Under the pieces are notes generated by a model, which saw nothing but the letters and a program-made list of their open reading frames with translations, had not been told where the DNA came from and searched no databases. The position numbers were made by a program, and so were the translations under genes. From Jiangella gansuensis DSM 44835 (GTDB taxonomy: Bacteria; Actinomycetota; Actinomycetes; Jiangellales; Jiangellaceae), in the NCBI RefSeq assembly GCF_000515395.1, contig NZ_KI911782.1:2788606-2852605 (forward strand): a DNA stretch of 64,000 bases, in the 5' to 3' direction. Positions 1 through 64,000 of the stretch are shown here, piece by piece; position 1 is the first letter of the stretch; every line of letters starts with the position of its first letter.

Positions 1-571
1 GGTAGGTGGCGCCGTCGGTGTTCTCGTTGTCGAACTCGTAGCCGGGCCCGCCGGAGCCGGTGCCGGTGGGGTCGCCGCACTGCAGGACCTTCAGGCTCTC
101 GGACGTCGTGAGCCGGTGGCACGTCGTGCCGTCGAAGTAGCCGGCGCTGGCGAGGTGGGCCAGCGAGTTGACGGTGCACGGCGCGGCGGCGTCGAGCTGG
201 ACAGTCACCGGCGAGCCGTTCAGCGTCAACGTGGCCGTGCCCGGCAGCGTCGCGGCGTCGACGGGAACGGCCGGCGTGCCGAGGTCGGGCACTGCGGAGG
301 TGCCGCTGGCGCGGTACTCGCAGCTGCCGGGTTCCGGGGCCTGCGTCGCCTCCGGATCGGAGTCGCTGCTGGCGGCGACGGTGTCGTCACCACCGCCGAA
401 CACGCCGGAGAAGTAGAGCGTGCCGGTCACCAGCGCGGCGACGGCCAGGACCGCCGCGACGGCCAGCCCGCCCGTGCGGCGGCGCTTGGCCTGCTCGGCC
501 CGCCGGGCCTGCTGACGCTCGTGCCTTTGCCGCGCGAGCTCACGCCGACGCTGCTTGGCGCTCTGGGCCAC
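1..571 (-). CDS. Membrane-anchored cyclophilin-type peptidyl-prolyl isomerase (3' part outside window)
   Basis: Cyclophilins catalyse cis-trans isomerisation of Xaa-Pro bonds; this one should act outside the membrane. The visible N-terminal part starts at a GTG preceded by GGGAGG. It has an Arg/Gln/Lys-rich cytoplasmic stretch of about 35 residues, one hydrophobic segment (AVAAVLAVAALVTGTLYF), an Asp/Ser/Pro linker, then the start of a cyclophilin domain (ATLTLNGSPVTVQLDAAAPC, later GYFDGTTCHR). The gene runs off the window at its 3' end, so the catalytic C-terminal half is not seen. It is divergent from the MBL hydrolase and hisS, the arrangement known for Rv2582 in M. tuberculosis. Identification is good; the precise substrate is unknown. 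Confidence 0.85.
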   Translation of the reverse strand, partial: MAQSAKQRRRELARQRHERQQARRAEQAKRRRTGGLAVAAVLAVAALVTGTLYFSGVFGGGDDTVAASSDSDPEATQAPEPGSCEYRASGTSAVPDLGTPAVPVDAATLPGTATLTLNGSPVTVQLDAAAPCTVNSLAHLASAGYFDGTTCHRLTTSESLKVLQCGDPTGTGSGGPGYEFDNENTDGATY

Positions 572-714
572 CTGCCATCCCTCCCGCTCGCTCCCGACGA
601 GACAAGGGGAGCGCCAGGCGCGCGCCCCCCGGTCCACAGTGCTGTGCGGAGACAGTCTAGGCAGTACAGCGCCGGAATCAGATAACGAGTTCGCGGCGAT
701 GATGGGGCCGCCGG

Positions 715-726
715 TAGCCTGCCGGA
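715..726 (+). promoter_or_regulatory. -10 element TAGCCT giving a probable leaderless transcript
   Basis: TAGCCT at 715-720 is followed by six bases and then the GTG start at 727. There is no Shine-Dalgarno sequence. This spacing is typical of actinobacterial leaderless promoters, with transcription starting at the start codon. It is inferred from spacing only. Confidence 0.5.
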
Positions 727-1401
727 GTGCTCCTCCTCGCCATCGCCGCTCCCGTCCTCGGCACCAACTGCTACATCGTGGCGCCCGACGACGCCGACGA
801 GTGTCTGCTCGTCGATCCCGGCATCGGCGTGGTCGAGCAGGTCGAGAAGGTCCTCGACGAGCGCGGTCTGCGCCCGGCCGGTGTGTTGGTCACCCACGGC
901 CACCTGGACCACACCTTCTCCCTGTCGCCGCTGTGCCAGCCCCGCGACCTGCCCGTCTACCTGCACGAACGCGATGTGTACCGGCTCTCGGACCCACTGG
1001 GGTCGCTCGGCCCCCAGCTCGCCTCGCAGTTCGCCGGCCTGGCCGCCGGCTGGGTGGTGCCACGCGACGTCCGGCCGTTCGACGGGGCCGAGGCCGCCGT
1101 CACCGTCGCCGGCGTCGAGCTGCGGGCCATCCACGCCCCAGGCCATACCGAGGGGTCGACGCTGTACCACGTTCCGGGCGCCGACCTCTGCTTCACCGGG
1201 GACGTTCTGTTCGCCGGCACCATCGGGCGTACCGATCTGCCCGGCGGCGACGACGCGCTGATGCTCGAGACCCGGCGGTGGCTGGCCTCGTCCGCCGCGG
1301 CCGGCGGGCTGCCGGACACCACCACCGTCCTGCCCGGGCACGGCGAGGCGTCGACGCTGGGGCAGGAGCGTGCCACCAACCCGTATCTCCGAGGACTCTG
1401 A
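727..1401 (+). CDS. MBL-fold hydrolase (glyoxalase II-like, Rv2581c family)
   Basis: A 224-residue metallo-beta-lactamase-fold hydrolase, of the glyoxalase II type that splits S-acyl-glutathione-like thioesters. The physiological thiol in actinobacteria may be mycothiol. The metal motif THGHLDHT lies at residues 56-63, followed by HAPGHTEGS near 137, the bridging Asp in FTGD near 159, and the last His in VLPGHGE near 206. All ligands of a dinuclear site are present. The GTG start lies directly after a -10 box. The stop codon abuts the GTG of hisS with no gap, so the two are probably cotranscribed and coupled. The neighbourhood matches Rv2581c-hisS. The exact substrate is not known. Confidence 0.85.
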   Translation: MLLLAIAAPVLGTNCYIVAPDDADECLLVDPGIGVVEQVEKVLDERGLRPAGVLVTHGHLDHTFSLSPLCQPRDLPVYLHERDVYRLSDPLGSLGPQLASQFAGLAAGWVVPRDVRPFDGAEAAVTVAGVELRAIHAPGHTEGSTLYHVPGADLCFTGDVLFAGTIGRTDLPGGDDALMLETRRWLASSAAAGGLPDTTTVLPGHGEASTLGQERATNPYLRGL

Positions 1402-2667
1402 GTGAATCAACCGATCTTCCGTGCCCCGCGGGGCACCTTCGACCTGGTGCCGCCGCGCGGCGAGGCGATGCTGGCGGTGCGCGAAGCGATGGCCGCACCG
1501 TTGCGCGGTGCCGGCTACGGCTACGTCGAGACGCCCAGCTTCGAGGAGACCAGCCTGTTCGCCCGCGGCGTGGGCGAGTCGACCGACATCGTCACGAAGG
1601 AGATGTACTCCTTCACCACCCGTGGTGGCGACGACGTCACCCTGCGGCCGGAGGGGACGGCACCGGTCCTGCGCGCGGTGCTCGAGAACGGCCTGCACCG
1701 CGGCGCGCTGCCGGTCAAGCTCTGGTACTCCGGCTCCTACTACCGCTACGAACGTCCGCAGAAGGGCCGTTACCGGCACTTCTCCCAGGTGGGCGCCGAG
1801 ATCCTCGGCACCGAGGACCCGGCCAGCGACGCCGAGCTCATCGTGCTGGCGGTCGACGCCTACCGCGCGCTGGGACTGACCGGGGTGCGGGTCCTGGTCA
1901 ACTCACTGGGCTCGAACGAGTCGCGCCCGGCCTATCGGGCGGCGCTGCAGGAGTACCTGCGCACGCTCGACATCGACGACGACACCCGACGACGCGTCGA
2001 GGTCAACCCGTTGCGGGTGCTGGACGACAAGCGGCCGGAGATCCAGAAGGCACTGGCCGAGGCACCGCTCATCACGGACTTCCTCTCGCCGGGTGATCGT
2101 GACCACCACGAGGCCGTTCGCTCGCTGCTGTCCGACGCCGGGGTGGAGTTCTCCGACGACCCCCGGCTGGTGCGCGGGCTGGACTACTACACGAGGACGC
2201 TGTTCGAGTTCGTCCACGACGGTCTCGGCTCGCAGTCGGCGGTGGGTGGCGGCGGGCGCTACGACGGCCTGTCCGAGCTGCTCGGCGGCCCCCGGCTGCC
2301 CGGTGTGGGCTGGGCGCTCGGCGCCGACCGGACGCTACTGGCGATGGAGGCGGAGGGGCTCCCGCTTCCCGGCCGTCCCGGCGTCGACGTGTACGCCGTC
2401 CCGCTGGGCGACGAGGCTGCCCGCCGTGCGTTCGGTCTGGTGACCTCGTTGCGCCGGACCGGGGTGGCCGCCGACGTGGCCACCGGCGGCCGTGGGCTCA
2501 AGGGCGCGATGAAGGCCGCTGACCGCAGCGGCGCGCGGTACGCCGTCGTCCTCGGGGCGCGCGATCTCGAAGAGGGCGTCGCCCAGGTCAAGGACCTGGG
2601 TTCGGGCGAACAGGAGCCGGTGGCGCTCGACCGGCTCGTCGAGCACGTGGCGGCGCTGCTGGCGTGA
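1402..2667 (+). CDS. hisS: Histidyl-tRNA synthetase
   Basis: Charges tRNA-His with histidine in the cytoplasm. The 421-residue length is normal for bacterial HisRS. Visible class II features are motif 2 around [19 protein letters not shown] (115-133), the histidine-binding signature RGLDYYTRT (258-266), GGGRYDGL (283-290) and motif 3 [10 protein letters not shown] (301-310). An anticodon-binding domain follows from about residue 325 ([12 protein letters not shown] onward). The GTG start immediately follows the MBL hydrolase stop, indicating translational coupling. All key residues are intact, so this is an ordinary essential gene. Confidence 0.97.
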
Positions 2668-2668
2668 G

Positions 2669-2698
2669 TTGACATGCGGGCCGAACGAATGTTCGAAT
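2669..2698 (+). promoter_or_regulatory. Promoter overlapping a LexA box
   Basis: TTGACA at 2669-2674 is a perfect -35 hexamer. TCGAAT at 2693-2698 is a plausible -10 after an 18-base spacer. Transcription would begin about seven bases downstream, at 2705, which is exactly the ATG chosen for the radical SAM gene. The LexA palindrome occupies the spacer and the -10, so bound LexA would block polymerase. Confidence 0.6.
2681..2696. promoter_or_regulatory. SOS (LexA) operator
   Basis: The sequence CCGAAC-GAAT-GTTCGA matches 11 of 12 fixed positions of the actinobacterial SOS box TCGAAC-N4-GTTCGA; only the first base differs. It lies 9 bases upstream of the radical SAM ATG. I recall the M. tuberculosis homologue Rv2578c being listed among DNA-damage-responsive genes, but cannot check that here. 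Confidence 0.8.
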
Positions 2699-2704
2699 TG
2701 CGTC

Positions 2705-4231
2705 ATGCGCTGGGAAGGACAGGAGCTGGCCGTCGCCGACGGCGCGGCCCTGCCGGGTCTGCAGCGCATCGCCGGGCTGGTCCGCAGTGTGCGTACGCCG
2801 GAGTTCGAGGGCATCACCTTCCATGAGGTGACGGCCAGGTCGGCGCTGAACAAGGTGCCGGCGGCGTCGCAGGTGCCGTTCCGCTGGACGGTCAATCCGT
2901 ACCGCGGGTGCAGTCACGCCTGCGCGTACTGCCTGTCCGGTCATGCGCCCATCACCATGGCCGACGGCAGCGTGATTCCGCTCGCCCGGGTGCGAGCGGG
3001 GGACCAGGTGCTGGGCACCCGCAGCGACGGCGTCAGCAGGCGGCTGGTGCGCACCGAGGTGCTCGACCACTGGCGCACAGCCAAGGTCGCGTATCGCGTC
3101 GAGCTCGACGGCGGCACCTCCATCGTCGCCAGCGGCGAGCACCGCTTCCTGACCGCGAACGGCTGGAAGCACGTGGCGCCGGCGCCCGACGGCGAGCCGG
3201 CACGGCCGCACCTCACCACCACCGACCAACTCGTCGGCGTCCGCCGGGGCGTCGTGGGGGCGGTCGTCCGCGAGCACGAGCGGTTCACCGTGAGCTATGT
3301 GCGGCCCATGGACGCCACCCTGCCGATGTACGACATCACCACCGGCACCGGCGACTTCATCGCGCACGGGGTGGTGAGCCACAACTGCTTCGCCCGCAAC
3401 ACCCACACCTACCTCGACTTCGACGCCGGCGACGACTTCGACCGTCAGGTGGTGGTCAAGGTCAACCTCGCCGAGGTGCTGCGCCGAGAGGTCGCCCGCC
3501 GCTCCTGGAGCCGTGAGCACGTCGCCATGGGCACCAACACCGACCCGTACCAGCGGGCAGAGGGCCGCTACCGGCTGATGCCCGGCGTCATCGAGGCGCT
3601 GGCCGGTTCCGGCACGCCGTTCAGCATCCTCACCAAGGGCACCCTGCTGCGCCGCGACCTGCCGCTGCTGACCCGGGTGGCCGAGGACGTCGAGGTCGGC
3701 GTGGGTGTGTCGCTCGCGCTGCTCGATGACGGGCTGCACCGGTCGGTGGAGCCGGGGACGCCCACGCCGCGGGCCCGGCTCGACCTCATCCGCGCGGTCC
3801 GCGCCGCCGGGCTGCCGTGCACGGTGCTGATCGCTCCCGTCCTGCCGGCGCTCACCGATTCCGAGGAACACCTCGCCGCCCTGGTCGCCGCCTTGGCCGA
3901 CGCCGGCGCCACCGGGGTCAGCTACATCCCGCTGCATCTGCGCCCTGGCGCCCGCGAGTGGTATCTACGGTGGCTCGGCACGGAGCGGCCCGACCTGGTG
4001 CCCACCTATCAGCGGCTCTACCAGCGTGGCGCGTACGCCGACCAGCGCTACCGGCACTGGCTGAAAGCACGCATGGAGCCGCTGCTTCGCCGGCACGGCC
4101 TGCGTTCCCGCGACGACGAGCCCGACGAGCGCACCAGTCCGCTGCGGCGGCGCCGTTGGGGCACGCGCCTCACGGTCGGCGGCGATGCGCCCCTCGCCGG
4201 TCCCGCGGCCGCCCAGGACACCCTCTTCTGA
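2705..4231 (+). CDS. Intein-containing Rv2578c-family radical SAM protein
   Basis: Radical SAM enzyme of unknown reaction, probably linked to DNA damage because of its LexA box. I chose ATG 2705 (MRWEGQELAV), since the family starts this way and an upstream TTG at 2669 falls inside the promoter. The 508-residue precursor has the family block VNPYRGCSHACAY, then a 152-residue intein at residues 76-227, then CFARNTHTYLDFDAG. After splicing, 356 residues remain, the usual length, with a restored CxxxCxxC cluster motif (C69, C73 and the Cys after the intein). Conserved downstream blocks include GTNTDPYQRAEGRYRLMPG and ILTKGTLLRRD. The C-terminus ends in DTLF, as in homologues. An unspliced precursor should not hold a normal 4Fe-4S cluster. 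Confidence 0.92.
   Translation: MRWEGQELAVADGAALPGLQRIAGLVRSVRTPEFEGITFHEVTARSALNKVPAASQVPFRWTVNPYRGCSHACAYCLSGHAPITMADGSVIPLARVRAGDQVLGTRSDGVSRRLVRTEVLDHWRTAKVAYRVELDGGTSIVASGEHRFLTANGWKHVAPAPDGEPARPHLTTTDQLVGVRRGVVGAVVREHERFTVSYVRPMDATLPMYDITTGTGDFIAHGVVSHNCFARNTHTYLDFDAGDDFDRQVVVKVNLAEVLRREVARRSWSREHVAMGTNTDPYQRAEGRYRLMPGVIEALAGSGTPFSILTKGTLLRRDLPLLTRVAEDVEVGVGVSLALLDDGLHRSVEPGTPTPRARLDLIRAVRAAGLPCTVLIAPVLPALTDSEEHLAALVAALADAGATGVSYIPLHLRPGAREWYLRWLGTERPDLVPTYQRLYQRGAYADQRYRHWLKARMEPLLRRHGLRSRDDEPDERTSPLRRRRWGTRLTVGGDAPLAGPAAAQDTLF
2930..3385 (+). other. Mini-intein within the radical SAM gene
   Basis: The 152-residue segment begins with Cys (CLSGHAPITMADGSVI, block A). It contains a block B-like region around VASGEHRFLT, a block F-like LPMYDITTGTGDF, and ends in VVSHN before a Cys extein residue (block G). 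The penultimate His, terminal Asn and +1 Cys are the standard splicing residues. It is too short for a LAGLIDADG homing endonuclease and none is visible, so it is a mini-intein. The insertion point is immediately before the third cysteine of CxxxCxxC. Confidence 0.93.
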
Positions 4232-4247
4232 TCGCACTATCCCGGAA

Positions 4248-4323
4248 ATGATCACGTTCGGCATGGGTGCACCCGCTGCACCAGGAATGCTTGCCTGGTG
4301 AAGCGGGAACTCGCCCAGGGTGT
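4248..4323 (+). repeat. Dispersed palindromic repeat, copy R1
   Basis: It starts with ATGATCACG and contains CATGGGTG, then a hairpin. The left arm is CCCGCTGCACCAGG (4272-4285), the loop AATGCTTG, and the right arm CCTGGTGAAGCGGG (4294-4307), pairing at 13 of 14 positions. It is related to R2-R5 in this window. It lies between the radical SAM gene and aspS and faces R2, which lies on the other side of aspS in inverted orientation. Confidence 0.85.
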
Positions 4324-4458
4324 CACTGGCTGGGCGCGCCGGCACCGCCGCATCGTCCCGCCAGGGGGAATCACCTCGCACCCGCGCGAGCGCGTTACGT
4401 AGGATCGCTGGGTCACGCGCGTATCGCGACGCCACCGACCGATCCGAGAGGAACATCC

Positions 4459-6219
4459 GTGCTCCGCACCCACGAGGCCGGCACCTTGCGCGCCGGCCAC
4501 GCCGGCCAGACCGTCACCCTCACCGGCTGGGTGGCCCGCCGTCGCGATCACGGGGGAGTGGCGTTCCTGGATCTTCGTGATGTGTCGGGTGTGGCGCAGG
4601 TGGTGGTGCGGGACGAAGAGGTGGCGCACGAGCTGCGCAACGAGTACTGCATCAAGGTCACCGGCCAGGTCGGGCGGCGCCCGGTGGGGAACGAGAACCC
4701 AAACCTGCCGACCGGTGAGATCGAGGTCGTCGCCGACGATGTCGAGGTGCTCAGCGAGGCCGAGCCGCTGCCGTTCCAGATCGACGAGCACGTCGACGTC
4801 GGCGAGGAGGTACGGCTCAAGTATCGCTACCTCGACCTGCGCCGCAGCGGCCCGGCCGCAGCGATCCGGTTGCGCAGCGATATCAACCGGGCCGCCCGCG
4901 ACGTGCTGCTGTCCGAGGGCTTCGTCGAGGTCGAGACGCCGACGCTGACCCGCTCCACGCCGGAGGGCGCCCGTGACTTCCTGGTGCCGGCCCGGCTGCG
5001 CCCCGGCTCCTGGTATGCGCTGCCGCAGTCGCCGCAGCTGTTCAAACAGCTGCTCATGGTGGCCGGGTTGGAGCGATACTTCCAGATCGCGCGGTGCTAC
5101 CGCGACGAGGACTTCCGTGCCGACCGGCAGCCGGAGTTCACCCAGCTCGACATCGAGATGAGCTTCGTCGAGCAGGACGACGTCATCGCGCTGGCCGAGC
5201 GGGTGCTCACGGCACTGTGGGCGTTGGTCGGTCACCAGATCACCACGCCGATCCCGCGGATGACCTACCTCGACGCCATGGACCGCTTCGGCTCGGACAA
5301 GCCGGACCTGCGGTTCGGTCAGGAGCTCACCGAGGTCACCGAGCACTTCGCGAACACCGGGTTCAGGGTCTTCCAGGCGCAGTACGTGGGTGCCGTGGTC
5401 TACCCTGGCGGCGCATCGCAGACCCGCAAGGAGCTCGACGGCTGGCAGGACTGGGCCAAGGCCCGCGGCGCCCGCGGCCTGGCCTATGTGCTGGTCGGCT
5501 CCGACGGCGAACTGTCCGGCCCGGTTGCCAAGAACCTGTCCGACGACGAGAAGGCCGGCCTGCCGAAGCTGGTCGGCGCCGTGCCGGGCGACGCGATCTT
5601 CTTCGCCGCCGGCGCTCGTCGCGGGTCGCAGGCGCTACTGGGCGCGGCCCGGCTCGAGATCGGCCGCCGCGCCGGGCTGATCGACGAGTCCGCGTGGTCG
5701 TTCACCTGGGTGGTCGACTCGCCACTGTTCGAGCCGGCCGCCGAGACCGACGACGTCGCCGTCGGCTCCGGGGCGTGGACGGCGGTGCACCACGCGTTCA
5801 CCTCGCCGAAGCCGGAGTCGCTCGACACCTTCGACACCGACCCGGGCAGCGCGCTGGCCTACGCCTACGACATCGTCTGCAACGGCAACGAGATCGGCGG
5901 CGGGTCCATCCGTATCCACCGCCGCGACGTGCAGGAGCGGGTGTTCCAGGTGATGGGCCTCGGGCCGGAGGAAGCGCAGGAGAAGTTCGGCTTCCTGCTC
6001 GACGCGTTCAAGTACGGCGCCCCGCCGCACGGCGGCATCGCGTTCGGCTGGGACCGCATCGCCGCGCTGTTGGCCGGATCGGACTCCATTCGCGACGTCA
6101 TCGCCTTCCCGAAGACCGGTGGCGGCTACGACCCGCTGACGGCGGCACCCGCGCCCATCACCGCGCAGCAGCGCAAGGAGGCCGGCATCGACGCCGTTGC
6201 GGAGCAGCCGCCGGCCTGA
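4459..6219 (+). CDS. aspS: Aspartyl-tRNA synthetase
   Basis: Charges tRNA-Asp, and possibly tRNA-Asn as in other actinobacteria with a non-discriminating enzyme; that is not testable here. The 586-residue bacterial-type protein has an N-terminal OB-fold anticodon domain ([18 protein letters not shown]), class II motif 2 with [20 protein letters not shown], a GAD-type insert between about 290 and 420, and motif 3 [15 protein letters not shown] near the C-terminus. The GTG at 4459, preceded by GAGAGGAAC, gives the family N-terminus; in-frame upstream codons run back into repeat R1. The gene is bracketed by inverted repeats R1 and R2. The order is conserved with Rv2572c. Confidence 0.96.
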
Positions 6220-6233
6220 CGCCGACCCTCGGT

Positions 6234-6299
6234 GTGCACCCGCTCCACCAGGCATGCATGCGTGGTGGAGCGGGTGCACCCATGCCGAACGTGATCATT
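6234..6299 (-). repeat. Dispersed palindromic repeat, copy R2 (inverted)
   Basis: Read on the minus strand it begins ATGATCACGTTCGGCATGGG, the same block as R1. It contains a perfect 17-bp stem (6234-6250 with 6263-6279) around a 12-base loop. It starts 14 bases after the aspS stop, so it probably also works as a terminator. Confidence 0.85.
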
Positions 6300-6311
6300 T
6301 TCGAAGGGGCG

Positions 6312-6332
6312 ATGGAAATTACGTTGCGCTGA
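6312..6332 (+). CDS. Possible short upstream ORF in the ABC-F leader
   Basis: The sequence ATG GAA ATT ACG TTG CGC TGA encodes MEITLR and is preceded by AAGGGGC. It lies 110 bases upstream of the ABC-F start, in a leader with a weak hairpin (AGCCCGC near 6393 and GCGGGCT near 6410). Translated leaders often control ABC-F genes, but nothing here proves translation. This is a low-confidence candidate. Confidence 0.2.
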   Translation: MEITLR

Positions 6333-6442
6333 CCGGACGGGCACTGAGAGAATCGTCAGCGATGTGATCTGACGCGTGACTCCAGCCCGCGACCGAGGTG
6401 TGTACCCGGCGGGCTTCCATCGATCCTCGTCGAGGTCGTCAC

Positions 6443-8080
6443 GTGTCTCTTCTCTCTGTTCGCGCACTGTCCATCGCCTATGCCGGCCGTCAGGTTCTCG
6501 ATGGTGTCAGCTATGACGCCGGCCCAGGGGAGCGGCTGGGCATCGTCGGCGAGAACGGGGTCGGGAAGTCGACGCTGCTGCGGCTGTCCGCCGGAGCCGA
6601 AGCACCCGATTCCGGCACCGTCGAGCGGCGCGGCAGCCTCGGCCACCTCACCCAGGAGCCGGACCTGCCGGCCGGGATGACGGTCGACGGCGCCGTCGAC
6701 GCCGCGCTGGCGGATTTCCGCGACATGGAGCAGCGCATGCGCGCCGCCGAGGCGAAGCTCGCCGACGGCGATCAGTCGGTGCTGGACGCCTACGGTGATC
6801 TGCTCGCGGAGTACGAGTTGCGCGACGGGTGGTCCGCCGATGCCCGCGCGGCCCGGGCGCTGGGCGGGCTGGGACTGGGCGACGTCGCGGGGGACCGGTC
6901 GGTCGACACCCTGTCCGGTGGGCAGCGCTCCCGGCTGGCGCTGGCGCTCGCGCTGGTCGAGGCGCCGGACGTCCTGCTGCTGGACGAGCCGACCAACCAT
7001 CTCGACGACGACGCGATCGCCTTCCTCGAGGAGTCGTTGCGCGGTTACCGGGGCGCCGTCGTCATCGTGTCGCACGACCGCGCGTTCCTGGACGGTGTCG
7101 CCACGTCGGTTCTCGACCTGGACCCGGTGCTGACGGTGGAGCGCGACGGCACCCCGCACGTCGGGCCGGCGCGCTACACCGGCGCCTACACCGACTACCT
7201 GGCGGGCAAGGCGGCCGCACGCGTGCGGTGGGAGCAGGCCTACGCCACCTGGTCCGACGACGTCGATGAGGCGCGCGCCGCGATCAAACAGGACGCCCGC
7301 CGGATCGGCCACGAAGGCCGGGGCCGGCGCGACAACGACAAGTTCGTCGCCCATTTCCTCAGCCAGAAGGTCGACGCGGCGGTGTCACGGCGGGTGCGGG
7401 ACGCGGAGAACCGACTGCGCCGGCTCGAGGAGTTGCGCATCCCCAAACCGCCGCGGCTGCTCCGGTTCGACGCGGTGCTGGGCGCGGACGTTCCCGACGG
7501 CGTGTTGATCGCGGTGCGCGAGGCCACGGTTCCGGGCCGCATCACGGCCCGCGCGTTCGACCTCACCGCCGACACCCGGTTGATGATCACCGGCCGCAAC
7601 GGTTCGGGGAAGTCGTCGCTGCTGGCGATGCTGGCCGGCGAGCTGGAGCCGAAGAGCGGCGAGGTGTCGCGTTCGCGCCGGTTGCGGATCGGCTGGTTGC
7701 CGCAGACCGGGAGCTTCCCGGACCCGTCGCTCACCGCGGTGCAGGCTTTCGCCGCGGGCCGTCCCGGCCCGCCGGAGGAATACCAGGCCGAGCTGGCCGG
7801 TCTCGGCCTGCTGCCCGGCCCGGCGCTCGCCACACCGGTGGGGCGGCTCTCGGTCGGCCAGCAGCGGCGGCTGGCCCTCGCCCGGCTGCTGGTGAGCCGC
7901 CCGCAGGTGCTTCTGCTGGACGAGCCCACCAACCACCTGTCGCTGGGTCTGGTCGAGGAGCTCGAGGCCGCCGTCGACGCGTCCGGGCTGGCCGTCGTCG
8001 TCGTCACCCACGACCGGTGGGCGCGACGGCGCTGGCAGGGCGAGACCGCCGTCGTCGTGAACGGCGAGCTGCGGACGTAA
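6443..8080 (+). CDS. ABC-F ribosome-protection-type ATPase
   Basis: Cytoplasmic protein with two ABC ATPase domains and no membrane segments, the ABC-F layout. Such proteins act on the ribosome and many dislodge macrolide, lincosamide or streptogramin drugs. The first domain has Walker A GENGVGKST (about 36-44), signature LSGGQRSRLALALAL (about 156) and LLLDEPTNHLDDD. The interdomain linker is rich in Arg, Lys and Glu. The second has Walker A GRNGSGKSS (about 383), a variant signature LSVGQQRRLALARLL and LLLDEPTNHLSL. The GTG start at 6443 gives 545 residues. Its position next to an Erm gene supports an antibiotic-resistance role over a housekeeping EttA-like role. Drug spectrum cannot be read from sequence. 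Confidence 0.9.
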   Translation: MSLLSVRALSIAYAGRQVLDGVSYDAGPGERLGIVGENGVGKSTLLRLSAGAEAPDSGTVERRGSLGHLTQEPDLPAGMTVDGAVDAALADFRDMEQRMRAAEAKLADGDQSVLDAYGDLLAEYELRDGWSADARAARALGGLGLGDVAGDRSVDTLSGGQRSRLALALALVEAPDVLLLDEPTNHLDDDAIAFLEESLRGYRGAVVIVSHDRAFLDGVATSVLDLDPVLTVERDGTPHVGPARYTGAYTDYLAGKAAARVRWEQAYATWSDDVDEARAAIKQDARRIGHEGRGRRDNDKFVAHFLSQKVDAAVSRRVRDAENRLRRLEELRIPKPPRLLRFDAVLGADVPDGVLIAVREATVPGRITARAFDLTADTRLMITGRNGSGKSSLLAMLAGELEPKSGEVSRSRRLRIGWLPQTGSFPDPSLTAVQAFAAGRPGPPEEYQAELAGLGLLPGPALATPVGRLSVGQQRRLALARLLVSRPQVLLLDEPTNHLSLGLVEELEAAVDASGLAVVVVTHDRWARRRWQGETAVVVNGELRT

Positions 8081-8114
8081 TCGGCCACGGCCCGCGACGC
8101 GGCAGAAACCCGAT

Positions 8115-8143
8115 GGTGCCCGCGTGGGGCACCCCGATACAAT
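8115..8143 (+). promoter_or_regulatory. Promoter of the erm leader with inverted repeat
   Basis: TACAAT at 8138-8143 is a good -10, seven bases before the leader-peptide ATG at 8151, implying a leaderless mRNA. A perfect 7-bp inverted repeat, GGTGCCC (8115-8121) and GGGCACC (8127-8133), lies directly upstream. It may be an operator or the ABC-F terminator. I see no strong -35, which fits dependence on an activator; WhiB7 is a known candidate for such genes. Confidence 0.5.
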
Positions 8144-8150
8144 GCGGGGC

Positions 8151-8213
8151 ATGGGAGCGATAGGTATTGCCGCTGTGGCGTTCTGGCGGCCCCGCCTCGA
8201 CGTCACGGCGTAA
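8151..8213 (+). CDS. Leader peptide upstream of erm
   Basis: This 20-residue ORF starts MGAIGIAAVAFW and ends RPRLDVTA, stopping at TAA 8211-8213. It is hydrophobic up to a Trp, then carries Arg-Pro-Arg, a +x+ arrangement of the kind known to arrest macrolide-bound ribosomes in some Erm leader peptides. It begins seven bases after a -10 box. About 160 bases of potentially structured RNA separate it from erm. Translation and arrest are inferences. Confidence 0.6.
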   Translation: MGAIGIAAVAFWRPRLDVTA

Positions 8214-8372
8214 CCCCGTTCTTCACCGGCTGAGTCCGACGCGTTCCGCGTCGCCGCCGGTTCGCGGGAGCACGCCGCAGCCGCCCGTCCCTCAGTGACA
8301 CCACCTGAGGCGACGGCGCGGCTCTTCAGCGTTCACTGACGACTCCCGCACCCCGATTGGTCGTGATGGCCG
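8214..8372 (+). promoter_or_regulatory. Probable attenuation region between leader peptide and erm
   Basis: Hairpin 1 spans 8225-8261, with ACCGGC pairing to GCCGGT outside and GACGCG to CGCGTC inside. Downstream, CCTCAG (8290-8295) can pair with CTGAGG (8305-8310). The overlapping TCAGTGA (8292-8298) can instead pair with TCACTGA (8333-8339). These alternatives are mutually exclusive, as expected for translational or transcriptional attenuation. No folding calculation was made. Confidence 0.45.
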
Positions 8373-9194
8373 ATGCCTCGCCACGCCCGAAATCACTCCC
8401 GTACGACGAGCCGCGGTCGCGGCACGAAGACCGCCGAACCCAACCACGGCGGCATTCATCTGCTCCGAGACAGTTCCGTCAGCCGGCGCCTGGTGCGATC
8501 GTCCGGCGCCGGCCCCGGCGACCTCGTCGTCGAGCTCGGCGCCGGCACCGGCGCGCTGACCGGTCCGCTGGCGTCGACCGGCGCGCGCGTCATCGCCGTC
8601 GAGCGGCATCCGCGCTTCGTGGCCGCCCTGCAGCGGCGCTTCGCCGACCAGCCCGCGGTCCGCGTCGTCGCCGGGGACGCCCGCACCGTGATGTTGCCGC
8701 GCCGGTCGTTCTCGGTGGTCGCGAACATCCCGTACGCGATCTCCACCGCGCTGCTGCGCCGGCTGCTGGATCCGGAGGATACCTCGGTCGTCGGCGCGGA
8801 CCTCCTGGTCCAATGGGGCTTCGCGAAGCGGATGACCGCCTCCCACCCGCGCGATCTGGAGGTGGCCTGGTGGCAGGCCCGGTTCGAGCTGAGCATCGCC
8901 GGGCGGGTCCGGCCGGCGAGCTTCGATCCCGCGCCGTCGGTCGATTCCGCACATCTGGTGGTTCGTCGTCGCGCCGACGTGTCCCGGCGTACGGCCCGGG
9001 CGGCGCGCCGGCTGTTGCAGGATCGGTACCGGACGCCCAGCCGGCCGGCTCGTGAGGTCCTGGCCGCGCACGTGCCGAAGAAGCGGGCGCACCGGTTGCT
9101 GACGTCGACCGGGATCGACCCGCCGGCGGCGGCCGATACAGTCCCGACCGGGGTCTGGCTGGACCTGGCCCGGGAAGTGTCGGCCGAATCGTGA
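8373..9194 (+). CDS. erm: Erm-type 23S rRNA adenine N6-methyltransferase
   Basis: Methylates A2058 of 23S rRNA (E. coli numbering), giving macrolide-lincosamide-streptogramin B resistance. The 273-residue protein has a basic N-terminus followed by HLLRDSSVSRRLVR, SAM-binding motif I ELGAGTG (54-60), the acidic residue of motif II in AVERHP, GDAR near 101, and catalytic motif IV NIPY (118-121). The long basic C-terminus is typical of actinobacterial Erm proteins. KsgA is the alternative in this superfamily, but the N-terminus, the leader peptide and the ABC-F neighbour favour Erm. No strong Shine-Dalgarno sequence is visible before ATG 8373, which fits control by leader RNA structure. Confidence 0.88.
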   Translation: MPRHARNHSRTTSRGRGTKTAEPNHGGIHLLRDSSVSRRLVRSSGAGPGDLVVELGAGTGALTGPLASTGARVIAVERHPRFVAALQRRFADQPAVRVVAGDARTVMLPRRSFSVVANIPYAISTALLRRLLDPEDTSVVGADLLVQWGFAKRMTASHPRDLEVAWWQARFELSIAGRVRPASFDPAPSVDSAHLVVRRRADVSRRTARAARRLLQDRYRTPSRPAREVLAAHVPKKRAHRLLTSTGIDPPAAADTVPTGVWLDLAREVSAES

Positions 9195-9206
9195 CCTCGG
9201 CGTGCC

Positions 9207-9233
9207 TTGACGCGTTGAACTGTCAGCTATAGT
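9207..9233 (+). promoter_or_regulatory. Promoter of the sugar transporter operon
   Basis: TTGACG at 9207-9212 and TATAGT at 9228-9233 are separated by 15 bases. The imperfect dyad AACT...AGTT (9218-9234) overlaps the -10 and could be an operator. A GGAGG lies just before the GTG at 9282. Confidence 0.5.
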
Positions 9234-9281
9234 TTCGGCCCAGGCCGGTATTCGCCGGCTTCTGGGCAAGGAGGATGACCG

Positions 9282-10532
9282 GTGCGAGTTCGAGGCTTGG
9301 CGGTGGCGGCGGCTGTTGCGCTGACCGTGACTGCATGCGGCGGTTCCGACGACACGGCCGGCGGTGGCTCGGCCGAGGTCACCGTGTGGATGTATCCCGT
9401 CATCCCGGATCAGGACACGAGTATCGAGTTCTGGGATCAGGTGGAGGCGGACTTCGAGGCCGAGCACGACGACATCGACCTCACCATCGAGCTGCAGCCG
9501 TGGGAGGGCCGCGACGAGAAGATCGCCACGGCCATCGCCTCCGGGCAGGGGCCGGACCTCGTCCTGCTCACGCCGGACCAGACGCTGCAGTACCAGGTGA
9601 CGGGCGGTCTCAAGCCGGTCGACGCCGCGGTCGAGGACTCCCGCGACGCGTACCTGCCGGCAGCGCTGGACGTGGTGACGTTCGAGGACGAGCTGTACGG
9701 CGTTCCGATCTACCACACCAGCACGACAACGGCGTACAACACCGCGGCGTTCGAGGCAGCCGGCATCACCGAGCTGCCCACCACCTGGGAGGACGTGCTG
9801 GCCGCCGCGCCGGCGCTCGCCGCCAACGGGGTGGCCGTCATGGACTACTCCGGGTCTCCGGAAATGACGCTGAACCTGAGCTTCTACCCGCTGCTGTGGC
9901 AGGCCGGCGGCTCGGTGTTCACCGAGGACGGCAGCGATGTCGCGTTCGACGGGCCGGAGGGCGTTGCGGCGCTGCAGTTCCTGCTCGACCTCCAGGAGCT
10001 CGGCGGGCTGCCGGCGGACGCCGCCACCAAGCCCAACGCCGTCGAGGGCGGCCCGGTCGGTGCCGGCACGGTTGCCATGGGCTACGCCATGGCCAAGTTC
10101 GAGATCGAGCAGATGCAGGCCGCCCTGGGCGAGGAGAACGTCGTCGCCGGCGCGCCGCTCACCGGTGAGGAGCAGGTGTCCTTCGGCATCCCAGGGGTGC
10201 TGGCGCTGACGAGCATCAGCGACGACGACGACGCGGCGCTCTCCGTCGCGGAGTACATCTCGTCGCCGGATGTCGCGGTCGGCCTGAACGAGGCCGCCGG
10301 CACGTTCCCGGCCCGCAGCGACGTGGAGCCGCCGGCCGGCGACGAGGTCGTCCAGACGCTGAACGACGCGTTGCAGTACTCCCGCCCGGGTGAGGTGACG
10401 CCCACGGCCCGCCAGGTGATGGCGGTACTGTCGTCGCAGCTGCAGGCCGCGCTGCAGGGGTCGAAGTCGGCTGAGGACGCCCTGGCCGACGCCGCCCAGG
10501 AAGCCCGCGACCTCATCGCCCGAGGCGGCTGA
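9282..10532 (+). CDS. Extracellular solute-binding lipoprotein (family 1, sugar type)
   Basis: Captures a sugar-like solute outside the membrane and delivers it to the two permeases encoded next. It is 416 residues long, with a signal sequence ending in the lipobox LTVTAC (Cys19), so it is lipid-anchored. The mature protein begins with a Gly/Ser spacer and AEVTVWMYPV, the normal first strand of family-1 binding proteins. Later blocks such as ASGQGPDLVLLTPDQ and YGVPIYHTSTTTAYNTAAF also fit MalE/UgpB-like proteins. The GTG start has AAGGAGG upstream. No ATPase gene is nearby; a shared MsiK-type ATPase elsewhere is usual in actinobacteria. The ligand is unknown. Confidence 0.88.
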   Translation: MRVRGLAVAAAVALTVTACGGSDDTAGGGSAEVTVWMYPVIPDQDTSIEFWDQVEADFEAEHDDIDLTIELQPWEGRDEKIATAIASGQGPDLVLLTPDQTLQYQVTGGLKPVDAAVEDSRDAYLPAALDVVTFEDELYGVPIYHTSTTTAYNTAAFEAAGITELPTTWEDVLAAAPALAANGVAVMDYSGSPEMTLNLSFYPLLWQAGGSVFTEDGSDVAFDGPEGVAALQFLLDLQELGGLPADAATKPNAVEGGPVGAGTVAMGYAMAKFEIEQMQAALGEENVVAGAPLTGEEQVSFGIPGVLALTSISDDDDAALSVAEYISSPDVAVGLNEAAGTFPARSDVEPPAGDEVVQTLNDALQYSRPGEVTPTARQVMAVLSSQLQAALQGSKSAEDALADAAQEARDLIARGG

Positions 10533-10563
10533 CAGCCCGTAACCACGGGCAAGGAGACCCGCA

Positions 10564-11469
10564 ATGACTGTGCACCGCCAGGCCGTGCCGCGGCCGTCGT
10601 GGCGGCAGCGTGCCCGCGACCCAGGCTGGGGACTGCTGTTCGTCCTGCCGATGCTCGTGCTCTTCGTGATCTTCCGGTACGTACCGAGCCTCGGCGCGGT
10701 CGGGATGAGTTTCACCGACTACCGGCTCAGCGGAGAGTTCACGTTCATCGGGGCGGAGAACTACCAACGGTTGTTCTCCGACGGCCTGTTCTTCGACAGC
10801 ATGCGGGTCACCCTGATCTACGCGGTCATCTACGTCCCGATCACCGTGGTGGTCGCGCTGGCGACAGCGACGATGCTGCACCACGTGATCCGTGGACGCG
10901 GGTTGTTCCGTGGCCTGTTGTTCCTGCCGTACGTGACGTCGTTCGTGATGGCCGGCATCATCTGGACCTGGATCTACCAGTCCGACGGTCTGATCAACGG
11001 AATGCTGGATCGGATCGGCCTGGGACCGGTCGGGTTCCTGTCCGGCAACCAGGCGATGGTGCTCGGCTCCCTGGCGATCGTCTCGGTGTGGAAGAGCTTC
11101 GGCTACTCGATGCTCATCCTGCTGGCCGGGCTGAAGAACATCCCGGGCGACGTCATGGAGGCGGCGACGCTCGACGGCGCCGGCCCGTGGGGGAAGTTCC
11201 GCCGCATCACGCTGCCGCTGCTGAAGCCGGTGGTGTTCTTCGTCCTGGTCATCGAGACCATCGCCGCCTTCCAGGTGTTCGACACGATCTACGTCATGAC
11301 CGGCGGCGGGCCGGCGCGGGCGTCGTACGGATTGGTGTACATGCTCTACGACCAGGGGTTCAAGTTCTTCGACTTCGGCTACGCCGCCACCATCGGCGTG
11401 GTGCTGTTCCTCGTCGTGTTCGTGATCTCGCTGGTGCAGCGGTACGTCCTGGATCGGGAGAACACGTGA
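10564..11469 (+). CDS. Sugar ABC transporter permease (MalF type)
   Basis: Integral membrane subunit of 301 residues, with about six hydrophobic segments starting at WGLLFVLPMLVLFVIF. The EAA loop that contacts the ATPase is EAATLDGAGPWGKFRRITLPLLKP, near residues 199-222. It starts with ATG behind AAGGAG, 31 bases after the binding-protein gene. It overlaps the second permease by 4 bases (GTGA), so the pair is translationally coupled. Substrate specificity cannot be inferred beyond the carbohydrate-type family. Confidence 0.9.
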   Translation: MTVHRQAVPRPSWRQRARDPGWGLLFVLPMLVLFVIFRYVPSLGAVGMSFTDYRLSGEFTFIGAENYQRLFSDGLFFDSMRVTLIYAVIYVPITVVVALATATMLHHVIRGRGLFRGLLFLPYVTSFVMAGIIWTWIYQSDGLINGMLDRIGLGPVGFLSGNQAMVLGSLAIVSVWKSFGYSMLILLAGLKNIPGDVMEAATLDGAGPWGKFRRITLPLLKPVVFFVLVIETIAAFQVFDTIYVMTGGGPARASYGLVYMLYDQGFKFFDFGYAATIGVVLFLVVFVISLVQRYVLDRENT

Positions 11470-12344
11470 CGACGCTGACCGCACCGCCCGCGCCACCGCA
11501 AGCCGAGACTCCGGCCGGCGGACGGCGCCGCCGCCGGCGCACCGGCATGAACCTCTGGCTGACGCTGCTGCTGGTGCTGGCCTCGGTCTTCACCGTGGTG
11601 CCCTTCGTGGCGGTGATCGTGCTCGCGCTGAGCCCGGAGAACGCGCCGACGATCCCGCAGCAGCTGCCCGACGAGGTCACGCTGGACAACCTGTCCGCCG
11701 TGCTGTCGGCATCGTCGTTCCTGCGCTGGACGCTCAACTCGTTCGTGTACTCGATCGTCTCCGTGGTAGTCATCCTGCTGACCGCCGCCATGGCCGGGTA
11801 CGCCTTCGCCCGCAAGCGATTCCCGGGCAGCAACGCGCTGATGTGGTCGTTCCTGGCCACCCTGATGGTGCCGGCCCAGGCCACGCTGATCCCGATGTTC
11901 GTGTTGGTGTCGCGGCTGGACGGCGTGAACACCTTCTGGGGCCTGATCGTGCCCACGCTGGCGAACTCGCAGGCGGTCTTCCTGATGCGCCAGTTCATCA
12001 AGGGCCTGCCCGACGACCTGTTCGATGCGGCGAAGATCGACGGGGCGGGGGAGTGGACGGTGTTCTGGCGCCTGGTCCTGCCGCTCACCAAGCCGGTCCT
12101 GGCGACCCTCGGCATCTTCGTGTTCCTGTGGCACTGGAATGACTTCCTGTGGCCGCTGGTCATCGCGCAGACCGACGAGATGCGGACACTGACGGTCGGG
12201 CTGTCCACGCTGAACGCCGAGTCGGTGGCCAGGGCGCGGATCATGGCGTCGGCCGCCATCAGCGTGGTCCCGTGTTTGATCATCTTCGGGGTCCTGCAGC
12301 GCTACCTGGTGAACAGCATCGCCACGTCGGGGTTGAAGGGCTGA
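11466..12344 (+). CDS. Sugar ABC transporter permease (MalG type)
   Basis: Second membrane subunit of 292 residues from GTG 11466. The N-terminus is Pro/Ala- and Arg-rich and cytoplasmic, followed by a first membrane span (LWLTLLLVLASVFTVVPFVAVIV). The EAA-type motif is FDAAKIDGAGEWTVFWRLVLPLTKP. It overlaps the upstream permease stop by 4 bases and is followed within 8 bases by an amidohydrolase-like gene, placing transport and metabolism in one operon. The C-terminus NSIATSGLKG is typical of MalG-like permeases. Confidence 0.9.
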   Translation: MTTLTAPPAPPQAETPAGGRRRRRRTGMNLWLTLLLVLASVFTVVPFVAVIVLALSPENAPTIPQQLPDEVTLDNLSAVLSASSFLRWTLNSFVYSIVSVVVILLTAAMAGYAFARKRFPGSNALMWSFLATLMVPAQATLIPMFVLVSRLDGVNTFWGLIVPTLANSQAVFLMRQFIKGLPDDLFDAAKIDGAGEWTVFWRLVLPLTKPVLATLGIFVFLWHWNDFLWPLVIAQTDEMRTLTVGLSTLNAESVARARIMASAAISVVPCLIIFGVLQRYLVNSIATSGLKG

Positions 12345-12352
12345 TCGCTGCG

Positions 12353-13081
12353 ATGCGGGTGTTCGACGCCCACCGGGTGCTCGGGCCGGTCCCGGGTGAC
12401 CTGGTGCCGTCGGCCGACGCCGATGGCCTGGTCGCCGAGCTGGACCATCTCGGGATCGACGGCGCGGCCGTCACCCCGAGCGCCGGGCTGTACGGTGACC
12501 CGACGTACGAGCACGAGGGCCTGGCGGGCCCGGTGCCGGAACGGCTCACCGTCGTCCCGGTGGTGCTGCCGGCGGTGCCCGGTGCCGGCTGGCCGGCCGG
12601 CCCCGGCGACGTCGTCGAGTCGGCGCCGGCGATGGTGCGCACCTGCCCGGTGCGACACCGCTACGCCCTCACCGGGCCGGTGGCGCTGCGCTGGTGGCGG
12701 GAGCTCGCCGCCGCCGGCATCCCGGTGGCGCTGGACGCCGGCGAGTGCGGCCTGGACCGGGTGGGTGCCCTCGCCGCCGCGGTGCCGGGCCTGCGGATCC
12801 TGGTGCTGTCGCCGGGCTATCGCTGCCTGCGCGAACTGACCGAACTCATGGACACCCACGCAGGCGTGCACGTCGAGACGGGCACGCTGGTAGCCGCCGG
12901 TGCGGTGGAGTGGCTGGCCGGACACGCCGGCGCGCACCGGCTGGTCTTCGGCACCGGGGCACCGGTCTGGGACGACGCCGGGCCGCGGTTCCAGCTCGAG
13001 CACCTGCGCCTGCCCACCGCCGACGTCGAACTGATCGCCGCGGGCTCCTTCGACCTGCTGCGCGCCGGGACGCGGTCATGA
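12353..13081 (+). CDS. Degenerate amidohydrolase-like protein (A)
   Basis: The 242-residue protein follows the amidohydrolase_2 (TIM-barrel) layout but lacks its metal ligands. Where active members have HxH after the first strand, this has FDAHRVLGP, losing the second His. Where they have the catalytic Asp (FGTD or FGSD), this has VFGTGAPVW. The overall order and the C-terminal FGTG/LRxG segments still match its neighbour at 13179. It is probably non-catalytic: a partner, scaffold or regulatory subunit. A similar degenerate copy occurs at 21293. The start is ATG 12353, eight bases after the permease gene. No function is established. Confidence 0.65.
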   Translation: MRVFDAHRVLGPVPGDLVPSADADGLVAELDHLGIDGAAVTPSAGLYGDPTYEHEGLAGPVPERLTVVPVVLPAVPGAGWPAGPGDVVESAPAMVRTCPVRHRYALTGPVALRWWRELAAAGIPVALDAGECGLDRVGALAAAVPGLRILVLSPGYRCLRELTELMDTHAGVHVETGTLVAAGAVEWLAGHAGAHRLVFGTGAPVWDDAGPRFQLEHLRLPTADVELIAAGSFDLLRAGTRS

Positions 13082-13099
13082 GCGGTCCCGTCCCACACG

Positions 13100-13159
13100 A
13101 CTTCTGGAGGCTTGTCTACGCTACGAGGCCCCCTGAAAGGTGGACAAGTCTCCAGAAGT
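13100..13159. repeat. 17-bp inverted repeat between amidohydrolase genes
   Basis: Arms 13100-13116 (ACTTCTGGAGGCTTGTC) and 13143-13159 (GACAAGTCTCCAGAAGT) pair at 16 of 17 positions, with a 26-base loop. TACGCT at 13117-13122 could be an internal -10. It may be an operator, an mRNA-processing stem or a dispersed repeat. It sits 19 bases upstream of the next start codon. Confidence 0.6.
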
Positions 13160-13178
13160 GGGCCCGAGGAGGTCCCGC

Positions 13179-13976
13179 ATGAACCCCGTCGTGGACGCGC
13201 ACGGGCACGTCGGCAGCTGGGCCGACTTCTTCGTCCCGCAGCCGGACCCGGACTGGCTGGTCGCCACCAACGAGGCCATCGGGATCGACATCGTCGGTGT
13301 CTCGCATCTGGTGGCGGTCGGCCGCGACGTCCTGGCCGGCAACGAGCTGGCGCTTGGCCTGGCGGAGCGATACCCCGGCCGGATCGGGGTCTGGCTGGTC
13401 GGCGACCCGCACCGCCCGGACGCGCCGGCGACGCTGCGCGAGCAGCTGTCCCGGCCCGGCGTCTGGGGCTTCAAGCTGCACCCGGACACGCACGGCTGCG
13501 CCGCCGACGACCCCCGTTACGACCCCGTGCTCGAGCTGGCCGCCGAGGCAGGGGTCCCGGTGCTCGTGCACGGGCAGAGCGGCTCGCCGCGCGCCGACCC
13601 CGCGCAGTTGGCCGCCCTGGCCGACCGGCACCCGGAGGTTCCGGTCCTGCTCGGTCACGCGGGCCTGTGGCCGGACGGGTTCGACCGGGCCGCCCGGCTC
13701 GCCGCGGCCAGGGCGAACCTGTACCTGGAAATCTGCGGCTCCCGGCTGACGACCCGCTGGCTCGAACGCATGGTGGCGCTGGCGGGCGCGGATCGCGTGG
13801 TGTTCGGTACCGACGCCTGCTTCCTCGACCCGCGGACGGGCCTGGGCAAGGTGCGCTTCGCCCGGCTCACCGACACCGACCGCGCTCAGGTGCTCGGTGG
13901 GACGATGGCGCGGTTGCTCGGGCCGCGGCTCGTGACACCGCTGCATCATGACGCACCCAGGAGCGACGCGAGATGA
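13179..13976 (+). CDS. Amidohydrolase_2 family hydrolase (B)
   Basis: TIM-barrel metal-dependent hydrolase; the family includes sugar lactonases, decarboxylases and hydrolases. The 265-residue protein has VDAHGHVG (His8, His10), then FKLHPDTHG, LVHGQSG, LLGHAGLW and the catalytic Asp in VFGTDACF, so the metal site appears complete. The ATG at 13179 has a strong GAGGAGGT Shine-Dalgarno sequence. It overlaps the aminotransferase start by 4 bases. The intact copy beside degenerate copy A suggests that the two work together. In context, a lactonase-like step on a sugar acid is plausible but unproven. Confidence 0.82.
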   Translation: MNPVVDAHGHVGSWADFFVPQPDPDWLVATNEAIGIDIVGVSHLVAVGRDVLAGNELALGLAERYPGRIGVWLVGDPHRPDAPATLREQLSRPGVWGFKLHPDTHGCAADDPRYDPVLELAAEAGVPVLVHGQSGSPRADPAQLAALADRHPEVPVLLGHAGLWPDGFDRAARLAAARANLYLEICGSRLTTRWLERMVALAGADRVVFGTDACFLDPRTGLGKVRFARLTDTDRAQVLGGTMARLLGPRLVTPLHHDAPRSDAR

Positions 13977-15175
13977 CCACACTGGCCGTCGACGGCGGCG
14001 AGCCCACCCGTAGCGCGGCCTGGCCGGCCTGGCCGCCTGCGGCCTCGCCCGAGCAGCAGGCGCTGCTGGCCGACGTGGTCGAGAGCGGCCGCTGGGGTGC
14101 CACCGCCGGGCCGCTGTGCGACCAGCTGGCCGAGCGGTTCGCCCAGCAGCACGGCGCCCGCCACGGCATCGTGCTGACCAACGGGACCCTGGCGCTGTTC
14201 GTGGCACTGCGCGCGGCCGGGGTTCGGCCCGGCGACGAGGTGGTCATCCCGGCATACACCTTCGTCGCCTGTGCCACGTCGGTCCTGCTGCTCGGCGCGG
14301 TGCCGGTGGTGGCCGACGTCGACGGCGATCACCTGCATCTGACCGCCGAGACGGTGCGCCCCGCACTGAGCGCGCGCACCCGGGCGGTCATGGCGGTGCA
14401 CCTGGCCGGCAGCCCGGCGCCGATGGACGAGCTGGTCGCGCTGGCGGCCGGGCGCGACCTCGCCGTCATCGAGGACAGTGCCCAGGCACACGGCGCCGCG
14501 TACCGGGGCCGGCCGGTCGGCGGCCTCGGCACCGCCGGCACCTTCAGCTTCCAGTCCAGCAAGGCCATGACCGCCGGTGAAGGCGGCCTGATCGTCACCG
14601 ACGACGCCGGCCTGGCCGAGCGCGCGTGGTCGGCCTGCAACGTCGGCCGGACTCGCGTCGGCGCCTGGTACCACCACGCCGACATCGGCTGGAACCTCCG
14701 GATGACGGAGCTGCAGGCGGCCCTGCTGCTGCCGTGGCTGGACCGGCTCGGCGAAGAGGTGGCCGCGCGGGAGGCGTTCGCCCAGGACGTCCAGCTCGGC
14801 CTCGACGCCTGGGACGGTCCGGTGCGGGTGGTGCCCGACCCGCCCGGCACGACGGCGAACTCGCGGCATCTGCTCATGCTGCGGGCGGGCACGGGGGAGC
14901 GGCGGGCGACAGGTGAGGGCGCTCCGGACCGCGAGTGGGTGCTGGCCGCCATGGAGGCCGAGGGCGTGGCGCTGGACGCCGGCTATCCGCCGCTGGGCGG
15001 CATGGCGTCGCTGCGCGGCCAGGTGCGGGCGCTCGCGGCGCCGGGCACCGAGGCGGCCGCACGGGAGGTGTTCTGGGTGCGCCAGCCGTACCTGATGGCC
15101 GGCCCGGACGGCGCGGCGGACGTCGTGGCGGCGGTGCGGCGGGTGTTCGGCGATCGACGCGCTTGGCTGCGCTGA
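13973..15175 (+). CDS. DegT/DnrJ/EryC1/StrS-family PLP aminotransferase (cassette 1)
   Basis: Cytoplasmic PLP enzyme of 400 residues that transfers an amino group to or from a keto sugar or keto-cyclitol. The Schiff-base lysine is K197 in SFQSSKAMTAGEGG. The cofactor Asp is D168 in VIEDSAQAHG, and the N-terminal block is NGTLALFVALRAAGVRPGDEV. It overlaps the amidohydrolase by 4 bases. The family is best known in amino-sugar biosynthesis, but the transporter and aldolases nearby suggest catabolic use here. It is paralogous to the enzyme at 20052, which is paired with its own two amidohydrolases. Confidence 0.88.
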   Translation: MTTLAVDGGEPTRSAAWPAWPPAASPEQQALLADVVESGRWGATAGPLCDQLAERFAQQHGARHGIVLTNGTLALFVALRAAGVRPGDEVVIPAYTFVACATSVLLLGAVPVVADVDGDHLHLTAETVRPALSARTRAVMAVHLAGSPAPMDELVALAAGRDLAVIEDSAQAHGAAYRGRPVGGLGTAGTFSFQSSKAMTAGEGGLIVTDDAGLAERAWSACNVGRTRVGAWYHHADIGWNLRMTELQAALLLPWLDRLGEEVAAREAFAQDVQLGLDAWDGPVRVVPDPPGTTANSRHLLMLRAGTGERRATGEGAPDREWVLAAMEAEGVALDAGYPPLGGMASLRGQVRALAAPGTEAAAREVFWVRQPYLMAGPDGAADVVAAVRRVFGDRRAWLR

Positions 15176-15321
15176 CGCGCGGCGGCAGACCCGCATTCCG
15201 GCACACACGCGACAAAGCCACGGCCGGCGTCCCTCAATGTGAGACTTTCGGTTGCGCTTGACCGGGGGCCGTGACTGATCATGGTCGCAAGCGTTGTCCC
15301 ACCACACTGGCAGGAGTGGCG

Positions 15322-15459
15322 ATGGGTCAGAAGCTGGGTAAACGGTTCATGATCGCGTTCGGTCTGGGCCTGGTGTTGGCCCTGATCTTCGACCATTCAG
15401 CCGCGGGTTTCGCCGTGGGATTCGCCATCGTCTTCGGGGGCGGCCTGGCCGCGGAATGA
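15322..15459 (+). CDS. Small glycine-rich membrane protein
   Basis: A 45-residue protein, MGQKLGKRF followed by one long hydrophobic, glycine-rich helix region (MIAFGLGLVLALIF, then AAGFAVGFAIVFGGGLAAE). ATG 15322 has AGGAG five bases upstream; a GTG six bases earlier is the alternative. No conserved motif is recognised. The two hydrophobic stretches could form a hairpin. It stands alone between the aminotransferase and a palindromic repeat. The function is unknown. Confidence 0.6.
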   Translation: MGQKLGKRFMIAFGLGLVLALIFDHSAAGFAVGFAIVFGGGLAAE

Positions 15460-15460
15460 C

Positions 15461-15524
15461 TGTCCCGTGATCATGTTCCCTCGCGGGCACATGCGGCCCG
15501 TTAGAGGACATGATCATGGGGACA
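15461..15524. repeat. TGATCATG palindromic repeat (left of the AbiEi-like gene)
   Basis: TGTCCCGTGATCATGTTCCC faces a near-complement ending ATGATCATGGGGACA, forming an imperfect hairpin. The block TGATCATGTTCCCTCGCGGG is identical to the repeat at 16548-16609, on the other side of the next gene. Confidence 0.75.
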
Positions 15525-15593
15525 GCGCGAAGTTGTCCACAGATCGGCTGACCCCACTCGCACACAGTGGCGCCGGGACGGACGATCGCGGTC

Positions 15594-16556
15594 ATGGATC
15601 TACCGTCGAAGCTGCGCACGCCAGCCGCGGTCGGGTTGCTCGAGCGCCAGTCGGGGCTCATCAGCATCGTCCAGCTCCGCACCCTCGGGTTCGACGGACG
15701 GTCGGCTCGGCGGCGGGTGACGCGAGGGCGCTGGCAGCGGCCGTTCCGCGGCGTCTTCGCGACCTTCAGCGGCCCGCTCGACCGCGACGCGCAGATCTGG
15801 GCGGCGATCCTCGCCGTCCATCCGGCAGCGGTCGCCAGCCACGCCACGGCGGCCGAGCTCGATGGTCTCACCGGGCGGGTCGACGATCGGATCCACGTGA
15901 CCGCTCCGGTCAGCCGGCGCGTCCGCGGCTGCCTGGACGGCGTCGTGGTGCATTACGCCCATCGGCTGCAGCTGTCCCGGCACCCGGCCGCGAACCCGCC
16001 GCGCACCAGGCTCGACGACACCGTCCTGGACCTCGTGGACACCGCACGACGGGCCCGTAGCGTCGAGTCGTACGTCACCATGGCGGTGCAGAAGCGCCTG
16101 ACGACACCGGCGCGCCTGGCGGCCTCGCTGATGGCGCGCAAGAAGATCCGCTGGCGGTCCTTGGTCGAGTCGATGCTGGCGGACGTCGCCGACGGCGCCC
16201 ATTCGCCGCTGGAGCTCCACCACCTGCGAGCCGTGGAGCGTGCACATGGGTTGCCGAAGGGTGTCCGGCAGCGCCGTCGCGCCGGCGCCCGGGTCGTCTG
16301 GATCGACGTCGACTACGAACGCTTCGACACCAGAGTGGAGCTGGACGGCCGGCTCGGCCACGAGGGCGATGGCCGGTTCCGGGACCGGCGCCGCGACAAC
16401 GCCGGTACGGTCGGCGGCGCGTGGACGCTGCGCTACGGGCATGCCGAAGTCTTCGGCCAGCCGTGCCAGGTGGCCGTGGAACAGGCCAAGGTGCTGCGGG
16501 ACCGGGGCTGGGCCGGCCGGCCCCGGCCGTGCGGGCAGACCTGCCCCATCCCTTGA
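15594..16556 (+). CDS. Type IV TA AbiEi-antitoxin-domain / DUF559-like protein
   Basis: 320 residues from ATG 15594. The N-terminus resembles the AbiEi antitoxin wing-helix region (LLERQSGLISIVQLRTLGF, then RRRVTRGRWQRPFRGVFATF). The C-terminal part has VDVDYERFDTRVELDGRLGH followed by RFRDRRRDN, a pattern of Vsr/DUF559-like PD-(D/E)XK nuclease folds. Actinobacterial genomes carry many such solitary proteins, and their role is unclear. There is no adjacent AbiEii toxin. The stop codon lies in the TGATCA core of the following hairpin. Confidence 0.7.
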   Translation: MDLPSKLRTPAAVGLLERQSGLISIVQLRTLGFDGRSARRRVTRGRWQRPFRGVFATFSGPLDRDAQIWAAILAVHPAAVASHATAAELDGLTGRVDDRIHVTAPVSRRVRGCLDGVVVHYAHRLQLSRHPAANPPRTRLDDTVLDLVDTARRARSVESYVTMAVQKRLTTPARLAASLMARKKIRWRSLVESMLADVADGAHSPLELHHLRAVERAHGLPKGVRQRRRAGARVVWIDVDYERFDTRVELDGRLGHEGDGRFRDRRRDNAGTVGGAWTLRYGHAEVFGQPCQVAVEQAKVLRDRGWAGRPRPCGQTCPIP

Positions 16557-16609
16557 TCATGTTCCCTCGCGGGCGCGTACGGACCCCCGAGGGAACATGA
16601 TCAAGGGAT
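16548..16609. terminator. Perfect 22-bp hairpin, palindromic repeat/terminator
   Basis: Arms 16548-16569 and 16588-16609 are perfect reverse complements around an 18-base loop. The preceding gene's TGA stop is inside the left arm. There is no U-tract. It shares its TGATCATGTTCCCTCGCGGG core with 15461-15524, so it belongs to a repeat family and probably also terminates transcription. Confidence 0.7.
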
Positions 16610-16622
16610 GGAACGGCACATC

Positions 16623-16661
16623 TTGACATCGGAGCTCGCGACAAAATACGGTCTGGACCGT
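16623..16661 (+). promoter_or_regulatory. Promoter with palindromic operator
   Basis: TTGACA (16623-16628) and TACGGT (16647-16652) have an 18-base spacer. The perfect dyad ACGGTC-TG-GACCGT (16648-16661) overlaps the -10 and start point. Its position argues for repression. Because the promoter lies inside the upstream part of the open frame, the true start is GTG 16686 with AAAGGA before it. Confidence 0.65.
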
Positions 16662-16685
16662 AACTGTTGCGAGAAAGGATGCCGG

Positions 16686-17702
16686 GTGCACAGCATCGAG
16701 GAGCTGGACGAGCGGTTGTCGCGGCCGCGGCCGGGGCTGGTCGAGGACCTGCGTCGCCTGGACGGCGATATCGTCGTCCTCGGCGCGAGTGGCAAGCTCG
16801 GGGTGAGCCTGGTGCGGCTGGCCGTCCGAGCGGTCGCGGAGGCCGGTACCAACGCCAGGGTGACCGCGGTGTCGCGGTTCACCGCCCCCGGATCGTTCGA
16901 GGCCATGCAGGCCACCGGCGCGGACGTGGTGGCCGCCGACGTCGGCGACGACGACGCGCTGGCCGCACTGCCCGACGCCGCCAACGTCGTGTACCTCGTC
17001 GGGGCGAAGTTCGGCACCGACGGTCACGAGGCAGGCACGTGGGAGACCAACGTCTACCTGCCCGGCCGGGTGGCGCGGCGCTACGCGGGCTCCCGGTTCA
17101 GCGCGCTGTCCACCGGCAACGTGTACCCGCTGGCCTCCGTCGGCACCGGGGGTGCCACCGAGGACACCCCGCCCGGCCCGGTGGGGGAGTACGCCATGTC
17201 GTGCCTCGGCCGCGAGCGCATCCTGCAGGCGGCGTCCGAGCGCGACGGCACGCCGATGGCCATCATCCGGCTCAACTACGCCGTCGAGATGCGCTACGGA
17301 GTGCTCGTCGACCTCGCCCAGACCATCGCCGCGGGGGAGCCGGTCGACCTGACCACGGGCCACGCGAACGTCGTCTGGCAGGGCTACACCAACGAGGTGA
17401 CGTTGCGCGCCCTCCTGCACGCCTCCACACCGCCCTTCGCGCTCAACCTGACCGGTCCCGAAACGTTGTCGATCCGGCAGGTCGCCACCGACCTGGCCGC
17501 GGCCCTCGGCGAGCCGGTCACCTTCACCGGAGCGGAGGCAGCGACGTCGCTGCTGTCCAACGCCGCGCGGTGCCACGGCCTCTTCGGCTATCCGGACGTG
17601 ACGGTGCCCGAGCTCGTCGAGGCCACCGCGCAGTGGGTCCGCAAGGGGCTGCCGACCCTCGGCAAGCCGACCAAGTTCCAGCAGCGCAACGGGAAGTTCT
17701 GA
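16686..17702 (+). CDS. NAD(P)-dependent epimerase/dehydratase (extended SDR)
   Basis: Rossmann-fold sugar-modifying enzyme of 338 residues from GTG 16686. The nucleotide-binding loop is VVLGASGKLGVSL, preceded by about 20 residues of helix. Later segments such as NVYPLASVGTGGATEDTPPG and LNLTGPETLSI follow the extended SDR pattern, but I do not see a clean YxxxK: YAMSCLGRERI is in its place, with Arg where Lys is expected. That could mean altered chemistry. The stop overlaps the next ATG by one base, so it is coupled to the aldolase-like gene. A role in sugar oxidation or epimerisation is inferred from context. Confidence 0.72.
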   Translation: MHSIEELDERLSRPRPGLVEDLRRLDGDIVVLGASGKLGVSLVRLAVRAVAEAGTNARVTAVSRFTAPGSFEAMQATGADVVAADVGDDDALAALPDAANVVYLVGAKFGTDGHEAGTWETNVYLPGRVARRYAGSRFSALSTGNVYPLASVGTGGATEDTPPGPVGEYAMSCLGRERILQAASERDGTPMAIIRLNYAVEMRYGVLVDLAQTIAAGEPVDLTTGHANVVWQGYTNEVTLRALLHASTPPFALNLTGPETLSIRQVATDLAAALGEPVTFTGAEAATSLLSNAARCHGLFGYPDVTVPELVEATAQWVRKGLPTLGKPTKFQQRNGKF

Positions 17703-18742
17703 TGACCATCTCCGCCCTGGAGCGGTTCCGGGCCGGGGGCGTCGTCCCCGCCCACCCGCTCGCCCTCGACGACGACCGCAAGCTCGACGAGCGTCGACAG
17801 CGGGCGCTGGCCCGCTACTACATCGAGGCCGGCGCCACCGGCCTGGCGGTCGCGGTGCACACCACCCAGTTCGCGGTGCACGAACCCGGTCGAGGGCTGC
17901 TGGCCCCGGTGCTCGAACTGGCCGCGGGCGTCGCCGACGAGTACCCGCAGCAGCGTCCGGTCATGGTCGCGGGCCTGGTCGGCCCGGCCGAGCAGGCCGT
18001 CGCCGAGGCGGAGCTCGCCGCCGGGCTGGGATACGACCTCGCGCTGCTCACGCCCTACGGCGTCGGCAGCGCCAGCGAGGACGAGCTGATCGAGCGGGCC
18101 CGGGCCGTCGGCGAGGTGCTTCCGGTCATCGGGTTCTACCTGCAGCCGGCGGTCGGCGGCCGGGTGCTCGGCCGGACGTTCTGGCGGCGGCTGGCCGAGT
18201 TGCCGTCCGTCGTCGGCATCAAGGTGGCGCCGTTCGACCGCTACGCCACCCTCGAGGTGGTGCACGGCGTGGCCGCTTCGGGCCGGGCCGGCGACATGGC
18301 CCTCTACACCGGCAACGACGATCACATCGTCACCGATCTCGTCACCACGTACCGGGTCGACGGCCAGGAGCTGACGCTGGTCGGCGGCCTCCTCGGCCAG
18401 TGGGCGGTCTGGGTGCGCGGGGCGGTCGAGACGCTGGCCGCGGCGGAGCGGGCCAGGGCGGGCGACGACGCCGCGCTGCGCCGGCTGCTGGAGCTCAACC
18501 CGGTGCTCACCGATGCCAACGCGGCCATCTTCGACGCCGCCAACGCATTCCGTGGCTGCGTGCCCGGCATCCACGAGGTGCTGCGCCGGCAGGGACTGCT
18601 GGCCGGCGTCTGGTGCCTGGAGGAGGACGAGGTGCTGTCGCCGGGTCAGCTGGCCGAGATCGACCGGGTGTGGGCGGCCTACCCGCAGCTGCGCGACGAC
18701 GACTTCATCGCCGAGCGACTGGACCGGTGGCTCAACGCCTAG
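17702..18742 (+). CDS. Dihydrodipicolinate synthase family aldolase (1)
   Basis: TIM-barrel lyase/aldolase of 346 residues. Members use a Schiff-base lysine to condense or split pyruvate-containing compounds. The lysine is K174 in VGIKVAPFDRYA. The N-terminus GGVVPAHPLALDDDRKLDERRQ and AGATGLAVAVHTTQF fit the family, but the usual GTTGE segment is replaced, so the substrate is unlikely to be that of DapA. It is coupled to the SDR gene upstream. Its 3' end overlaps the convergent regulator by 4 bases (CTAG is read as TAG on both strands). It is likely catabolic, for a deoxy-keto sugar acid or similar. Confidence 0.82.
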   Translation: MTISALERFRAGGVVPAHPLALDDDRKLDERRQRALARYYIEAGATGLAVAVHTTQFAVHEPGRGLLAPVLELAAGVADEYPQQRPVMVAGLVGPAEQAVAEAELAAGLGYDLALLTPYGVGSASEDELIERARAVGEVLPVIGFYLQPAVGGRVLGRTFWRRLAELPSVVGIKVAPFDRYATLEVVHGVAASGRAGDMALYTGNDDHIVTDLVTTYRVDGQELTLVGGLLGQWAVWVRGAVETLAAAERARAGDDAALRRLLELNPVLTDANAAIFDAANAFRGCVPGIHEVLRRQGLLAGVWCLEEDEVLSPGQLAEIDRVWAAYPQLRDDDFIAERLDRWLNA

Positions 18743-19971
18743 AGGGTGACCCGGTACAGCGTCAGCGGCCGGCCGATGGTCCCGGACTCGAGGCTGCCGG
18801 ACCGTTCGGCGCAGCCGGCCAGCTCGAGGCGCTGCAGCATCCGCCGCGCGGTGCGCAGCTGGACCCCGAGCCCGTCGGCGATGTCGCGGGTGGTGAGCGG
18901 GCGGTCGCCGCTGGCCGCGGTGATCTCGCGCAGGCGGTCGAGGGTGGCCACCGACAGTCCCACCCGGCTGGCGACGACGGCCCGGCTCTGCTCGGACACC
19001 GGAGCCTCGGCCGGCGCCACGGCCTCCAGCAGGATGTCGACGTCGTTGCGCGAGGACACCACCGCGGCGACGTCGCCGTGGTTGCGCGCGCGGGCCAGCG
19101 CGCGGCGGGCCAGCCGCTCGGCCTCGGCTCCGCTGTGCCCGAGACCGAAGCCGATGCGGACGACGTCGTGCCGGGGGCTCAGCCGGTGCAGCAGCGGCAG
19201 CGCGGTGAATCCGTGCGACGCGTCGTGCAGTGGCCCGCGGGTGGTGACGATGAGGGACATGGTGTCGGAATACCGGGACAGCGAACCGCCGAGCATGCCG
19301 ACCTCGCGGGCTAGGTCGGCATGGTCGTTCGCCGTGGCCGGGCTGAGTTCGACCAGCCCCAGCGCCACCTGGGAGTCCTCCTGGATCTGGCTGGTGGCGG
19401 TCAGCAGCAGCTGGCGCAGCGCACCACGCACAGACTGCGGCGACGGCGCCAGCCGGAACGCCGGCAGCTCGCCGGCGAGCTCGTCGTGCACCGACGCCAG
19501 GCAGGTGACGGCGACGGCCCCGGGGTGGCGGGCGACATGACGGCGGTGGAACGCGACGAAGTCGGCCGCCGTGGCACCGGGCCGGTAGGGCATGGTGCGC
19601 ACGCCGCCGGTCGGGACGCCCGCATCGGTCAGGGTGTCGTGGACCTGCGCGGTGTCGAGGGTGTCGACCGACAGCGCCGTCACGTCGGAGCCGTCGCGCA
19701 GCAGCCGCACCAGTGCCTGCAGCAGGGTCGAACCGCTGTAGTCGACGAACGTCGCCGGGCGGGTCAGCGCCTCGTGCGCGATGGTGTACGGGACGATGCC
19801 GGTGAACAGCCAGGCGTCGACGCCGGATGCATGAGTGGTGACCAGGCCGGGCGCCTGGGTCTCGTGGTCGTAGTCGAACCGGTGCACGCGTACGCCGGCC
19901 TGCTCCTCGCACACGGCCGCGACGCTGTCGACCAGGTCATGCGGGCCGACGACGCCGATCGAGGTGTCCAT
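18739..19971 (-). CDS. Transcriptional regulator with C-terminal winged helix and unusual sensor region
   Basis: 410 residues. The C-terminus (LTTRDIADGLGVQLRTARRMLQRLELAGCAERSG) is a clear winged-helix DNA-binding domain. The first 130 residues look like a ligand-sensing alpha/beta domain (IGVVGPHDLVDSV, AWLFTGIVPYTIAHEAL). The middle has GFGLGHSGAEAERLARRALARA, reminiscent of GGDEF- or GTP-cyclohydrolase-III-like domains in PucR/CdaR-type regulators. I do not recognise a named family. It lies between the SDR/aldolase operon and the divergent second aminotransferase cassette, the natural local regulator for both. The transcript is probably leaderless. Confidence 0.65.
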   Translation of the reverse strand: MDTSIGVVGPHDLVDSVAAVCEEQAGVRVHRFDYDHETQAPGLVTTHASGVDAWLFTGIVPYTIAHEALTRPATFVDYSGSTLLQALVRLLRDGSDVTALSVDTLDTAQVHDTLTDAGVPTGGVRTMPYRPGATAADFVAFHRRHVARHPGAVAVTCLASVHDELAGELPAFRLAPSPQSVRGALRQLLLTATSQIQEDSQVALGLVELSPATANDHADLAREVGMLGGSLSRYSDTMSLIVTTRGPLHDASHGFTALPLLHRLSPRHDVVRIGFGLGHSGAEAERLARRALARARNHGDVAAVVSSRNDVDILLEAVAPAEAPVSEQSRAVVASRVGLSVATLDRLREITAASGDRPLTTRDIADGLGVQLRTARRMLQRLELAGCAERSGSLESGTIGRPLTLYRVTL

Positions 19972-19983
19972 GCGACCACTTTA
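19972..19983 (-). promoter_or_regulatory. -10 element TAAAGT of the regulator gene
   Basis: On the minus strand TAAAGT (complement of 19978-19983) is followed by six bases and then the ATG at 19971. There is no Shine-Dalgarno sequence, so a leaderless transcript is likely. Confidence 0.5.
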
Positions 19984-20014
19984 ACCAGCCGTCCACCATT
20001 TCGGGCGGGGCCGA

Positions 20015-20020
20015 TACGAT
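20015..20020 (+). promoter_or_regulatory. -10 element TACGAT of aminotransferase cassette 2
   Basis: TACGAT at 20015-20020 overlaps an ATG at 20019, so that ATG cannot be the start if this promoter is real. TGTACGTA follows at 20020-20027 and may be a small operator. The chosen GTG at 20052 has AAAAGGAG upstream. Confidence 0.45.
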
Positions 20021-20051
20021 GTACGTACCCGAAAAGGAGCTGACACCAACC

Positions 20052-21296
20052 GTGGACGTCCTCGCGATCGACGGCGGCAACCCGATCCGGCCCGCCGACA
20101 GGCCGCTGCCGTCGGCCACCGACCCCGCCGGGCGGACCTTCGGCCCGGAAGAGGAAGCCGCCGCTGTGCGGGTGCTGCGCAGCGGCATGCTCTCCGGCGT
20201 GTGGGGGAGCGAGGTGCCGGCCCTCACGACGCAGTTCGCCCAACTCGTGGGTTCGCCTCATGCCGTCGCGTGCAGCAGCGGCACCGCCGCCCTGCACCTG
20301 GCCGTCGCCGCCGTCGACCCCGACCCGGGTGACGAGATCATCCTCCCGCCCATCTCCGACATGGGCACCGTCGCCCCGGTGATCGCGCAGAACGCCGTCC
20401 CGGTGTTCGCCGACGTCGACCCCGCCACCGGCAACATCGACCCGTCGTCGGTGGCCGCGCTCATCGGGCCGCGCACCCGCGCCGTCATCGCCGTCCACCT
20501 GTTCGGCAAACCGGCCGCGGTGGAGCGGCTGCGGGCGATCACCGACCGCGCCGGCATCACCCTGATCGAGGACTGCGCCCAGGCGTACCTGGCCCCGGTG
20601 CGCCCGGGGGAGCCCGACGGACCGCTTGTCGGCACCGTCGGACAGCTGGGCTGCTTCAGCCTGCAGCAGTACAAGCACGTCACCACCGGCGACGGCGGCC
20701 TGGTCACCACCGCCGACCCGGAGCTGGCCGCCCGGATGCGCCGGTTCGCCGACAAGGGTTGGCCCCGCGAGACCGGCGAGCGCGCGTACCTCTCCTTCGC
20801 GCTGAACTACCGGATGACCGAGCTGGTCGCGGCGGTGGCTCGCGAGCAGCTGCGCAAGCTGCCCGGTGTGGTGGAGCGCCGGCGGGTCACCGCGGCCGAG
20901 GCGACGAAGCGGCTGGCCGGGCTGACCGGGCTCGGCCTGCCGGCTGACATCGGCGACCACGTCTACTGGTACTACCCACTGCTGGTCGAGGGCCTCGACG
21001 AGGCCGGGCTGGCCCGGTACGCCGCCGCGCTGAGCGCCGAGGGCGTCCCGGCCGTCGGCGGCTACCTCGCCCGCCCGCTGTACGCCGAGCCGGTGTTGCG
21101 TGAGGCGCGCACGTACGGCACCTCCGGCTACCCGCTGCGCGACCGGGCCGGCTACCCGGACGGGTTGTGCCCGGTGGCGGAGGACCTGGTCTACCGTCGC
21201 CTCGTGGTGGTGCCTTGGAACGAGAACTACACCGCGGCCGACGTCGACGACATCGCCGCGGCGATCGCGAAGGTCCACGCGGCGGTGGCGCCGTGA
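20052..21296 (+). CDS. DegT/DnrJ/EryC1/StrS-family PLP aminotransferase (cassette 2)
   Basis: 414 residues from GTG 20052. The PLP lysine is K208 in LQQYKHVTTGDGG, the cofactor Asp lies in LIEDCAQAYL, and the N-terminal anchor is ACSSGTAALHLAVAAV. The C-terminal WNENYTAADVDDIAAAI resembles aminotransferases acting on cyclitols or AHBA-type precursors, but the resemblance is too general to name a substrate. The gene overlaps the next (degenerate amidohydrolase) by 4 bases. The cassette order here is aminotransferase, degenerate, intact; in cassette 1 it is degenerate, intact, aminotransferase. Confidence 0.87.
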   Translation: MDVLAIDGGNPIRPADRPLPSATDPAGRTFGPEEEAAAVRVLRSGMLSGVWGSEVPALTTQFAQLVGSPHAVACSSGTAALHLAVAAVDPDPGDEIILPPISDMGTVAPVIAQNAVPVFADVDPATGNIDPSSVAALIGPRTRAVIAVHLFGKPAAVERLRAITDRAGITLIEDCAQAYLAPVRPGEPDGPLVGTVGQLGCFSLQQYKHVTTGDGGLVTTADPELAARMRRFADKGWPRETGERAYLSFALNYRMTELVAAVAREQLRKLPGVVERRRVTAAEATKRLAGLTGLGLPADIGDHVYWYYPLLVEGLDEAGLARYAAALSAEGVPAVGGYLARPLYAEPVLREARTYGTSGYPLRDRAGYPDGLCPVAEDLVYRRLVVVPWNENYTAADVDDIAAAIAKVHAAVAP

Positions 21297-22009
21297 ACGG
21301 TGAGCTCCTCGACTGCGACCTGCTCATCGGCCGCGACATCCGCACCGCCGTCCGGGTCACCGCCGGCGAGCTGGCCGCCACGCTGGCCGGCACCCGCATC
21401 TCCGGCGGTGTGGCCGGCTCGCTGCGGGCGTTGCTGTTCGACGCACCGAGCGGCAACGACGAGGCGGCCGCGGCCGCTGCGGACCACGGATGGTGGCCGG
21501 CCGCCGGCGTGGACCTGCGCGACCCGTTGACCGCGCTGGCCGAAGTGGAACGGGCGGCCGCCGCCGGGGTGCGGGCGATCCGGCTGGCACCGGCGCGCCA
21601 GGAGGTGCCGCCGACGGTGCCGGGCCTGCGCGCCGTCGTCGCGGCGGCGGTGGCGCACGGGCTACTGGTGCTCGCCGAGGGCGACCTCCGGCTGGTCGGG
21701 CCCGCGCTGCGCGGTCTCGGTGCGCGGGTCGTCTTCCTGGACGCCCACTTCTACCACCTGGGCGACTTCATCCTGCTGGCCCGCGAGGAGCCCGGCTTCC
21801 ACGCCTCCACCCGGCTGCTCGGCAACCCGGACGGCTGGGAGCTCGTGGCCGGCTCGGTGGGTGCCGAACGGCTGGTGTTCGGCAGCCGGCCCGGCTGGTT
21901 CGAGGCCGGCGCCGTGCTGGCCCGGCTGGACACCGCGCGGCTGTCCCCGTCCGAACTGGACCTGGTGACGGGGCAGAACCTACGCCGGCTGCTGGAGGGG
22001 GCATCGTGA
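21293..22009 (+). CDS. Degenerate amidohydrolase-like protein (A')
   Basis: 238 residues from GTG 21293, overlapping the aminotransferase stop. It has the TIM-barrel amidohydrolase outline with the metal sites lost. The first-strand motif is LLDCDLLIGRD instead of DxHxH, and the catalytic Asp position reads VFGSRPGWF. Segments such as AIRLAPARQEVPPTVPGL and LVLAEGDLRLVG replace the usual His-bearing loops. It resembles the protein at 12353 in size, losses and position beside an intact copy. It is probably a non-catalytic partner of the protein at 22006, with which it overlaps by 4 bases. Confidence 0.65.
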   Translation: MNGELLDCDLLIGRDIRTAVRVTAGELAATLAGTRISGGVAGSLRALLFDAPSGNDEAAAAAADHGWWPAAGVDLRDPLTALAEVERAAAAGVRAIRLAPARQEVPPTVPGLRAVVAAAVAHGLLVLAEGDLRLVGPALRGLGARVVFLDAHFYHLGDFILLAREEPGFHASTRLLGNPDGWELVAGSVGAERLVFGSRPGWFEAGAVLARLDTARLSPSELDLVTGQNLRRLLEGAS

Positions 22010-22740
22010 TCGTCGACGTGCACGGCCACTGGGGCCCGTGGTTCTTCTCCAGCGATGTCGGTGACGCCGCCGAGAACCTGCGCGTCATGGACACCTATGG
22101 CATCGACGTGCAGCTCGTGTCGGCCGTCGAGGCGGTCGTCTACGACCCGTCGAGCGGCAACGAGGCCTTGATCCCGGTGCTGCGCGCACAGCCGCGGCTA
22201 CGCGGGCTGTTCGTCGTCGACCCGCGTGATCTCGACCTCGCCGCGCGGCAGCTGGCCGAGCTGCTGCCGACGGGGTTGTTCGTCGGCGCGAAGATCCACA
22301 CCCACTACGCCGGCACACCCGGTGGCGCACCGGGCATGGCCGCGGCGCTGGAGCTGCTGGCCACACACGACCTGCCCGCGCTGGTGCACACGTGGGGCGA
22401 GGAGGTCGTCGGCCTGGCCGACGTCGTGGCCGCGGTGGAGGGCGCCCGGGTAGTGGCAGCACATCTCGGCGGGCCGGCCTGGCCGCTGGTCCCCGAGGCG
22501 GCCGAGCGGACCGACCGATTGTGGTTCGAGCCGTGCTGGTCCACCCCCGCCGCCGGCCGGGTGCGCTGGGTGCTGGACCGCATCGGCGCGCACCGGCTGA
22601 TGTTCGGCAGCGACGCCACCCTGATCGACCCGTCGGTCACGCTCGCCGCGGTACAGGCGGCGGAACTCACCCCCGCCGAGGAGGAGCTCGTCATGTGGCG
22701 CAACGCCGTGGACGTCTTCCGCCTGCCGCCCCCGAAATGA
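22006..22740 (+). CDS. Amidohydrolase_2 family hydrolase (B')
   Basis: 244 residues from GTG 22006. Metal ligands are intact: VDVHGHWGPW (His6, His8), AKIHTHYAG, LVHTWGE, VAAHLGGP and the catalytic Asp in MFGSDATLID. The AHLGG segment is the usual barrel strand. The gene overlaps A' by 4 bases and ends in the cassette-2 operon. The TGA stop lies in the TGATCA core of repeat R3. A lactonase, decarboxylase or C-N hydrolase role is possible; sequence alone does not choose. Confidence 0.82.
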   Translation: MIVDVHGHWGPWFFSSDVGDAAENLRVMDTYGIDVQLVSAVEAVVYDPSSGNEALIPVLRAQPRLRGLFVVDPRDLDLAARQLAELLPTGLFVGAKIHTHYAGTPGGAPGMAAALELLATHDLPALVHTWGEEVVGLADVVAAVEGARVVAAHLGGPAWPLVPEAAERTDRLWFEPCWSTPAAGRVRWVLDRIGAHRLMFGSDATLIDPSVTLAAVQAAELTPAEEELVMWRNAVDVFRLPPPK

Positions 22741-22813
22741 TCACGTCCACCATGGGTGTTCCCGCCGCACCAGGAATGCTTGCCTGCTGAAGCGGGAACT
22801 CGCCTGAGGGTGT
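22737..22813 (+). repeat. Dispersed palindromic repeat, copy R3
   Basis: It begins ATGATCACGTCCACCATGGG and contains CCCGCCGCACCAGG-AATGCTTG-CCTGCTGAAGCGGG, a slightly decayed version of the R1/R5 hairpin. The amidohydrolase stop codon is part of its first bases. It pairs with inverted copy R4 across thyX: both read TGATCACGTCCACCATGGGT. Confidence 0.85.
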
Positions 22814-22873
22814 CGGGGCCGCCGCGCCACACGCACCCTGGCAGACTGGACGACGACCAACCAGGAGGCCGCC

Positions 22874-23659
22874 GTGCGCACCGTCGAACCCGAAGTCCAC
22901 CTCATCGCCCGTCCCGATTTCGACTACGACGAGGTCGCCCGCTACCTCGCCGACGTGGGCGGCGAGAACTGGCTGGAACGGGTCGACCGCGGCGAGCTCG
23001 ACGACGCGCAGAACCTAGCCGAGTTCGCCGGGCGCATCTGCTACCGGTCGTGGGAGCCGGGGCTGAACCCGAACGTCAGCCGCATCCGCAGCGACCAGAC
23101 GCAGTACCTGCAGAACATCCTGTCCAGCGCCCACGGCTCCGTCCTCGAGCACGTCAACTTCTCGTTCGTGCTCCACAACGTCAGCCGCGTCGCCACCCAC
23201 GAGCTCGTCCGGCACCGCGCCGGCGTCGCCGTCTCGCAGGAGTCGCTGCGCTTCGTCCGTCTCGACGACCTCCCGTTCTGGTTCCCCGAGTGGGCCCGCG
23301 AGGACGACGAGCTGATGAAGCGCGCCACCGCGCTGCTGGATCAGATGGAGCAGTTCCAGCTCTGGATGGCCGAGCACTTCGGGCTGGACGAGGAGGGCGT
23401 GAAGTTCAGCGAGAAGAAGGCGAAGACCTCCTTCATGCGCCGCTTCGCCCCGGAAGGCGTGGCCACCGGTTTGGTGTGGACGGCGAACGTGCGCACGCTG
23501 CGGCACGTCATCGAGAACCGCACCGCACCGGGCGCGGAGGAGGAGATCCGCCTGCTGCTCGGCAAGGTCGGCGACATCATGGTCAAGGAAGCGCCGGCGC
23601 TGTTCGGCGACTACACCGTCGAGGAGGGCGTGTGGACGCCCGGCTGGCGGAAGGTCTAA
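22874..23659 (+). CDS. thyX: Flavin-dependent thymidylate synthase
   Basis: Makes dTMP from dUMP with FAD and methylenetetrahydrofolate. The 261-residue protein starts at GTG behind AGGAGG. The dUMP-binding block is ELVRHRAGVAVSQESLRFVR (RHR at 113-115); compared with the usual RHRX7S motif there is one extra residue before the Ser. Upstream, GSVLEHVNFSFVLHNVSR matches the FAD-binding strand of ThyX. The C-terminal LRHVIENRTAPGAEEEIRLLL is the usual conserved helix. The gene is bracketed by inverted repeats R3 and R4 and has no operon partner. Confidence 0.93.
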   Translation: MRTVEPEVHLIARPDFDYDEVARYLADVGGENWLERVDRGELDDAQNLAEFAGRICYRSWEPGLNPNVSRIRSDQTQYLQNILSSAHGSVLEHVNFSFVLHNVSRVATHELVRHRAGVAVSQESLRFVRLDDLPFWFPEWAREDDELMKRATALLDQMEQFQLWMAEHFGLDEEGVKFSEKKAKTSFMRRFAPEGVATGLVWTANVRTLRHVIENRTAPGAEEEIRLLLGKVGDIMVKEAPALFGDYTVEEGVWTPGWRKV

Positions 23660-23708
23660 GGCCGTCCGGCGCCGTCTGACGCGGTCGGACGCCCCCGCCT
23701 CGCCCGGG

Positions 23709-23776
23709 CGTGTTCCCGCGGCAACAGGCAAGCATTCCTGGTACGGCGGGAACACCCATGGTGGACGTGATCATTC
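23709..23776 (-). repeat. Dispersed palindromic repeat, copy R4 (inverted)
   Basis: On the minus strand it begins ATGATCACGTCCACCATGGG, identical to R3 over that block, followed by CCCGCCGTACCAGG-AATGCTTG. The stop codon of the convergent SDR gene (23771-23773) is in its TGATCA core, mirroring R3. Confidence 0.85.
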
Positions 23777-24526
23777 GGGGGCCAGGACGCGGGCCGGCTT
23801 CCAGCCGAGAACGTGCTGGGTGTCGTCGGGGACGACGGAGGTGCCGGCGACGTCCGCGGTGGCGGTGAAGGCGCGGTACGGCCCGGTGTAGGCCAGCGCG
23901 CAATCGATCGCGCCGGCCAGGTCGCTGGTGGCCAGGGTCGCGATGGGGGTGCGGCCGTCGCGCATGGTCATGGGCCGCGGAGGCGTCCCTTCGGGCGCGC
24001 GCCACAGTGGCCAGTCGGCGTCCGGGGTGGGGTAGATCAGCCGCAGCGAACAGGCGGTGATGCCCAACTCGGGGGCCAGCGCGCGCACCACCTGCTCGCC
24101 CAGCCGCTTGGTCAGCCCGTACGGCTGCACGGCGTCCGGGGTGGCGGCCAGCGGATCGATGACGTCGGTGCCGTAGCGCCGGAACACCGACATGGTGCTG
24201 ATGTGCACGAACGCGCGGACGCCCGCGGCCGCCGCCAGCGACATCGCCAGGTGCAAGGATGCGACGTTGACCTCGTAGGCGGCGTGAACGGTGGCCGGGT
24301 CGTACTGCTCGGCGCGCGGCACGACCGCGGCCATGTGCACGACGCCGTCGACGCCGTCCACCCCACGGGCGACGTCGTCGGCGGAACGGGCATCGCCCTC
24401 GAGCCATTCGACGCCGTCCGCGGAGACCGGCCGCCGGTCGAGGACCCGCACCCTGTGGCTGCCGGCCAGGTGCGGGACGGTGTGGCTGCCCACCATGCCG
24501 GAGCCGCCGATCACCAGTACGTTCAT
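23771..24526 (-). CDS. NAD-dependent epimerase/dehydratase (extended SDR), uronate-dehydrogenase-like
   Basis: 251-residue Rossmann enzyme. It has the glycine-rich loop VIGGSGMVGSH (5-15), an Asp for NAD specificity in VLDRRP, D45 in LEGDARS, the active-site Ser in HISTMSVF and the catalytic YGLTK (Y136, K140). Its length is short for epimerases but close to hexuronate dehydrogenases and related sugar dehydrogenases. That would fit lactone formation followed by an amidohydrolase lactonase. It is convergent with thyX, and its stop lies in repeat R4. Assignment to a substrate is inference. Confidence 0.78.
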   Translation of the reverse strand: MNVLVIGGSGMVGSHTVPHLAGSHRVRVLDRRPVSADGVEWLEGDARSADDVARGVDGVDGVVHMAAVVPRAEQYDPATVHAAYEVNVASLHLAMSLAAAAGVRAFVHISTMSVFRRYGTDVIDPLAATPDAVQPYGLTKRLGEQVVRALAPELGITACSLRLIYPTPDADWPLWRAPEGTPPRPMTMRDGRTPIATLATSDLAGAIDCALAYTGPYRAFTATADVAGTSVVPDDTQHVLGWKPARVLAPE

Positions 24527-24568
24527 GCCAGTTCCCTTCCGCGGATCATCGCGCCCGGATGCGCGCGA

Positions 24569-26986
24569 TCACAGCGTCGCACACTGGCCGGTGCGCGAGC
24601 CGCGGACCTCGTTCGCGACACCGTCGTCGGTGGGCGGTTCGGCATTGCCGGAGCACGACAGCGACCCGGTGATGGTCGTTCCGGACACGACCGGCGCCGG
24701 CGCCGGGCTGTCGTCGATGGTCACCGAACCCCTGATGGTCGTGCCGACGATCTCCACCGGCGAGGCGCCCCGCACGGTGATCGACCCGGTGACGGAGCCG
24801 CCGCTGACCCGCAGTCCGGCGCCGGCGCCGACGGTCACCGACCCGAGCACCCGCGCGTCGGTGAGGCACAGGGTGCCGGAGCCGGCCACCAGGGCGCCGC
24901 GATGGGTGCCGGTGACGGTCGTCGTGCAGCGCGGGGTGTAGCGCAACAGCTCGTGTCCGGAGGAGAGGTAGACGTCGCCGCTCGAGTGCGCCGCCAGGTG
25001 GGACACCGTGCCGGTGTGCAGGATGGTGCTGGCCAGCGTGGCCGGGTCGATCCCGACCAGGCGGCGGTTCCCGGGGGTGGCGTAGAGGTGCCCGTCGACG
25101 GGGTTGAACACGAGATCGCCGGAGCTGCTGGTGGACGAGCCCAGGCTCACGCGTTCCACGACCTGTGCCGTCGCGACGTCGATGGCGAACAGCTGATCGC
25201 CGGAGATGCCCCACAGGCGGCCGTCCGCGTCGAACGTGAGCGCGCCGATGCTGGGCTTGCCGGGCGCGGCCGGAAGCTCCCACAGCAGTTCCCGGTCGGC
25301 CACCGACCAGGCGAAGACGGTCGCCTCCGGCTGGGTCGGCGGGGTGGCGCTCTGGCCGCCGTAGATGCTGGTGGAGCCGTAGACGACGCCGTCGCGGTAG
25401 GTGAGCGCGACGATGCTCTCGTCCGTCACGAGGTTCCGTTCGGCGTGCACCAGCTCGCCGGTGCCGGCGTCGTACAGCGCGAACACCCCACCCAGCTCAC
25501 CCAGGTCCGGCATGGTGCCCACGGCCAGGTGGTTGCCGGCCGATGCCAGCGCGCGGGGACGGATCTGCCGGTCGGCCGCGAAGTCGAAGAGTCGCCGCGG
25601 ATTGTCGGCGACGCCGGGATCGGGCGACGGCGAGTACTCCGGGCTGTGCCACGGCAGGGCGGGGTCGTAGGCGTAGACGCGCGCCTCCGGGTAGGCGCCG
25701 ATGTACAGCCTGCCGGCGTGCTGGGTCATCGCCTCGCTCTGCGAGAAGGTGTGGAACTCCTCGCGCTCGCCGGTGTCCGGGTCGATCGCGGCGAAGCCGC
25801 CGTTGAGGAATCCGCCGGCGTAAATCCGCCCGTCGGGACCCTCGGACAGCGCGGTGATGTCGATGGGTTCGCCCTCGATCGTGGTCTGGACGAACGAGTG
25901 GGCGCCGGTGGCGGGGTTGTACCGGAACATCAGGCCGCGCCAGAGCAGCCCGACGATGCTGCGCCCGGGATAGTCCGGCAGGCCGAGCTCGGCCCAGCCG
26001 ATGCCCCGGGTGTTCGCGACCCGGCCCGTGACGGGCATGCCGGTGGCGGCGACGCTGCCGTCGCGCGGGTCGTAGCGCACCAGCTCGCCGCCGGCGATCA
26101 GGTGGACGCGGCCTTCGTCGTCGGCCGGGGAGGGCTCCAGACCGTGAGCGGCATCGATCCGGTCGACCCAGGTGCCGGCGGTGATGTCCCAGACGAACAG
26201 GGGGCTCGGCGACGCGCTGCCGAAGCGGACGTACAGGTGGTCGCCCACGACGTCGACGTCGTACGCCCAGGCCGTGCTGAGGTCGATGCCGTCCGGCGGC
26301 GGCAGCGCGACGGTGGCGCCGGTCGCCCGGTCGACCTGGAAGACGGCACCGGGGTTCTCGGTGCCGGCGAAGACCGAGTCACCGTGCACGGCGACACTGC
26401 GCACATAGCTGTGGGTGTCAGACAGCCGCCCGTAGTCGCGGAAGGCGCCGGTGGCCGGGTCGAAACCGAAGAGCTTGCCGCCCGGTGACGTGCCGCCGTA
26501 TACCCGGCCGTCGGGAGCCACCGAGACGTCCCAGACGAAGGTCTCGCCGGCGACGGGGTTGCCCAGCGCCTCCACCCCGTTCGCCGCGGTCCATCGATAC
26601 AGGCCGGCGTCGCCGTACGTGCCGACGTAGACCTCGCCGTCCGGGCCTGCGTCGACGGCCCACGAGCCGCCGGCGCCGGGGAGGTCGAACCGGCCGATCG
26701 CCGTGCCGGTGGCCGGATCGACGGCGTTGAGGTGCGCGGGCACGCCGGATGACGCGCTCCAGAGGGCCGCCGGTTCGCCGCCGGGTCCGGGTGCGACGGT
26801 GCCGCCGATGAGCAGGACGTCCTGCAGCGGCGTGCCGAGCGAGGTGACGTCTCCGGAGAGGGTGCCGTCCGCGGCAGACGCGGGCCCAGCGGATTCGGCG
26901 GGCTCGGCGGCCGGTGCGGCGGCGGCACCCGCGGTCGCGACGACCGCGAGGACGGCGACGGCCGAACCGGACAGGAGTGTTCTCAT
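24569..26986 (-). CDS. Secreted beta-propeller protein with C-terminal VTG-repeat domain (1)
   Basis: 805 residues from ATG 26986 (GGAGGT upstream), with a signal peptide (LLSGSAVAVLAVVATAGAAAAPA). About 650 residues of WD/PQQ-like strands follow, with repeated patterns such as PDGEVYVGTYGDAGLY and PDGRVYGGTSPGGKLFGFDPATG; two propellers or one very large one are possible. The last about 110 residues begin with CTTTVTG, contain repeating GSVTVGAG / GSITVRGAS / GSVTIDDSP units and end in a Cys pair region, like a small right-handed solenoid. It is divergent from a paralogue at 27184. No catalytic motif is recognised; binding protein or polysaccharide lyase are both possible. Confidence 0.7.
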   Translation of the reverse strand: MRTLLSGSAVAVLAVVATAGAAAAPAAEPAESAGPASAADGTLSGDVTSLGTPLQDVLLIGGTVAPGPGGEPAALWSASSGVPAHLNAVDPATGTAIGRFDLPGAGGSWAVDAGPDGEVYVGTYGDAGLYRWTAANGVEALGNPVAGETFVWDVSVAPDGRVYGGTSPGGKLFGFDPATGAFRDYGRLSDTHSYVRSVAVHGDSVFAGTENPGAVFQVDRATGATVALPPPDGIDLSTAWAYDVDVVGDHLYVRFGSASPSPLFVWDITAGTWVDRIDAAHGLEPSPADDEGRVHLIAGGELVRYDPRDGSVAATGMPVTGRVANTRGIGWAELGLPDYPGRSIVGLLWRGLMFRYNPATGAHSFVQTTIEGEPIDITALSEGPDGRIYAGGFLNGGFAAIDPDTGEREEFHTFSQSEAMTQHAGRLYIGAYPEARVYAYDPALPWHSPEYSPSPDPGVADNPRRLFDFAADRQIRPRALASAGNHLAVGTMPDLGELGGVFALYDAGTGELVHAERNLVTDESIVALTYRDGVVYGSTSIYGGQSATPPTQPEATVFAWSVADRELLWELPAAPGKPSIGALTFDADGRLWGISGDQLFAIDVATAQVVERVSLGSSTSSSGDLVFNPVDGHLYATPGNRRLVGIDPATLASTILHTGTVSHLAAHSSGDVYLSSGHELLRYTPRCTTTVTGTHRGALVAGSGTLCLTDARVLGSVTVGAGAGLRVSGGSVTGSITVRGASPVEIVGTTIRGSVTIDDSPAPAPVVSGTTITGSLSCSGNAEPPTDDGVANEVRGSRTGQCATL

Positions 26987-27183
26987 GCCGTGACCTCCGG
27001 TGGGGGACGGGGCGGTGCTCCGGAGGGTAGCGATCCTCACGATATCGGGCAAGGCCGTAATCACGAATCAGCTCAGGACACGTCGGGGTCTTGCCGACAT
27101 CTGGGCCCGCCTGCCAGGATGACGCATGAAACGGGCGGGACCGAAACTCTGTCGTTGACGATCCTGATGCATGAGGAGGCCGG

Positions 27184-29616
27184 ATGAACCGGAACCGAAC
27201 GCCACTCGCCGTGGCGCTGGCGGTGGTCGCGTCGTTCCTGACGATAGTGCCGCCTGCGGCGGCCCAGACACCGGCCCAGGCGCCGGTGCGGGGCGCGGAG
27301 GAGTCGCTGGGGTATCCCATCGCCAGCCGGGTGCTGTCGCAGGACCAGTCGCAGGGCGTCGACGCCGAGGGCAGGCCGCAGGCGTACTGGGTGACGGCCG
27401 GCAACAACGAGATGCCGGGGATGTTCCAGGTCACTGACATCCGCAGCGGCGAGGTGGTCTTCGGCGAGCGGCTCCCGTCGGGCGCCAACAGCTGGGCCAG
27501 CACCTTCAACACCGTCGACGGCACCGTCTACTTCGGCATGACCGAGGGGGACATGTACTCCTGGACGCCCGGTGACGACGCCGTCACCGCGCTCGGAGTC
27601 CCATACGCCGGCGAAGGCATCTGGCGACTGGCCGCCGCACCGGACGGCATCGTCTACGGCGGCACCTACCCCGGCGGCGAACTGTTCTCCTACGATCCCG
27701 CCACCGGCGAGTTCACGAACCACGGCCAGGCCGTGCCGGGGGAGACGTACGCCCGATCGCTGGCGGTGGACGAGGACAGCGTCTGGGTGGGCACTCAGCC
27801 GCGGGCCCGGCTGACCCGCTTCGACCGCGCCACCGGCGAGTTCCACCAGGTGGCGCTGCCGGCCCAGTACGAGACCCACGAGGTCGTCTACGACATGACG
27901 CTGGCCCGCGACTACCTGCTGCTGCGGGTCCAGCCGTCCAACGACCTGCTGGTCTACGACACCGTGACCGGCGAGTTCGTGAACATCGTGCCGGGCATCT
28001 CCGGCCGCGCCATCTCACCACCGGATCCGGCCGGCAAGTACGTCTATTTCCGCATCGCCTCGCAGGGTGTCGTCGCCTACGACCTGGACACCCACACCTA
28101 CGCGCGGGTCGGTTGGGGTCCGAACGCCTTCCCCGGCACCTGGGCGTGGATCGACATGGACGACCCGGACTTCCCGGGCCTGTCGCTGTCCATGACGTAC
28201 TACTACGGGCGCATCTACGTCTGGAACCCCGAGACGAAGAAGTCCGCCTACATCGGCGAGGCCGACCTCGAAGGCGCGCCGAACCCCATCACCGCGCTCG
28301 GCAGCGGCCCGGACGGTGCCGTCTACGTCGGTGCCTTCCTGTCCCCGCCGGGGATGGCCCGGTTCGATCCCACCAACGAGACCACCACGCTGCTGGCCGG
28401 TGCCGGCCAGATCGAGGGCTTCGGAAGCTACGGCGACCACTTGGTCTATGGCCGGTACCCGAACGCCGGACTGCTGGACTTCGACACCACCCGGCCGTGG
28501 AGCATGGGCACCAACCCCGGCCCGGCGGCCGTCATCGACGACGAGCAGGACCGCCCGCAGGCGTTCGTCCAGGTCGGCGACAGGATGGCGGTCGGTAGTG
28601 TGCCGAAGTCGGGTCGGCTGGGCGGAGCGCTCAGCCTGTGGGACCCGGCCACCGGTGAGGTCGTGACGCATCGCGATGTGGTGCCGGACCAGAGCGTCGT
28701 GTCACTGGCCGAGCGGGACGGGCTGCTGTACGGCGGCACCTCGGTGAACGGCGGCTACGGCATCGACCCGGTCGCCACCGAGGCCGAGCTGTTCGTGGCC
28801 GACCCGGACACCGGCGACGTGCTGGAGCGGCTGGTGCCGGTGCCCGGCGGGAAGGCCGTCAACGGCCTGACCTTCGACGCCGACGGCCTGCTGTGGGGCG
28901 TCTCGGACGGCACCCTGTTCACCTACGACCCGGCGACGAGCACCGTCACCCGCGCCGAGCAACTCTTCCCGCGCCGCACCAACATGTACGGGCACGACCG
29001 CCACCTGCTCTTCCACGAGGACGGCCACCTCTACGTGACCAGTTCCGGCAGCCTCTGGCGGGTTGACCCGCGGACCTGGGCGGTCACCGAGCTGGCGTCG
29101 TCGGGCGTCGGGTCGCTGGCCCAGGACGGCGACGGCGACCTGTACTACGCGCGCGGCGCGGCACTGTACCGGTGGAACTTCGCCCTGCGGCCGGAACCGG
29201 TGTGCGATGTGACGGTGACGGGTCCGCATGCCGGCCCGCTGACCGTCGAGGCCGGCACGACCTGCCTGGACGGCGCCACGGTGTCCGGTCCGGTGCAGGT
29301 GAGCCCAGGTGCGGTGCTGGTGGCGTCGGACTCCGCCGTGACCGGCCCGCTGCGCTCGGTCGGCGCCGGCGGGGTGAGTCTCGACGGCGTGACCGTGACC
29401 GGCCCGCTGTCGGTGACCGGCAGCGTCGGCGAGGTGTCGATCACTGACTCCACGATCGACGGCCCGGTCGGACTGCGCGACAACACCGGCGGCACCCGCT
29501 TCGCCGGCAACACCGTCACCGGACCGCTGGCGTGCCACGGCAACGACCCGGCCCCTGTCATCGAGCAGCCCAACGACGTCGACGGCCCGGTCATGGGGCA
29601 GTGCCGGATGTCCTGA
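27184..29616 (+). CDS. Secreted beta-propeller protein with C-terminal VTG-repeat domain (2)
   Basis: 810 residues, paralogous to the divergent gene. It has a signal peptide (TPLAVALAVVASFLTIVPPAAAQ), then propeller-type repeats (PDGIVYGGTYPGGELFSYDPATGEF, GPDGAVYVGAFLSPPGMARFDP, RDGLLYGGTSVNGG). The C-terminal domain starts CDVTVTGPHAGPLTV and repeats GPLRSVGAGG / GPLSVTGSV / GPVGLRDN, closing with LACHGNDP. Conserved Cys residues frame this domain in both proteins. ATG has GAGGAGG upstream. Its place beside an aldolase, an SDR and an oxidoreductase suggests a link to extracellular carbohydrate, but this is not shown by any active-site motif. Confidence 0.7.
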   Translation: MNRNRTPLAVALAVVASFLTIVPPAAAQTPAQAPVRGAEESLGYPIASRVLSQDQSQGVDAEGRPQAYWVTAGNNEMPGMFQVTDIRSGEVVFGERLPSGANSWASTFNTVDGTVYFGMTEGDMYSWTPGDDAVTALGVPYAGEGIWRLAAAPDGIVYGGTYPGGELFSYDPATGEFTNHGQAVPGETYARSLAVDEDSVWVGTQPRARLTRFDRATGEFHQVALPAQYETHEVVYDMTLARDYLLLRVQPSNDLLVYDTVTGEFVNIVPGISGRAISPPDPAGKYVYFRIASQGVVAYDLDTHTYARVGWGPNAFPGTWAWIDMDDPDFPGLSLSMTYYYGRIYVWNPETKKSAYIGEADLEGAPNPITALGSGPDGAVYVGAFLSPPGMARFDPTNETTTLLAGAGQIEGFGSYGDHLVYGRYPNAGLLDFDTTRPWSMGTNPGPAAVIDDEQDRPQAFVQVGDRMAVGSVPKSGRLGGALSLWDPATGEVVTHRDVVPDQSVVSLAERDGLLYGGTSVNGGYGIDPVATEAELFVADPDTGDVLERLVPVPGGKAVNGLTFDADGLLWGVSDGTLFTYDPATSTVTRAEQLFPRRTNMYGHDRHLLFHEDGHLYVTSSGSLWRVDPRTWAVTELASSGVGSLAQDGDGDLYYARGAALYRWNFALRPEPVCDVTVTGPHAGPLTVEAGTTCLDGATVSGPVQVSPGAVLVASDSAVTGPLRSVGAGGVSLDGVTVTGPLSVTGSVGEVSITDSTIDGPVGLRDNTGGTRFAGNTVTGPLACHGNDPAPVIEQPNDVDGPVMGQCRMS

Positions 29617-29638
29617 CGAACCACGACCGCCGTCTGGA

Positions 29639-29650
29639 TACGCTGCATCG
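29639..29650 (+). promoter_or_regulatory. -10 element TACGCT giving a leaderless aldolase mRNA
   Basis: TACGCT (29639-29644), six bases, then GTG 29651. There is no Shine-Dalgarno sequence. The spacing supports both the start choice and a leaderless transcript. Confidence 0.5.
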
Positions 29651-30601
29651 GTGGCGAACTCTCGAGACGTGACGGAGCTGACCGGGCGGCTGCGGTGGTC
29701 GCTGGTGGCCGCAGCCGCCACCCCGATGCGGCCCGACGGGCGCACCGATCCGGACGTCTGCGAGGCATATTTCCGGCACCTCGTCGGCTCCGGCGCGAGC
29801 GCGCTCGCGATCGGAGCGCACACCGGCCGCGGCGCCCGGTTGGACGTCTCCACCAAAGCGGAGCTCGTCCGCCGGGCGGCCGCGATCGGGGTGCCGGTGG
29901 TGGCGGGCGTCGGCGGCAGTGTCGACGGCCCCGACGCCGACCTGGAGTGGGCCGGCGCCGCCGCGGCCGCTGGCGCCGACACGCTGCTCGTATCCCCGCC
30001 CATCGACCTCGACGCCGACGCCGTCGTCGCGCACTACGACCAGCTGTGGGAGGCCAGCGACCTGCCACTGATCGCGTTCGACCTGTATTCGCAGCCCTTC
30101 ACCCCGGCGCTGCTGGACCGGCTGCTGGACCACCCCGGCGTGGCGGCGTTCAAGCCCGCCCGGCTGTTCGACGCCGTCGCCTGCCAAGAGGGCATCGCCG
30201 CCGCCCGCGCCCGCGGCCGGCTGGTGCTCACCGGCGAGGACCGCATGTTCGGCCCGTCGCTCATGTGGGGTGCCGAGGGGGCCTTGGTGGGGCTCGCGGC
30301 TGCCGCGGCGCAGGTGTCCGCGGCGGCGGTCGAGACGTTCGCATCGGCCGTGCACACGTCGGCCCGGGATGCCGCCGCGCGCTTCCTGGAGGTGTCGGCC
30401 GTCGTGGACGAGCTGGCCCGGGTGACCTTCCGGCCACCGTACGACGGATACGTGCAGCGGATGCTGTGGCTGGCGGTCGACGAAGGTGCGGTGCCCGAGG
30501 AGTTCGCCATCGACCCCTACCGTCCCGCTGAACTCGAGGACGCCGAGCGGGACGAGGTCGTCCGCGTCGTGCGGCAGTGCCGCGACCAGGTGCGCCGGTG
30601 A
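29651..30601 (+). CDS. Dihydrodipicolinate synthase family aldolase (2)
   Basis: 316-residue TIM-barrel lyase/aldolase. The Schiff-base lysine is K168 in GVAAFKPARLFDAVA. The N-terminus AAAATPMRPDGRTDPDVCEAYFRHLV is family-typical. The usual GTTGE loop is IGAHTGRGARLD, so the substrate is not that of DapA. It differs clearly from the paralogue at 17702. It stands between the propeller gene and rarA with its own promoter. With the Gfo/Idh protein at 31994 it may form a second part of the sugar pathway. The substrate is unknown. Confidence 0.82.
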   Translation: MANSRDVTELTGRLRWSLVAAAATPMRPDGRTDPDVCEAYFRHLVGSGASALAIGAHTGRGARLDVSTKAELVRRAAAIGVPVVAGVGGSVDGPDADLEWAGAAAAAGADTLLVSPPIDLDADAVVAHYDQLWEASDLPLIAFDLYSQPFTPALLDRLLDHPGVAAFKPARLFDAVACQEGIAAARARGRLVLTGEDRMFGPSLMWGAEGALVGLAAAAAQVSAAAVETFASAVHTSARDAAARFLEVSAVVDELARVTFRPPYDGYVQRMLWLAVDEGAVPEEFAIDPYRPAELEDAERDEVVRVVRQCRDQVRR

Positions 30602-30606
30602 CCGTG

Positions 30607-30629
30607 TTGTCACGGTGAACGCGTAGGGT
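30607..30629 (+). promoter_or_regulatory. RecA-NDp / PafBC-type DNA-damage promoter of rarA
   Basis: TTGTCACGG (30607-30615), eight bases, then TAGGGT (30624-30629). This matches the spacing and most bases of the mycobacterial LexA-independent damage promoter tTGTCRgtg-N8-TAnnnT. ATG 30637 follows seven bases later, so the mRNA is probably leaderless. Confidence 0.7.
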
Positions 30630-30636
30630 CGCTCGC

Positions 30637-31986
30637 ATGGAGCAGGAGGGTCTCTTCGGCGGCGCGGCGCCGGTAGTGCCGGCCGGCTCGTTGTCCGGTG
30701 CGGACGACGACGTCGCGGGCAAGCCGCTGGCGGTACGGATGCGTCCGCGCACCCTCGACGAGATCGTCGGGCAGCAGCAGTTGCTCGGCGCCGGCACTCC
30801 GCTGCGCCGGCTGGTCGAGCAGGACCAGCCGATGTCGCTGGTGCTGTGGGGGCCGCCGGGCACCGGCAAGACCACGCTGGCCTATGTGGTCAGCCGGGCC
30901 ACCAAGCGGCGGTTCGTGGAACTGTCGGCGGTCACCGCCGGGGTGAAGGACGTGCGTTCGGTCATCGACGGCGCCCGCCGCGAGCTGGTGCGTTCCGGCA
31001 CCGGGACGGTGCTGTTCGTCGACGAGGTGCACCGCTTCTCCAAGACGCAGCAGGACGCCCTGCTGCCGGGGGTCGAGAACCGCTGGGTGTCGCTGGTGGC
31101 GGCCACCACCGAGAACCCGCACTTCGCGCTGATCAACCCGTTGCTGTCGCGGTCGCTGCTGCTGACGCTCGAACCGTTGGACGACGACGCCATCCGCGAG
31201 GTGATGCGCCGCGCGCTCACCGAGGAACGCGGACTGGGCGGTGCGGTCACCATCGACGACGACGCCCACGACCACCTGCTGCGGCTGGCCGGTGGCGATG
31301 CCCGCCGGGCGCTGACGTACCTGGAAGCCGCGGCCGGTGGCGCCGAGGACGGCACCATCACGCTGGAGGTGGCCGAGCGGGCGGTCGACCGGGCCGCGGT
31401 CCGCTACGACCGCGACGGTGACCAGCACTACGACGTCACCAGCGCGATGATCAAATCCATCCGGGGCAGCGACGTCGATGCCGGGCTGCACTACCTGGCC
31501 CGGATGGCCGAGGCGGGGGAGGACCCGCGGTTCCTGGCGCGCCGGCTGGTCATCCTGGCCAGCGAGGACATCGGCATGGCCGACCCGACGGCGCTGCAGA
31601 CCGCCGTGGCGGGCGCGCAGGCGGTGCAGCTGATCGGCTGGCCGGAGGCGCAGATCACGCTGGCGCAGGTGGTGATCGCGCTGGCCCTGGCCCCGAAGTC
31701 GAACAGCGTGGTGCGGGCCATCGGCGCGGCCGTCGCCGATGTGCGGGCGGGGCTGTCCGGCGCGGTGCCGCCACACCTGCGCGACGCGCACTACTCGGGG
31801 TCGAAGAAGCTCGGTCACGGCACCACGTACGCCTACGCCCACGACGACCCGCGTGGCGTGGTCCGCCAGCAGTACGCACCCGACTCCGTCCAGGACAAGC
31901 AGTACTACGAGCCGGGCACCCGCGGCGCGGAACGTGACTACGCCGAGCGCTACACGCGGCTGCGGCAGATCGTCCGCGGGGAGTGA
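30637..31986 (+). CDS. rarA: Replication-associated recombination ATPase RarA (MgsA/WRNIP1 family)
   Basis: AAA+ ATPase acting at stalled replication forks. 449 residues. It has Walker A GPPGTGKT (72-79), Walker [10 protein letters not shown] (about 128), sensor 1 in AATTENPHF, the Arg finger region LLSRSLLL, and the C-terminal tetramerisation region with [17 protein letters not shown] and the conserved [11 protein letters not shown]. The start ATG follows a damage-type promoter. It corresponds to Rv2559c in the conserved gene order. All functional motifs are intact. Confidence 0.95.
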
Positions 31987-31993
31987 GCGCGCC

Positions 31994-32872
31994 TCACCCG
32001 TCGAGCCGGGCGGTGATGGCATCGAGCAGCACGATCGGCGCGAGCAAGGCGTTGTCGGCCACGGGTGAGACCCCGTCCTCGACCGCCCGCAGGAACCGGT
32101 CGAGCACCGGGGCGTTGTAGTCCGGGCCGAGTGTCAGCGGATACGTCTCGATCCCGCGGGTGCCCACGACGGTGACGTGGAACGGCACAGCCTCCGACTC
32201 GGCCGCCGGCACGAAGGTGAGGACGACGTGTACGTCGGCGACCGTGGTCGTGGCGACGACGGCGATTCCCGCCCGCTGGACGTGTACCGGGCCTGGCGGG
32301 TCTGCCGCGCCTGGCGCGCCTGCCGCGCCTGGTTCGCCGATGACCTGCAGGGCGGCTTCGGCATGGTGAACGCCGTAGAAGTACAGGCCGGCGTACGGGC
32401 TGGCGGGATCGGCCGGCCCGGTGACCTGTACCGAGGTGAGCGGGCCGATGCGATCGGGCGCCGCCGTCAGTGCCGCCATCTCCGGCACGAACCGCAGCGC
32501 CGACGCGGACACCAGCGGCACGCCACCGCGCCGGGCGGCCGCCACGATCGCCTCCGCGTCGGTGGCCGAGGCCGCGAGCGGCTTGTCCACCAGCACGGGG
32601 ATGCCCGCCTCCAGCAACGGCACCGCGTCGGCCCGGTGGGTGCGGCCGTCGCGGCTGGAGACGATGACCGCGTCGGCCAGCCCGGTGAGATCACCGGCGG
32701 ACTCCACGACCGTGTCGATCCCGCCGACCGTCGCCAGCGCCCGATTGCGCTCTGTATCGCCGCCGGCCAGAGCCACCACCCGGGCCGCCCCGTGCCGGTG
32801 TTCGACGTTCAGGAAGCGTACGAAGTGATCGACATGGCTGTTCTCGGTTCCCACGACCCCGATGCGCGTCAC
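31994..32872 (-). CDS. Gfo/Idh/MocA family oxidoreductase
   Basis: NAD(P)-dependent dehydrogenase of 292 residues from GTG 32872 (family-like N-terminus TRIGVVGTENSHVDHFV). An in-frame ATG at 32920 is the alternative start, but TACCCT upstream of the GTG suggests a leaderless transcript. It contains the cofactor loop GVVGTENSH and the cofactor-fold signature VLVDKPLAASATDAEAI, where the Lys of DKP is conserved. The C-terminal domain contains a low-complexity run PGAAGAPGAADPPGP that looks like an expansion. It is convergent with rarA. The substrate is probably a sugar or cyclitol. Confidence 0.8.
   Translation of the reverse strand: MTRIGVVGTENSHVDHFVRFLNVEHRHGAARVVALAGGDTERNRALATVGGIDTVVESAGDLTGLADAVIVSSRDGRTHRADAVPLLEAGIPVLVDKPLAASATDAEAIVAAARRGGVPLVSASALRFVPEMAALTAAPDRIGPLTSVQVTGPADPASPYAGLYFYGVHHAEAALQVIGEPGAAGAPGAADPPGPVHVQRAGIAVVATTTVADVHVVLTFVPAAESEAVPFHVTVVGTRGIETYPLTLGPDYNAPVLDRFLRAVEDGVSPVADNALLAPIVLLDAITARLDG
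32291..32335. repeat. Degenerate tandem repeat coding a PGA-rich run
   Basis: The top strand shows repeated cct-gsc-gcg triplets (gcctggcg, cgcctgcc, ctggcgcg) that encode a Pro-Gly-Ala-rich run in the minus-strand oxidoreductase. It is probably a slippage-prone expansion. Confidence 0.5.
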
Positions 32873-33048
32873 GGCCAGCCAGGGTACTGCCCGCGCGGGG
32901 GTCGACGCGGTCTCGTTCACATCACGTTCGCGCCGGCTTCAGCGGCTCGATCGCCATCACCGAGGCCGGGCGGCGTACCGGCCCGTGCGGCCGGATACGG
33001 CGCGCCGGGCTGGGCCTGCCTGCCGACTCCGGCGCCGGGCTCCCGTGG

Positions 33049-34854
33049 TCAGAAGGGTGGTGGATCGTCGGCCTGCTGCGGATCGGGTGATGGCTCGGGG
33101 ATGGGGCCGACCTGTTCGGGTGGCTTGACGTAGGCGTGGCCGGTGGGGCTCGTCCACACGGTCGCGCCGCTGACGTGCCTGTGAACGCGCCAGCCGCCGT
33201 CGTGTTTGAGCAGGTGGTGTAGCCGGCACAAGGCGTGGCAGTTGCATGCGCTGGTTGGGCCGCCCCGTCTGTACGGGCTGCGGTGGTCGATGTCGCAGCC
33301 GACGGCCGGACGGTGACAGCCCGGAGCGCGGCAGGTGCGGTCGCGGAGGACGACGTGGTCGATGAGCGCCTGTGGCGGCCGGTACCTTGTGGTTCCGTGG
33401 TCGAGCACCCGCCCGGTAGCCGGATCGGTGCCGACCCACTGCCAGACTCCCGCGGCGGCGAGGTGCCGGGCGACCGCGGCCGGGATGGGACCGTATCCCT
33501 CGAGATAACCGGGCTGGTCGTCCAGCCCCACAAGTGACCGGAACGCGAAGGTGACGTTCACCGCGACCGGCCGACCCTGTGCCGACGAGAGCGGAATCCG
33601 CACGGGATCCTGGGGAGCGGACGGTCCATCGTGATCGGCCGGCGTGACGTGGCCGCCGTCCGTCCGGCGAGGACGGCCCGTGTGGTCGTCGCCGCAAACG
33701 TGGACGTCGGCGGGAAGGCTGCCGAAGGTGCAGGTGCAGGTGCAGCCGGGCCGGTGGGCGACGGGAGCCGGGTCACCGCCGATCTGCTGGGTACTCAGGG
33801 CGGCCCAGGCCAGTGCGGCCAGGGCGTCGGCGCGCCGCTGCCCGGCGGTTCGCGGTTCCTGCCCGGCCGCCGCGTCCTGTCGCTTCAGTGTCTGGGCGGC
33901 GGCGCTCAGCACCGACGTCACCGCCACGGCGTCCTCGGCGGGGAGGTAGGCGTCCACGTACGCCATCCCGTCCTCAGCGGGGGTCATGGTGACGTCACGC
34001 CGCTCCCGCGCCTGCTGGCAGCGCTGCTCCGTCTGCAGCGGAGCCAGCTCGAGGAGAAGCTGCCGGATCCGCCGCCGCAGCGCCACTGAGTCGATGGATG
34101 CCGCGGCGGGAAGGACGGCGGCCTCGACGCGGCGGCGGACCCCGGCATCCTGGCCACCGAGTTCGGCGGTGATCACCTTGGCACGCCGTTCGTCAATGGC
34201 ACCGGCTTCCAGCGAACGCAGCGTGGCCGGGAAGTCCTGGGCGAGCTGAACGGCGTGCCCGACGAGGTTCTCGGCCTGGCGGGACGTGAGCTGGGTGCGG
34301 CCGGCCACCTCCACCGCGGTGTTCGTGACCGGGTTCACCGACCGGTAGCCGGTGTCGGCCGGCCGCAGCTCCGGCCGGGCGGCCAGGGCGGTGAGCACGA
34401 CAGCCTGGCGGGCAGCGACCCAGGCAGCGAGCCTGGCCCAACCCGCGGCCGCCTCGACCAGGTCGTAACCGTCGGCCGTCGCGGCGTCGAGCCCCGCCAG
34501 CACGGCGGCCAGCTGCGCACCGACCGGCACATCGGCAACGTCCACCCGCTCGGCATCGTCAGAGGCGCCCGTGCCGTCGGAGACGCCGGGCGCGTCGGAG
34601 GTGTCTGCGGTGTCGGTTGAGCCAGCGCTGTCGGGGAGGCCGGGCGCATCTGTGAGACCGGTGCCGTCGGCCAAGCCAGTGCCGTCGGAGAGGCAGTCGG
34701 TTGAGCCGGCGACATCGCGGTAGCCGGTACCGTCGACGAGGCCGGCGGCCGTCGTGTCGTCGGGAAGATCCCCGTGGCCGTAAGTGACCCACGCGCCAGA
34801 GCGAGGGCCGCGTGCGACCCCGGACCCAGCACTCCACGAAGCGTTCTCGAACAT
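33049..34854 (-). CDS. DUF222 / HNH endonuclease domain protein
   Basis: 601 residues from ATG 34854, which follows TAGGAT plus seven bases (leaderless). A longer start at 34884 is less likely. The N-terminal 85 residues include a low-complexity Asp/Gly/Thr run (DGTG, SDGTGLADGTG). The central DUF222 region contains LTSRQAENLVGHAVQLAQDFPAT and AVVLTALAARPEL. The C-terminus has an HNH motif: CRAPGCHRPAVGCDIDHRSPYRRGGPTSACN followed by LCRLHHLLKH. Such proteins are numerous in actinobacteria and often behave as mobile families. The function is unknown. Confidence 0.85.
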   Translation of the reverse strand: MFENASWSAGSGVARGPRSGAWVTYGHGDLPDDTTAAGLVDGTGYRDVAGSTDCLSDGTGLADGTGLTDAPGLPDSAGSTDTADTSDAPGVSDGTGASDDAERVDVADVPVGAQLAAVLAGLDAATADGYDLVEAAAGWARLAAWVAARQAVVLTALAARPELRPADTGYRSVNPVTNTAVEVAGRTQLTSRQAENLVGHAVQLAQDFPATLRSLEAGAIDERRAKVITAELGGQDAGVRRRVEAAVLPAAASIDSVALRRRIRQLLLELAPLQTEQRCQQARERRDVTMTPAEDGMAYVDAYLPAEDAVAVTSVLSAAAQTLKRQDAAAGQEPRTAGQRRADALAALAWAALSTQQIGGDPAPVAHRPGCTCTCTFGSLPADVHVCGDDHTGRPRRTDGGHVTPADHDGPSAPQDPVRIPLSSAQGRPVAVNVTFAFRSLVGLDDQPGYLEGYGPIPAAVARHLAAAGVWQWVGTDPATGRVLDHGTTRYRPPQALIDHVVLRDRTCRAPGCHRPAVGCDIDHRSPYRRGGPTSACNCHALCRLHHLLKHDGGWRVHRHVSGATVWTSPTGHAYVKPPEQVGPIPEPSPDPQQADDPPPF

Positions 34855-35002
34855 ACGAACTATCCTATCCCGCCCCTCCGACAACCTCCGGAGCCGATCG
34901 AGAGCCGGGCCATCGCCGCCGGGTCCGGGTCGTCATCGCGGCTTTCGGCCCCGCACGGTTCGCGGCCACCGGCCGCCCGGCTGGACCGATGCCTCCGAGC
35001 GA

Positions 35003-35980
35003 TCAGCCGGTCCGCTCGCCCTGGGGAGGGGCCGACGCCGCGGCGTAGCGCTCGGAGAGCTCCCGCAGGTGGGTGCGCAGCTCCGGCGGGTCGAGCACCT
35101 CGAATCCGACGCCCAGGCTGCCCAGGTAGCCGGCGAGGTCGTGCCAGGAGTCGCCGCCGGTCTGCAGGAGACAGCTGCCGTCGTCGAGGACGGTGACCAG
35201 CCCGCCCATCGCGGTGATCTTGTCGGTGACCACCTCGACCGGTGCGTCCAGCCGGACCCGGGCCTGGTGGCGATATGCCTGCGAGCCGACGCCCCGCAGC
35301 ACGTGCGCGACGGCGTCCCCGCCGGGTGGCTGCCGGGGTTCGAAGCGCGGCCCGGTGGGGATCCGGGGGCGGATCCGGTCCGCGCGGAAGGTGCGCCAGT
35401 CGCCGCGGCCCACATCCCACGCGAGCAGGTACCACCGCCGGCCGGTGTAGACGAGCTGGTGCGGCTCCACCGTGCGCACCGACGACGCGCCCTCGTGGCC
35501 GACGTAGTCGAACCGCAGCCGCTCGTGCCGGTGCGCTGCCGCCGCGATCTCGGTCAGCGTCGCTGCGTCGACCCTGGCGCCGACGCCCGCCGCGGACGCC
35601 GTCGCCGACCGCAGCGCGTCGAGCCGGTGCCGCAGCCGCGACGGCAACGTCCGCTCCAGCTTGGCCAGCGCCCGCAGCGACGTCTCCTCGATGCCCGTGA
35701 CGGACCCGGCCGCCGCCGCCCGCAACCCGAGGACGACGGCGACGGCTTCGTCGTCGTCCAGCAGCAGCGGCGGCAACGCCGATCCAGCGCCCAGCCGGTA
35801 ACCGCCGGCCGGCCCGGTGGTCGACTCGACCTCGTAGCCCATGATTCGCAGCCGCTCGATGTCGTTGCGGACGGTGCGCGTCGTGACCTCCAGCCGCGAG
35901 GCCAGGTCCGCGCCCGACCACTCCCGCCTGACCTGCAGTAGTGACAGCAGCTTCAGCAGCCGCACCGAGGTGTCCAACAT
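35003..35980 (-). CDS. HTH-WYL domain transcriptional regulator
   Basis: 325 residues. It has an N-terminal winged helix of DeoR/HTH_11 type (SVRLLKLLSLLQVRREWSGADLASRLEVTTRTVRNDIERL) and a WYL ligand-binding domain around 155-220 (RLRFDYVGHEG, VEPHQLVYTGRRWYLLAWD). A C-terminal WCX-like extension follows. It is divergent from a VOC protein with a clear dyad in the intergenic region, so it probably controls that pair. WYL domains often sense nucleic-acid or small ligands; the ligand here is unknown. Confidence 0.88.
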   Translation of the reverse strand: MLDTSVRLLKLLSLLQVRREWSGADLASRLEVTTRTVRNDIERLRIMGYEVESTTGPAGGYRLGAGSALPPLLLDDDEAVAVVLGLRAAAAGSVTGIEETSLRALAKLERTLPSRLRHRLDALRSATASAAGVGARVDAATLTEIAAAAHRHERLRFDYVGHEGASSVRTVEPHQLVYTGRRWYLLAWDVGRGDWRTFRADRIRPRIPTGPRFEPRQPPGGDAVAHVLRGVGSQAYRHQARVRLDAPVEVVTDKITAMGGLVTVLDDGSCLLQTGGDSWHDLAGYLGSLGVGFEVLDPPELRTHLRELSERYAAASAPPQGERTG

Positions 35981-36000
35981 CCTCGTGAGTCTGCCAGCAA

Positions 36001-36023
36001 TTGCGGAACCGGACGTTCCACAA
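36001..36023. promoter_or_regulatory. Dyad in the WYL/VOC intergenic region
   Basis: TTGCGGAAC-CGGAC-GTTCCACAA is an inverted repeat with 8 of 9 arm positions matching. It lies 21 bases from the WYL start and 53 from the VOC start. It is the best candidate operator for the divergent pair. Confidence 0.6.
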
Positions 36024-36075
36024 CGGCCAGTAGCGTCGTTCCCATCAGCACAAACACCCAGGAAGGACCGGAACG

Positions 36076-36549
36076 ATGACCATCCAGCTGCGCGGCTTCT
36101 GCACCCTGAACTTCTATGCCGACGACATGGGCGCCGCGCGGCGGTGGTACACCGAGGTGCTCGGCACGGAGCCGTACTTCGAGGCCGTCGACCCCACGTC
36201 GGGCCGGGTCGGCTACTACGAGTGGCGCATCGGCGACCACCAGGACGAGTTCGGGATCATCAACCGGGCCTGGGCTCCGGCCGGCGAGCCCACCGGGCCC
36301 GGGCGCCCCGGCGGCGCGGTCATGAACTGGCATGTCGACGACCTGGACGGCACACTGGAGCGCCTTCTGGAGCACGGCGCCACCGTGCACCAGCCGCGCG
36401 TCGACCGCACCCACGGCTTCGCGAACGCGTCGGTCGTCGACCCGTTCGGCAACGTCCTGGGTCTCATGTACAACCCGCACTGGAAGGCGTTGGCGGACGG
36501 AACCGACGGGACCGACGGGACCGACGGGACCGACGGAGCCGGCGCGTGA
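36076..36549 (+). CDS. VOC (glyoxalase/bleomycin-resistance fold) family protein
   Basis: 157 residues with two VOC half-modules (FCTLNFYADDMGAARRWYTEVLG and VMNWHVDDLDGTLERLLEHGA). The second half ends in the usual VVDPFGNVLGLM. Members bind metal and act on small molecules or sequester drugs. The C-terminus carries a tandem DGT repeat (five units), absent from typical members and probably disordered. The ATG follows AAGGACC. The gene overlaps the YdeI-like gene by 4 bases, so they are coupled. The function is unassigned. Confidence 0.85.
   Translation: MTIQLRGFCTLNFYADDMGAARRWYTEVLGTEPYFEAVDPTSGRVGYYEWRIGDHQDEFGIINRAWAPAGEPTGPGRPGGAVMNWHVDDLDGTLERLLEHGATVHQPRVDRTHGFANASVVDPFGNVLGLMYNPHWKALADGTDGTDGTDGTDGAGA
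36496..36540 (+). repeat. 9-bp tandem repeat (GACGGGACC) x5
   Basis: Five consecutive 9-base units, three identical, encode DGT DGT DGT DGT DGA at the end of the VOC protein. It is in frame and has the form of a slippage-prone minisatellite. Confidence 0.9.
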
Positions 36550-37115
36550 GCGCCCCGGCCGACCCCGAGGTCCTGGTGTTCGACGACGCCGCCGGCTGGG
36601 AGCGGTGGCTGGACGAGCACCATGCGACCAGCGGCGGGGTCTTCGTCCGGATCGCCAAGAAGGGCGCGCCGCAGCCGTCGCTGACCATCCGCGAGGCGTT
36701 GGAGGCCGCATTGTGCTTCGGCTGGATCGACAGCGTGCGCCGCGGGCTGGACGAACACCACTACCTGCAGCGGTACTCGCCGCGCCGGGCCGGCAGCGCC
36801 TGGTCCAAGGTCAACGTCGAGATGGTCGCGGCGCTGACCGAGGCCGGGCGGATGCGCCCGTCGGGGCTGGCCCAGGTCGAGGCGGCCCGCGCCGACGGAC
36901 GCTGGGACGCCGCCTACGCCCCGCAGCGCGAGGCGACCGTGCCGCTGGAGCTGGCAGCCGACCCGGACGCCGCGGCAGCCTTCGAGGCGCTGGGCCGGTC
37001 AGCCCGCTACGCCGTGCTGTTGCCCGTGCTCAAGGCGCGGACGCCGCAGACCAAGGCTGCCCGGGCCGCCCAGGCGGTCGCGGTACTGCGCGGCGGCCGC
37101 CCGCGGGAGCGATAA
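36546..37115 (+). CDS. YdeI/OmpD-associated family protein
   Basis: 189 residues from GTG 36546, overlapping the VOC stop. It has the YdeI-type order: WERWLDEHHATSGGVFVRIAKKG, then LTIREALEAALCFGWIDSVRRGLDEHHYLQRYSPRRAGSAWSKVN and a C-terminal helical YdeI half with LARYAV-like residues. Relatives are linked to antimicrobial-peptide or bacteriocin protection, on thin evidence. It is cytoplasmic with no membrane segment. It is coupled to the VOC gene and possibly controlled by the WYL protein. Confidence 0.8.
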   Translation: MSAPADPEVLVFDDAAGWERWLDEHHATSGGVFVRIAKKGAPQPSLTIREALEAALCFGWIDSVRRGLDEHHYLQRYSPRRAGSAWSKVNVEMVAALTEAGRMRPSGLAQVEAARADGRWDAAYAPQREATVPLELAADPDAAAAFEALGRSARYAVLLPVLKARTPQTKAARAAQAVAVLRGGRPRER

Positions 37116-37194
37116 TCGAGGCACCCACGCCGCGCCCGGCGCGGTAGGGTCAGACGCTTGAGACCACCGCTCCCGTAGAGAGGCTGCTCCACCC

Positions 37195-37599
37195 ATGTCC
37201 GTAGGCGAGATCGCAGGGTTGCTGGCCGCCGTCGCCTTCGTGGCGCTGGTCGGTTTACTCGCCGTGCCGATCCTGAAGCTGGGCCGGACGGTGGACGAGT
37301 TCACCCGCGTCGTCCAGGACATCCGCTCCGAGCACGTCGCGAAGACCTCCACCACCGTCGACGAGACCAACGAGCTGCTGGCCTCCACGAACGCGCAGTT
37401 GCAGCGGATCGACGCCATCACGTCGAACGCGCAGACCGTCACCACCAACGTCGCGGCCATGTCGTCGCTGTTCGCCGCCACACTGGGCGGCCCGCTGGTG
37501 CGTACGGCCGCGTTCACCTACGGGGTGCGGCGGGCGCTGGCCGCGCGCCGCGACGGCGGGGGGCGCGGCCGGCGCTTCCGGCGGGGGGGCGGGGCATGA
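37195..37599 (+). CDS. DUF948 membrane protein
   Basis: 134 residues. It has an N-terminal hydrophobic helix (GLLAAVAFVALVGLLAVPIL), then a long amphipathic region with Thr/Asn-rich heptads (VDETNELLASTNAQLQRIDAITSNAQTVTTNV), the DUF948 pattern, and a basic Gly/Arg-rich tail. It overlaps the next gene by 4 bases. The pair directly before alaS is a conserved actinobacterial arrangement. The function is unknown; it is likely an anchored coiled coil on the cytoplasmic face. Confidence 0.85.
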   Translation: MSVGEIAGLLAAVAFVALVGLLAVPILKLGRTVDEFTRVVQDIRSEHVAKTSTTVDETNELLASTNAQLQRIDAITSNAQTVTTNVAAMSSLFAATLGGPLVRTAAFTYGVRRALAARRDGGGRGRRFRRGGGA

Positions 37600-37907
37600 A
37601 GCGGCTGTTCTGGGTGGCTCTGGGGGCCACCGCGGGTGTCCTGGTGGTCCGCAAGATCACGCAGGCGGCGGACAGCCTCACCCCGGAGGGCGCGGCGGAC
37701 CGCGTCGCCGGCGGGGTCCGCGAACTCACCGCGGCCATCCGCGACTTCGCCGACGAGGTCCGCGCCGGCATGACCGAGCGCGACGCCGAACTGCGCTACG
37801 CCCTGGGCATCGCACCCGACGGCACCGGCGCAACCGGAAAGCCGGGCCATCCAGATCTTGACGCCGTCGACGATCTCATCCGCACCAATCCGAGAGGCAC
37901 GTACTGA
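37596..37907 (+). CDS. DUF6167-type small membrane-associated protein
   Basis: 103 residues starting MKRLFWVALGATAGVLVVRKITQAADSL, a membrane anchor, followed by an amphipathic helix (VRELTAAIRDFADEVRAGMTERDAELRYALG). It overlaps the DUF948 gene and ends 2 bases before alaS. Its conserved position suggests cotranscription with alaS. No known biochemical role. Confidence 0.8.
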   Translation: MKRLFWVALGATAGVLVVRKITQAADSLTPEGAADRVAGGVRELTAAIRDFADEVRAGMTERDAELRYALGIAPDGTGATGKPGHPDLDAVDDLIRTNPRGTY

Positions 37908-37909
37908 TC

Positions 37910-40587
<2,678 letters not shown>

Positions 40588-40591
<4 letters not shown>

Positions 40592-41055
40592 CGGTGCGCC
40601 GCGGCGTCAGACTGGGGGTTGATGTCGGATCCGTCCGCATCGGGGTCGCTTCGTGTGACCCCGGCGGGCTGATCGCCACACCGGTGGAGACCGTTCGGCG
40701 CGGCCCCGGTGACCTGCGGCGACTCGCCGAGTTGGTGGCTGAGCGCAGTCCTATCGAACTGGTCGTGGGTTTGCCGCGTAGTCTCGATGGGAAGGAACAT
40801 GCCGCGGCCCGGCACGTGCGGGCGTTTGGTGCGGATTTGGCTCGGTATGTGGCACCATGCCCGGTACGGCTGGTCGATGAGCGCTTGACCACCGCCGTCG
40901 CGACGCGGGGAATGCGAGCCAGCGGTGTCTCGTCCCGGGCGGCGCGCCCGGCCATCGACCAGGCCGCGGCGATGGTGATCCTGCAAGACGCGCTCGACGC
41001 CGAACGAAGCAGTGGCGAGCCGCCTGGAGAGGTGCTGACGGTGACCGATGACTGA
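40588..41055 (+). CDS. ruvX: Holliday-junction resolvase-like RuvX (YqgF family)
   Basis: 155 residues from GTG 40588, overlapping the alaS stop. It has an RNase H-like fold: LGVDVGSVRIGVASCDPGGLIATPVETV (first Asp), VVGLPRSLDGKEHAAA, and RLVDERLTTAVA with DERLTT, plus the terminal Asp in AIDQAAAMVILQDALD. YqgF proteins act in pre-16S rRNA processing and possibly recombination. It overlaps mltG by 8 bases. Order alaS-ruvX-mltG-aroE is conserved in actinobacteria. Confidence 0.92.
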
Positions 41056-42196
41056 CCTCGACACGTCGGAGGAGATCGTGCGCCCCCGACGGCATCGGCG
41101 CCGCCGGCGCCGGCGAAGCCGGTTCGGCTCGTTCGTCGCGGTCTTCCTCTCTCTCGTCGTCGTGGGCGGCCTGATCGGTGGCATCTACTACGGCGGAAGC
41201 GCCCTGCTCAACAGCATCAACGGCGTCTTCGGGGACGCCGAGGACTATCCGGGCCCCGGCAGCGGCGAAGTGTCGGTCACCATCGAGGAAGGCGCCAGCA
41301 TCCGGTCCATGGGTGCCACCCTGTTCGAGGCAGGGGTCGTCGCGAGCCAGGACGCGTTCATCGAAGCCGCGGACGGCAACCCGCAGGCCACCTCCATCCA
41401 GCCCGGCAACTACGTCCTGGCCCGCGAGATGCGTGCCTCCGACGCCGTCGAGGCCCTGATCAGCGGCGAGGGCGGGCAGCGGGTCTCGCTGCCGGAGGGT
41501 TACCGGGTGCGCCAGACCGTCACCCGGCTGGCCGAGGAGTCCGGGTTCACCGAAGAGGAACTGCAGGCGGCCATCGACGCCGCCGCGCTGCCGGAGTACG
41601 CCGAGGGCGACCCGGAAGGCTTCCTCTACCCGGCCACGTACGACCTCGGCGGCGACACCACGCCGGAGTCCCTGGTCGCGGCCATGCTCGACCGGTTCGA
41701 CCGGACTGCGCAGCAGCTCGGTCTGCTCGACGGCGCGGCGGCGCTGAACCGGACACCTCTCGAGGTGGTCACCGTCGCCAGCATCGTGCAGCGCGAGGTC
41801 AGCCGACCCGAGGACATGCCGCGGGTTGCCGAGGTCATCTACAACCGGCTCTCCGGCGCCTGCCAGGCCAACGGGGTGCCGGAACAGCGGCTGCAGATGG
41901 ACTCCACCGTCCACTACGCCGTCGACGACTACTCCAGCGTCTACACGTCGCCGGAGATGCGGCAGGTCGACTCGCCGTACAACACCTATCGCGTGAGCGG
42001 GCTGCCGCCGGGGCCGATCGCGTCACCGGGCGACGACGCCCTCACGGCGGCGCTCAACCCGGCGAACGAGGGCAACTGCTACTTCGTCGCGGTCAACCTG
42101 GAGACCGGCGAGACGGCGTTCGCGGTCACCGCGGCGGACCACGCCGCCAACGAGGAGCTGCTGCGCGCCTACTGCCGGGAGAGCGACAGGTGCTGA
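41048..42196 (+). CDS. mltG: Endolytic murein transglycosylase MltG (YceG)
   Basis: 382 residues. A basic Arg-rich N-terminus precedes one membrane span (FVAVFLSLVVVGGLIGGIYY). A LysM-like segment (VSVTIEEGASIRSMGATLFEAGVV) and then the YceG catalytic domain follow. The catalytic Glu is in ASIVQREVSRPEDMPRVAEVIYNRL, followed by LQMDSTVHYAV and the signature SPYNTYRVSGLPPGPIASPG. It cleaves nascent glycan strands at the outer face of the membrane. It is tightly coupled to ruvX and overlaps aroE by 7 bases. Confidence 0.94.
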   Translation: MTDLDTSEEIVRPRRHRRRRRRRSRFGSFVAVFLSLVVVGGLIGGIYYGGSALLNSINGVFGDAEDYPGPGSGEVSVTIEEGASIRSMGATLFEAGVVASQDAFIEAADGNPQATSIQPGNYVLAREMRASDAVEALISGEGGQRVSLPEGYRVRQTVTRLAEESGFTEEELQAAIDAAALPEYAEGDPEGFLYPATYDLGGDTTPESLVAAMLDRFDRTAQQLGLLDGAAALNRTPLEVVTVASIVQREVSRPEDMPRVAEVIYNRLSGACQANGVPEQRLQMDSTVHYAVDDYSSVYTSPEMRQVDSPYNTYRVSGLPPGPIASPGDDALTAALNPANEGNCYFVAVNLETGETAFAVTAADHAANEELLRAYCRESDRC

Positions 42197-43032
42197 ACCG
42201 GCACTGCGGCGTCCTCGGGTCGCCCATCGCCCATTCACTTTCGCCGGTCATCCACCGCGCCGCGTACCAACACCTCGGGCTGGGCTGGGAGTACTCCGCA
42301 CACGAGGTCGACGAGGCCGGGCTGGCGGCGTTCCTCGGCTCGCTGGACCCGAGCTGGCGCGGCCTGTCCCTGACCATGCCCCTCAAGCGGGTGGCCCTCG
42401 AACTCTCGGCGACGGCGTCCGATGTCGCCCGGACCGTGGGTGCGGCCAACACGCTGGTACGGCTGGACGACGGGAACGGCGACGGCTGGGCGGCCGACAA
42501 CACGGACGTGCCGGGCGTCGTGGCGACGCTCGGCGAAGCCGGCGCCGGCACGGCCACGCCGGTCTGCCTGTGGGGTGGCGGCGCGACGGCGGCCAGTGTG
42601 CTCGCCGCGCTCGCGTTCCGCGGCAGCGGCCCGGTGCACGTGCACGCTCGGTCCGCGACGCGTGCCGGAGCGGCGCTGGCGGTAGCCGCGGCCCTGGGTC
42701 ACCCGGCCGAGGCGGCGCCGTGGGCCGTGCTCCCGGTCTGCGCGGCGGCCGGCTTGGTCGTCTCGACCGCGCCCGCCGGTGCGGTGGACGTGCTGGCCGG
42801 TGAGCTCACAGCGGCAGGCGCCGACGCCCGCCGGGTGCTGTTCGACGTCGTGTACGACCCGTGGCCCACCCCGCTCGCCGCCGCGTGGCTCGCGGCCGGG
42901 GGAGCGGTGGCCAGCGGCCTGGACCTCCTGGTGCACCAGGCGCTGGGCCAGGTGCGGCTGATGACCGGTTCCGACGTGCCGGTCTCGGTGCTGCGCGAGG
43001 CGGCGCTGGCGGCGATCGGCACCCGCGCGTGA
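42190..43032 (+). CDS. aroE: Shikimate dehydrogenase
   Basis: Reduces 3-dehydroshikimate to shikimate in aromatic amino acid synthesis. 280 residues. The substrate site has LGSPIAHSLSPVIHRAAY, LTMPLKRVAL (catalytic Lys) and GAANTLVR, with the NTD motif in ADNTDVPGV. The nucleotide loop is WGGGATAASVLAAL, with GGGATA in place of the common GAGGA. The C-terminal LVHQALGQVRLMTG is conserved. GTG 42190 overlaps the mltG stop region. It ends overlapping the prepilin peptidase by 4 bases. Confidence 0.92.
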   Translation: MLNRHCGVLGSPIAHSLSPVIHRAAYQHLGLGWEYSAHEVDEAGLAAFLGSLDPSWRGLSLTMPLKRVALELSATASDVARTVGAANTLVRLDDGNGDGWAADNTDVPGVVATLGEAGAGTATPVCLWGGGATAASVLAALAFRGSGPVHVHARSATRAGAALAVAAALGHPAEAAPWAVLPVCAAAGLVVSTAPAGAVDVLAGELTAAGADARRVLFDVVYDPWPTPLAAAWLAAGGAVASGLDLLVHQALGQVRLMTGSDVPVSVLREAALAAIGTRA

Positions 43033-43697
43033 CGCTCGTGCTCGCCGTGGCCGCCGCCGGGCTGGTCGTCGGCGCCCTGCTGCCCACCGCTATCGCCCGC
43101 ATCCCGGACCGCGCACCGCCCGGCGACTCGCCGCCCCCGACGCCGTACCGAGAGCTCGCCGCGGCGCCCCGGCTGGCGTGGTGGCTGGCCGCGGCGACCG
43201 CGCTGGTGTGGGCGCTGCTGGCGGTGGCGCGGGACGACTCCCGGGCGGATCTGCCGGCGTACCTCGTCGTCGGCGCGCTGGGCGTCGCGATGGCCTACGT
43301 CGACCTGCGCGAGCACCTGCTTCCCGACTGGCTCACCTACACCTCGCTCGCCGCCGCCGCCGCGCTACTGACCGTCGCCGCCGCGGCGACGCAGGACTGG
43401 GGCGCGTACGGCCGGGCTTGGGCGGGCGCCGCCGCGTGCCTGGTGTTCTACCTGCTGCTGGCGCTGCTCCGGCCCGCCGACCTGGGTCTCGGCGACGTCA
43501 AACTGGCCGCGGTGCTCGGGCTGTTGCTGGGCTGGGTCGGCTGGTACACGGTCGTGCTGGGAGTGTTCCTCGGCTTCCTCGTGGGCGGCGTCATCGGCAT
43601 GGTGCTGCTGGCCGCCGGCCGGGGACGGCGCACCGCCCTGCCGTTCGGCCCGCCGATGCTGGTGGGCGCCCTCGCCGCGGTGTTCCTCGCGACCTGA
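43029..43697 (+). CDS. Prepilin leader peptidase (A24 family)
   Basis: 222-residue polytopic membrane protease with about six to seven hydrophobic segments. Catalytic Asp residues are in AYVDLREHLLPDWLT and the GxGD motif LGLGDVKLAAVLGLLLG. The N-terminal methyltransferase domain with its four Cys is absent, as in short actinobacterial versions. It cleaves type IV pilin-like preproteins at the membrane. GTG 43029 overlaps aroE. No pilin genes are in the window. Confidence 0.88.
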   Translation: MTLVLAVAAAGLVVGALLPTAIARIPDRAPPGDSPPPTPYRELAAAPRLAWWLAAATALVWALLAVARDDSRADLPAYLVVGALGVAMAYVDLREHLLPDWLTYTSLAAAAALLTVAAAATQDWGAYGRAWAGAAACLVFYLLLALLRPADLGLGDVKLAAVLGLLLGWVGWYTVVLGVFLGFLVGGVIGMVLLAAGRGRRTALPFGPPMLVGALAAVFLAT

Positions 43698-44177
43698 TCA
43701 GGTGCGGCCGTCGGCCTCCTGGGCGGCGAACAGCGTGGGGTCGGGCCGGCTCCACTCCGCCTCGTAAACGGCGAACCCCGCGGCCCGCGCGGCCGCGCAT
43801 ACGGCGGGATCGTCGTCGACGAGGACCGCCACCGGGCGCTGCGCCGACAGCCGCTTCAGTACACCGACCTTGAACAGCCGGGCCGGACGGCGGTCGTCGT
43901 CGGGCCGCAGCAGTACCCGGCCGGCCGGTGCGCGGTGCTCGGACAGCCATTCCTGGGTGACGGTGCGCGTGCGCTCCGGCCGGCCGCTGAGGTAGAGGAT
44001 GTCGTGATCCTCGGCCACCTTCCGGACCAGTGCGAAACCCTCGGGATACGGCGCATCGTCACCCATGCCGGCGAAGAAGCCGGCCCAGTTCTTCGGCCGG
44101 CCCTGCAGGTGGTGAAGGCGGTGGCCGACGTCGGCGAGCACGCCGTCGATGTCGATGACGGCCAGCGGTCGGATCAT
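43698..44177 (-). CDS. HAD-family phosphatase-like protein
   Basis: 159 residues with the HAD nucleophile motif VIDIDGVLADV (Asp9, Asp11), motif II YLSGRPERTRTVT and motif III/IV LFKVGVLKRL...VLVDDDPAVC. Similar short HADs resemble the phosphatase domain of polynucleotide kinase. It overlaps the upstream polysaccharide deacetylase by 4 bases and abuts, head to tail, the convergent prepilin peptidase. The substrate is unknown. Confidence 0.8.
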   Translation of the reverse strand: MIRPLAVIDIDGVLADVGHRLHHLQGRPKNWAGFFAGMGDDAPYPEGFALVRKVAEDHDILYLSGRPERTRTVTQEWLSEHRAPAGRVLLRPDDDRRPARLFKVGVLKRLSAQRPVAVLVDDDPAVCAAARAAGFAVYEAEWSRPDPTLFAAQEADGRT

Positions 44178-45004
44178 GAGTCTCCCGGCAGGACGGTGCG
44201 ATAGCCGGCGGCGTCGAGCCCCGCGAGGATCTGCTCGAGCGCCGCGACGGTCTGGGAGCGGTCGCCGCCGCCGTCGTGCAGCAGGATGACCGCACCGGGA
44301 CGGATCTGACCGAGCACGTCCTGAACGATAGACGTCGTCCCGGGTCGCGACCAGTCACGGGGGTCGACCGTCCAGTCCAGCGGCCGCAGCCCGAGGTCGT
44401 CGAGCACCGGCTCCACCTCCGGCTGCACCGCGGTGTTGGGCTGGCGGAAGTACGGTACGTCCGCCTCGCCGCCGAGCGCGGCCTCGATCGCCTCGTCGGC
44501 CTCGGCGATCTGCCGCTCGATCTTGTCCCGGTCGCGGTCGGCGAGCTCGTCGTCGTGCGTGTCGGTGTGGTTGCACAACGCATGCCCGGCATCGACCACC
44601 TGCCTCAGCACCTCCGGGTGCTCACGGACCCGCTGACCGACCACGCAGAACACCGCGGTCGCGTCGTGCTGCTCCAACAGGTCCAGCACCTGTGGCGTGT
44701 ACACCGGGTGCGGGCCGTCGTCGAACGTCAGGGTGACGGCGTAGTCGACCGACGCGCCACCTGTGTCCGGGCTGGTCTCACCGCCGGAGCCACCGTCGCC
44801 GCCCTCGGCGCCCTCGTCGCCGGCGTCACCGCCGGAGCGGCCGTCATCGGCGTCGCCCGTGGCGCCGGGTTCCGACGGTGCCGCGGTCGCGCCGTCCGCG
44901 ATCGATCCGCGACGTTCTTCGTCGGCCGTGCGCTCGGCAGCCACCGCCACCAGGCCCAGCATGATGCCCAGCAGGATGGTCGCGGGCCACGACAGGTTGT
45001 TCAT
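44174..45004 (-). CDS. Secreted/anchored polysaccharide deacetylase (NodB domain)
   Basis: 276 residues with an N-terminal hydrophobic helix (ATILLGIMLGLVAVA), a long Gly/Asp/Ser linker (about 30-82), then a NodB domain. Its motifs are LTFDDGPHPVYTPQ, CNHTDTHDDEL (metal His), YFRQPNTAVQPE, and VILLHDGGGDRSQTVAAL. It removes N-acetyl or O-acyl groups from peptidoglycan or another polysaccharide outside the cell. The ATG has GGAGGT upstream and TATGAT as a likely -10. It is coupled to the HAD gene. Confidence 0.88.
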   Translation of the reverse strand: MNNLSWPATILLGIMLGLVAVAAERTADEERRGSIADGATAAPSEPGATGDADDGRSGGDAGDEGAEGGDGGSGGETSPDTGGASVDYAVTLTFDDGPHPVYTPQVLDLLEQHDATAVFCVVGQRVREHPEVLRQVVDAGHALCNHTDTHDDELADRDRDKIERQIAEADEAIEAALGGEADVPYFRQPNTAVQPEVEPVLDDLGLRPLDWTVDPRDWSRPGTTSIVQDVLGQIRPGAVILLHDGGGDRSQTVAALEQILAGLDAAGYRTVLPGDS

Positions 45005-45089
45005 GGCGACCTCCTGCCCGCGCTCACCGACCCATGATCATATGAACGGGTCCCGAAATCGGACAGGCGCGCCCATGCGCAGCGTGTCG

Positions 45090-46754
45090 TCAGCAGTTCG
45101 GCCGGCACTGCCGTTCGATCATGGCCTGCACGAACACGCTCTGGATGTCACGCGGGTCCTCGGCCTGGTAGGCCTGGGTGCCGGTGGCGGCGGAGATCTG
45201 TTCCAGAGCCTCCATGTCGGCCTCGGGTCCCATCCCGATGGTGATGACCGGCACCGGGTTCGCGGGGTCGAACTGCGCGGTCAGCGTGTTGAGCAAGGTC
45301 TCCAGGTCGATGCCGTCCGGATCGTCCTCGTTGCGTCCGTCGGTCAGCAGCACCACCGAGTTGACGCTGCCGGCCTGGTAACTGCTGCGGACCTCCTGGA
45401 ACGCGGCGAGGACGGTGTCGTAGAGCCCGGTGCCGCCCTCGGCTCGCGACGGCAGCGACTCCAGTGCCGCGACCAGCGCCTCCTGCCGGGTGCCGCCGTC
45501 GACCTCCTCGTCCATCGGGCCGATCTCGACCAGCTCGATGTGGTCGCTGGGCGGGTCCTGCAGGATCGAGAACGCCCACAGCCCGACGGACGACGCGGGC
45601 GGGAACAGGGAGAGCGCTTCCAGGGCGGCGTCGCGCGTCAGCTCGATGCGGGTGGCACCGTCCTCGACCTGCTCGTTCATGGAGCCGGAGACATCGATGA
45701 CAGCGAGCATGCGCATGTCCAGCGACAGTGCCGCCCACTGCCGGGTGAGCTCGGCGACCACGGCCGGATCGGGGTCGGGCAGCAGGTCCGGCATGGCCGG
45801 GCGGGTGCCGTCGACCACTCCGGCGTCGTCGTCGGCGGTGCCGTCGGGGCTGCGGAACCCGGCGTCGCGGATGCTCTCCTGGGAGTCGACCGAGCCGAGG
45901 AAGGTGACGAAGTCCGCCGCGGCCGAGCGGGCATCGTCGTCGTCGGCACCCTGCACGGCCAGCGCCGGGAAGTCGAAGGCGAGCGTGCCCTCGGCCGGAT
46001 AGAGCGCGTTGACCGGCACCTCCGGGCGAGTGCGGTTGAAGGCGACCACGGACTGCTCGGTGGCCGTGAACGCGACCGGTGTCTCGCCGGCCGCGGTGGC
46101 GTACGCGTCCTCGACAGTGGGCACCGCGGCGCGGGACACCTCGGTCATCAATGACACGAGCTCGGACTGCTCCAGCGTCTCGCCGAGCGCGGCCCGGACG
46201 GCCAGCAGGCTGGCCATGCCCTCGTCGTTGGCGGCCGGGTCGGGCAGGACCGCCACCGCGTCGCCCTGGACCACCGCCGACCAGGGGACGACCGACTCGT
46301 CACCACCGGCGGCCTGCGCCGCAGGTCGCGGCATGATCACCACCAGCGGGGAGACGGCGACGCTGGCCAGCTGATTGACCTGCTCCAGGTCGACCGCGGG
46401 TCCGTAGTCGAGGCTCTTCGGCACCCACAACTGCGGCGCGTCCGGCGTGCCGATGGTGGCCGCAGCCTCAGCGGCGGAGGTCGCGGTCACGTCAACCTGC
46501 ACGCACCGGTCGCCGACAGCGGGCTGACCCTCCTGGTAGCGGTCGGCGAGCTCGGTGAGCACCGGCGCGATGGTGGCGTCGGCCGCGACGGCCACGGGCA
46601 GAGTGCCGGAACACTCACCGCCGCCGGAGTCGAGGACGGACACCGCGCCCAGGCCGGCGGCCGCGATGACCGCGACGGCCGCCACGGACAGGCCCAGCCG
46701 GCGCAGCCAGGGAGACGGCGTCGTCGTCCGCGCCGATGCGTGGCGTCCTGTCAT
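45090..46754 (-). CDS. Fusion of substrate-binding-like domain and von Willebrand A domain
   Basis: 554 residues from ATG 46754. A basic leader and membrane span (RRLGLSVAAVAVIAAAGLG) precede a periplasmic-binding-protein-like domain (TLPVAVAADATIAPVLTELADRYQE, VTATSAAEAAATIG) of about 300 residues. A VWA domain follows with an intact MIDAS: DVSGSMNEQ, then TGLYDT and LLTDGRNEDDP. The C-terminus ends in a Cys-containing RQCRPNC. This combination recurs in actinobacteria as an anchored extracellular protein of unknown job. It stands alone between the deacetylase and a broken AraC gene. Confidence 0.82.
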   Translation of the reverse strand: MTGRHASARTTTPSPWLRRLGLSVAAVAVIAAAGLGAVSVLDSGGGECSGTLPVAVAADATIAPVLTELADRYQEGQPAVGDRCVQVDVTATSAAEAAATIGTPDAPQLWVPKSLDYGPAVDLEQVNQLASVAVSPLVVIMPRPAAQAAGGDESVVPWSAVVQGDAVAVLPDPAANDEGMASLLAVRAALGETLEQSELVSLMTEVSRAAVPTVEDAYATAAGETPVAFTATEQSVVAFNRTRPEVPVNALYPAEGTLAFDFPALAVQGADDDDARSAAADFVTFLGSVDSQESIRDAGFRSPDGTADDDAGVVDGTRPAMPDLLPDPDPAVVAELTRQWAALSLDMRMLAVIDVSGSMNEQVEDGATRIELTRDAALEALSLFPPASSVGLWAFSILQDPPSDHIELVEIGPMDEEVDGGTRQEALVAALESLPSRAEGGTGLYDTVLAAFQEVRSSYQAGSVNSVVLLTDGRNEDDPDGIDLETLLNTLTAQFDPANPVPVITIGMGPEADMEALEQISAATGTQAYQAEDPRDIQSVFVQAMIERQCRPNC

Positions 46755-46962
46755 GTGGGCAGCTCCGGGCAGGTCAGGGGATTGCAGACTAACCGGGAGC
46801 ATTCCGACTCTGGTAGTCCCCTGCCCCGCGTGTCACACCCGGACTGGAGAATCAGGCTCTTCGACCGGGGCCACCATCGAGTGCGAGGCCTACAAACGGG
46901 CTCTCCGCCTGGACTCCGGTTCGCTCTTCCGGGATCGGCGGGGCGTCGGCGATGCTGTGGGC

Positions 46963-47802
46963 GTGGAGTACGTGTCCAGAGTGCCGCGACCGCCGTTGGA
47001 CGGGCTGATCGACGACCTTTACTACCTGGAAGGTGCGTCGCCGTACGCCCGGCTGACGCTGCCGCCGATGCCGGGGGCGTTGCTCATCGTCAACCTCGGG
47101 GCGCCGTTCCGCATCCGCGCCGGGACCGACATCGAGCCGGCCGAGTACGCCGACGGCTGCGTGGTCACCACGCCCACCCGCGCGTTGGAGTTCGGTTACC
47201 CACTCCGGACCCGGTCCGTCGGCGTGCACTTCAAGCCGTGGGGGCTGGCGCCGTTCCTGCCGATGCCCGCGGCCGAGCTGTGTGACCGGCCGGTGACGGT
47301 AGAGCAGGTTTGGGGCCGGCGCGGCATTGCTGAGCTGCGAGACCGGCTGGCCACTGCAGACGGACCGCTCGAGATGCTGACGCTGCTCGAGGAGGAGCTG
47401 ATGTAACGGCTGTGCGAGACCGCCGGCCTGGGACTGGTCCGCCATACGAGCAGCGTCATCGCGGCGACCAGCGGGGCGGTGGCAATCGGCGACCTGAAGG
47501 TGGCAGCCGGTGTCAGCAGCACTCACCTGGCACAGCGGTTCAAGGAGCTCATCGGCGTCACGCCGAAGCGGCTGGCCCGCACCTACCGCTTCGCCGCCAC
47601 CGTGTTCTCGATCAACCCCGCCGAACCGATCGACTGGGGCGACCTCGCCGGTGGCGCAGGCTACTTCGACCAGGCCCACTTCGGCCACGAGTTCCGGGCG
47701 TTCACCGGGCTCACGCCGACCCGGTACGTCGAAGTCCGGCGGCAGTTCCTGCGCGAGCATCCCGGTCACGTGCTGGACAGCTGGCCGCTGCCGGCCGATT
47801 GA
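46963..47802 (+). pseudogene. AraC-type regulator (DUF6597-like sensor) broken by an in-frame stop
   Basis: The N-terminal half (VEYVSRVPRPPLDGLIDDLYYLEG onward) and the C-terminal AraC helix-turn-helix (VAAGVSSTHLAQRFKELIG, then AGYFDQAHFGHEFRAFTGLTPTRY) are in the same frame. A single TAA at 47404-47406 separates them. Without that stop, a full-length protein of about 279 residues would be made. The stop falls just before the DNA-binding domain, so only the sensor half is produced unless an internal start (for example GTG 47479) rescues the rest. A sequencing error is possible. Confidence 0.75.
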
Positions 47803-47868
47803 TTTCTTACAAGAGCGACAGCCCACGACACGCCAATATGGGGGTATCCCAAAGCAGAGGAGCGCCCC

Positions 47869-48450
47869 ATGGGCAAAGTAGTCATGTACAGCTCGGTGTC
47901 GGTGGACGGCTTCGTCGCGGACGAGAATGACCAGCCCGGACCGCTGTTCGACTGGTTGTCCAGCGGTGACGTGCCGTTGGACGAGAGCGGCGAGTTGAAG
48001 GTGTCGCAGACGTCCTACGACTACACCCGGCCGTACTGGGACCAGATCGGGGCGACCGTGGTCGGCCGCCACGTCTTCGACCTGACGGACGGCTGGGACG
48101 GGAAGCCTCCGGGCGGGGTCGACCACGTGGTCGTCGTGACGCACCGGCCGGAGCCTGAGGGCTGGGACACCGAGGCGCCGTTTCACTTCGTCGACGGCGT
48201 CGAGGCAGCCGTGGCCAAGGCGCAGGAGCTCGCGGGTGACCGCATCGTCGAGGTCGCCGCTGGCGACGTCGGTGGCCAGGTGCTTGCCGCAGGCCTGATC
48301 GACGAGGTGCGCATGGACGTCGTACCCGTGGTGTTCGGGTCGGGCAAGCGCTACTTCGGGTCGGTCCACGCGCAGCACCTGCTGGAGGATCCTGACGTGG
48401 TGATTCAGGGCAACCGGGTGCTTCACCTGCGCTATCGGGTGCGCCGTTGA
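47869..48450 (+). CDS. Dihydrofolate reductase / RibD C-terminal-like family protein
   Basis: 193 residues with the RibD_C fold: VVMYSSVSVDGFVADENDQPG at the N-terminus, GATVVGRHVFDLTDGWDGKPP, then VAAGDVGGQVLAAGLIDEVRMDVVPVVFGSGKRYF. Such proteins are annotated as DHFR-like reductases, but their substrates are unknown. ATG has GGAGCG upstream. It follows the broken AraC gene by 66 bases, so it may have been the regulator's target. Confidence 0.85.
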   Translation: MGKVVMYSSVSVDGFVADENDQPGPLFDWLSSGDVPLDESGELKVSQTSYDYTRPYWDQIGATVVGRHVFDLTDGWDGKPPGGVDHVVVVTHRPEPEGWDTEAPFHFVDGVEAAVAKAQELAGDRIVEVAAGDVGGQVLAAGLIDEVRMDVVPVVFGSGKRYFGSVHAQHLLEDPDVVIQGNRVLHLRYRVRR

Positions 48451-48535
48451 CGAGGCCGAACTCATCCAGGCGGCAGAACGTGGACGGGTCAGGGCAGCCA
48501 AGGCAGCGTCAGGCACACCGACCTGCCCGGCAGCC

Positions 48536-49390
48536 TCACCGGCTGAGCCGCTGGTAGCGCCGCACCGACAACGGCACGAAGACGGCCAGGATCACCAGCG
48601 GCCAGACCACGGCCATCAGGGTCGCGTTCTGGGCGATCCACGAGTCGCTGCCCAGACCGGGATTGCCGAACAGGTCGCGCGCGGCGGCCACCGTCGACGA
48701 CAGCGGGTTCCACTGCGCGACGGCAGCCATCCAGGCCGGCATCAGGTCCGGTGCGACGAACACGTTGGACAGCGCGGTGAGCGGGAAGGCGGCCGGGAAG
48801 ACGATGACCCCTACCATGTCGGCGTTCTTCACGATCAGGCCCAGGTAGATGCCGATCCAGGTGATGGCGAACCTCAGCAGCAGGATGAGCGAGATCGCCG
48901 CGACGGCTCCAGGGACTCCTTCGCGCCACTGCCAGCCGACCAGCAGCCCGCAGACGATCAGCGTCGTCATCTCGAGCACCGCCCGCATCACATCGGCGGC
49001 GCTACGGCCGACGACGAGCGCGGAGCGGGCCACCGGCATGGAGCGGAACCGGTCGATGACGCCGCGGTCGACATCGAAGGCCACGGCCGTCGCGGTGGCA
49101 CCGAGCCCGTAGACCATGGTCATGACGAACACGCCCGGAAGCAGGAACTCGCGGTAGCTGCCGCCGTCCGGGACGGCCATGCCGCTGCCGAAGACGTACC
49201 CGAAGACGAGCACCATCATGATCGGGAGCGTGAAGTAGATGATGACCTCTTCCGGCGCCCGGACGACGTGCGCCATGTAGCGGCGGGTCATCACCCAGCC
49301 GTCGGCCACGGCCCAGCGCAGCCGGGGGAGCGGGGAGCGGGCGCTCGCGGACGCCGGCACCGCCGGGCGGTCGGTCAGGGTGGCGCTCAT
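48536..49390 (-). CDS. ABC-2 type exporter permease (DrrB-like)
   Basis: 284 residues with six hydrophobic segments. The N-terminus (WAVADGWVMTRRYMAHVVRAPEEVIIYFTLPIMMVLVFGYVFG) is the usual DrrB/ABC2 start, and GATATAVAFDVDRGVIDRFRSMPVARSALVVGR is the conserved loop. It forms the membrane channel of a drug or lipid exporter with the ATPase encoded upstream, overlapping it by 4 bases. The substrate is unknown. Confidence 0.9.
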   Translation of the reverse strand: MSATLTDRPAVPASASARSPLPRLRWAVADGWVMTRRYMAHVVRAPEEVIIYFTLPIMMVLVFGYVFGSGMAVPDGGSYREFLLPGVFVMTMVYGLGATATAVAFDVDRGVIDRFRSMPVARSALVVGRSAADVMRAVLEMTTLIVCGLLVGWQWREGVPGAVAAISLILLLRFAITWIGIYLGLIVKNADMVGVIVFPAAFPLTALSNVFVAPDLMPAWMAAVAQWNPLSSTVAAARDLFGNPGLGSDSWIAQNATLMAVVWPLVILAVFVPLSVRRYQRLSR

Positions 49391-50361
49391 GCGGCACTCT
49401 CCTCGGTGGTCGGTGCGGCCGGGTGGCCGGTGAGCTGGAGGAACGCCTCGTCCAGGGTGGGCCGGCGCAGGCCGACGTCCTCGGCGTCGATGCTCTCGCG
49501 CTGCAGTTCACCGATGACGGCGCCGAGCGCGGCCATCCGGTCGCTGACGGGGGCGCTGACCCGGCGGATGTCGGTGTCGATCTCCGGGCGAGCGCCCGCG
49601 ACCCGGCCGACGACGGCGGCCGCGGCGGGCAACTGCGTGGCGTCGCGGACCACGACCTCGATGCGATCGCCACCGATCTGCGCCTTGAGCTGGTCGGGAG
49701 AGCCCTCGGCCACCACCCGGCCGGTGTCGATGACGGAGATGCGGCCGGCCAGCTGGTCGGCCTCCTCCAGGTACTGCGTGGTCAGCAGCACGGTGGTTCC
49801 GCCGGCGACCAGTGCCCGCACGGCGTCCCACACGTCATTGCGGCTGCGTGGGTCCAGCCCGGTGGTGGGCTCGTCGAGGAACAGCACCTCCGGGGCGAGC
49901 ACAAGACTGGCGGCCAGGTCGAGTCGGCGCCGCATGCCGCCGGAGTACGTACGGGCGGAGCGGTCGGCGGCCTCGGTGAGCGCGAACTGCTCCAGCAACT
50001 CGTCCGCCCGCCGCTGGGCGCCACGGACCCCGAGGTGGTAGAGGCGGCCGAACATCACCAGGTTCTGCCGACCGGACAGGGTCTCGTCGACGGCGGCGTA
50101 CTGGCCGGTGAGGCCGATACGGCCGCGCACCTCGGCCGCCTCGCGCACGACGTCGTGGCCGGCAACCCGAGCGGTTCCGGAGTCGAACCTGAGCAACGTG
50201 GCGAGGATGCGTACGGCCGTGGTCTTGCCGGCGCCGTTCGGGCCGAGCAGGCCGTGGACCACCCCGCGTGGCACCTCGAGGTCGAAGCCGTCGAGGGCGT
50301 AGGCATCGCCATACCGCTTGCGCAGCCCAGCGGCGACGATGGCTGGATCAGTGGACGTCAC
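49387..50361 (-). CDS. ABC exporter ATPase (daunorubicin-resistance DrrA-like)
   Basis: 324 residues from GTG 50361 (GGAGG upstream). Walker A is GLLGPNGAGKTT, the signature TYSGGMRRRLDLAASLVLAPE, Walker B VLFLDEPTTGLDP, and the C-terminal DrrA-type extension contains a conserved VSAPV region. It powers the DrrB-like permease. It is divergent from a TetR gene across an operator-like dyad, which implies drug- or ligand-inducible expression. The substrate is unknown. Confidence 0.93.
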   Translation of the reverse strand: MTSTDPAIVAAGLRKRYGDAYALDGFDLEVPRGVVHGLLGPNGAGKTTAVRILATLLRFDSGTARVAGHDVVREAAEVRGRIGLTGQYAAVDETLSGRQNLVMFGRLYHLGVRGAQRRADELLEQFALTEAADRSARTYSGGMRRRLDLAASLVLAPEVLFLDEPTTGLDPRSRNDVWDAVRALVAGGTTVLLTTQYLEEADQLAGRISVIDTGRVVAEGSPDQLKAQIGGDRIEVVVRDATQLPAAAAVVGRVAGARPEIDTDIRRVSAPVSDRMAALGAVIGELQRESIDAEDVGLRRPTLDEAFLQLTGHPAAPTTEESAA

Positions 50362-50388
50362 GACAGCCTCCAGTCGAAAGTGTTTATG

Positions 50389-50415
50389 GTGTATACGTCG
50401 ATATACGTTGTACAC
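50389..50415. promoter_or_regulatory. AT-rich dyad between the exporter operon and tetR
   Basis: This 27-base stretch starts GTGTATACG and ends GTTGTACAC, with outer arms GTGTA/TACAC and repeated TATACG inside. It is AT-rich against the GC background. TAGGAT at 50421-50426 is a likely -10 for the TetR gene. It is a candidate TetR operator acting in both directions. Confidence 0.6.
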
Positions 50416-50457
50416 AGTTCTAGGATGAGCGTCAAGCCGGGCGACCTAGGGGAGTAG

Positions 50458-51228
50458 ATGCCGACGGAGAACCAGCGGGCCGATCCGAACCGGACCCTCG
50501 ACCTGCTCTGGGGTGCCCAGCCGCAGGCGACCCGGGGCCCGAAACCCGGCCTGAGCGTGGAGCGCATCGTCAGCACCGGCATCGAGATCGCCGACGCCGA
50601 GGGGCTGGCGGCGGTATCCATGCGCCGCATCGCCGACAACCTCGGCGTCACCACCATGTCGCTCTACAGGTACGTCCCCAGCAAGACCGACCTGCTGGAG
50701 CTCATGGTCGAAGCCGCGAGCGAGCCGGAGGCGCCACCGCCGCAGCTCACCGGCTGGCGCGAGCGGCTGCGCTGGCACGCGCTGGCGATCGCCGACACGT
50801 ACCGTCGCCGGCCGTGGGCGCTCGACGTGCCACTGAACGCCCCGCCGATGGGACCTGCCCAGATCCGCCGCATGGAATACCTGCTGCAGGCGCTGGACGA
50901 CACCGGCCTCAGCGGGCCGGAGATGCTCGGCATCCTGGTGATGCTCAGCGGTTACGTCCGCGGACACGCGCAACTGGCGTTCACCATGTCCGGCGTGGAG
51001 AACCGCACCGGAGCGCCGGAGGGGGAGTGGGACGCCGCTTACGGGCGGATGCTCACCACGTTCGTGACCGCTGAGCAGCACCCCGTCCTGGCCCGCATCG
51101 TCGCCCGGGACAGCTTCGACGGCTACGCCGACCCCGACCCGTGGCTGGGCGACGACTTCGCATTCGGTCTGGAGATCGTGCTGGACGGCATCGGCGCCTA
51201 CCTCGAGCGTCGGACGCACCAGAGCTGA
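50458..51228 (+). CDS. TetR/AcrR-family regulator of the DrrAB-type exporter
   Basis: 256 residues. The HTH is VERIVSTGIEIADAEGLAAVSMRRIADNLGVTTMSLYRYVPSKTDLLELMV, placed after an N-terminal extension of about 35 residues. The C-terminal ligand-binding domain is TetR_C-like (LAIADTYRRRPWALDVPL). ATG has GGGGAG upstream. Divergence from drrAB-like genes with a shared dyad makes local repression the likely role. Confidence 0.88.
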   Translation: MPTENQRADPNRTLDLLWGAQPQATRGPKPGLSVERIVSTGIEIADAEGLAAVSMRRIADNLGVTTMSLYRYVPSKTDLLELMVEAASEPEAPPPQLTGWRERLRWHALAIADTYRRRPWALDVPLNAPPMGPAQIRRMEYLLQALDDTGLSGPEMLGILVMLSGYVRGHAQLAFTMSGVENRTGAPEGEWDAAYGRMLTTFVTAEQHPVLARIVARDSFDGYADPDPWLGDDFAFGLEIVLDGIGAYLERRTHQS

Positions 51229-51341
51229 CTGCGTGTGATCCGGACGGGGTGGGCGCCGGCCGGCAGCGCAGGGGAGGGGACGATACTGAGGTGTCGGCAG
51301 GCGCCGGCACTTCATCTCCAGATTCGCGACAGGAGCGGCAG

Positions 51342-52784
51342 ATGGCTGGTACGGCTCAGATCGGCGTGACCGGGCTCGCGGTGATGGGCCGCAACCTGGC
51401 CCGCAACTTCGCCCGCAACGGCTTCGCGGTCGCGGTTCACAACCGCACCGCCAGCCGCACTCGTGATCTCGTCGAGCAGTTCGGCCACGAGGGCACGTTC
51501 GTGCCGGCGGAGTCCGCCGAGGAGTTCGTGGCCGCGCTGGAGCGCCCGCGCCGGCTGGTCATCATGGTCAAGGCGGGTGCACCGACCGACGCCGTCATCG
51601 AGGAGTTCGTGCCGCTGCTGGAGCCCGGCGACGTCGTCATCGACGGCGGCAACGCCCACTTCGCCGACACTCGCCGCCGTGAGGCGGCGCTGCGCGAAAG
51701 CGGCCTGCACTTCGTCGGCACCGGCATCTCCGGGGGAGAGGAAGGCGCACTGCTGGGACCCAGCATCATGCCCGGCGGCTCGGCGGAGTCGTACGAGTCG
51801 CTCGGCCCGATGCTGGAGATCATCGCCGCCAAGGCCGCGGACGGCACACCGTGCTGCACGCACGTGGGCGCCGACGGGGCCGGCCACTTCGTCAAGATGG
51901 TGCACAACGGCATCGAGTACGCCGACATGCAGCTGATCGCCGAGGCGTACGACCTGCTGCGGCGGGCCGCGGGCTACCAACCAGCCGACATCGCCAGGAT
52001 ATTCAAGGGCTGGAACTCCGGCCGCCTCGACTCCTACCTCATCGAGATCACCGCCGAGGTGCTGGCACACGTCGACGCCGCCACCGGCCGGCCGTTCGTC
52101 GACATCGTCGCCGACCAAGCGGAGCAGAAGGGCACCGGGCGCTGGACCGTGCAGCTCGCGCTGGATCTCGGCGTGCCGGTGAACGGCATCGCCGAGGCCG
52201 TGTTCGCCCGGTCGCTGTCCGGCCACGCGGAGCTTCGCGCCGTGGGCCGCGACCTCGCCGGCCCGGCGCCGGCCACGCTGGCGCCCGACGACGCCGAGCG
52301 ATTCGCCGGCCAGGTCGAGCAGGCTCTCTACGCCTCGAAGGTCGTCTCGTACACGCAGGGTTTCCACCAGATGCAGGCAGCCGGCGCGGAATACGGCTGG
52401 GAGCTCGACCTCGGCGCCATCGCCGGTATCTGGCGGGGCGGCTGCATCATCCGCGCGGCCTTCCTCGACCGCATCACCGCCGCGTACGCCAAGGACCGCG
52501 CCCTGCCCAGCCTGCTGGCCGACGAGCAGTTCGCCGCGGAGATCGGCGCCGCTCAGGAGGCCTGGCGCACGGTTGTGGCGACGGCGGCACGGCTCGGCAT
52601 CCCGGTACCGGGGTTCGCCACCGCGCTGTCGTACTACGACGCCCTGCGTGCCGAGCGGTTGCCGGCGGCGCTGACGCAGGGCCAGCGCGACTTCTTCGGC
52701 GCGCACACCTACCGGCGGGTCGACCGCGACGGTGTCTTCCACACGCTCTGGTCGCAGGACCGCAGCGAGGAGCAGCAGTCCTGA
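51342..52784 (+). CDS. gnd: 6-phosphogluconate dehydrogenase, decarboxylating
   Basis: Oxidises and decarboxylates 6-phosphogluconate to ribulose 5-phosphate in the pentose phosphate pathway. 480 residues, the long form. The Rossmann loop is GVTGLAVMGRNLARNFARNG, the substrate motif is IDGGNAHFADTRRR, then GTGISGGEEGALLGPSIMPGG, the catalytic KMVHNGIEYADMQ, and the tail WRGGCIIRAAFLDRI. ATG 51342 with AGGAG upstream gives the family start. It is a single gene with repeat R5 behind it. Confidence 0.95.
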   Translation: MAGTAQIGVTGLAVMGRNLARNFARNGFAVAVHNRTASRTRDLVEQFGHEGTFVPAESAEEFVAALERPRRLVIMVKAGAPTDAVIEEFVPLLEPGDVVIDGGNAHFADTRRREAALRESGLHFVGTGISGGEEGALLGPSIMPGGSAESYESLGPMLEIIAAKAADGTPCCTHVGADGAGHFVKMVHNGIEYADMQLIAEAYDLLRRAAGYQPADIARIFKGWNSGRLDSYLIEITAEVLAHVDAATGRPFVDIVADQAEQKGTGRWTVQLALDLGVPVNGIAEAVFARSLSGHAELRAVGRDLAGPAPATLAPDDAERFAGQVEQALYASKVVSYTQGFHQMQAAGAEYGWELDLGAIAGIWRGGCIIRAAFLDRITAAYAKDRALPSLLADEQFAAEIGAAQEAWRTVVATAARLGIPVPGFATALSYYDALRAERLPAALTQGQRDFFGAHTYRRVDRDGVFHTLWSQDRSEEQQS

Positions 52785-52813
52785 CGCAACATCCATGACC
52801 CGCCCGCCCCAAA

Positions 52814-52875
52814 TGATCACGTGCAGCATGGGTGCTCCCGCTTCACCAGGAATGCTTGCCTGGTGAAGCGGGAGT
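52814..52875 (+). repeat. Dispersed palindromic repeat, copy R5
   Basis: TGATCACGTGCAGCATGGGTG is followed by a perfect 16-bp stem, 52835-52850 with 52859-52874, around the loop AATGCTTG. The hairpin is that of R1 and R3, and this copy is the least decayed. It lies 30 bases after gnd. No inverted partner is seen nearby. Confidence 0.85.
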
Positions 52876-52906
52876 AGGCCTGGAGGGAGCACTCCGTCAA
52901 TCATGG

Positions 52907-52935
52907 TTGACACGGGCCAGGCGTCAACATACGTT
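52907..52935 (+). promoter_or_regulatory. Near-consensus promoter with GTTGAC/GTCAAC repeats
   Basis: TTGACA (52907-52912), 17 bases, TACGTT (52930-52935), seven bases, then ATG 52943. GTTGAC (52906-52911), GTCAAC (52923-52928) and GTTGAC (52934-52939) form overlapping dyads across the core promoter, so a repressor could occlude it. Confidence 0.7.
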
Positions 52936-52942
52936 GACACCC

Positions 52943-53739
52943 ATGAGACGGACACGGCGCACGGTGAATCACGACGGGGTCCGGCTCGCGGTCCGCGACA
53001 GTTCCACCCCCGGCGGCGACGACTCGGCCCGCCCGGCCGTCGTCCTCGTGCACGGCCTCGGGACGACCCAGCGCTCCTGGGACCTGGTCGCGTCGCGACT
53101 GGCAGAAGAGTGCCGAGTGGTCGCCTACGACCACCGAGGCCACGCCGGTCATCCGAATCGGCGACGGGGGAGTACACCATCTCCGCGCTGGTCACGGATC
53201 TCGTCGCGGTCCACGACGCGCTCGGGCTGCGCGAACCGGTGCTCGTCGGACATTCGCTCGGCGCGACGGTGGCGGTCGAAGCGGCCGTCCGCCGACCCTG
53301 CGCGGGCGTCGTCACCGTCGACGGCGGACTGCCGGTGAAGCTGCCGGCGGCCCTTGACGACCGCGCCACGTTCGATGTCGAGCTGCGCCGCCCACTGGTG
53401 CGGCTCGCGGGGTGGCTGGCAGCCCGGGCCGGCCACGGCCACCACCTCACAACCGACCAGTTGTGGCAGCTCACGCAGGAGCTGCGCCGCCGCGAGCGCG
53501 ACCTCGACGCCGTCTACGAGCAGCTCACCGCCCCGGTGCTCCAGGTCCTGCCGGGCCGGGCCGACCCAGTGCCGTGGGGCGCGCAGGTGCACGCAGCCAC
53601 CGACGCCGCGGCGAGCCGGTTCCGAGCCGCGCATCCCGGCGTGACTCAGCTGTGGCTCGATGCGGGGCACGCGATCCCACTGGAGCAACCGGCCGAGCTG
53701 GCCGCGGAGATCCGCCGGTTCGCGCTGGTCGAGCGATGA
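52943..53739 (+). pseudogene. Alpha/beta hydrolase interrupted by a one-base frameshift
   Basis: The first frame (MRRTRRTVNHDGVRLAVRD, then PAVVLVHGLGTTQRSWDLVA and VVAYDHRGH) stops matching the family after about residue 68. The continuation (SSESATGEYTISALVTDLVAV, then PVLVGHSLGATVAVEAA with the nucleophile GHSLG, and DAGHAIPLEQPAELA with the catalytic His) is in another frame. One missing base near 53143 would restore a hydrolase of about 265 residues. The promoter is intact, so the loss looks recent, or is a sequencing error. Confidence 0.75.
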
Positions 53740-53774
53740 GCGCGCAGCGGTGAGCGCGCAGCGGTGAGCGCGCA
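53737..53774 (+). repeat. 14-bp tandem repeat at the hydrolase 3' end
   Basis: TGAGCGCGCAGCGG occurs twice, followed by a partial third copy (TGAGCGCGCA). The first TGA is the hydrolase stop codon. It is probably a local duplication. Confidence 0.8.
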
Positions 53775-53792
53775 TCCGCCGGGGGAGTCGCA

Positions 53793-54674
53793 TCACTCGG
53801 GGCGGCGCAGCACTTCCACCAGTGCGGCGACGCTGTGCTCCCCATGACCGGCCGCGGCCGCCCGGCGGATCAGGTCGTGCAACGGCGCCTGCCAGGCCGT
53901 GTCCACGCCCGCCTCGCGGCCGAACTCCTCATCCCAGGCGATGCCGGCGAGGAACAGGTTCACCGACGACGCCGCCGCGGAGTAGTCGCCGCTGTCGATC
54001 TCCTCGGCGAACGTCGGCAGCACCGATCCGATCATCTCCAGCCACGCGACGCTGTACGGCACGAGCGCACTCACCGGCAGTCCGCGTGCCTGGGCCGCGG
54101 CGGCACCCTGGAAGAAGCCCACCAGCGCCGGCAGGAGAGTGGCACCGACCGCCGACTCGTAGAACACCGCGAGATCCGGTTCGTCGCCCAGGAACTCGGT
54201 GCGCCCACCGAGCACCCGGAGCGTGTCTGAGTGTTCGTCGAATGCCGACCGGTCGCCGCCGTAATAGATCAGCGTGTCCGCGGCGCCGACCGCGGCCGGC
54301 ACGTTCTTTACCGCCCCGTCGAGCACACGCGCGCCATGACCGGCGGCCCAGACGGCGAAATCGCGCGCGCTGGCCGGAACGCCGCTGTTCAGCGGCACCA
54401 ACACCCTGCCGGACAGGGACGCCGTCGCCGGCTCCAGGGCCTGTCGGGTGTCGTCGTAACCGGTGAGGCACGTGACCACCAGCGGGCCGGCGCGCACCGC
54501 GTCGTCGACGGAGGCGGCGAGCGTGGCTCCGCGTTCGACCAGAGACGCGGCCTTGGCCGCGGTGCGGTTCCAGACGGTGGTGGGATGGCCGGCATCGAGG
54601 AACGCCTGGGCCAGCGCGGCGCCCATCGAGCCGAGGCCGACGACGGTCACCGGCGGGCGGCCTTGCGCGGTCAT
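53793..54674 (-). CDS. NAD(P)-binding beta-hydroxyacid dehydrogenase / imine-reductase-like protein
   Basis: 293 residues. The cofactor loop VVGLGSMGAALAQAFLDAGHPTTVWNRTAAKA is typical of the 6PGDH-like family with NADPH preference. LVPLNSGVPASARDF, VLDGAVKNVPAAVG and LIYYGGDRSAFDEH follow the imine reductase pattern rather than hydroxyisobutyrate dehydrogenase, whose catalytic Lys is not evident. It is divergent from an HxlR regulator, a typical enzyme/regulator pair. The substrate is unknown. Confidence 0.75.
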   Translation of the reverse strand: MTAQGRPPVTVVGLGSMGAALAQAFLDAGHPTTVWNRTAAKAASLVERGATLAASVDDAVRAGPLVVTCLTGYDDTRQALEPATASLSGRVLVPLNSGVPASARDFAVWAAGHGARVLDGAVKNVPAAVGAADTLIYYGGDRSAFDEHSDTLRVLGGRTEFLGDEPDLAVFYESAVGATLLPALVGFFQGAAAAQARGLPVSALVPYSVAWLEMIGSVLPTFAEEIDSGDYSAAASSVNLFLAGIAWDEEFGREAGVDTAWQAPLHDLIRRAAAAGHGEHSVAALVEVLRRPE

Positions 54675-54790
54675 GGGGACTCCTGTCGTGGTGGTGATCG
54701 GGACACCGCCATCCTGAGCCGTTTACATGCAGTTCTACAAGTACCTACACTTCTGTTCGGTACCCACAGATGTGTATGTCAGGAGGTCAG

Positions 54791-55138
54791 ATGGCCGAAC
54801 GCACCTTCACCTGCGGCCTCGACGCCGCCGTCGCGGTGATGGGCGGCAAGTGGAAGGGCCTGATCCTGTTCATGCTGGCCGACGGGCCGCTGCGGTTCGG
54901 CCAACTACGCCGGGCGGTCGCCGGCATCAGCGAGCGGATGCTGATTCTGCAGCTTCGGGAACTGGAGACGGCTGGCCTGGTGCACCGGGAGTCGTACCAC
55001 GAAGTGCCGCCGAGGGTCGAGTACTCGCTCACCGAGTTCGGCCGGTCGCTCAACGCCGCGCTGGCGCCTCTCGGGGAGTGGGGCGAAGACCACATGGACC
55101 GCATCGAGGCCATCGAGTGGGACGCGATCCGCGGCTGA
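54791..55138 (+). CDS. HxlR-family transcriptional regulator
   Basis: 115 residues from ATG 54791 with AGGAGG at 54780-54785. It has a winged helix with the HxlR pattern: CGLDAAVAVMGGKWKGLILFMLADGPLRFGQLRRAVAGISERMLILQLRELE, then VEYSLTEFGRSL. The N-terminal Cys (CGLD) of redox- or aldehyde-sensing members is present. It is divergent from the imine-reductase-like gene. GTAC repeats (54739 and 54759) lie in the intergenic region. Confidence 0.88.
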   Translation: MAERTFTCGLDAAVAVMGGKWKGLILFMLADGPLRFGQLRRAVAGISERMLILQLRELETAGLVHRESYHEVPPRVEYSLTEFGRSLNAALAPLGEWGEDHMDRIEAIEWDAIRG

Positions 55139-55310
55139 GGGAGGGGCGTCAGACCCCTCCCGGCCCTGGATCGTGACTAGTTGACATAATGTGCATTATC
55201 GGCGACCTGGTGATGAGACGATGACTGGCCACTGATCTGGCGCATCGTGCCAACTACATGGCGGTTCGCGTGGCGGCGCAAGCCTCTGGCCCGACCTACA
55301 CAGGCAATGC

Positions 55311-55796
55311 CTACTGGCGTTCATCTTTCGTCCAGGACCACTGGGTGAGCCAGCCAGGAAGATCGCCGACCGTCCCTTCGCCGGCCACGTCGGCGAGTGC
55401 CTCGACCATCGTGTCGAAGCGGGCAACGCCGAGCTGGCGCCGCCAGCGGTCCATGACGTGGTCGAAGACGGCAGCGCTGGCCGCCAGCAAATCCTCGGCG
55501 CGGGACGTGCGACGCAGCAGTACCGCACGTCGATCCCCCGGCACCGAGTCCCGTGCGACGTACCCAGCCCTCTCCAGGCCGGCCGTGGTCTTGGCTGCCG
55601 CCTGCTTCGAGACGCCGAGACGCTGACCGAGCTCGTTGATCGTGCACCCGTCGGGACCGATCGCCTGGAGCACGAATCCGTGCAGCGGCCGAGCTTCGGG
55701 ATGACCCTGCGCGGCGAGCTCGCCGTGGAGCGCGTCGACGCCGTCACGGAACGCACCGGCCAGGAGCAGGACAACGCGCCATCCAGGCTCGCTCAC
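55311..55796 (-). CDS. MarR-family transcriptional regulator
   Basis: 161 residues from GTG 55796 with GGAGGT six bases upstream. Winged helix: LHGFVLQAIGPDGCTINELGQRLGVSKQAAAKTTAGLERAGYVARDSVPGDRRAVLLRRT, the MarR wing with DRR. It is divergent from a cupin gene. Two perfect palindromes of MarR-like geometry lie in between, so autoregulation and control of the cupin are likely. The ligand is unknown. Confidence 0.88.
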   Translation of the reverse strand: MSEPGWRVVLLLAGAFRDGVDALHGELAAQGHPEARPLHGFVLQAIGPDGCTINELGQRLGVSKQAAAKTTAGLERAGYVARDSVPGDRRAVLLRRTSRAEDLLAASAAVFDHVMDRWRRQLGVARFDTMVEALADVAGEGTVGDLPGWLTQWSWTKDERQ

Positions 55797-55811
55797 CAGC
55801 GCACCTCCGCA

Positions 55812-55832
55812 ATCGTCAACCTGGTTGACGAT
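55812..55832. promoter_or_regulatory. Perfect 9-3-9 palindrome, candidate MarR operator
   Basis: ATCGTCAAC-CTG-GTTGACGAT, perfect arms of nine bases. It lies 16 bases upstream of the MarR start codon. Confidence 0.75.
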
Positions 55833-55855
55833 ATCGCATCCGGGCCTTACGGTGC

Positions 55856-55874
55856 TAGACAACCACGTTGTCTA
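55856..55874. promoter_or_regulatory. Perfect 8-3-8 palindrome, second candidate operator
   Basis: TAGACAAC-CAC-GTTGTCTA, perfect arms. It shares the CAAC-N3-GTTG core with the palindrome 24 bases upstream and lies 16 bases before the cupin ATG. Confidence 0.75.
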
Positions 55875-55889
55875 TTCCAGGGAACCGAT

Positions 55890-56279
55890 ATGACCGCCGC
55901 CAGAATCGCTCTCTCGGGTGCCCGCCTCACCGAGACGCCGAACGCCTCCATGATCACCCTCGCCTCACCCACGCAGGGCGGCACCAAGACGCTGAGCCTG
56001 TGGCGCGTCACCATGCGCCCCGGCCAGCGCGGCCCCCAGCACACCTTCGACGTCGAGCAGGCGTGGCACCTGCTCGACGGTACGGCGACCATCGCCGTCG
56101 ACGCTGAGAGCATCGACCTGACGTCCGGTGACACCGTGGTCCTCCCCGCCGGAATCCCGCGCCAGGTCGGCACCGATTCCGGCGCCGTGTTCGTCGTCAC
56201 CGGCCTGGCCAGCGGATCGGCCACCCCGATCTCACCGGACGGGCCCGGAGAGCCGGTGTCCCCCGCCTGGATCGCGTGA
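55890..56279 (+). CDS. Cupin-domain protein
   Basis: 129-residue small beta-barrel: LWRVTMRPGQRGPQHTFDVEQAWHLLDGTATIAVDAESIDLTSGDTVVLPAGIPRQV. This has the cupin motif order, with His in PQHTFDVEQ and an AGIPRQV second motif. It is probably a metal-binding enzyme or sensor. ATG 55890 follows GGGAACCG. It is paired with the divergent MarR gene and its two palindromes. The function is unknown. Confidence 0.82.
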   Translation: MTAARIALSGARLTETPNASMITLASPTQGGTKTLSLWRVTMRPGQRGPQHTFDVEQAWHLLDGTATIAVDAESIDLTSGDTVVLPAGIPRQVGTDSGAVFVVTGLASGSATPISPDGPGEPVSPAWIA

Positions 56280-56341
56280 CACAACCGCCGCGCTTCGGAC
56301 AGCGTGCGAGCACCGGTCCGAGGTCGGATGTGCACCTGGGC

Positions 56342-56415
56342 CGTTGATCTCGGAGTAGGCCGGCCATGTCCTGGCAATTGTGCCCTCAGCCGGCGGCCCT
56401 ACTCCGAGATCAACG
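56342..56415. terminator. Perfect 18-bp inverted repeat between convergent genes
   Basis: Arms 56342-56359 (CGTTGATCTCGGAGTAGG) and 56398-56415 are exact reverse complements, with a 38-base loop. The element lies between the cupin gene and the convergent betaine-type binding-protein gene, so a bidirectional terminator or a mobile palindromic repeat is likely. There is no U-tract. Confidence 0.65.
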
Positions 56416-56425
56416 CGAAGTGGCG

Positions 56426-57361
56426 TCAGCCTCGCAGGGATTCGACCCAGTCCGGGTTCTGCTCCAGCCAATCGGCGACGGCCTCGGCCTCCTGGCCCTC
56501 GCCGTACTCGTTCACCACGAGGTTCTCGAGCGAGCCGTACTGTTCGTCGTCGAGCTGGGCGTTGCTGACCATCTCGGCGAGGTCGGCGAACTCCGCCTTG
56601 AAGTCCTTGCTGCTCAGCGCATGCAGGCTTTCCGGTTCGCCGAGCGCGCCCTGCGGGTCTTCCAGGTCTTTGATCGGGAACGCGTTGTTCGCCCAGAAGG
56701 GCCGCCACAGGGTGACCACGATGTCCTCCTGCGCCTGGATGGCGTTGTCCAGCTCAGCCAGCATCGCCGGAGTCGAGGACGTGACGAGCTCGTAGTCGCC
56801 ATCGAGTCCGTACTCGGGCATGACGGAGTTCTGGGTGACCTCGGTGAGCCCGGCACCCGGCTCGATGCCGACGATGCGGCCGCCGAACTGGGCGGCGTTG
56901 CCGGTCAGATCCTCGATCGAGTCGATGTCGGTGTACTCCGGAACGGCGAACGTGAGTGTTGCCCCGTCGTAGTAGGTGCCGAGGTCCTCGATGTCGTCAC
57001 CGTACTGGTCCATGTACTGGGCGTGAGTGACCTCCGGCCACGCCGACGGCATGAGGTCGATGTCGCCGTCCGCGATAGCGGTGTAGAGCGGCCCGTTGTC
57101 CGCCAGCTCCCTGATCTCGACCGTGTAGCCCTCGTCCTCGAAGACGTCCTTCCACAGGTAACCCATCGATAGGTAGTCGGTCCACGAGGAGATGATGCCG
57201 ATGGTGATGGTCCCACCGCCGCCGGACTGATCACCGCCGGAGGCAGCGCCCCCTTCGCCGTCTCCGTCGTCGCTTCCGCACGCGGCGAGCGTCAGGCCGA
57301 GGCCCAGCGCCGTCGCAGCTGCAGCGATCTTCTGTCGAGTCCGTATGGTCCGCAAGGGCAT
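56426..57361 (-). CDS. Glycine betaine/choline-type ABC transporter substrate-binding lipoprotein (OpuAC-like)
   Basis: 311 residues from ATG 57361. The signal sequence ends in the lipobox LTLAAC, followed by a Gly/Asp/Ser-rich spacer. The ligand domain begins TITIGIISSWTDYLSMGYLWKDVFED, and contains MPSAWPEVTHAQYMDQYGDDI and VTLWRPFWAN, with the Trp/Tyr residues that form the quaternary-amine cage. It binds a compatible solute such as glycine betaine outside the membrane. No permease or ATPase gene is adjacent, so it is an orphan or partners elsewhere. Confidence 0.87.
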   Translation of the reverse strand: MPLRTIRTRQKIAAAATALGLGLTLAACGSDDGDGEGGAASGGDQSGGGGTITIGIISSWTDYLSMGYLWKDVFEDEGYTVEIRELADNGPLYTAIADGDIDLMPSAWPEVTHAQYMDQYGDDIEDLGTYYDGATLTFAVPEYTDIDSIEDLTGNAAQFGGRIVGIEPGAGLTEVTQNSVMPEYGLDGDYELVTSSTPAMLAELDNAIQAQEDIVVTLWRPFWANNAFPIKDLEDPQGALGEPESLHALSSKDFKAEFADLAEMVSNAQLDDEQYGSLENLVVNEYGEGQEAEAVADWLEQNPDWVESLRG

Positions 57362-57705
57362 CCCTTCTCGTAACGTGCAGCCGCGCCGCACACCGTCGTG
57401 CGACCCCGTAACGATGTGAGACTCGCCGGTTCGAGGAGCACATCGCGCATTTCGAGGGCGAGCCGGGATGGCAGCGCGCGACACGACACACGCCGCGAAC
57501 TCGAACACCGTCGGCACTCGCCCCGGCCGCGTCACCGCGAGTCCGACGCGTCCACTGAGCGGGCATGCGGTGACCGAATGGGTCAGCAGCCTAACAAAAC
57601 CGCCATCTACGGGCCGTCATCGGCTGCCGCTCGCCGCTGGAGAAGGAGGTCTGCGGCTCCCCTGGTCCCCGCTGGAGAGAACCCGCGGCGCCGGCGTGGG
57701 AGGCC

Positions 57706-58116
57706 TCAGCGCAGCTGCTGGATGCGGACCTCGTTGCCGGCGGGATCGCGGAAGGCGCAGTCGCGCGCACCGTACGGTTGGTCGATCGGCTCCTGGACGA
57801 CCTCAGCGCCGCTGGCCTCCAGCTTCGCGAAGGTCGCGTCGACGTCGGGCGTCGAGAGGTTGACGCCGAAGTAGCTGCCCTTGGCGATCAGCTCCATGAG
57901 GGTGCGACGCTCGTCGTCCGTGAGGTTCGGGGTGGCCGCCGGCGGGTTCAGCACGATGCACGTGTCCGGCTGATTGCGCGGGCCGACGGTGATCCAGCGC
58001 ATGCCCTCGTAGCCCACGTCGTTGCGGACCTCGAAACCGAGGACGTCGCGGTAGAACGCCAACGAGGCGTCCGGGTCAGTGTGCGGCAGGAAACTGGCGT
58101 GAATGAGGATGTCCAT
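57706..58116 (-). CDS. VOC family protein
   Basis: 136 residues from ATG 58116: MDILIHASFLPHTDPDASLAFYRDVLGFEVRNDVGYEGMRWITVGPRNQPDTCIVL, then a second half DVDATFAKLEASGAEVVQEPIDQPYGARDCAFRDPAGNEVRIQQ. This is the PhnB/glyoxalase layout common in actinobacteria. It begins 5 bases after the AraC regulator's stop, so the two form an operon. The substrate is unknown. Confidence 0.87.
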   Translation of the reverse strand: MDILIHASFLPHTDPDASLAFYRDVLGFEVRNDVGYEGMRWITVGPRNQPDTCIVLNPPAATPNLTDDERRTLMELIAKGSYFGVNLSTPDVDATFAKLEASGAEVVQEPIDQPYGARDCAFRDPAGNEVRIQQLR

Positions 58117-58121
58117 GCCCG

Positions 58122-58580
58122 TCACGCTAGTTGCGGCTCGTCGACGGTGGCTTCTCGATTCCTGATCGGTCGGGTGATCCGCCTGGCGATGCACGGCAGC
58201 ATGCCCGCCGTCGCCTCGGCGCCGTGCTCCCGATAGACGCTCGGCGGCACACCGACCAGTTCGGTGAAGCGCGTGCTGAACGTGCCCAGCGACGAACAGC
58301 CGACCTCGAAACACACCTCGGTGACGCTGAGATCTCCCCGGCGCAGCAGCGCCATCGCACGTTCGATGCGCCGCGTCATCAGATACGAGTACGGCGACTC
58401 GCCGTACTCGAGCCGGAACTGCCGGCTCAGATGCCCGGCCGACATGTTCACACCGCGAGCGAGCGCCTCGACCGCCAGTGGCTGCGCGTACTCCCGGTCG
58501 ATCCGGTCGCGAACGCGGCGCAACCGGGCCAGGTCACGCAGCCGCTGTTCCTCGCTAGGACTGCTGGTCACCTGCTCCAT
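58122..58580 (-). CDS. Short AraC-family regulator
   Basis: 152 residues, essentially only the DNA-binding part: AREYAQPLAVEALARGVNMSAGHLSRQFRLEYGESPYSYLMTRRIERAMALLRRGDLSVTEVCFEVGCSSLGTFSTRFTELVGVPPSVYRE. Two helix-turn-helix units are complete, and no sensor domain is present. It is cotranscribed with the VOC gene, the common pairing for this small AraC group. ATG 58580; no strong Shine-Dalgarno sequence. Confidence 0.88.
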   Translation of the reverse strand: MEQVTSSPSEEQRLRDLARLRRVRDRIDREYAQPLAVEALARGVNMSAGHLSRQFRLEYGESPYSYLMTRRIERAMALLRRGDLSVTEVCFEVGCSSLGTFSTRFTELVGVPPSVYREHGAEATAGMLPCIARRITRPIRNREATVDEPQLA

Positions 58581-58633
58581 CGTGCCACGTCACACCGGAG
58601 CTGCCCAGCGTTCGACGATGCCGCGCCGCCGCG

Positions 58634-58672
58634 TTGGCATCGATGCCAATCAGGCGATGACATCGATGCCAA
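58634..58672. promoter_or_regulatory. Tandem operator with CATCGATGCCAA repeats
   Basis: A perfect 16-base palindrome TTGGCATCGATGCCAA (58634-58649) is followed by a second CATCGATGCCAA (58661-58672), 23 bases apart. It lies between the AraC and TetR genes. It is a candidate binding site for the TetR protein downstream. Confidence 0.7.
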
Positions 58673-58755
58673 CCAGCGCTTTTGGCCGGTTCCGAGGCGA
58701 CAAGCGAGGATATCCCCGGATCATCCGTGGAGGTCCCCGAAAGGAGCGTTGTGCG

Positions 58756-59343
58756 ATGCGGGCGGACGGACGGCGCAATCGCGACGCGCTGCTCGCGGCC
58801 GCCGAGCAGCTGATCGCTGAGAAGGGGGCGGACGTACCCCTGGACGAGATCGCACGCCGGGCCGGCGTCGGCAACGCCACCCTCTACCGCCACTTCCCCA
58901 CCCGGCGGGACCTCCTGCTCGCAGTCACCGCCGATCACGTCACGGCGCTGCGCGAGTACGCCGAGTTGCTGATCGACCAAGACGCGCCGGCCGAGGCTCT
59001 GATGGCGTGGCTGCGCGCCTTCGCCGAGCACGTGGCCGCCCACCCGGCGCTGGCCGGCCCGGACGAGGCCGGCGGGGATCCCCGGCCGTACGGCCAGTGG
59101 CGCGCCGACGTCGACGATATGGCGATGCTGTTGCTGTACCGGGCCCGCCGGACCGGTGCGGTCCGGGCGGATCTCGAAACCGATGATCTGCTCGCCTTCG
59201 AGGAGGGCATCGCGCTCGCGGTGCCCTCCGCGGGCCGGCGGGAACGGCTGTTCGCGCTGCTGCGGGACGCGGTCGTGGCCGCACCACGCGAAATCCCGCA
59301 CGTGCGCACCATCGCCCGGAGCGCAGCGCCGGACTACCGTTGA
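58756..59343 (+). CDS. TetR/AcrR-family regulator
   Basis: 195 residues from ATG 58756 with AAGGAG upstream. The HTH is NRDALLAAAEQLIAEKGADVPLDEIARRAGVGNATLYRHFPTRRDLLLAV, then an all-helical ligand domain (AWLRAFAEHVAAHPALAGPDEAGG). It is divergent from AraC and overlaps or abuts the methyltransferase gene downstream, so it probably regulates itself and that gene. Two palindromic sites are upstream. Confidence 0.9.
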   Translation: MRADGRRNRDALLAAAEQLIAEKGADVPLDEIARRAGVGNATLYRHFPTRRDLLLAVTADHVTALREYAELLIDQDAPAEALMAWLRAFAEHVAAHPALAGPDEAGGDPRPYGQWRADVDDMAMLLLYRARRTGAVRADLETDDLLAFEEGIALAVPSAGRRERLFALLRDAVVAAPREIPHVRTIARSAAPDYR

Positions 59344-59348
59344 CGGTG

Positions 59349-60032
59349 ATGACCGACGCACCGGATCCAGATGTGGCCGTCCGCCGTATGGCGGCGGAAT
59401 CGCTGGCCGGGGACGACCCCACCGGCTGGTTCGAGCGGCTCTACGCGGCGGCCGACGCCGGCGCCGCCGTCGTGCCATGGCATCGCGGCTCGTCGCATCC
59501 GCTGCTCGTGGAGTGGCTCGCCGACCGCGACATTCCCGCACCCGGCGCGACGGCGCTCGTGGTCGGCAGCGAGCCGGGTTTCGACGCCGAGCTGCTCGCC
59601 AGACGCGGGTGGGACACCACCGCCTTCGACGTCTCCCCTAGCGCCGTCACCGCGGCGCAGCGCCGCTTCCCCGGTACCGCCGTGCACTACGTCGCCGCTG
59701 ACCTGCTCGATCCGCCGGCCGCGTGGCGTCAGGCATTCGACCTCGTCGTGGAGATCATGACGGTCCAGTCGCTGCCGGTACCGTTGCATCCCCCGGCCAC
59801 CGAAGCCGTCGCCGGGTTCGTCGCGCCCGGCGGCACGTTACTCATCATCGCCACCGCCCGCACCGAAACCACCGAAACCACCAGAGCCACTCAGCCCGCC
59901 GACGGGCCGCCGTGGCCGCTCACCCGCGCGGAGGTGGAGGCGTTCGGCGCCGGCGGGCTCGCCGCCGTCGCCGTCGAGGAGCACGCGGGGGTGCCGCCGT
60001 ACCTGCGCTGGCGAGCGGAGTTCCGGCGGTGA
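59349..60032 (+). CDS. Class I SAM-dependent methyltransferase
   Basis: 227 residues from ATG 59349, 5 bases after the TetR stop; a GTG 3 bases earlier is an alternative. Motif I is ALVVGSEPGFDAELLARRGWDTTAFDVSPSAVTAAQRRFP, with VVGSEPG for the usual GxGxG, then ADLLDPPAAWRQAFDLVVEIMTVQSLPV. Such small methyltransferases act on tellurite-, thiopurine- or small-molecule-like substrates; this one is unassigned. Its operon with TetR suggests induction. Confidence 0.82.
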   Translation: MTDAPDPDVAVRRMAAESLAGDDPTGWFERLYAAADAGAAVVPWHRGSSHPLLVEWLADRDIPAPGATALVVGSEPGFDAELLARRGWDTTAFDVSPSAVTAAQRRFPGTAVHYVAADLLDPPAAWRQAFDLVVEIMTVQSLPVPLHPPATEAVAGFVAPGGTLLIIATARTETTETTRATQPADGPPWPLTRAEVEAFGAGGLAAVAVEEHAGVPPYLRWRAEFRR

Positions 60033-60039
60033 CGCGACG

Positions 60040-60891
60040 ATGACGACGACGGCCGCGCAGCCCAGGGAGAACCGGACCGCCGGCGATCTCGGACTGTTCG
60101 GGCCCGACAGCGTCAGCTGGCGGGTCCACCGCGAACCGGTGCTCTGGTTGGCCGGCGTCCGGGCGCTCTACCTGCAGGCCCTGCATCCGCGCGCCGTCGC
60201 CGGCGTCGTTCAGAATTCCGACATCCGCCGCGACTGCTGGGCCCGGCTCATGCGCACCGCCGAGTACGTCGGCACCGTCGTCTACGGCACCACTGAGCAG
60301 GCCGAGCGGGCCGGCCGCCGGGTCCGCGGCATCCATGCCCGGCTGCGCGGCCACGATCCCGTCACGGGCGCTGAGTTCAGGGTGGACGATCCCGACCTGC
60401 TGCGGTGGGTGCACGTCGCCGAGGTGGAGTCGTTCGCGTCGACCGCCCGGCGGGCCCGGCTGGGTCTCAACGACGACGACGTCGACCGGTACTACGCCGA
60501 GCAGGTGCGGGCCGCGGAACTGGTCGGGCTGGACCCGGCGACGGTGCCGGCCAGCGCCGCCGACGTCGACGCGTTCTTCCGCGACGTGCGGCCACGGCTT
60601 GCCCTCACCGACGAGGCCCGCGATGTCGCCCGGTTCCTGACCCTGCCGCCCATGCCGAACCGTCTGGTCGTCCCGATCGGCCGGCCGGCCTGGCTGGGCG
60701 TCGCGACGACGGCGTTCGCCCTGCTCCCCCGCTGGGCCCGGCGGATGTACCGGCTCCCCGGGTTGCCCACCACCGACCTGGCGGCATCGCTGGCGGTGGC
60801 CGGGTTGCGCGGCATCGTGAGCGCGCTGCCGGTGCGCGACGGCCCGATCTACCGCGACGCTGTGCGCCGCGCCGAGCAGCACCAGGCGTGA
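60040..60891 (+). CDS. MpaB/DUF2236 family oxygenase
   Basis: 283 residues: GLFGPDSVSWRVHREPVLWLAGVRALYLQALHPRAVAGVVQNSD is the hallmark N-terminus (HREP and HPRA). RLMRTAEYVGTVVYGTTEQAERAGRRVRGIHARLRG and LRWVHVAEVESF contain the His residues expected for the haem-containing rubber-oxygenase-like fold. Members are widespread in mycobacteria and their substrates are mostly unknown. It is 7 bases after the methyltransferase, probably the same operon. Confidence 0.9.
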   Translation: MTTTAAQPRENRTAGDLGLFGPDSVSWRVHREPVLWLAGVRALYLQALHPRAVAGVVQNSDIRRDCWARLMRTAEYVGTVVYGTTEQAERAGRRVRGIHARLRGHDPVTGAEFRVDDPDLLRWVHVAEVESFASTARRARLGLNDDDVDRYYAEQVRAAELVGLDPATVPASAADVDAFFRDVRPRLALTDEARDVARFLTLPPMPNRLVVPIGRPAWLGVATTAFALLPRWARRMYRLPGLPTTDLAASLAVAGLRGIVSALPVRDGPIYRDAVRRAEQHQA

Positions 60892-60895
60892 CGGG

Positions 60896-61125
60896 TCAGC
60901 CGGCGCCCCGGTACACCAGATAGAACGAGTCGAGCGGGTCGTCCGGCACCTCGAGCACGTCCACACCGCTGGAGCCCGCGTCGGCGAGCATGCGGCGCGC
61001 GGTCTGCTCGCCCAGGCGGTGCCGAGCCCGGCGCCGTCGTGAGCCAGCGACACCGTCATGCAGTGCAGCGTGCTGACCGCGTACAACAACGGCGCGAGCG
61101 GATAGCTGCCCCCATCCCCGCTCGT
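60896..61125 (-). pseudogene. 3' remnant of a SAM-dependent methyltransferase
   Basis: On the minus strand, GGSYPLAPLLYAVSTLHCMTVSLAHDGAGLGTAW shifts frame into GEQTARRMLADAGSSGVDVLEVPDDPLDSFYLVYRGAG and ends at TGA (60896-60898). These are the conserved C-terminal blocks of an actinobacterial methyltransferase family. The N-terminal two thirds are missing and one base is lost near the junction. It lies between two converging genes and is a decayed fragment. Confidence 0.7.
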
Positions 61126-61195
61126 CAGCCTAGCCCCGGGTGCCGGGCCACCGGAAGACCGCGAGCGGGCGCGCACGAGGCCGACCAGCGGGGGA

Positions 61196-62773
61196 TCAGG
61201 CGCGTTCGAGGATCGCCATCGCCGCGGCCCGGCCGGGGATGCCGCTGACTCCCCCGCCACGGCGCGCGCCGGCCCCGCAGATCACGACGCGCTCGTGCGC
61301 GGTCTCGACACCCCACCGTCCGACCTCGTCCGCGGTCTCGGCGAACGGCCAGGCCAGGTCGTGGTGGAAGATGTGACCGCCCGGCAGGCCGACGCTGCTC
61401 TCGAGGTCGACCGGGGTCCGCGTCTCGAGGCACACGCCGCCGTCGGCGTCCCTGGCCAGGCAGTCCTCGATCGGCTCGGCGAGGACCGAGTTCAAGGACG
61501 CGAGGGTGGCCTTGACGGCGGCATCGCGGGCGTCGTCGTTGTGCCCACGGAACAGCCGGGCCGGCATGTGCAACCCGAAGAGTGTGATCGTGTGCGCGCC
61601 GGTCTCGCGCAGGTCGGGACCAAGGATGGACGGGTCGGTCAGCGAATGGCAGTAGATCTCGCACGGCGGCAGCTCCGGCAGCGTGCCGGCCGCTGCCTGC
61701 GCGTGCGCCGTCTGGAGCTGGCTCAGCGACTCGTTGACGTGGAAGGTCCCGCTGAACGCCGCGGCCGGGTCGACGTCGGTGCGCAGCCGCGGCAGTCGCG
61801 TCAGCAGCATGTTGATCTTGAGCTGGGCGCCTTCCGGCTCCGCCGCTTGCGGGCCCGACGGCGACGCCGCCGCGGCGTCCAGCAGCCGGTCGAGCGTCGC
61901 CGGCGCACACCCGGCCAGCACATGCCCCGCGCCCACCCGCCGCTCGCGTCCGCCGTCGTCGACGAACGTCACCTCGCCGGCCGGATCGACGGCGGTGACC
62001 TCCGCGTTCGTGACCAGTGTCGCGCCGGCGCCCAGGGCGGCGTCACGCAATGCCCCGCTGACCGCGCCCATGCCGCCCACCGGGACGTCCCAGTCACCGG
62101 TGCCGTTGCCGATGACGTGGTAGAGCAAGCACCGGTTCTGCCGCAGCGATGCGTCGTCGACGTCGGCGAACGTCCCGATCAGGGCGTCAGTGAGCACCAC
62201 ACCCCGCACGACGTCGTCGGCGAACCACGACCGCACCGCCCGGCCGGCGGGCTCCTCGATCAACTCGCGCCACGCCTGGTCGTCGTCGACGACGGCGCGC
62301 ATCCGCTCCCGCGACACAAGCGGCGCCGTGAGCGTCGGGAACAGTCGCCGGGCCAGTCGGGCCGTACGGGCGTAAAACCGCTGCCACGCGTCGTGGTCAC
62401 CCGTGCTGCCGGTGACGCTCGCGAAGGACGAGCGCGTACGGGCGTCGTCACCGGTGTCGACCAGCAGGCCGTCCGCACCGACCGGCGTGTACGACGAGTA
62501 CCGACGCCGCCGCAGCTCGATCGGGAGCCGCAGCTCCTCGACGATCTGCCGCGGCAGCAGCGACACCAGGTACGAGTACCGCGACAACCGCGCGTCGACT
62601 CCGGGGAACGGACGCGCCGACACCGCCGCTCCCCCGACCTGGCCGAGGCGTTCCAGAACCAGCACCGTCCGCCCGGCCCTGCCCAGATAGGCCGCGGCGG
62701 TCAGGCCGTTGTGCCCACCACCCACCACGACGGCGTCGTACCGGGCGGCGAGGTCCCCATCGGTGATCAGCAT
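61196..62773 (-). CDS. PYROXD2/phytoene-desaturase-like FAD oxidoreductase
   Basis: 525 residues from ATG 62773. The FAD-binding loop is YDAVVVGGGHNGLTAAAYLGRAGRTVLVLERLGQVGGAA; the usual carotenoid pattern DxVVIGxGxxGL is changed to GGGHNGL, as in PYROXD2-type proteins. The C-terminal flavin motif is VVICGAGARRGGGVSGIPGRAAA. The family oxidises unknown substrates. Its 3' end lies beside the methyltransferase remnant. No carotenoid genes are near, so pigment synthesis is unlikely. Confidence 0.85.
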   Translation of the reverse strand: MLITDGDLAARYDAVVVGGGHNGLTAAAYLGRAGRTVLVLERLGQVGGAAVSARPFPGVDARLSRYSYLVSLLPRQIVEELRLPIELRRRRYSSYTPVGADGLLVDTGDDARTRSSFASVTGSTGDHDAWQRFYARTARLARRLFPTLTAPLVSRERMRAVVDDDQAWRELIEEPAGRAVRSWFADDVVRGVVLTDALIGTFADVDDASLRQNRCLLYHVIGNGTGDWDVPVGGMGAVSGALRDAALGAGATLVTNAEVTAVDPAGEVTFVDDGGRERRVGAGHVLAGCAPATLDRLLDAAAASPSGPQAAEPEGAQLKINMLLTRLPRLRTDVDPAAAFSGTFHVNESLSQLQTAHAQAAAGTLPELPPCEIYCHSLTDPSILGPDLRETGAHTITLFGLHMPARLFRGHNDDARDAAVKATLASLNSVLAEPIEDCLARDADGGVCLETRTPVDLESSVGLPGGHIFHHDLAWPFAETADEVGRWGVETAHERVVICGAGARRGGGVSGIPGRAAAMAILERA

Positions 62774-62902
62774 CCCGCCATCGTCACCCGATCCGGCCGC
62801 CCCACGCCAGTCGCAGGTCCGAGGAATGCATGGCAACGTGACAACGCGGCGACCACTGTGATCCGTCCAGGTAGTGAGAGCAACCCGCCAGGAGCGAGCA
62901 GC

Positions 62903-63274
62903 GTGAGCGAGAGTCACAGGAGGGCCGACGAGTTCACCGTCTATGTCAGCGCCCGCCGCGCGTACCTGCGGCGGATCGCCTACCTGGTGTGCGGCGACTG
63001 GCACACTGCCGAAGACCTCGTCCAGTCGGCACTGATCAAGCTGTATACCGCCTGGCCGCGGATCCACACCGCCGGCGCCGAGGACGCTTACGTCCGGCGC
63101 ATCATCGTGCGCGGCCATCTTGACGAGCGCCGTCGGCCGTGGCGGAGGGAACAGCCTGGACTCCAGGGCATCGACGAGCCGGAGCAGGGCGGACCCTCCC
63201 CTGAAGACACCGATGAGGGCCGCCCTGCGCTACGCCCTGTCCCCCGCGGATGCGACCACGGAGAGGTGATCAAG
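62903..63274 (+). pseudogene. SigE-family ECF sigma factor lacking region 4
   Basis: From GTG 62903 (GGAGCGAG upstream). The sigma-2 region is complete: ADEFTVYVSARRAYLRRIAYLVCGDWHTAEDLVQSALIKLYTAWPRI, followed by the linker RRIIVRGHLDERRRPWRREQPG. The expected region 4 (DNA-binding helix-turn-helix) is absent. After the linker the frame reads on, without a stop, into the next gene's start. Either a deletion removed region 4, or a frameshift did. The remaining protein could not recognise -35 sequences normally. Confidence 0.7.
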
Positions 63275-63820
63275 ATGGCCCACGACACTCAACTGCGAGA
63301 ACTCTTCGACCGGATGGAGTTCGCCGGCGAACCACCGATGACGTCGACCGTCGCTGACGACCTACGGCGAGGTCAGCGCCACCTGCGCCGCCGTCGGGCC
63401 GCGGGGCTGCTCGGCGGTGTGGCAACCACCGCGCTTGTCGCCGGCGGTGTGGTGTTCGCCCTGCCCAGCGATCCCGGCAGCGAAATCACTGCAGCCGGAG
63501 ATGCAGGCACCTCCGCACCTGCGGAGCCGGAGGTGGCCCAGACCTTCGGAGTCTTCCCCAGCACTGAGACGTTGCTCCTCGACACCGCGGCCGAGCATCT
63601 GGATCCCTCGCGGGATCACCTTCCGGACGAGCTCGGTCCCGCCCTTTTCGGCGATCACGGTGTCGAATTCGCCGTGATCGGCAGCCAGCTCCCCTGGTCG
63701 GAGATCGGCCAGGCAGGAGCAGGCGTCGTCAAGGTCGCGGTGACCACACCCGGCTATGTCGACGCTACGGACCACGCCCTCCCGTCGAGGACATGGGGAC
63801 CGAGCTGGAAGACGGACTGA
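63275..63820 (+). CDS. Single-span membrane protein downstream of the sigma gene (probably truncated)
   Basis: 181 residues from ATG 63275 (GGAGAGG upstream): MAHDTQLRELFDRMEFAGEPPMTSTVADDLRRGQRHLRRRR, then a membrane span (GLLGGVATTALVAGGVVFALP) and an extracytoplasmic domain. The layout, a basic cytoplasmic segment, one span and an outer domain, fits a sigma-linked anti-sigma-like protein, although no zinc motif is present. The reading frame is continuous with the upstream sigma fragment, giving a possible 305-residue fusion. Its 3' end is likely frameshifted, because coding-like sequence continues in another frame. Confidence 0.6.
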   Translation: MAHDTQLRELFDRMEFAGEPPMTSTVADDLRRGQRHLRRRRAAGLLGGVATTALVAGGVVFALPSDPGSEITAAGDAGTSAPAEPEVAQTFGVFPSTETLLLDTAAEHLDPSRDHLPDELGPALFGDHGVEFAVIGSQLPWSEIGQAGAGVVKVAVTTPGYVDATDHALPSRTWGPSWKTD

Positions 63821-64000
63821 ATTTCGTGACAGATTCGGGCCTGCAGGTCGACCCGGCCGACGCTGCGAAGGCGGCGACGATGCCCTCCGTTGACGAGGCA
63901 ACGTGTCCGGTCGCGCTGTCGGCCGAGTCCTTCGAGCCGCTTCCACTGACGTTCGCGCCTCCGGCGTGTGCGTACAGAGACGCCGCGCGGACGTGGGACG
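63793..64000 (+). pseudogene. Probable frameshifted continuation of the membrane protein (runs off the window)
   Basis: From about 63793 the frame reading MGTELEDGLNFVTDSGLQVD, then AATMPSVDEATCPVALSAES and FAPPACAYRD, is open to the window end. It has the composition of an extracytoplasmic domain with Cys. It starts inside the previous gene in a different frame without a Shine-Dalgarno sequence, so a frameshift is more likely than a new gene. Incomplete at the window edge. Confidence 0.45.

Follow-up and report, generated by a model that had tools for sequence, protein, structure and literature searches.

Two Gene Units in the Analysed Window

The window analysed here is the whole stretch of 64,000 nucleotides of the Jiangella gansuensis DSM 44835 genome, and it holds two gene units, each of which encodes an aminotransferase of DegT type, a member of Amidohydro_2 (PF04909) in which every metal ligand is present, and an adjoining ligand-less homologue. 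The ligand-complete proteins are designated I1 and I2 and the ligand-less homologues D1 and D2. The genes of the units and of the surrounding cluster are the following.

9282..10532, + strand: SBP_bac_1 substrate-binding protein of a sugar-type ABC importer (PF01547, 1.1e-31), with relatives at many related loci
10564..11469, + strand: ABC permease 1, named by eye
11466..12344, + strand: ABC permease 2, named by eye, GTG start chosen
12353..13081, + strand: D1, metal-free Amidohydro_2 homologue (putative pseudo-subunit), 242 aa, AF2 mean pLDDT 90.3, amidohydrolase TIM-barrel matches
13179..13976, + strand: I1, Amidohydro_2 protein with complete metal ligands, 265 aa
13973..15175, + strand: DegT1 aminotransferase, Lys of FSFQSSK kept
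16608..17702, + strand: NAD-dependent epimerase/dehydratase family protein of the conserved cluster (PF01370, 6.8e-11)
17702..18742, + strand: DHDPS-family protein of the conserved cluster (PF00701, 2.3e-07)
18739..19971, - strand: probable winged-helix regulator of the conserved cluster, with sub-cut-off HTH matches only (residues 338-392, best 3.3e-04)
20052..21296, + strand: DegT2 aminotransferase (GTG start; alternative ATG at 20019), Lys of FSLQQYK kept
21293..22009, + strand: D2, metal-free Amidohydro_2 homologue (putative pseudo-subunit), 238 aa, AF2 mean pLDDT 94.3, amidohydrolase TIM-barrel matches
22006..22740, + strand: I2, Amidohydro_2 protein with complete metal ligands, 244 aa
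29651..30601, + strand: second DHDPS-family protein, assigned by Pfam

Both DegT proteins were assigned to PF01041 with E-values below 1e-76 (3e-82 and 1.8e-77), and the Lys residues of their motifs are those which we take to be PLP-binding. I1 (1.2e-32, 114.3 bits), I2 (1.9e-23, 84.1 bits), and D2 (4.6e-07, 30.3 bits, above the 26.4-bit cut-off) match PF04909, while D1 stays just under the same cut-off (3.7e-05, 24.1 bits), its predicted fold still matching amidohydrolases. The composition of the two units described in the first-pass annotation is thus borne out by coordinates, Pfam matches, and ligand columns. The same annotation had reported a gene order that differs between the units, which is true of the DegT position only, since unit 1 runs D1-I1-DegT1 and unit 2 runs DegT2-D2-I2, with D located 5' of I in both; the 4-base overlaps it had reported are present at I1/DegT1, DegT2/D2, and D2/I2, whereas 97 bases lie between D1 and I1.

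Metal Ligands, Predicted Fold, and Selection

Seven ligand columns were followed, which in I2 numbering are H6, H8, K96, H98, H128, H153, and D203. I1 and I2 are complete in all of them, including the HxH motif, the later His, and the Asp, and the columns are retained at 97-100% each in 39 I1 sequences (one of them cut by a contig end) and at 100% in 78 I2 sequences. D1 reads H/V/R/C/D/S/G and D2 reads D/L/R/A/E/D/R at these columns, so that the active-site set of HxH, later His, and Asp is present in neither. The earlier statement that both copies had lost the HxH and the catalytic Asp holds for the Asp in D1 and D2, but D1 retains the first His of the HxH. When 39 D rows were aligned, as had been proposed for finding metal ligands in the degenerate copies, no ligand column was conserved, individual rows retaining one or two ligands, and the commonest letters were N (0.44), L (0.41), R (0.79), F (0.28), D (0.44), G (0.31), and G (0.51).

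The D families keep near-invariant residues of their own (38 D1 and 81 D2 sequences), for example GTGAP in D1 and STR in D2, and in the D2 family a near-invariant Arg occupies the position of the catalytic Asp. The closest folds to the predicted D2 monomer include ACMSD structures, and the AibH1H2 structure 8ful is among the fold matches of both D1 and D2. Solved relatives of D sought by sequence gave no strong match, with the best E-values of 0.0078 for D2 and 0.049 for D1. In comparison of the window with 6 Jiangella loci the dN/dS values were 0.21-0.30 for D1, 0.18-0.32 for I1, 0.20-0.44 for D2, and 0.14-0.28 for I2, and the D genes are under purifying selection.

Pairing and Fusion of D and I across Genomes

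With few exceptions D is accompanied by its own I, in gene neighbourhoods that differ. Among 78 loci with both D2 and I2, the window included, the two genes overlap by 4 bases in 65, by 7 bases in 10, and by 1 base in 3, and for D1 and I1 an overlap of exactly 4 bases is present in 30 of 38 loci. In a survey of 345 genomes of the window's class (thresholds of 1e-40 for I and 1e-25 for D, the best 7 or 8 candidates per genome being scored) the same 19 genomes matched both D and I; these genomes are related, as 12 belong to the window's genus, itself counted, and four families are spanned. A D match was located upstream on the same strand, at -1 to 474 bases from the matched stretch, for 43 of 44 I matches, after exclusion of four of 48 search rows that lie on I genes. 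Ten further D-I pairs were found among the matches listed in a distant low-GC actinobacterial family, one I of these being cut by a contig end and another broken, and one record of Subdoligranulum (Bacillota) also carries a D-I pair. A plasmid search with a low-GC D as query gave no match.

D and I also occur as one polypeptide in seven genomes of the window's genus, with linkers of 28-155 aa, and in the four fusions with mapped ligands the D half is without ligands and the I half is complete. The same fused design is found in the archaeon Halomontanus rarus (WP_276256030.1). None was seen in the window or in the 80 loci scanned first; the fusions came from later searches.

D without an adjoining I was found at four loci in four genomes. 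One of these genomes (L072) contains no I relative at 1e-8, and the other three (L076, L193, and L194) contain I-like matches elsewhere only, with best values of 3e-22, 2e-32, and 4e-27. Family f16 (L187 and L188) contains a degenerate copy in reversed order that falls outside the D group in the tree and looks like a separate case.

Phylogeny and Origin of D

In three trees of 75-93 rows D1, D2, and the distant D rows cluster together with support of 100/98, 100/97, and 100/99, and the I rows also cluster together with bootstrap values of 93-98. One sequence with a poor reading frame (out_L108) was excluded from the trees and eight near-duplicates from the last one; L133 and L196 contributed no I row (contig end, broken frame), and two I-like rows of L128, which fell with the outgroup in the first tree, were kept out of the I group afterwards. 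The distances among D run parallel to those among I (r=0.95 over 26 pairs), a value reached in 0 of 5000 permutations. Because the D rows group, the I rows group, and the distances mirror each other, it is probable, as far as the sequences indicate, that one old D-I pair was duplicated as a unit.

Grouping of D1 with I1 was rejected in the AU test (p 0.043; after inclusion of the fusion halves and of L211, p 8e-06), while grouping of D2 with I2 was borderline and not firmly rejected (p 0.049, 0.033, and 0.066). The phylogeny of the amidohydrolases had been named as the check on whether the ligands were lost once or twice, and the three trees together with the AU tests disfavour independent loss in D1 and D2, with the reservation for a D2+I2 clade given by its p of 0.033-0.066. 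The earlier suggestion that an inactive partner was retained twice independently is disfavoured with it.

Comparison with Known Systems and the Probable Role of D

It had been stated that no system of this form is described. This does not hold, since 2-aminoisobutyrate hydroxylase AibH1H2 of Rhodococcus wratislaviensis is a heterotetramer of two PF04909 homologues encoded by neighbouring genes, where AibH2 is catalytic, AibH1 is proposed to be noncatalytic, and no product is formed without AibH1 (PMC7782822, PMC10401708, PMC12141560). Among the literature matches listed there is no description of the D-I pair or cluster itself. In Pseudomonas aeruginosa aspartate transcarbamoylase the activity and stability of the partner depend on an inactive chain resembling dihydroorotase (PMC7053772), but the active partner there is a transcarbamoylase, whereas here it is the pseudoenzyme's own paralogue. 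ACMSD, a metal enzyme of amidohydrolase fold, is inactive as a monomer, and its activity depends on dimer formation, since an Arg that binds the substrate comes from the neighbouring subunit; it differs in being a homodimer of about 330 aa with two active sites (PMC9021598).

We consider it likely that D and I are two subunits of one heteromeric metalloenzyme, in which metal-free D is the partner of I. The heteromer proposed in the first-pass annotation is indirectly supported by strict pairing, gene overlap, mirrored trees, and natural fusions, but its original argument, retention in two separate instances, falls away. Distant bacteria and an archaeon show the pairing again, at times as a fusion, which makes it probable that the dead partner is a functional subunit of the enzyme. 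We infer a physical D-I complex in which I would be the catalytic PF04909 subunit, with metal bound by the HxH and the later His, Lys, and Asp positions, and D, a metal-free copy that probably arose once and long ago, would be inherited with it as adjacent or overlapping genes or as a fused chain. On the model of a homodimer such as ACMSD, D would most likely take the place of the second subunit in contact with I, stabilise I, and probably lend residues to the I active site or to a regulatory ligand site; the supply of residues in trans is only an analogy with ACMSD.

It is unlikely, yet deserves attention, that D is instead a metal-free enzyme of a neighbouring step, so that the fusions would be bifunctional and no subunit dead. 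The many invariant polar residues of the D families, the constraint on D1 equal to that on I1 by dN/dS, and the occurrence of D genes without adjoining I agree with such an enzyme, and gene overlap and fusions are compatible with two consecutive enzymes as well. LigI is an active hydrolase by itself. It provides a PF04909 example of the amidohydrolase fold without metal or cofactor (PMC10811679), but it is not known to form a pair of dead and live proteins. A separate enzyme is opposed by the absence of any ligand position conserved over the D rows, by the modest conservation over all D, and by the tie of D to its own I in varied neighbourhoods.

The chance that D is a ligand-sensing regulatory subunit, switching I on or off with a pathway metabolite, appears quite low. 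On the predicted barrel fold each D family shows invariant Arg and Glu residues of its own, possibly forming a sugar-acid-binding pocket, but sequence alone cannot separate this role from the heteromer reading preferred above.

An AibH1H2-like oxygenase with a noncatalytic subunit is very improbable despite the shared Pfam family, adjacent genes, division into catalytic and noncatalytic subunits, and the 8ful fold match, and it was rejected on the strand-1 motif and gene context. According to PMC7782822 strand 1 carries Asp-x-His in AibH2 (Asp25/His27) and AibH1, in contrast to His-x-His in the I1 and I2 families; AibH1 retains metal (Asp24, His26, His201, Glu255, and Asp328), whereas D lost the set; the subunits are of 373 and 378 aa versus about 240 aa here. 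The hydroxylase also works with a ferredoxin and its reductase, whereas no Rieske-family gene lies near this cluster, the nearest of the four genome-wide matches being about 0.48 Mb away. A reading of D1 and D2 as duplicates in decay, preserved by chance, has a negligible probability, since despite the missing catalytic residues their open frames, purifying selection, invariant residues, confident predicted folds, and presence in distant groups rule out pseudogene status.

More tentatively, and with slightly less credence than doubt, the D-I proteins may constitute an unrecognised ancient enzyme class of Bacteria and Archaea in which the active site of the catalytic paralogue is completed in trans by a pseudo-amidohydrolase without metal; the class would have been disseminated as a unit among many operons for carbohydrate breakdown and fused more than once. 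If the heteromer reading is right, many proteins that now carry the annotation of a lone amidohydrolase would each be the inactive half of a heteromer, and the activity would go unseen when only the intact half is expressed. With fusions that occur naturally and subunits of small size, the pseudoenzyme role is directly testable.

Putative Pathway of the Cluster

The window holds two D-I pairs that are paralogues, both next to a DegT gene of their own, in a cluster with the importer, NAD-epimerase-family, and DHDPS-family proteins. The cluster probably serves the degradation of an imported compound resembling an amino sugar or a sugar acid, and D-I pairs would, if the reading is right, be markers of a sugar-type catabolic route of actinobacteria not yet characterised. 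The DHDPS-family protein at 29651..30601 perhaps belongs to the same pathway, as suggested by the gene order of another locus (L057), where by Pfam match and gene order a DHDPS-family gene (9999-10886) sits within the cluster.

Two Paired-Amidohydrolase Units

The genome is a single contig of 5.59 Mb, and the first-pass annotation was right that the window holds two units, each encoding a DegT aminotransferase (DegT1, DegT2), an Amidohydro_2 (PF04909) protein with all metal ligands (I1, I2), and an adjacent homologue lacking them (D1, D2):

12353-15175: unit 1, in the order D1-I1-DegT1
20052-22740: unit 2, in the order DegT2-D2-I2

By Pfam and alignment the ligand positions of PF04909 are present in both I1 and I2; in D1 the HxH motif is replaced by HxV and the catalytic Asp by Gly, and in D2 by DxL and Arg, respectively. 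D1 and D2 share 69–85% identity with their best relatives in Jiangella. Since identity is only 37% between DegT1 and DegT2 (280 residues compared) and only 30% between I1 and I2 (246 residues compared), sequence comparison identifies the units as old paralogues and excludes a recent duplication. The tRNA-Gly called by ARAGORN at 21829-21918, within the D2 coding sequence, is probably a false positive, because the D2 reading frame is conserved.

Origin of the Degenerate Copies

The inactive partner was initially supposed to have been retained independently in the two units. Three trees were built after removal of the ligand columns (30, 39, and 37 D rows; 26, 35, and 33 I rows), and in each of them all D rows, D1 and D2 included, formed one group (support 100/98, 100/97, and 100/99), as did all I rows (98/92, 97/87, and 93/93). 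Constraining D1 with I1 was rejected (p 0.043, and 8e-06 once the halves of fused proteins and locus L211 were included), and constraining D2 with I2 was borderline (p 0.049, 0.033, and 0.066). A single loss is thus favoured rather than proved, given the long branches present, and what has been kept many times is the D-I pair. Over 26 pairs in the tree with 39 D rows the D-D and I-I distances correlated at 0.95 (best of 5000 permutations 0.33), which mostly shows matching pair families, because rows within a pair family are not independent.

In f16, a family of actinobacteria, a degenerate amidohydrolase copy follows an intact one (L188:2965-4490 and L187:7813-8562; intactness checked in L188). 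In this degenerate copy LxM replaces HxH and Met replaces Asp; its rows are placed outside the D group, and it is perhaps a second origin of a dead partner.

Pairing and Natural Fusions

A D2 profile scan of one genome per species gave 89 relatives, from which 80 loci were kept. The D2 and I2 genes overlap in all 78 loci holding both, and an adjacent I2 is missing for 3 of 81 D2 genes, the window included (L072, L076, and L024, which lies at the end of a contig); because D2 was used to choose the loci, the count is hardly informative about I genes that lack a D. For a less biased test the I and D profiles were searched separately in 345 genomes of the class: the same 19 genomes matched both, and the other 326 matched neither. 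A same-strand D match lies upstream of 43 of the 44 I matches; the unpaired I (at a contig start) and one unpaired D belong to a single fragmented assembly. These figures represent few independent events, since scoring covered the best 7 or 8 candidates per genome and the 19 matching genomes fall into four families, with twelve of the genomes in Jiangella.

A distant actinobacterial family of low GC content contains ten further pairs, none of them near a DegT match in the stretches examined. According to Pfam, a class II aldolase adjoins one of them, and an FGGY sugar kinase, URO-D, and a xylose-isomerase-like protein stand beside two others; importers judged by eye to be of ribose type also lie near. 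One pair occurs in a Subdoligranulum record (Bacillota).

In seven Jiangella genomes D and I are joined in one open frame (L200-L206) by linkers of 28–155 residues, several of which contain short repeats. In all four fusions mapped the D half is without ligands and the I half ligand-complete, and an annotated 636-aa protein of the haloarchaeon Halomontanus rarus has the same design.

A Putative Heteromer

The best reading of D-I is a putative heteromer, in which the metal would sit in I and D would occupy the position of the other subunit in an ACMSD-like dimer. The substrate-binding Arg of ACMSD is donated by the neighbouring subunit and the monomer is inactive (PMC9021598); AibH1H2 needs a noncatalytic PF04909 subunit beside the catalytic one, and metal-site changes in the former render the protein insoluble (PMC7782822, PMC10401708, PMC12141560); and Pseudomonas aeruginosa aspartate transcarbamoylase needs an inactive dihydroorotase-like chain (PMC7053772). 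Unlike AibH1, D has lost the metal site, and unlike the P. aeruginosa pseudo-dihydroorotase it partners its own paralogue. A dead amidohydrolase-fold subunit required by its partner is therefore of a known kind, contrary to the initial statement that no such system had been described, while for this D-I version, its spread, and its fusions no description of the pair or cluster was found in the literature searched. PF04909 chemistry is varied (PMC10811679), so several reactions are possible for I.

Counting against a partner role, D stands without an adjoining I in four genomes (L072, L076, and low-GC L193 and L194). No I relative was found in the L072 genome at 1e-8, and in the other three I-like matches lie elsewhere in the genome (best values 3e-22, 2e-32, and 4e-27, respectively). 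In L076, moreover, D2 lacks the Arg that nearly always replaces the catalytic Asp. Conservation over all D rows, which likewise weighs against the heteromer, is modest: the strand-1 Asp (100%), one Pro and one Glu (97% each), an Arg close to the final strands (92%), the two residues of a GN motif (90 and 87%), and some Gly residues.

Gene Neighbourhood and Candidate Pathway

Among the 80 loci, many from Jiangella, Nonomuraea, Streptosporangium, and Pseudonocardia share much of the cluster: the sugar-type ABC importer (starting at 9282 in the window), D1-I1-DegT1, D2-I2, DegT2, a regulator, and DHDPS-family and epimerase-family proteins. Kribbella, Ruania, and Brachybacterium loci have unit 2 alone of the two units within the stretches examined, and in some of these loci a relative of the regulator, DHDPS, or importer is present. 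Near plasmid-borne DegT2 relatives of Rhizobium and Azospirillum (L091-L093) altronate dehydratase and a DHDPS-family protein occur in 3 of 3 records examined and an annotated shikimate dehydrogenase in 2 of 3. These surroundings point to the probable breakdown of a compound resembling a sugar acid or an amino sugar.

A protein whose two halves look by eye like ABC ATPases is encoded at 6398-8080, a short distance upstream of the importer, and a similar one precedes the importer genes in Haloactinopolyspora (L018:2854-4491). Unit 1 and the epimerase-family gene have the gene for an AbiEi_4-matching protein (15567-16556) between them. Two large proteins, by eye probably secreted, are also present:

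24569-27064, minus strand: DUF6923/propeller-repeat protein
27184-29616, plus strand: DUF6923/propeller-repeat protein

In Kribbella L023 and in L054, repeat proteins of this type also adjoin unit 2.
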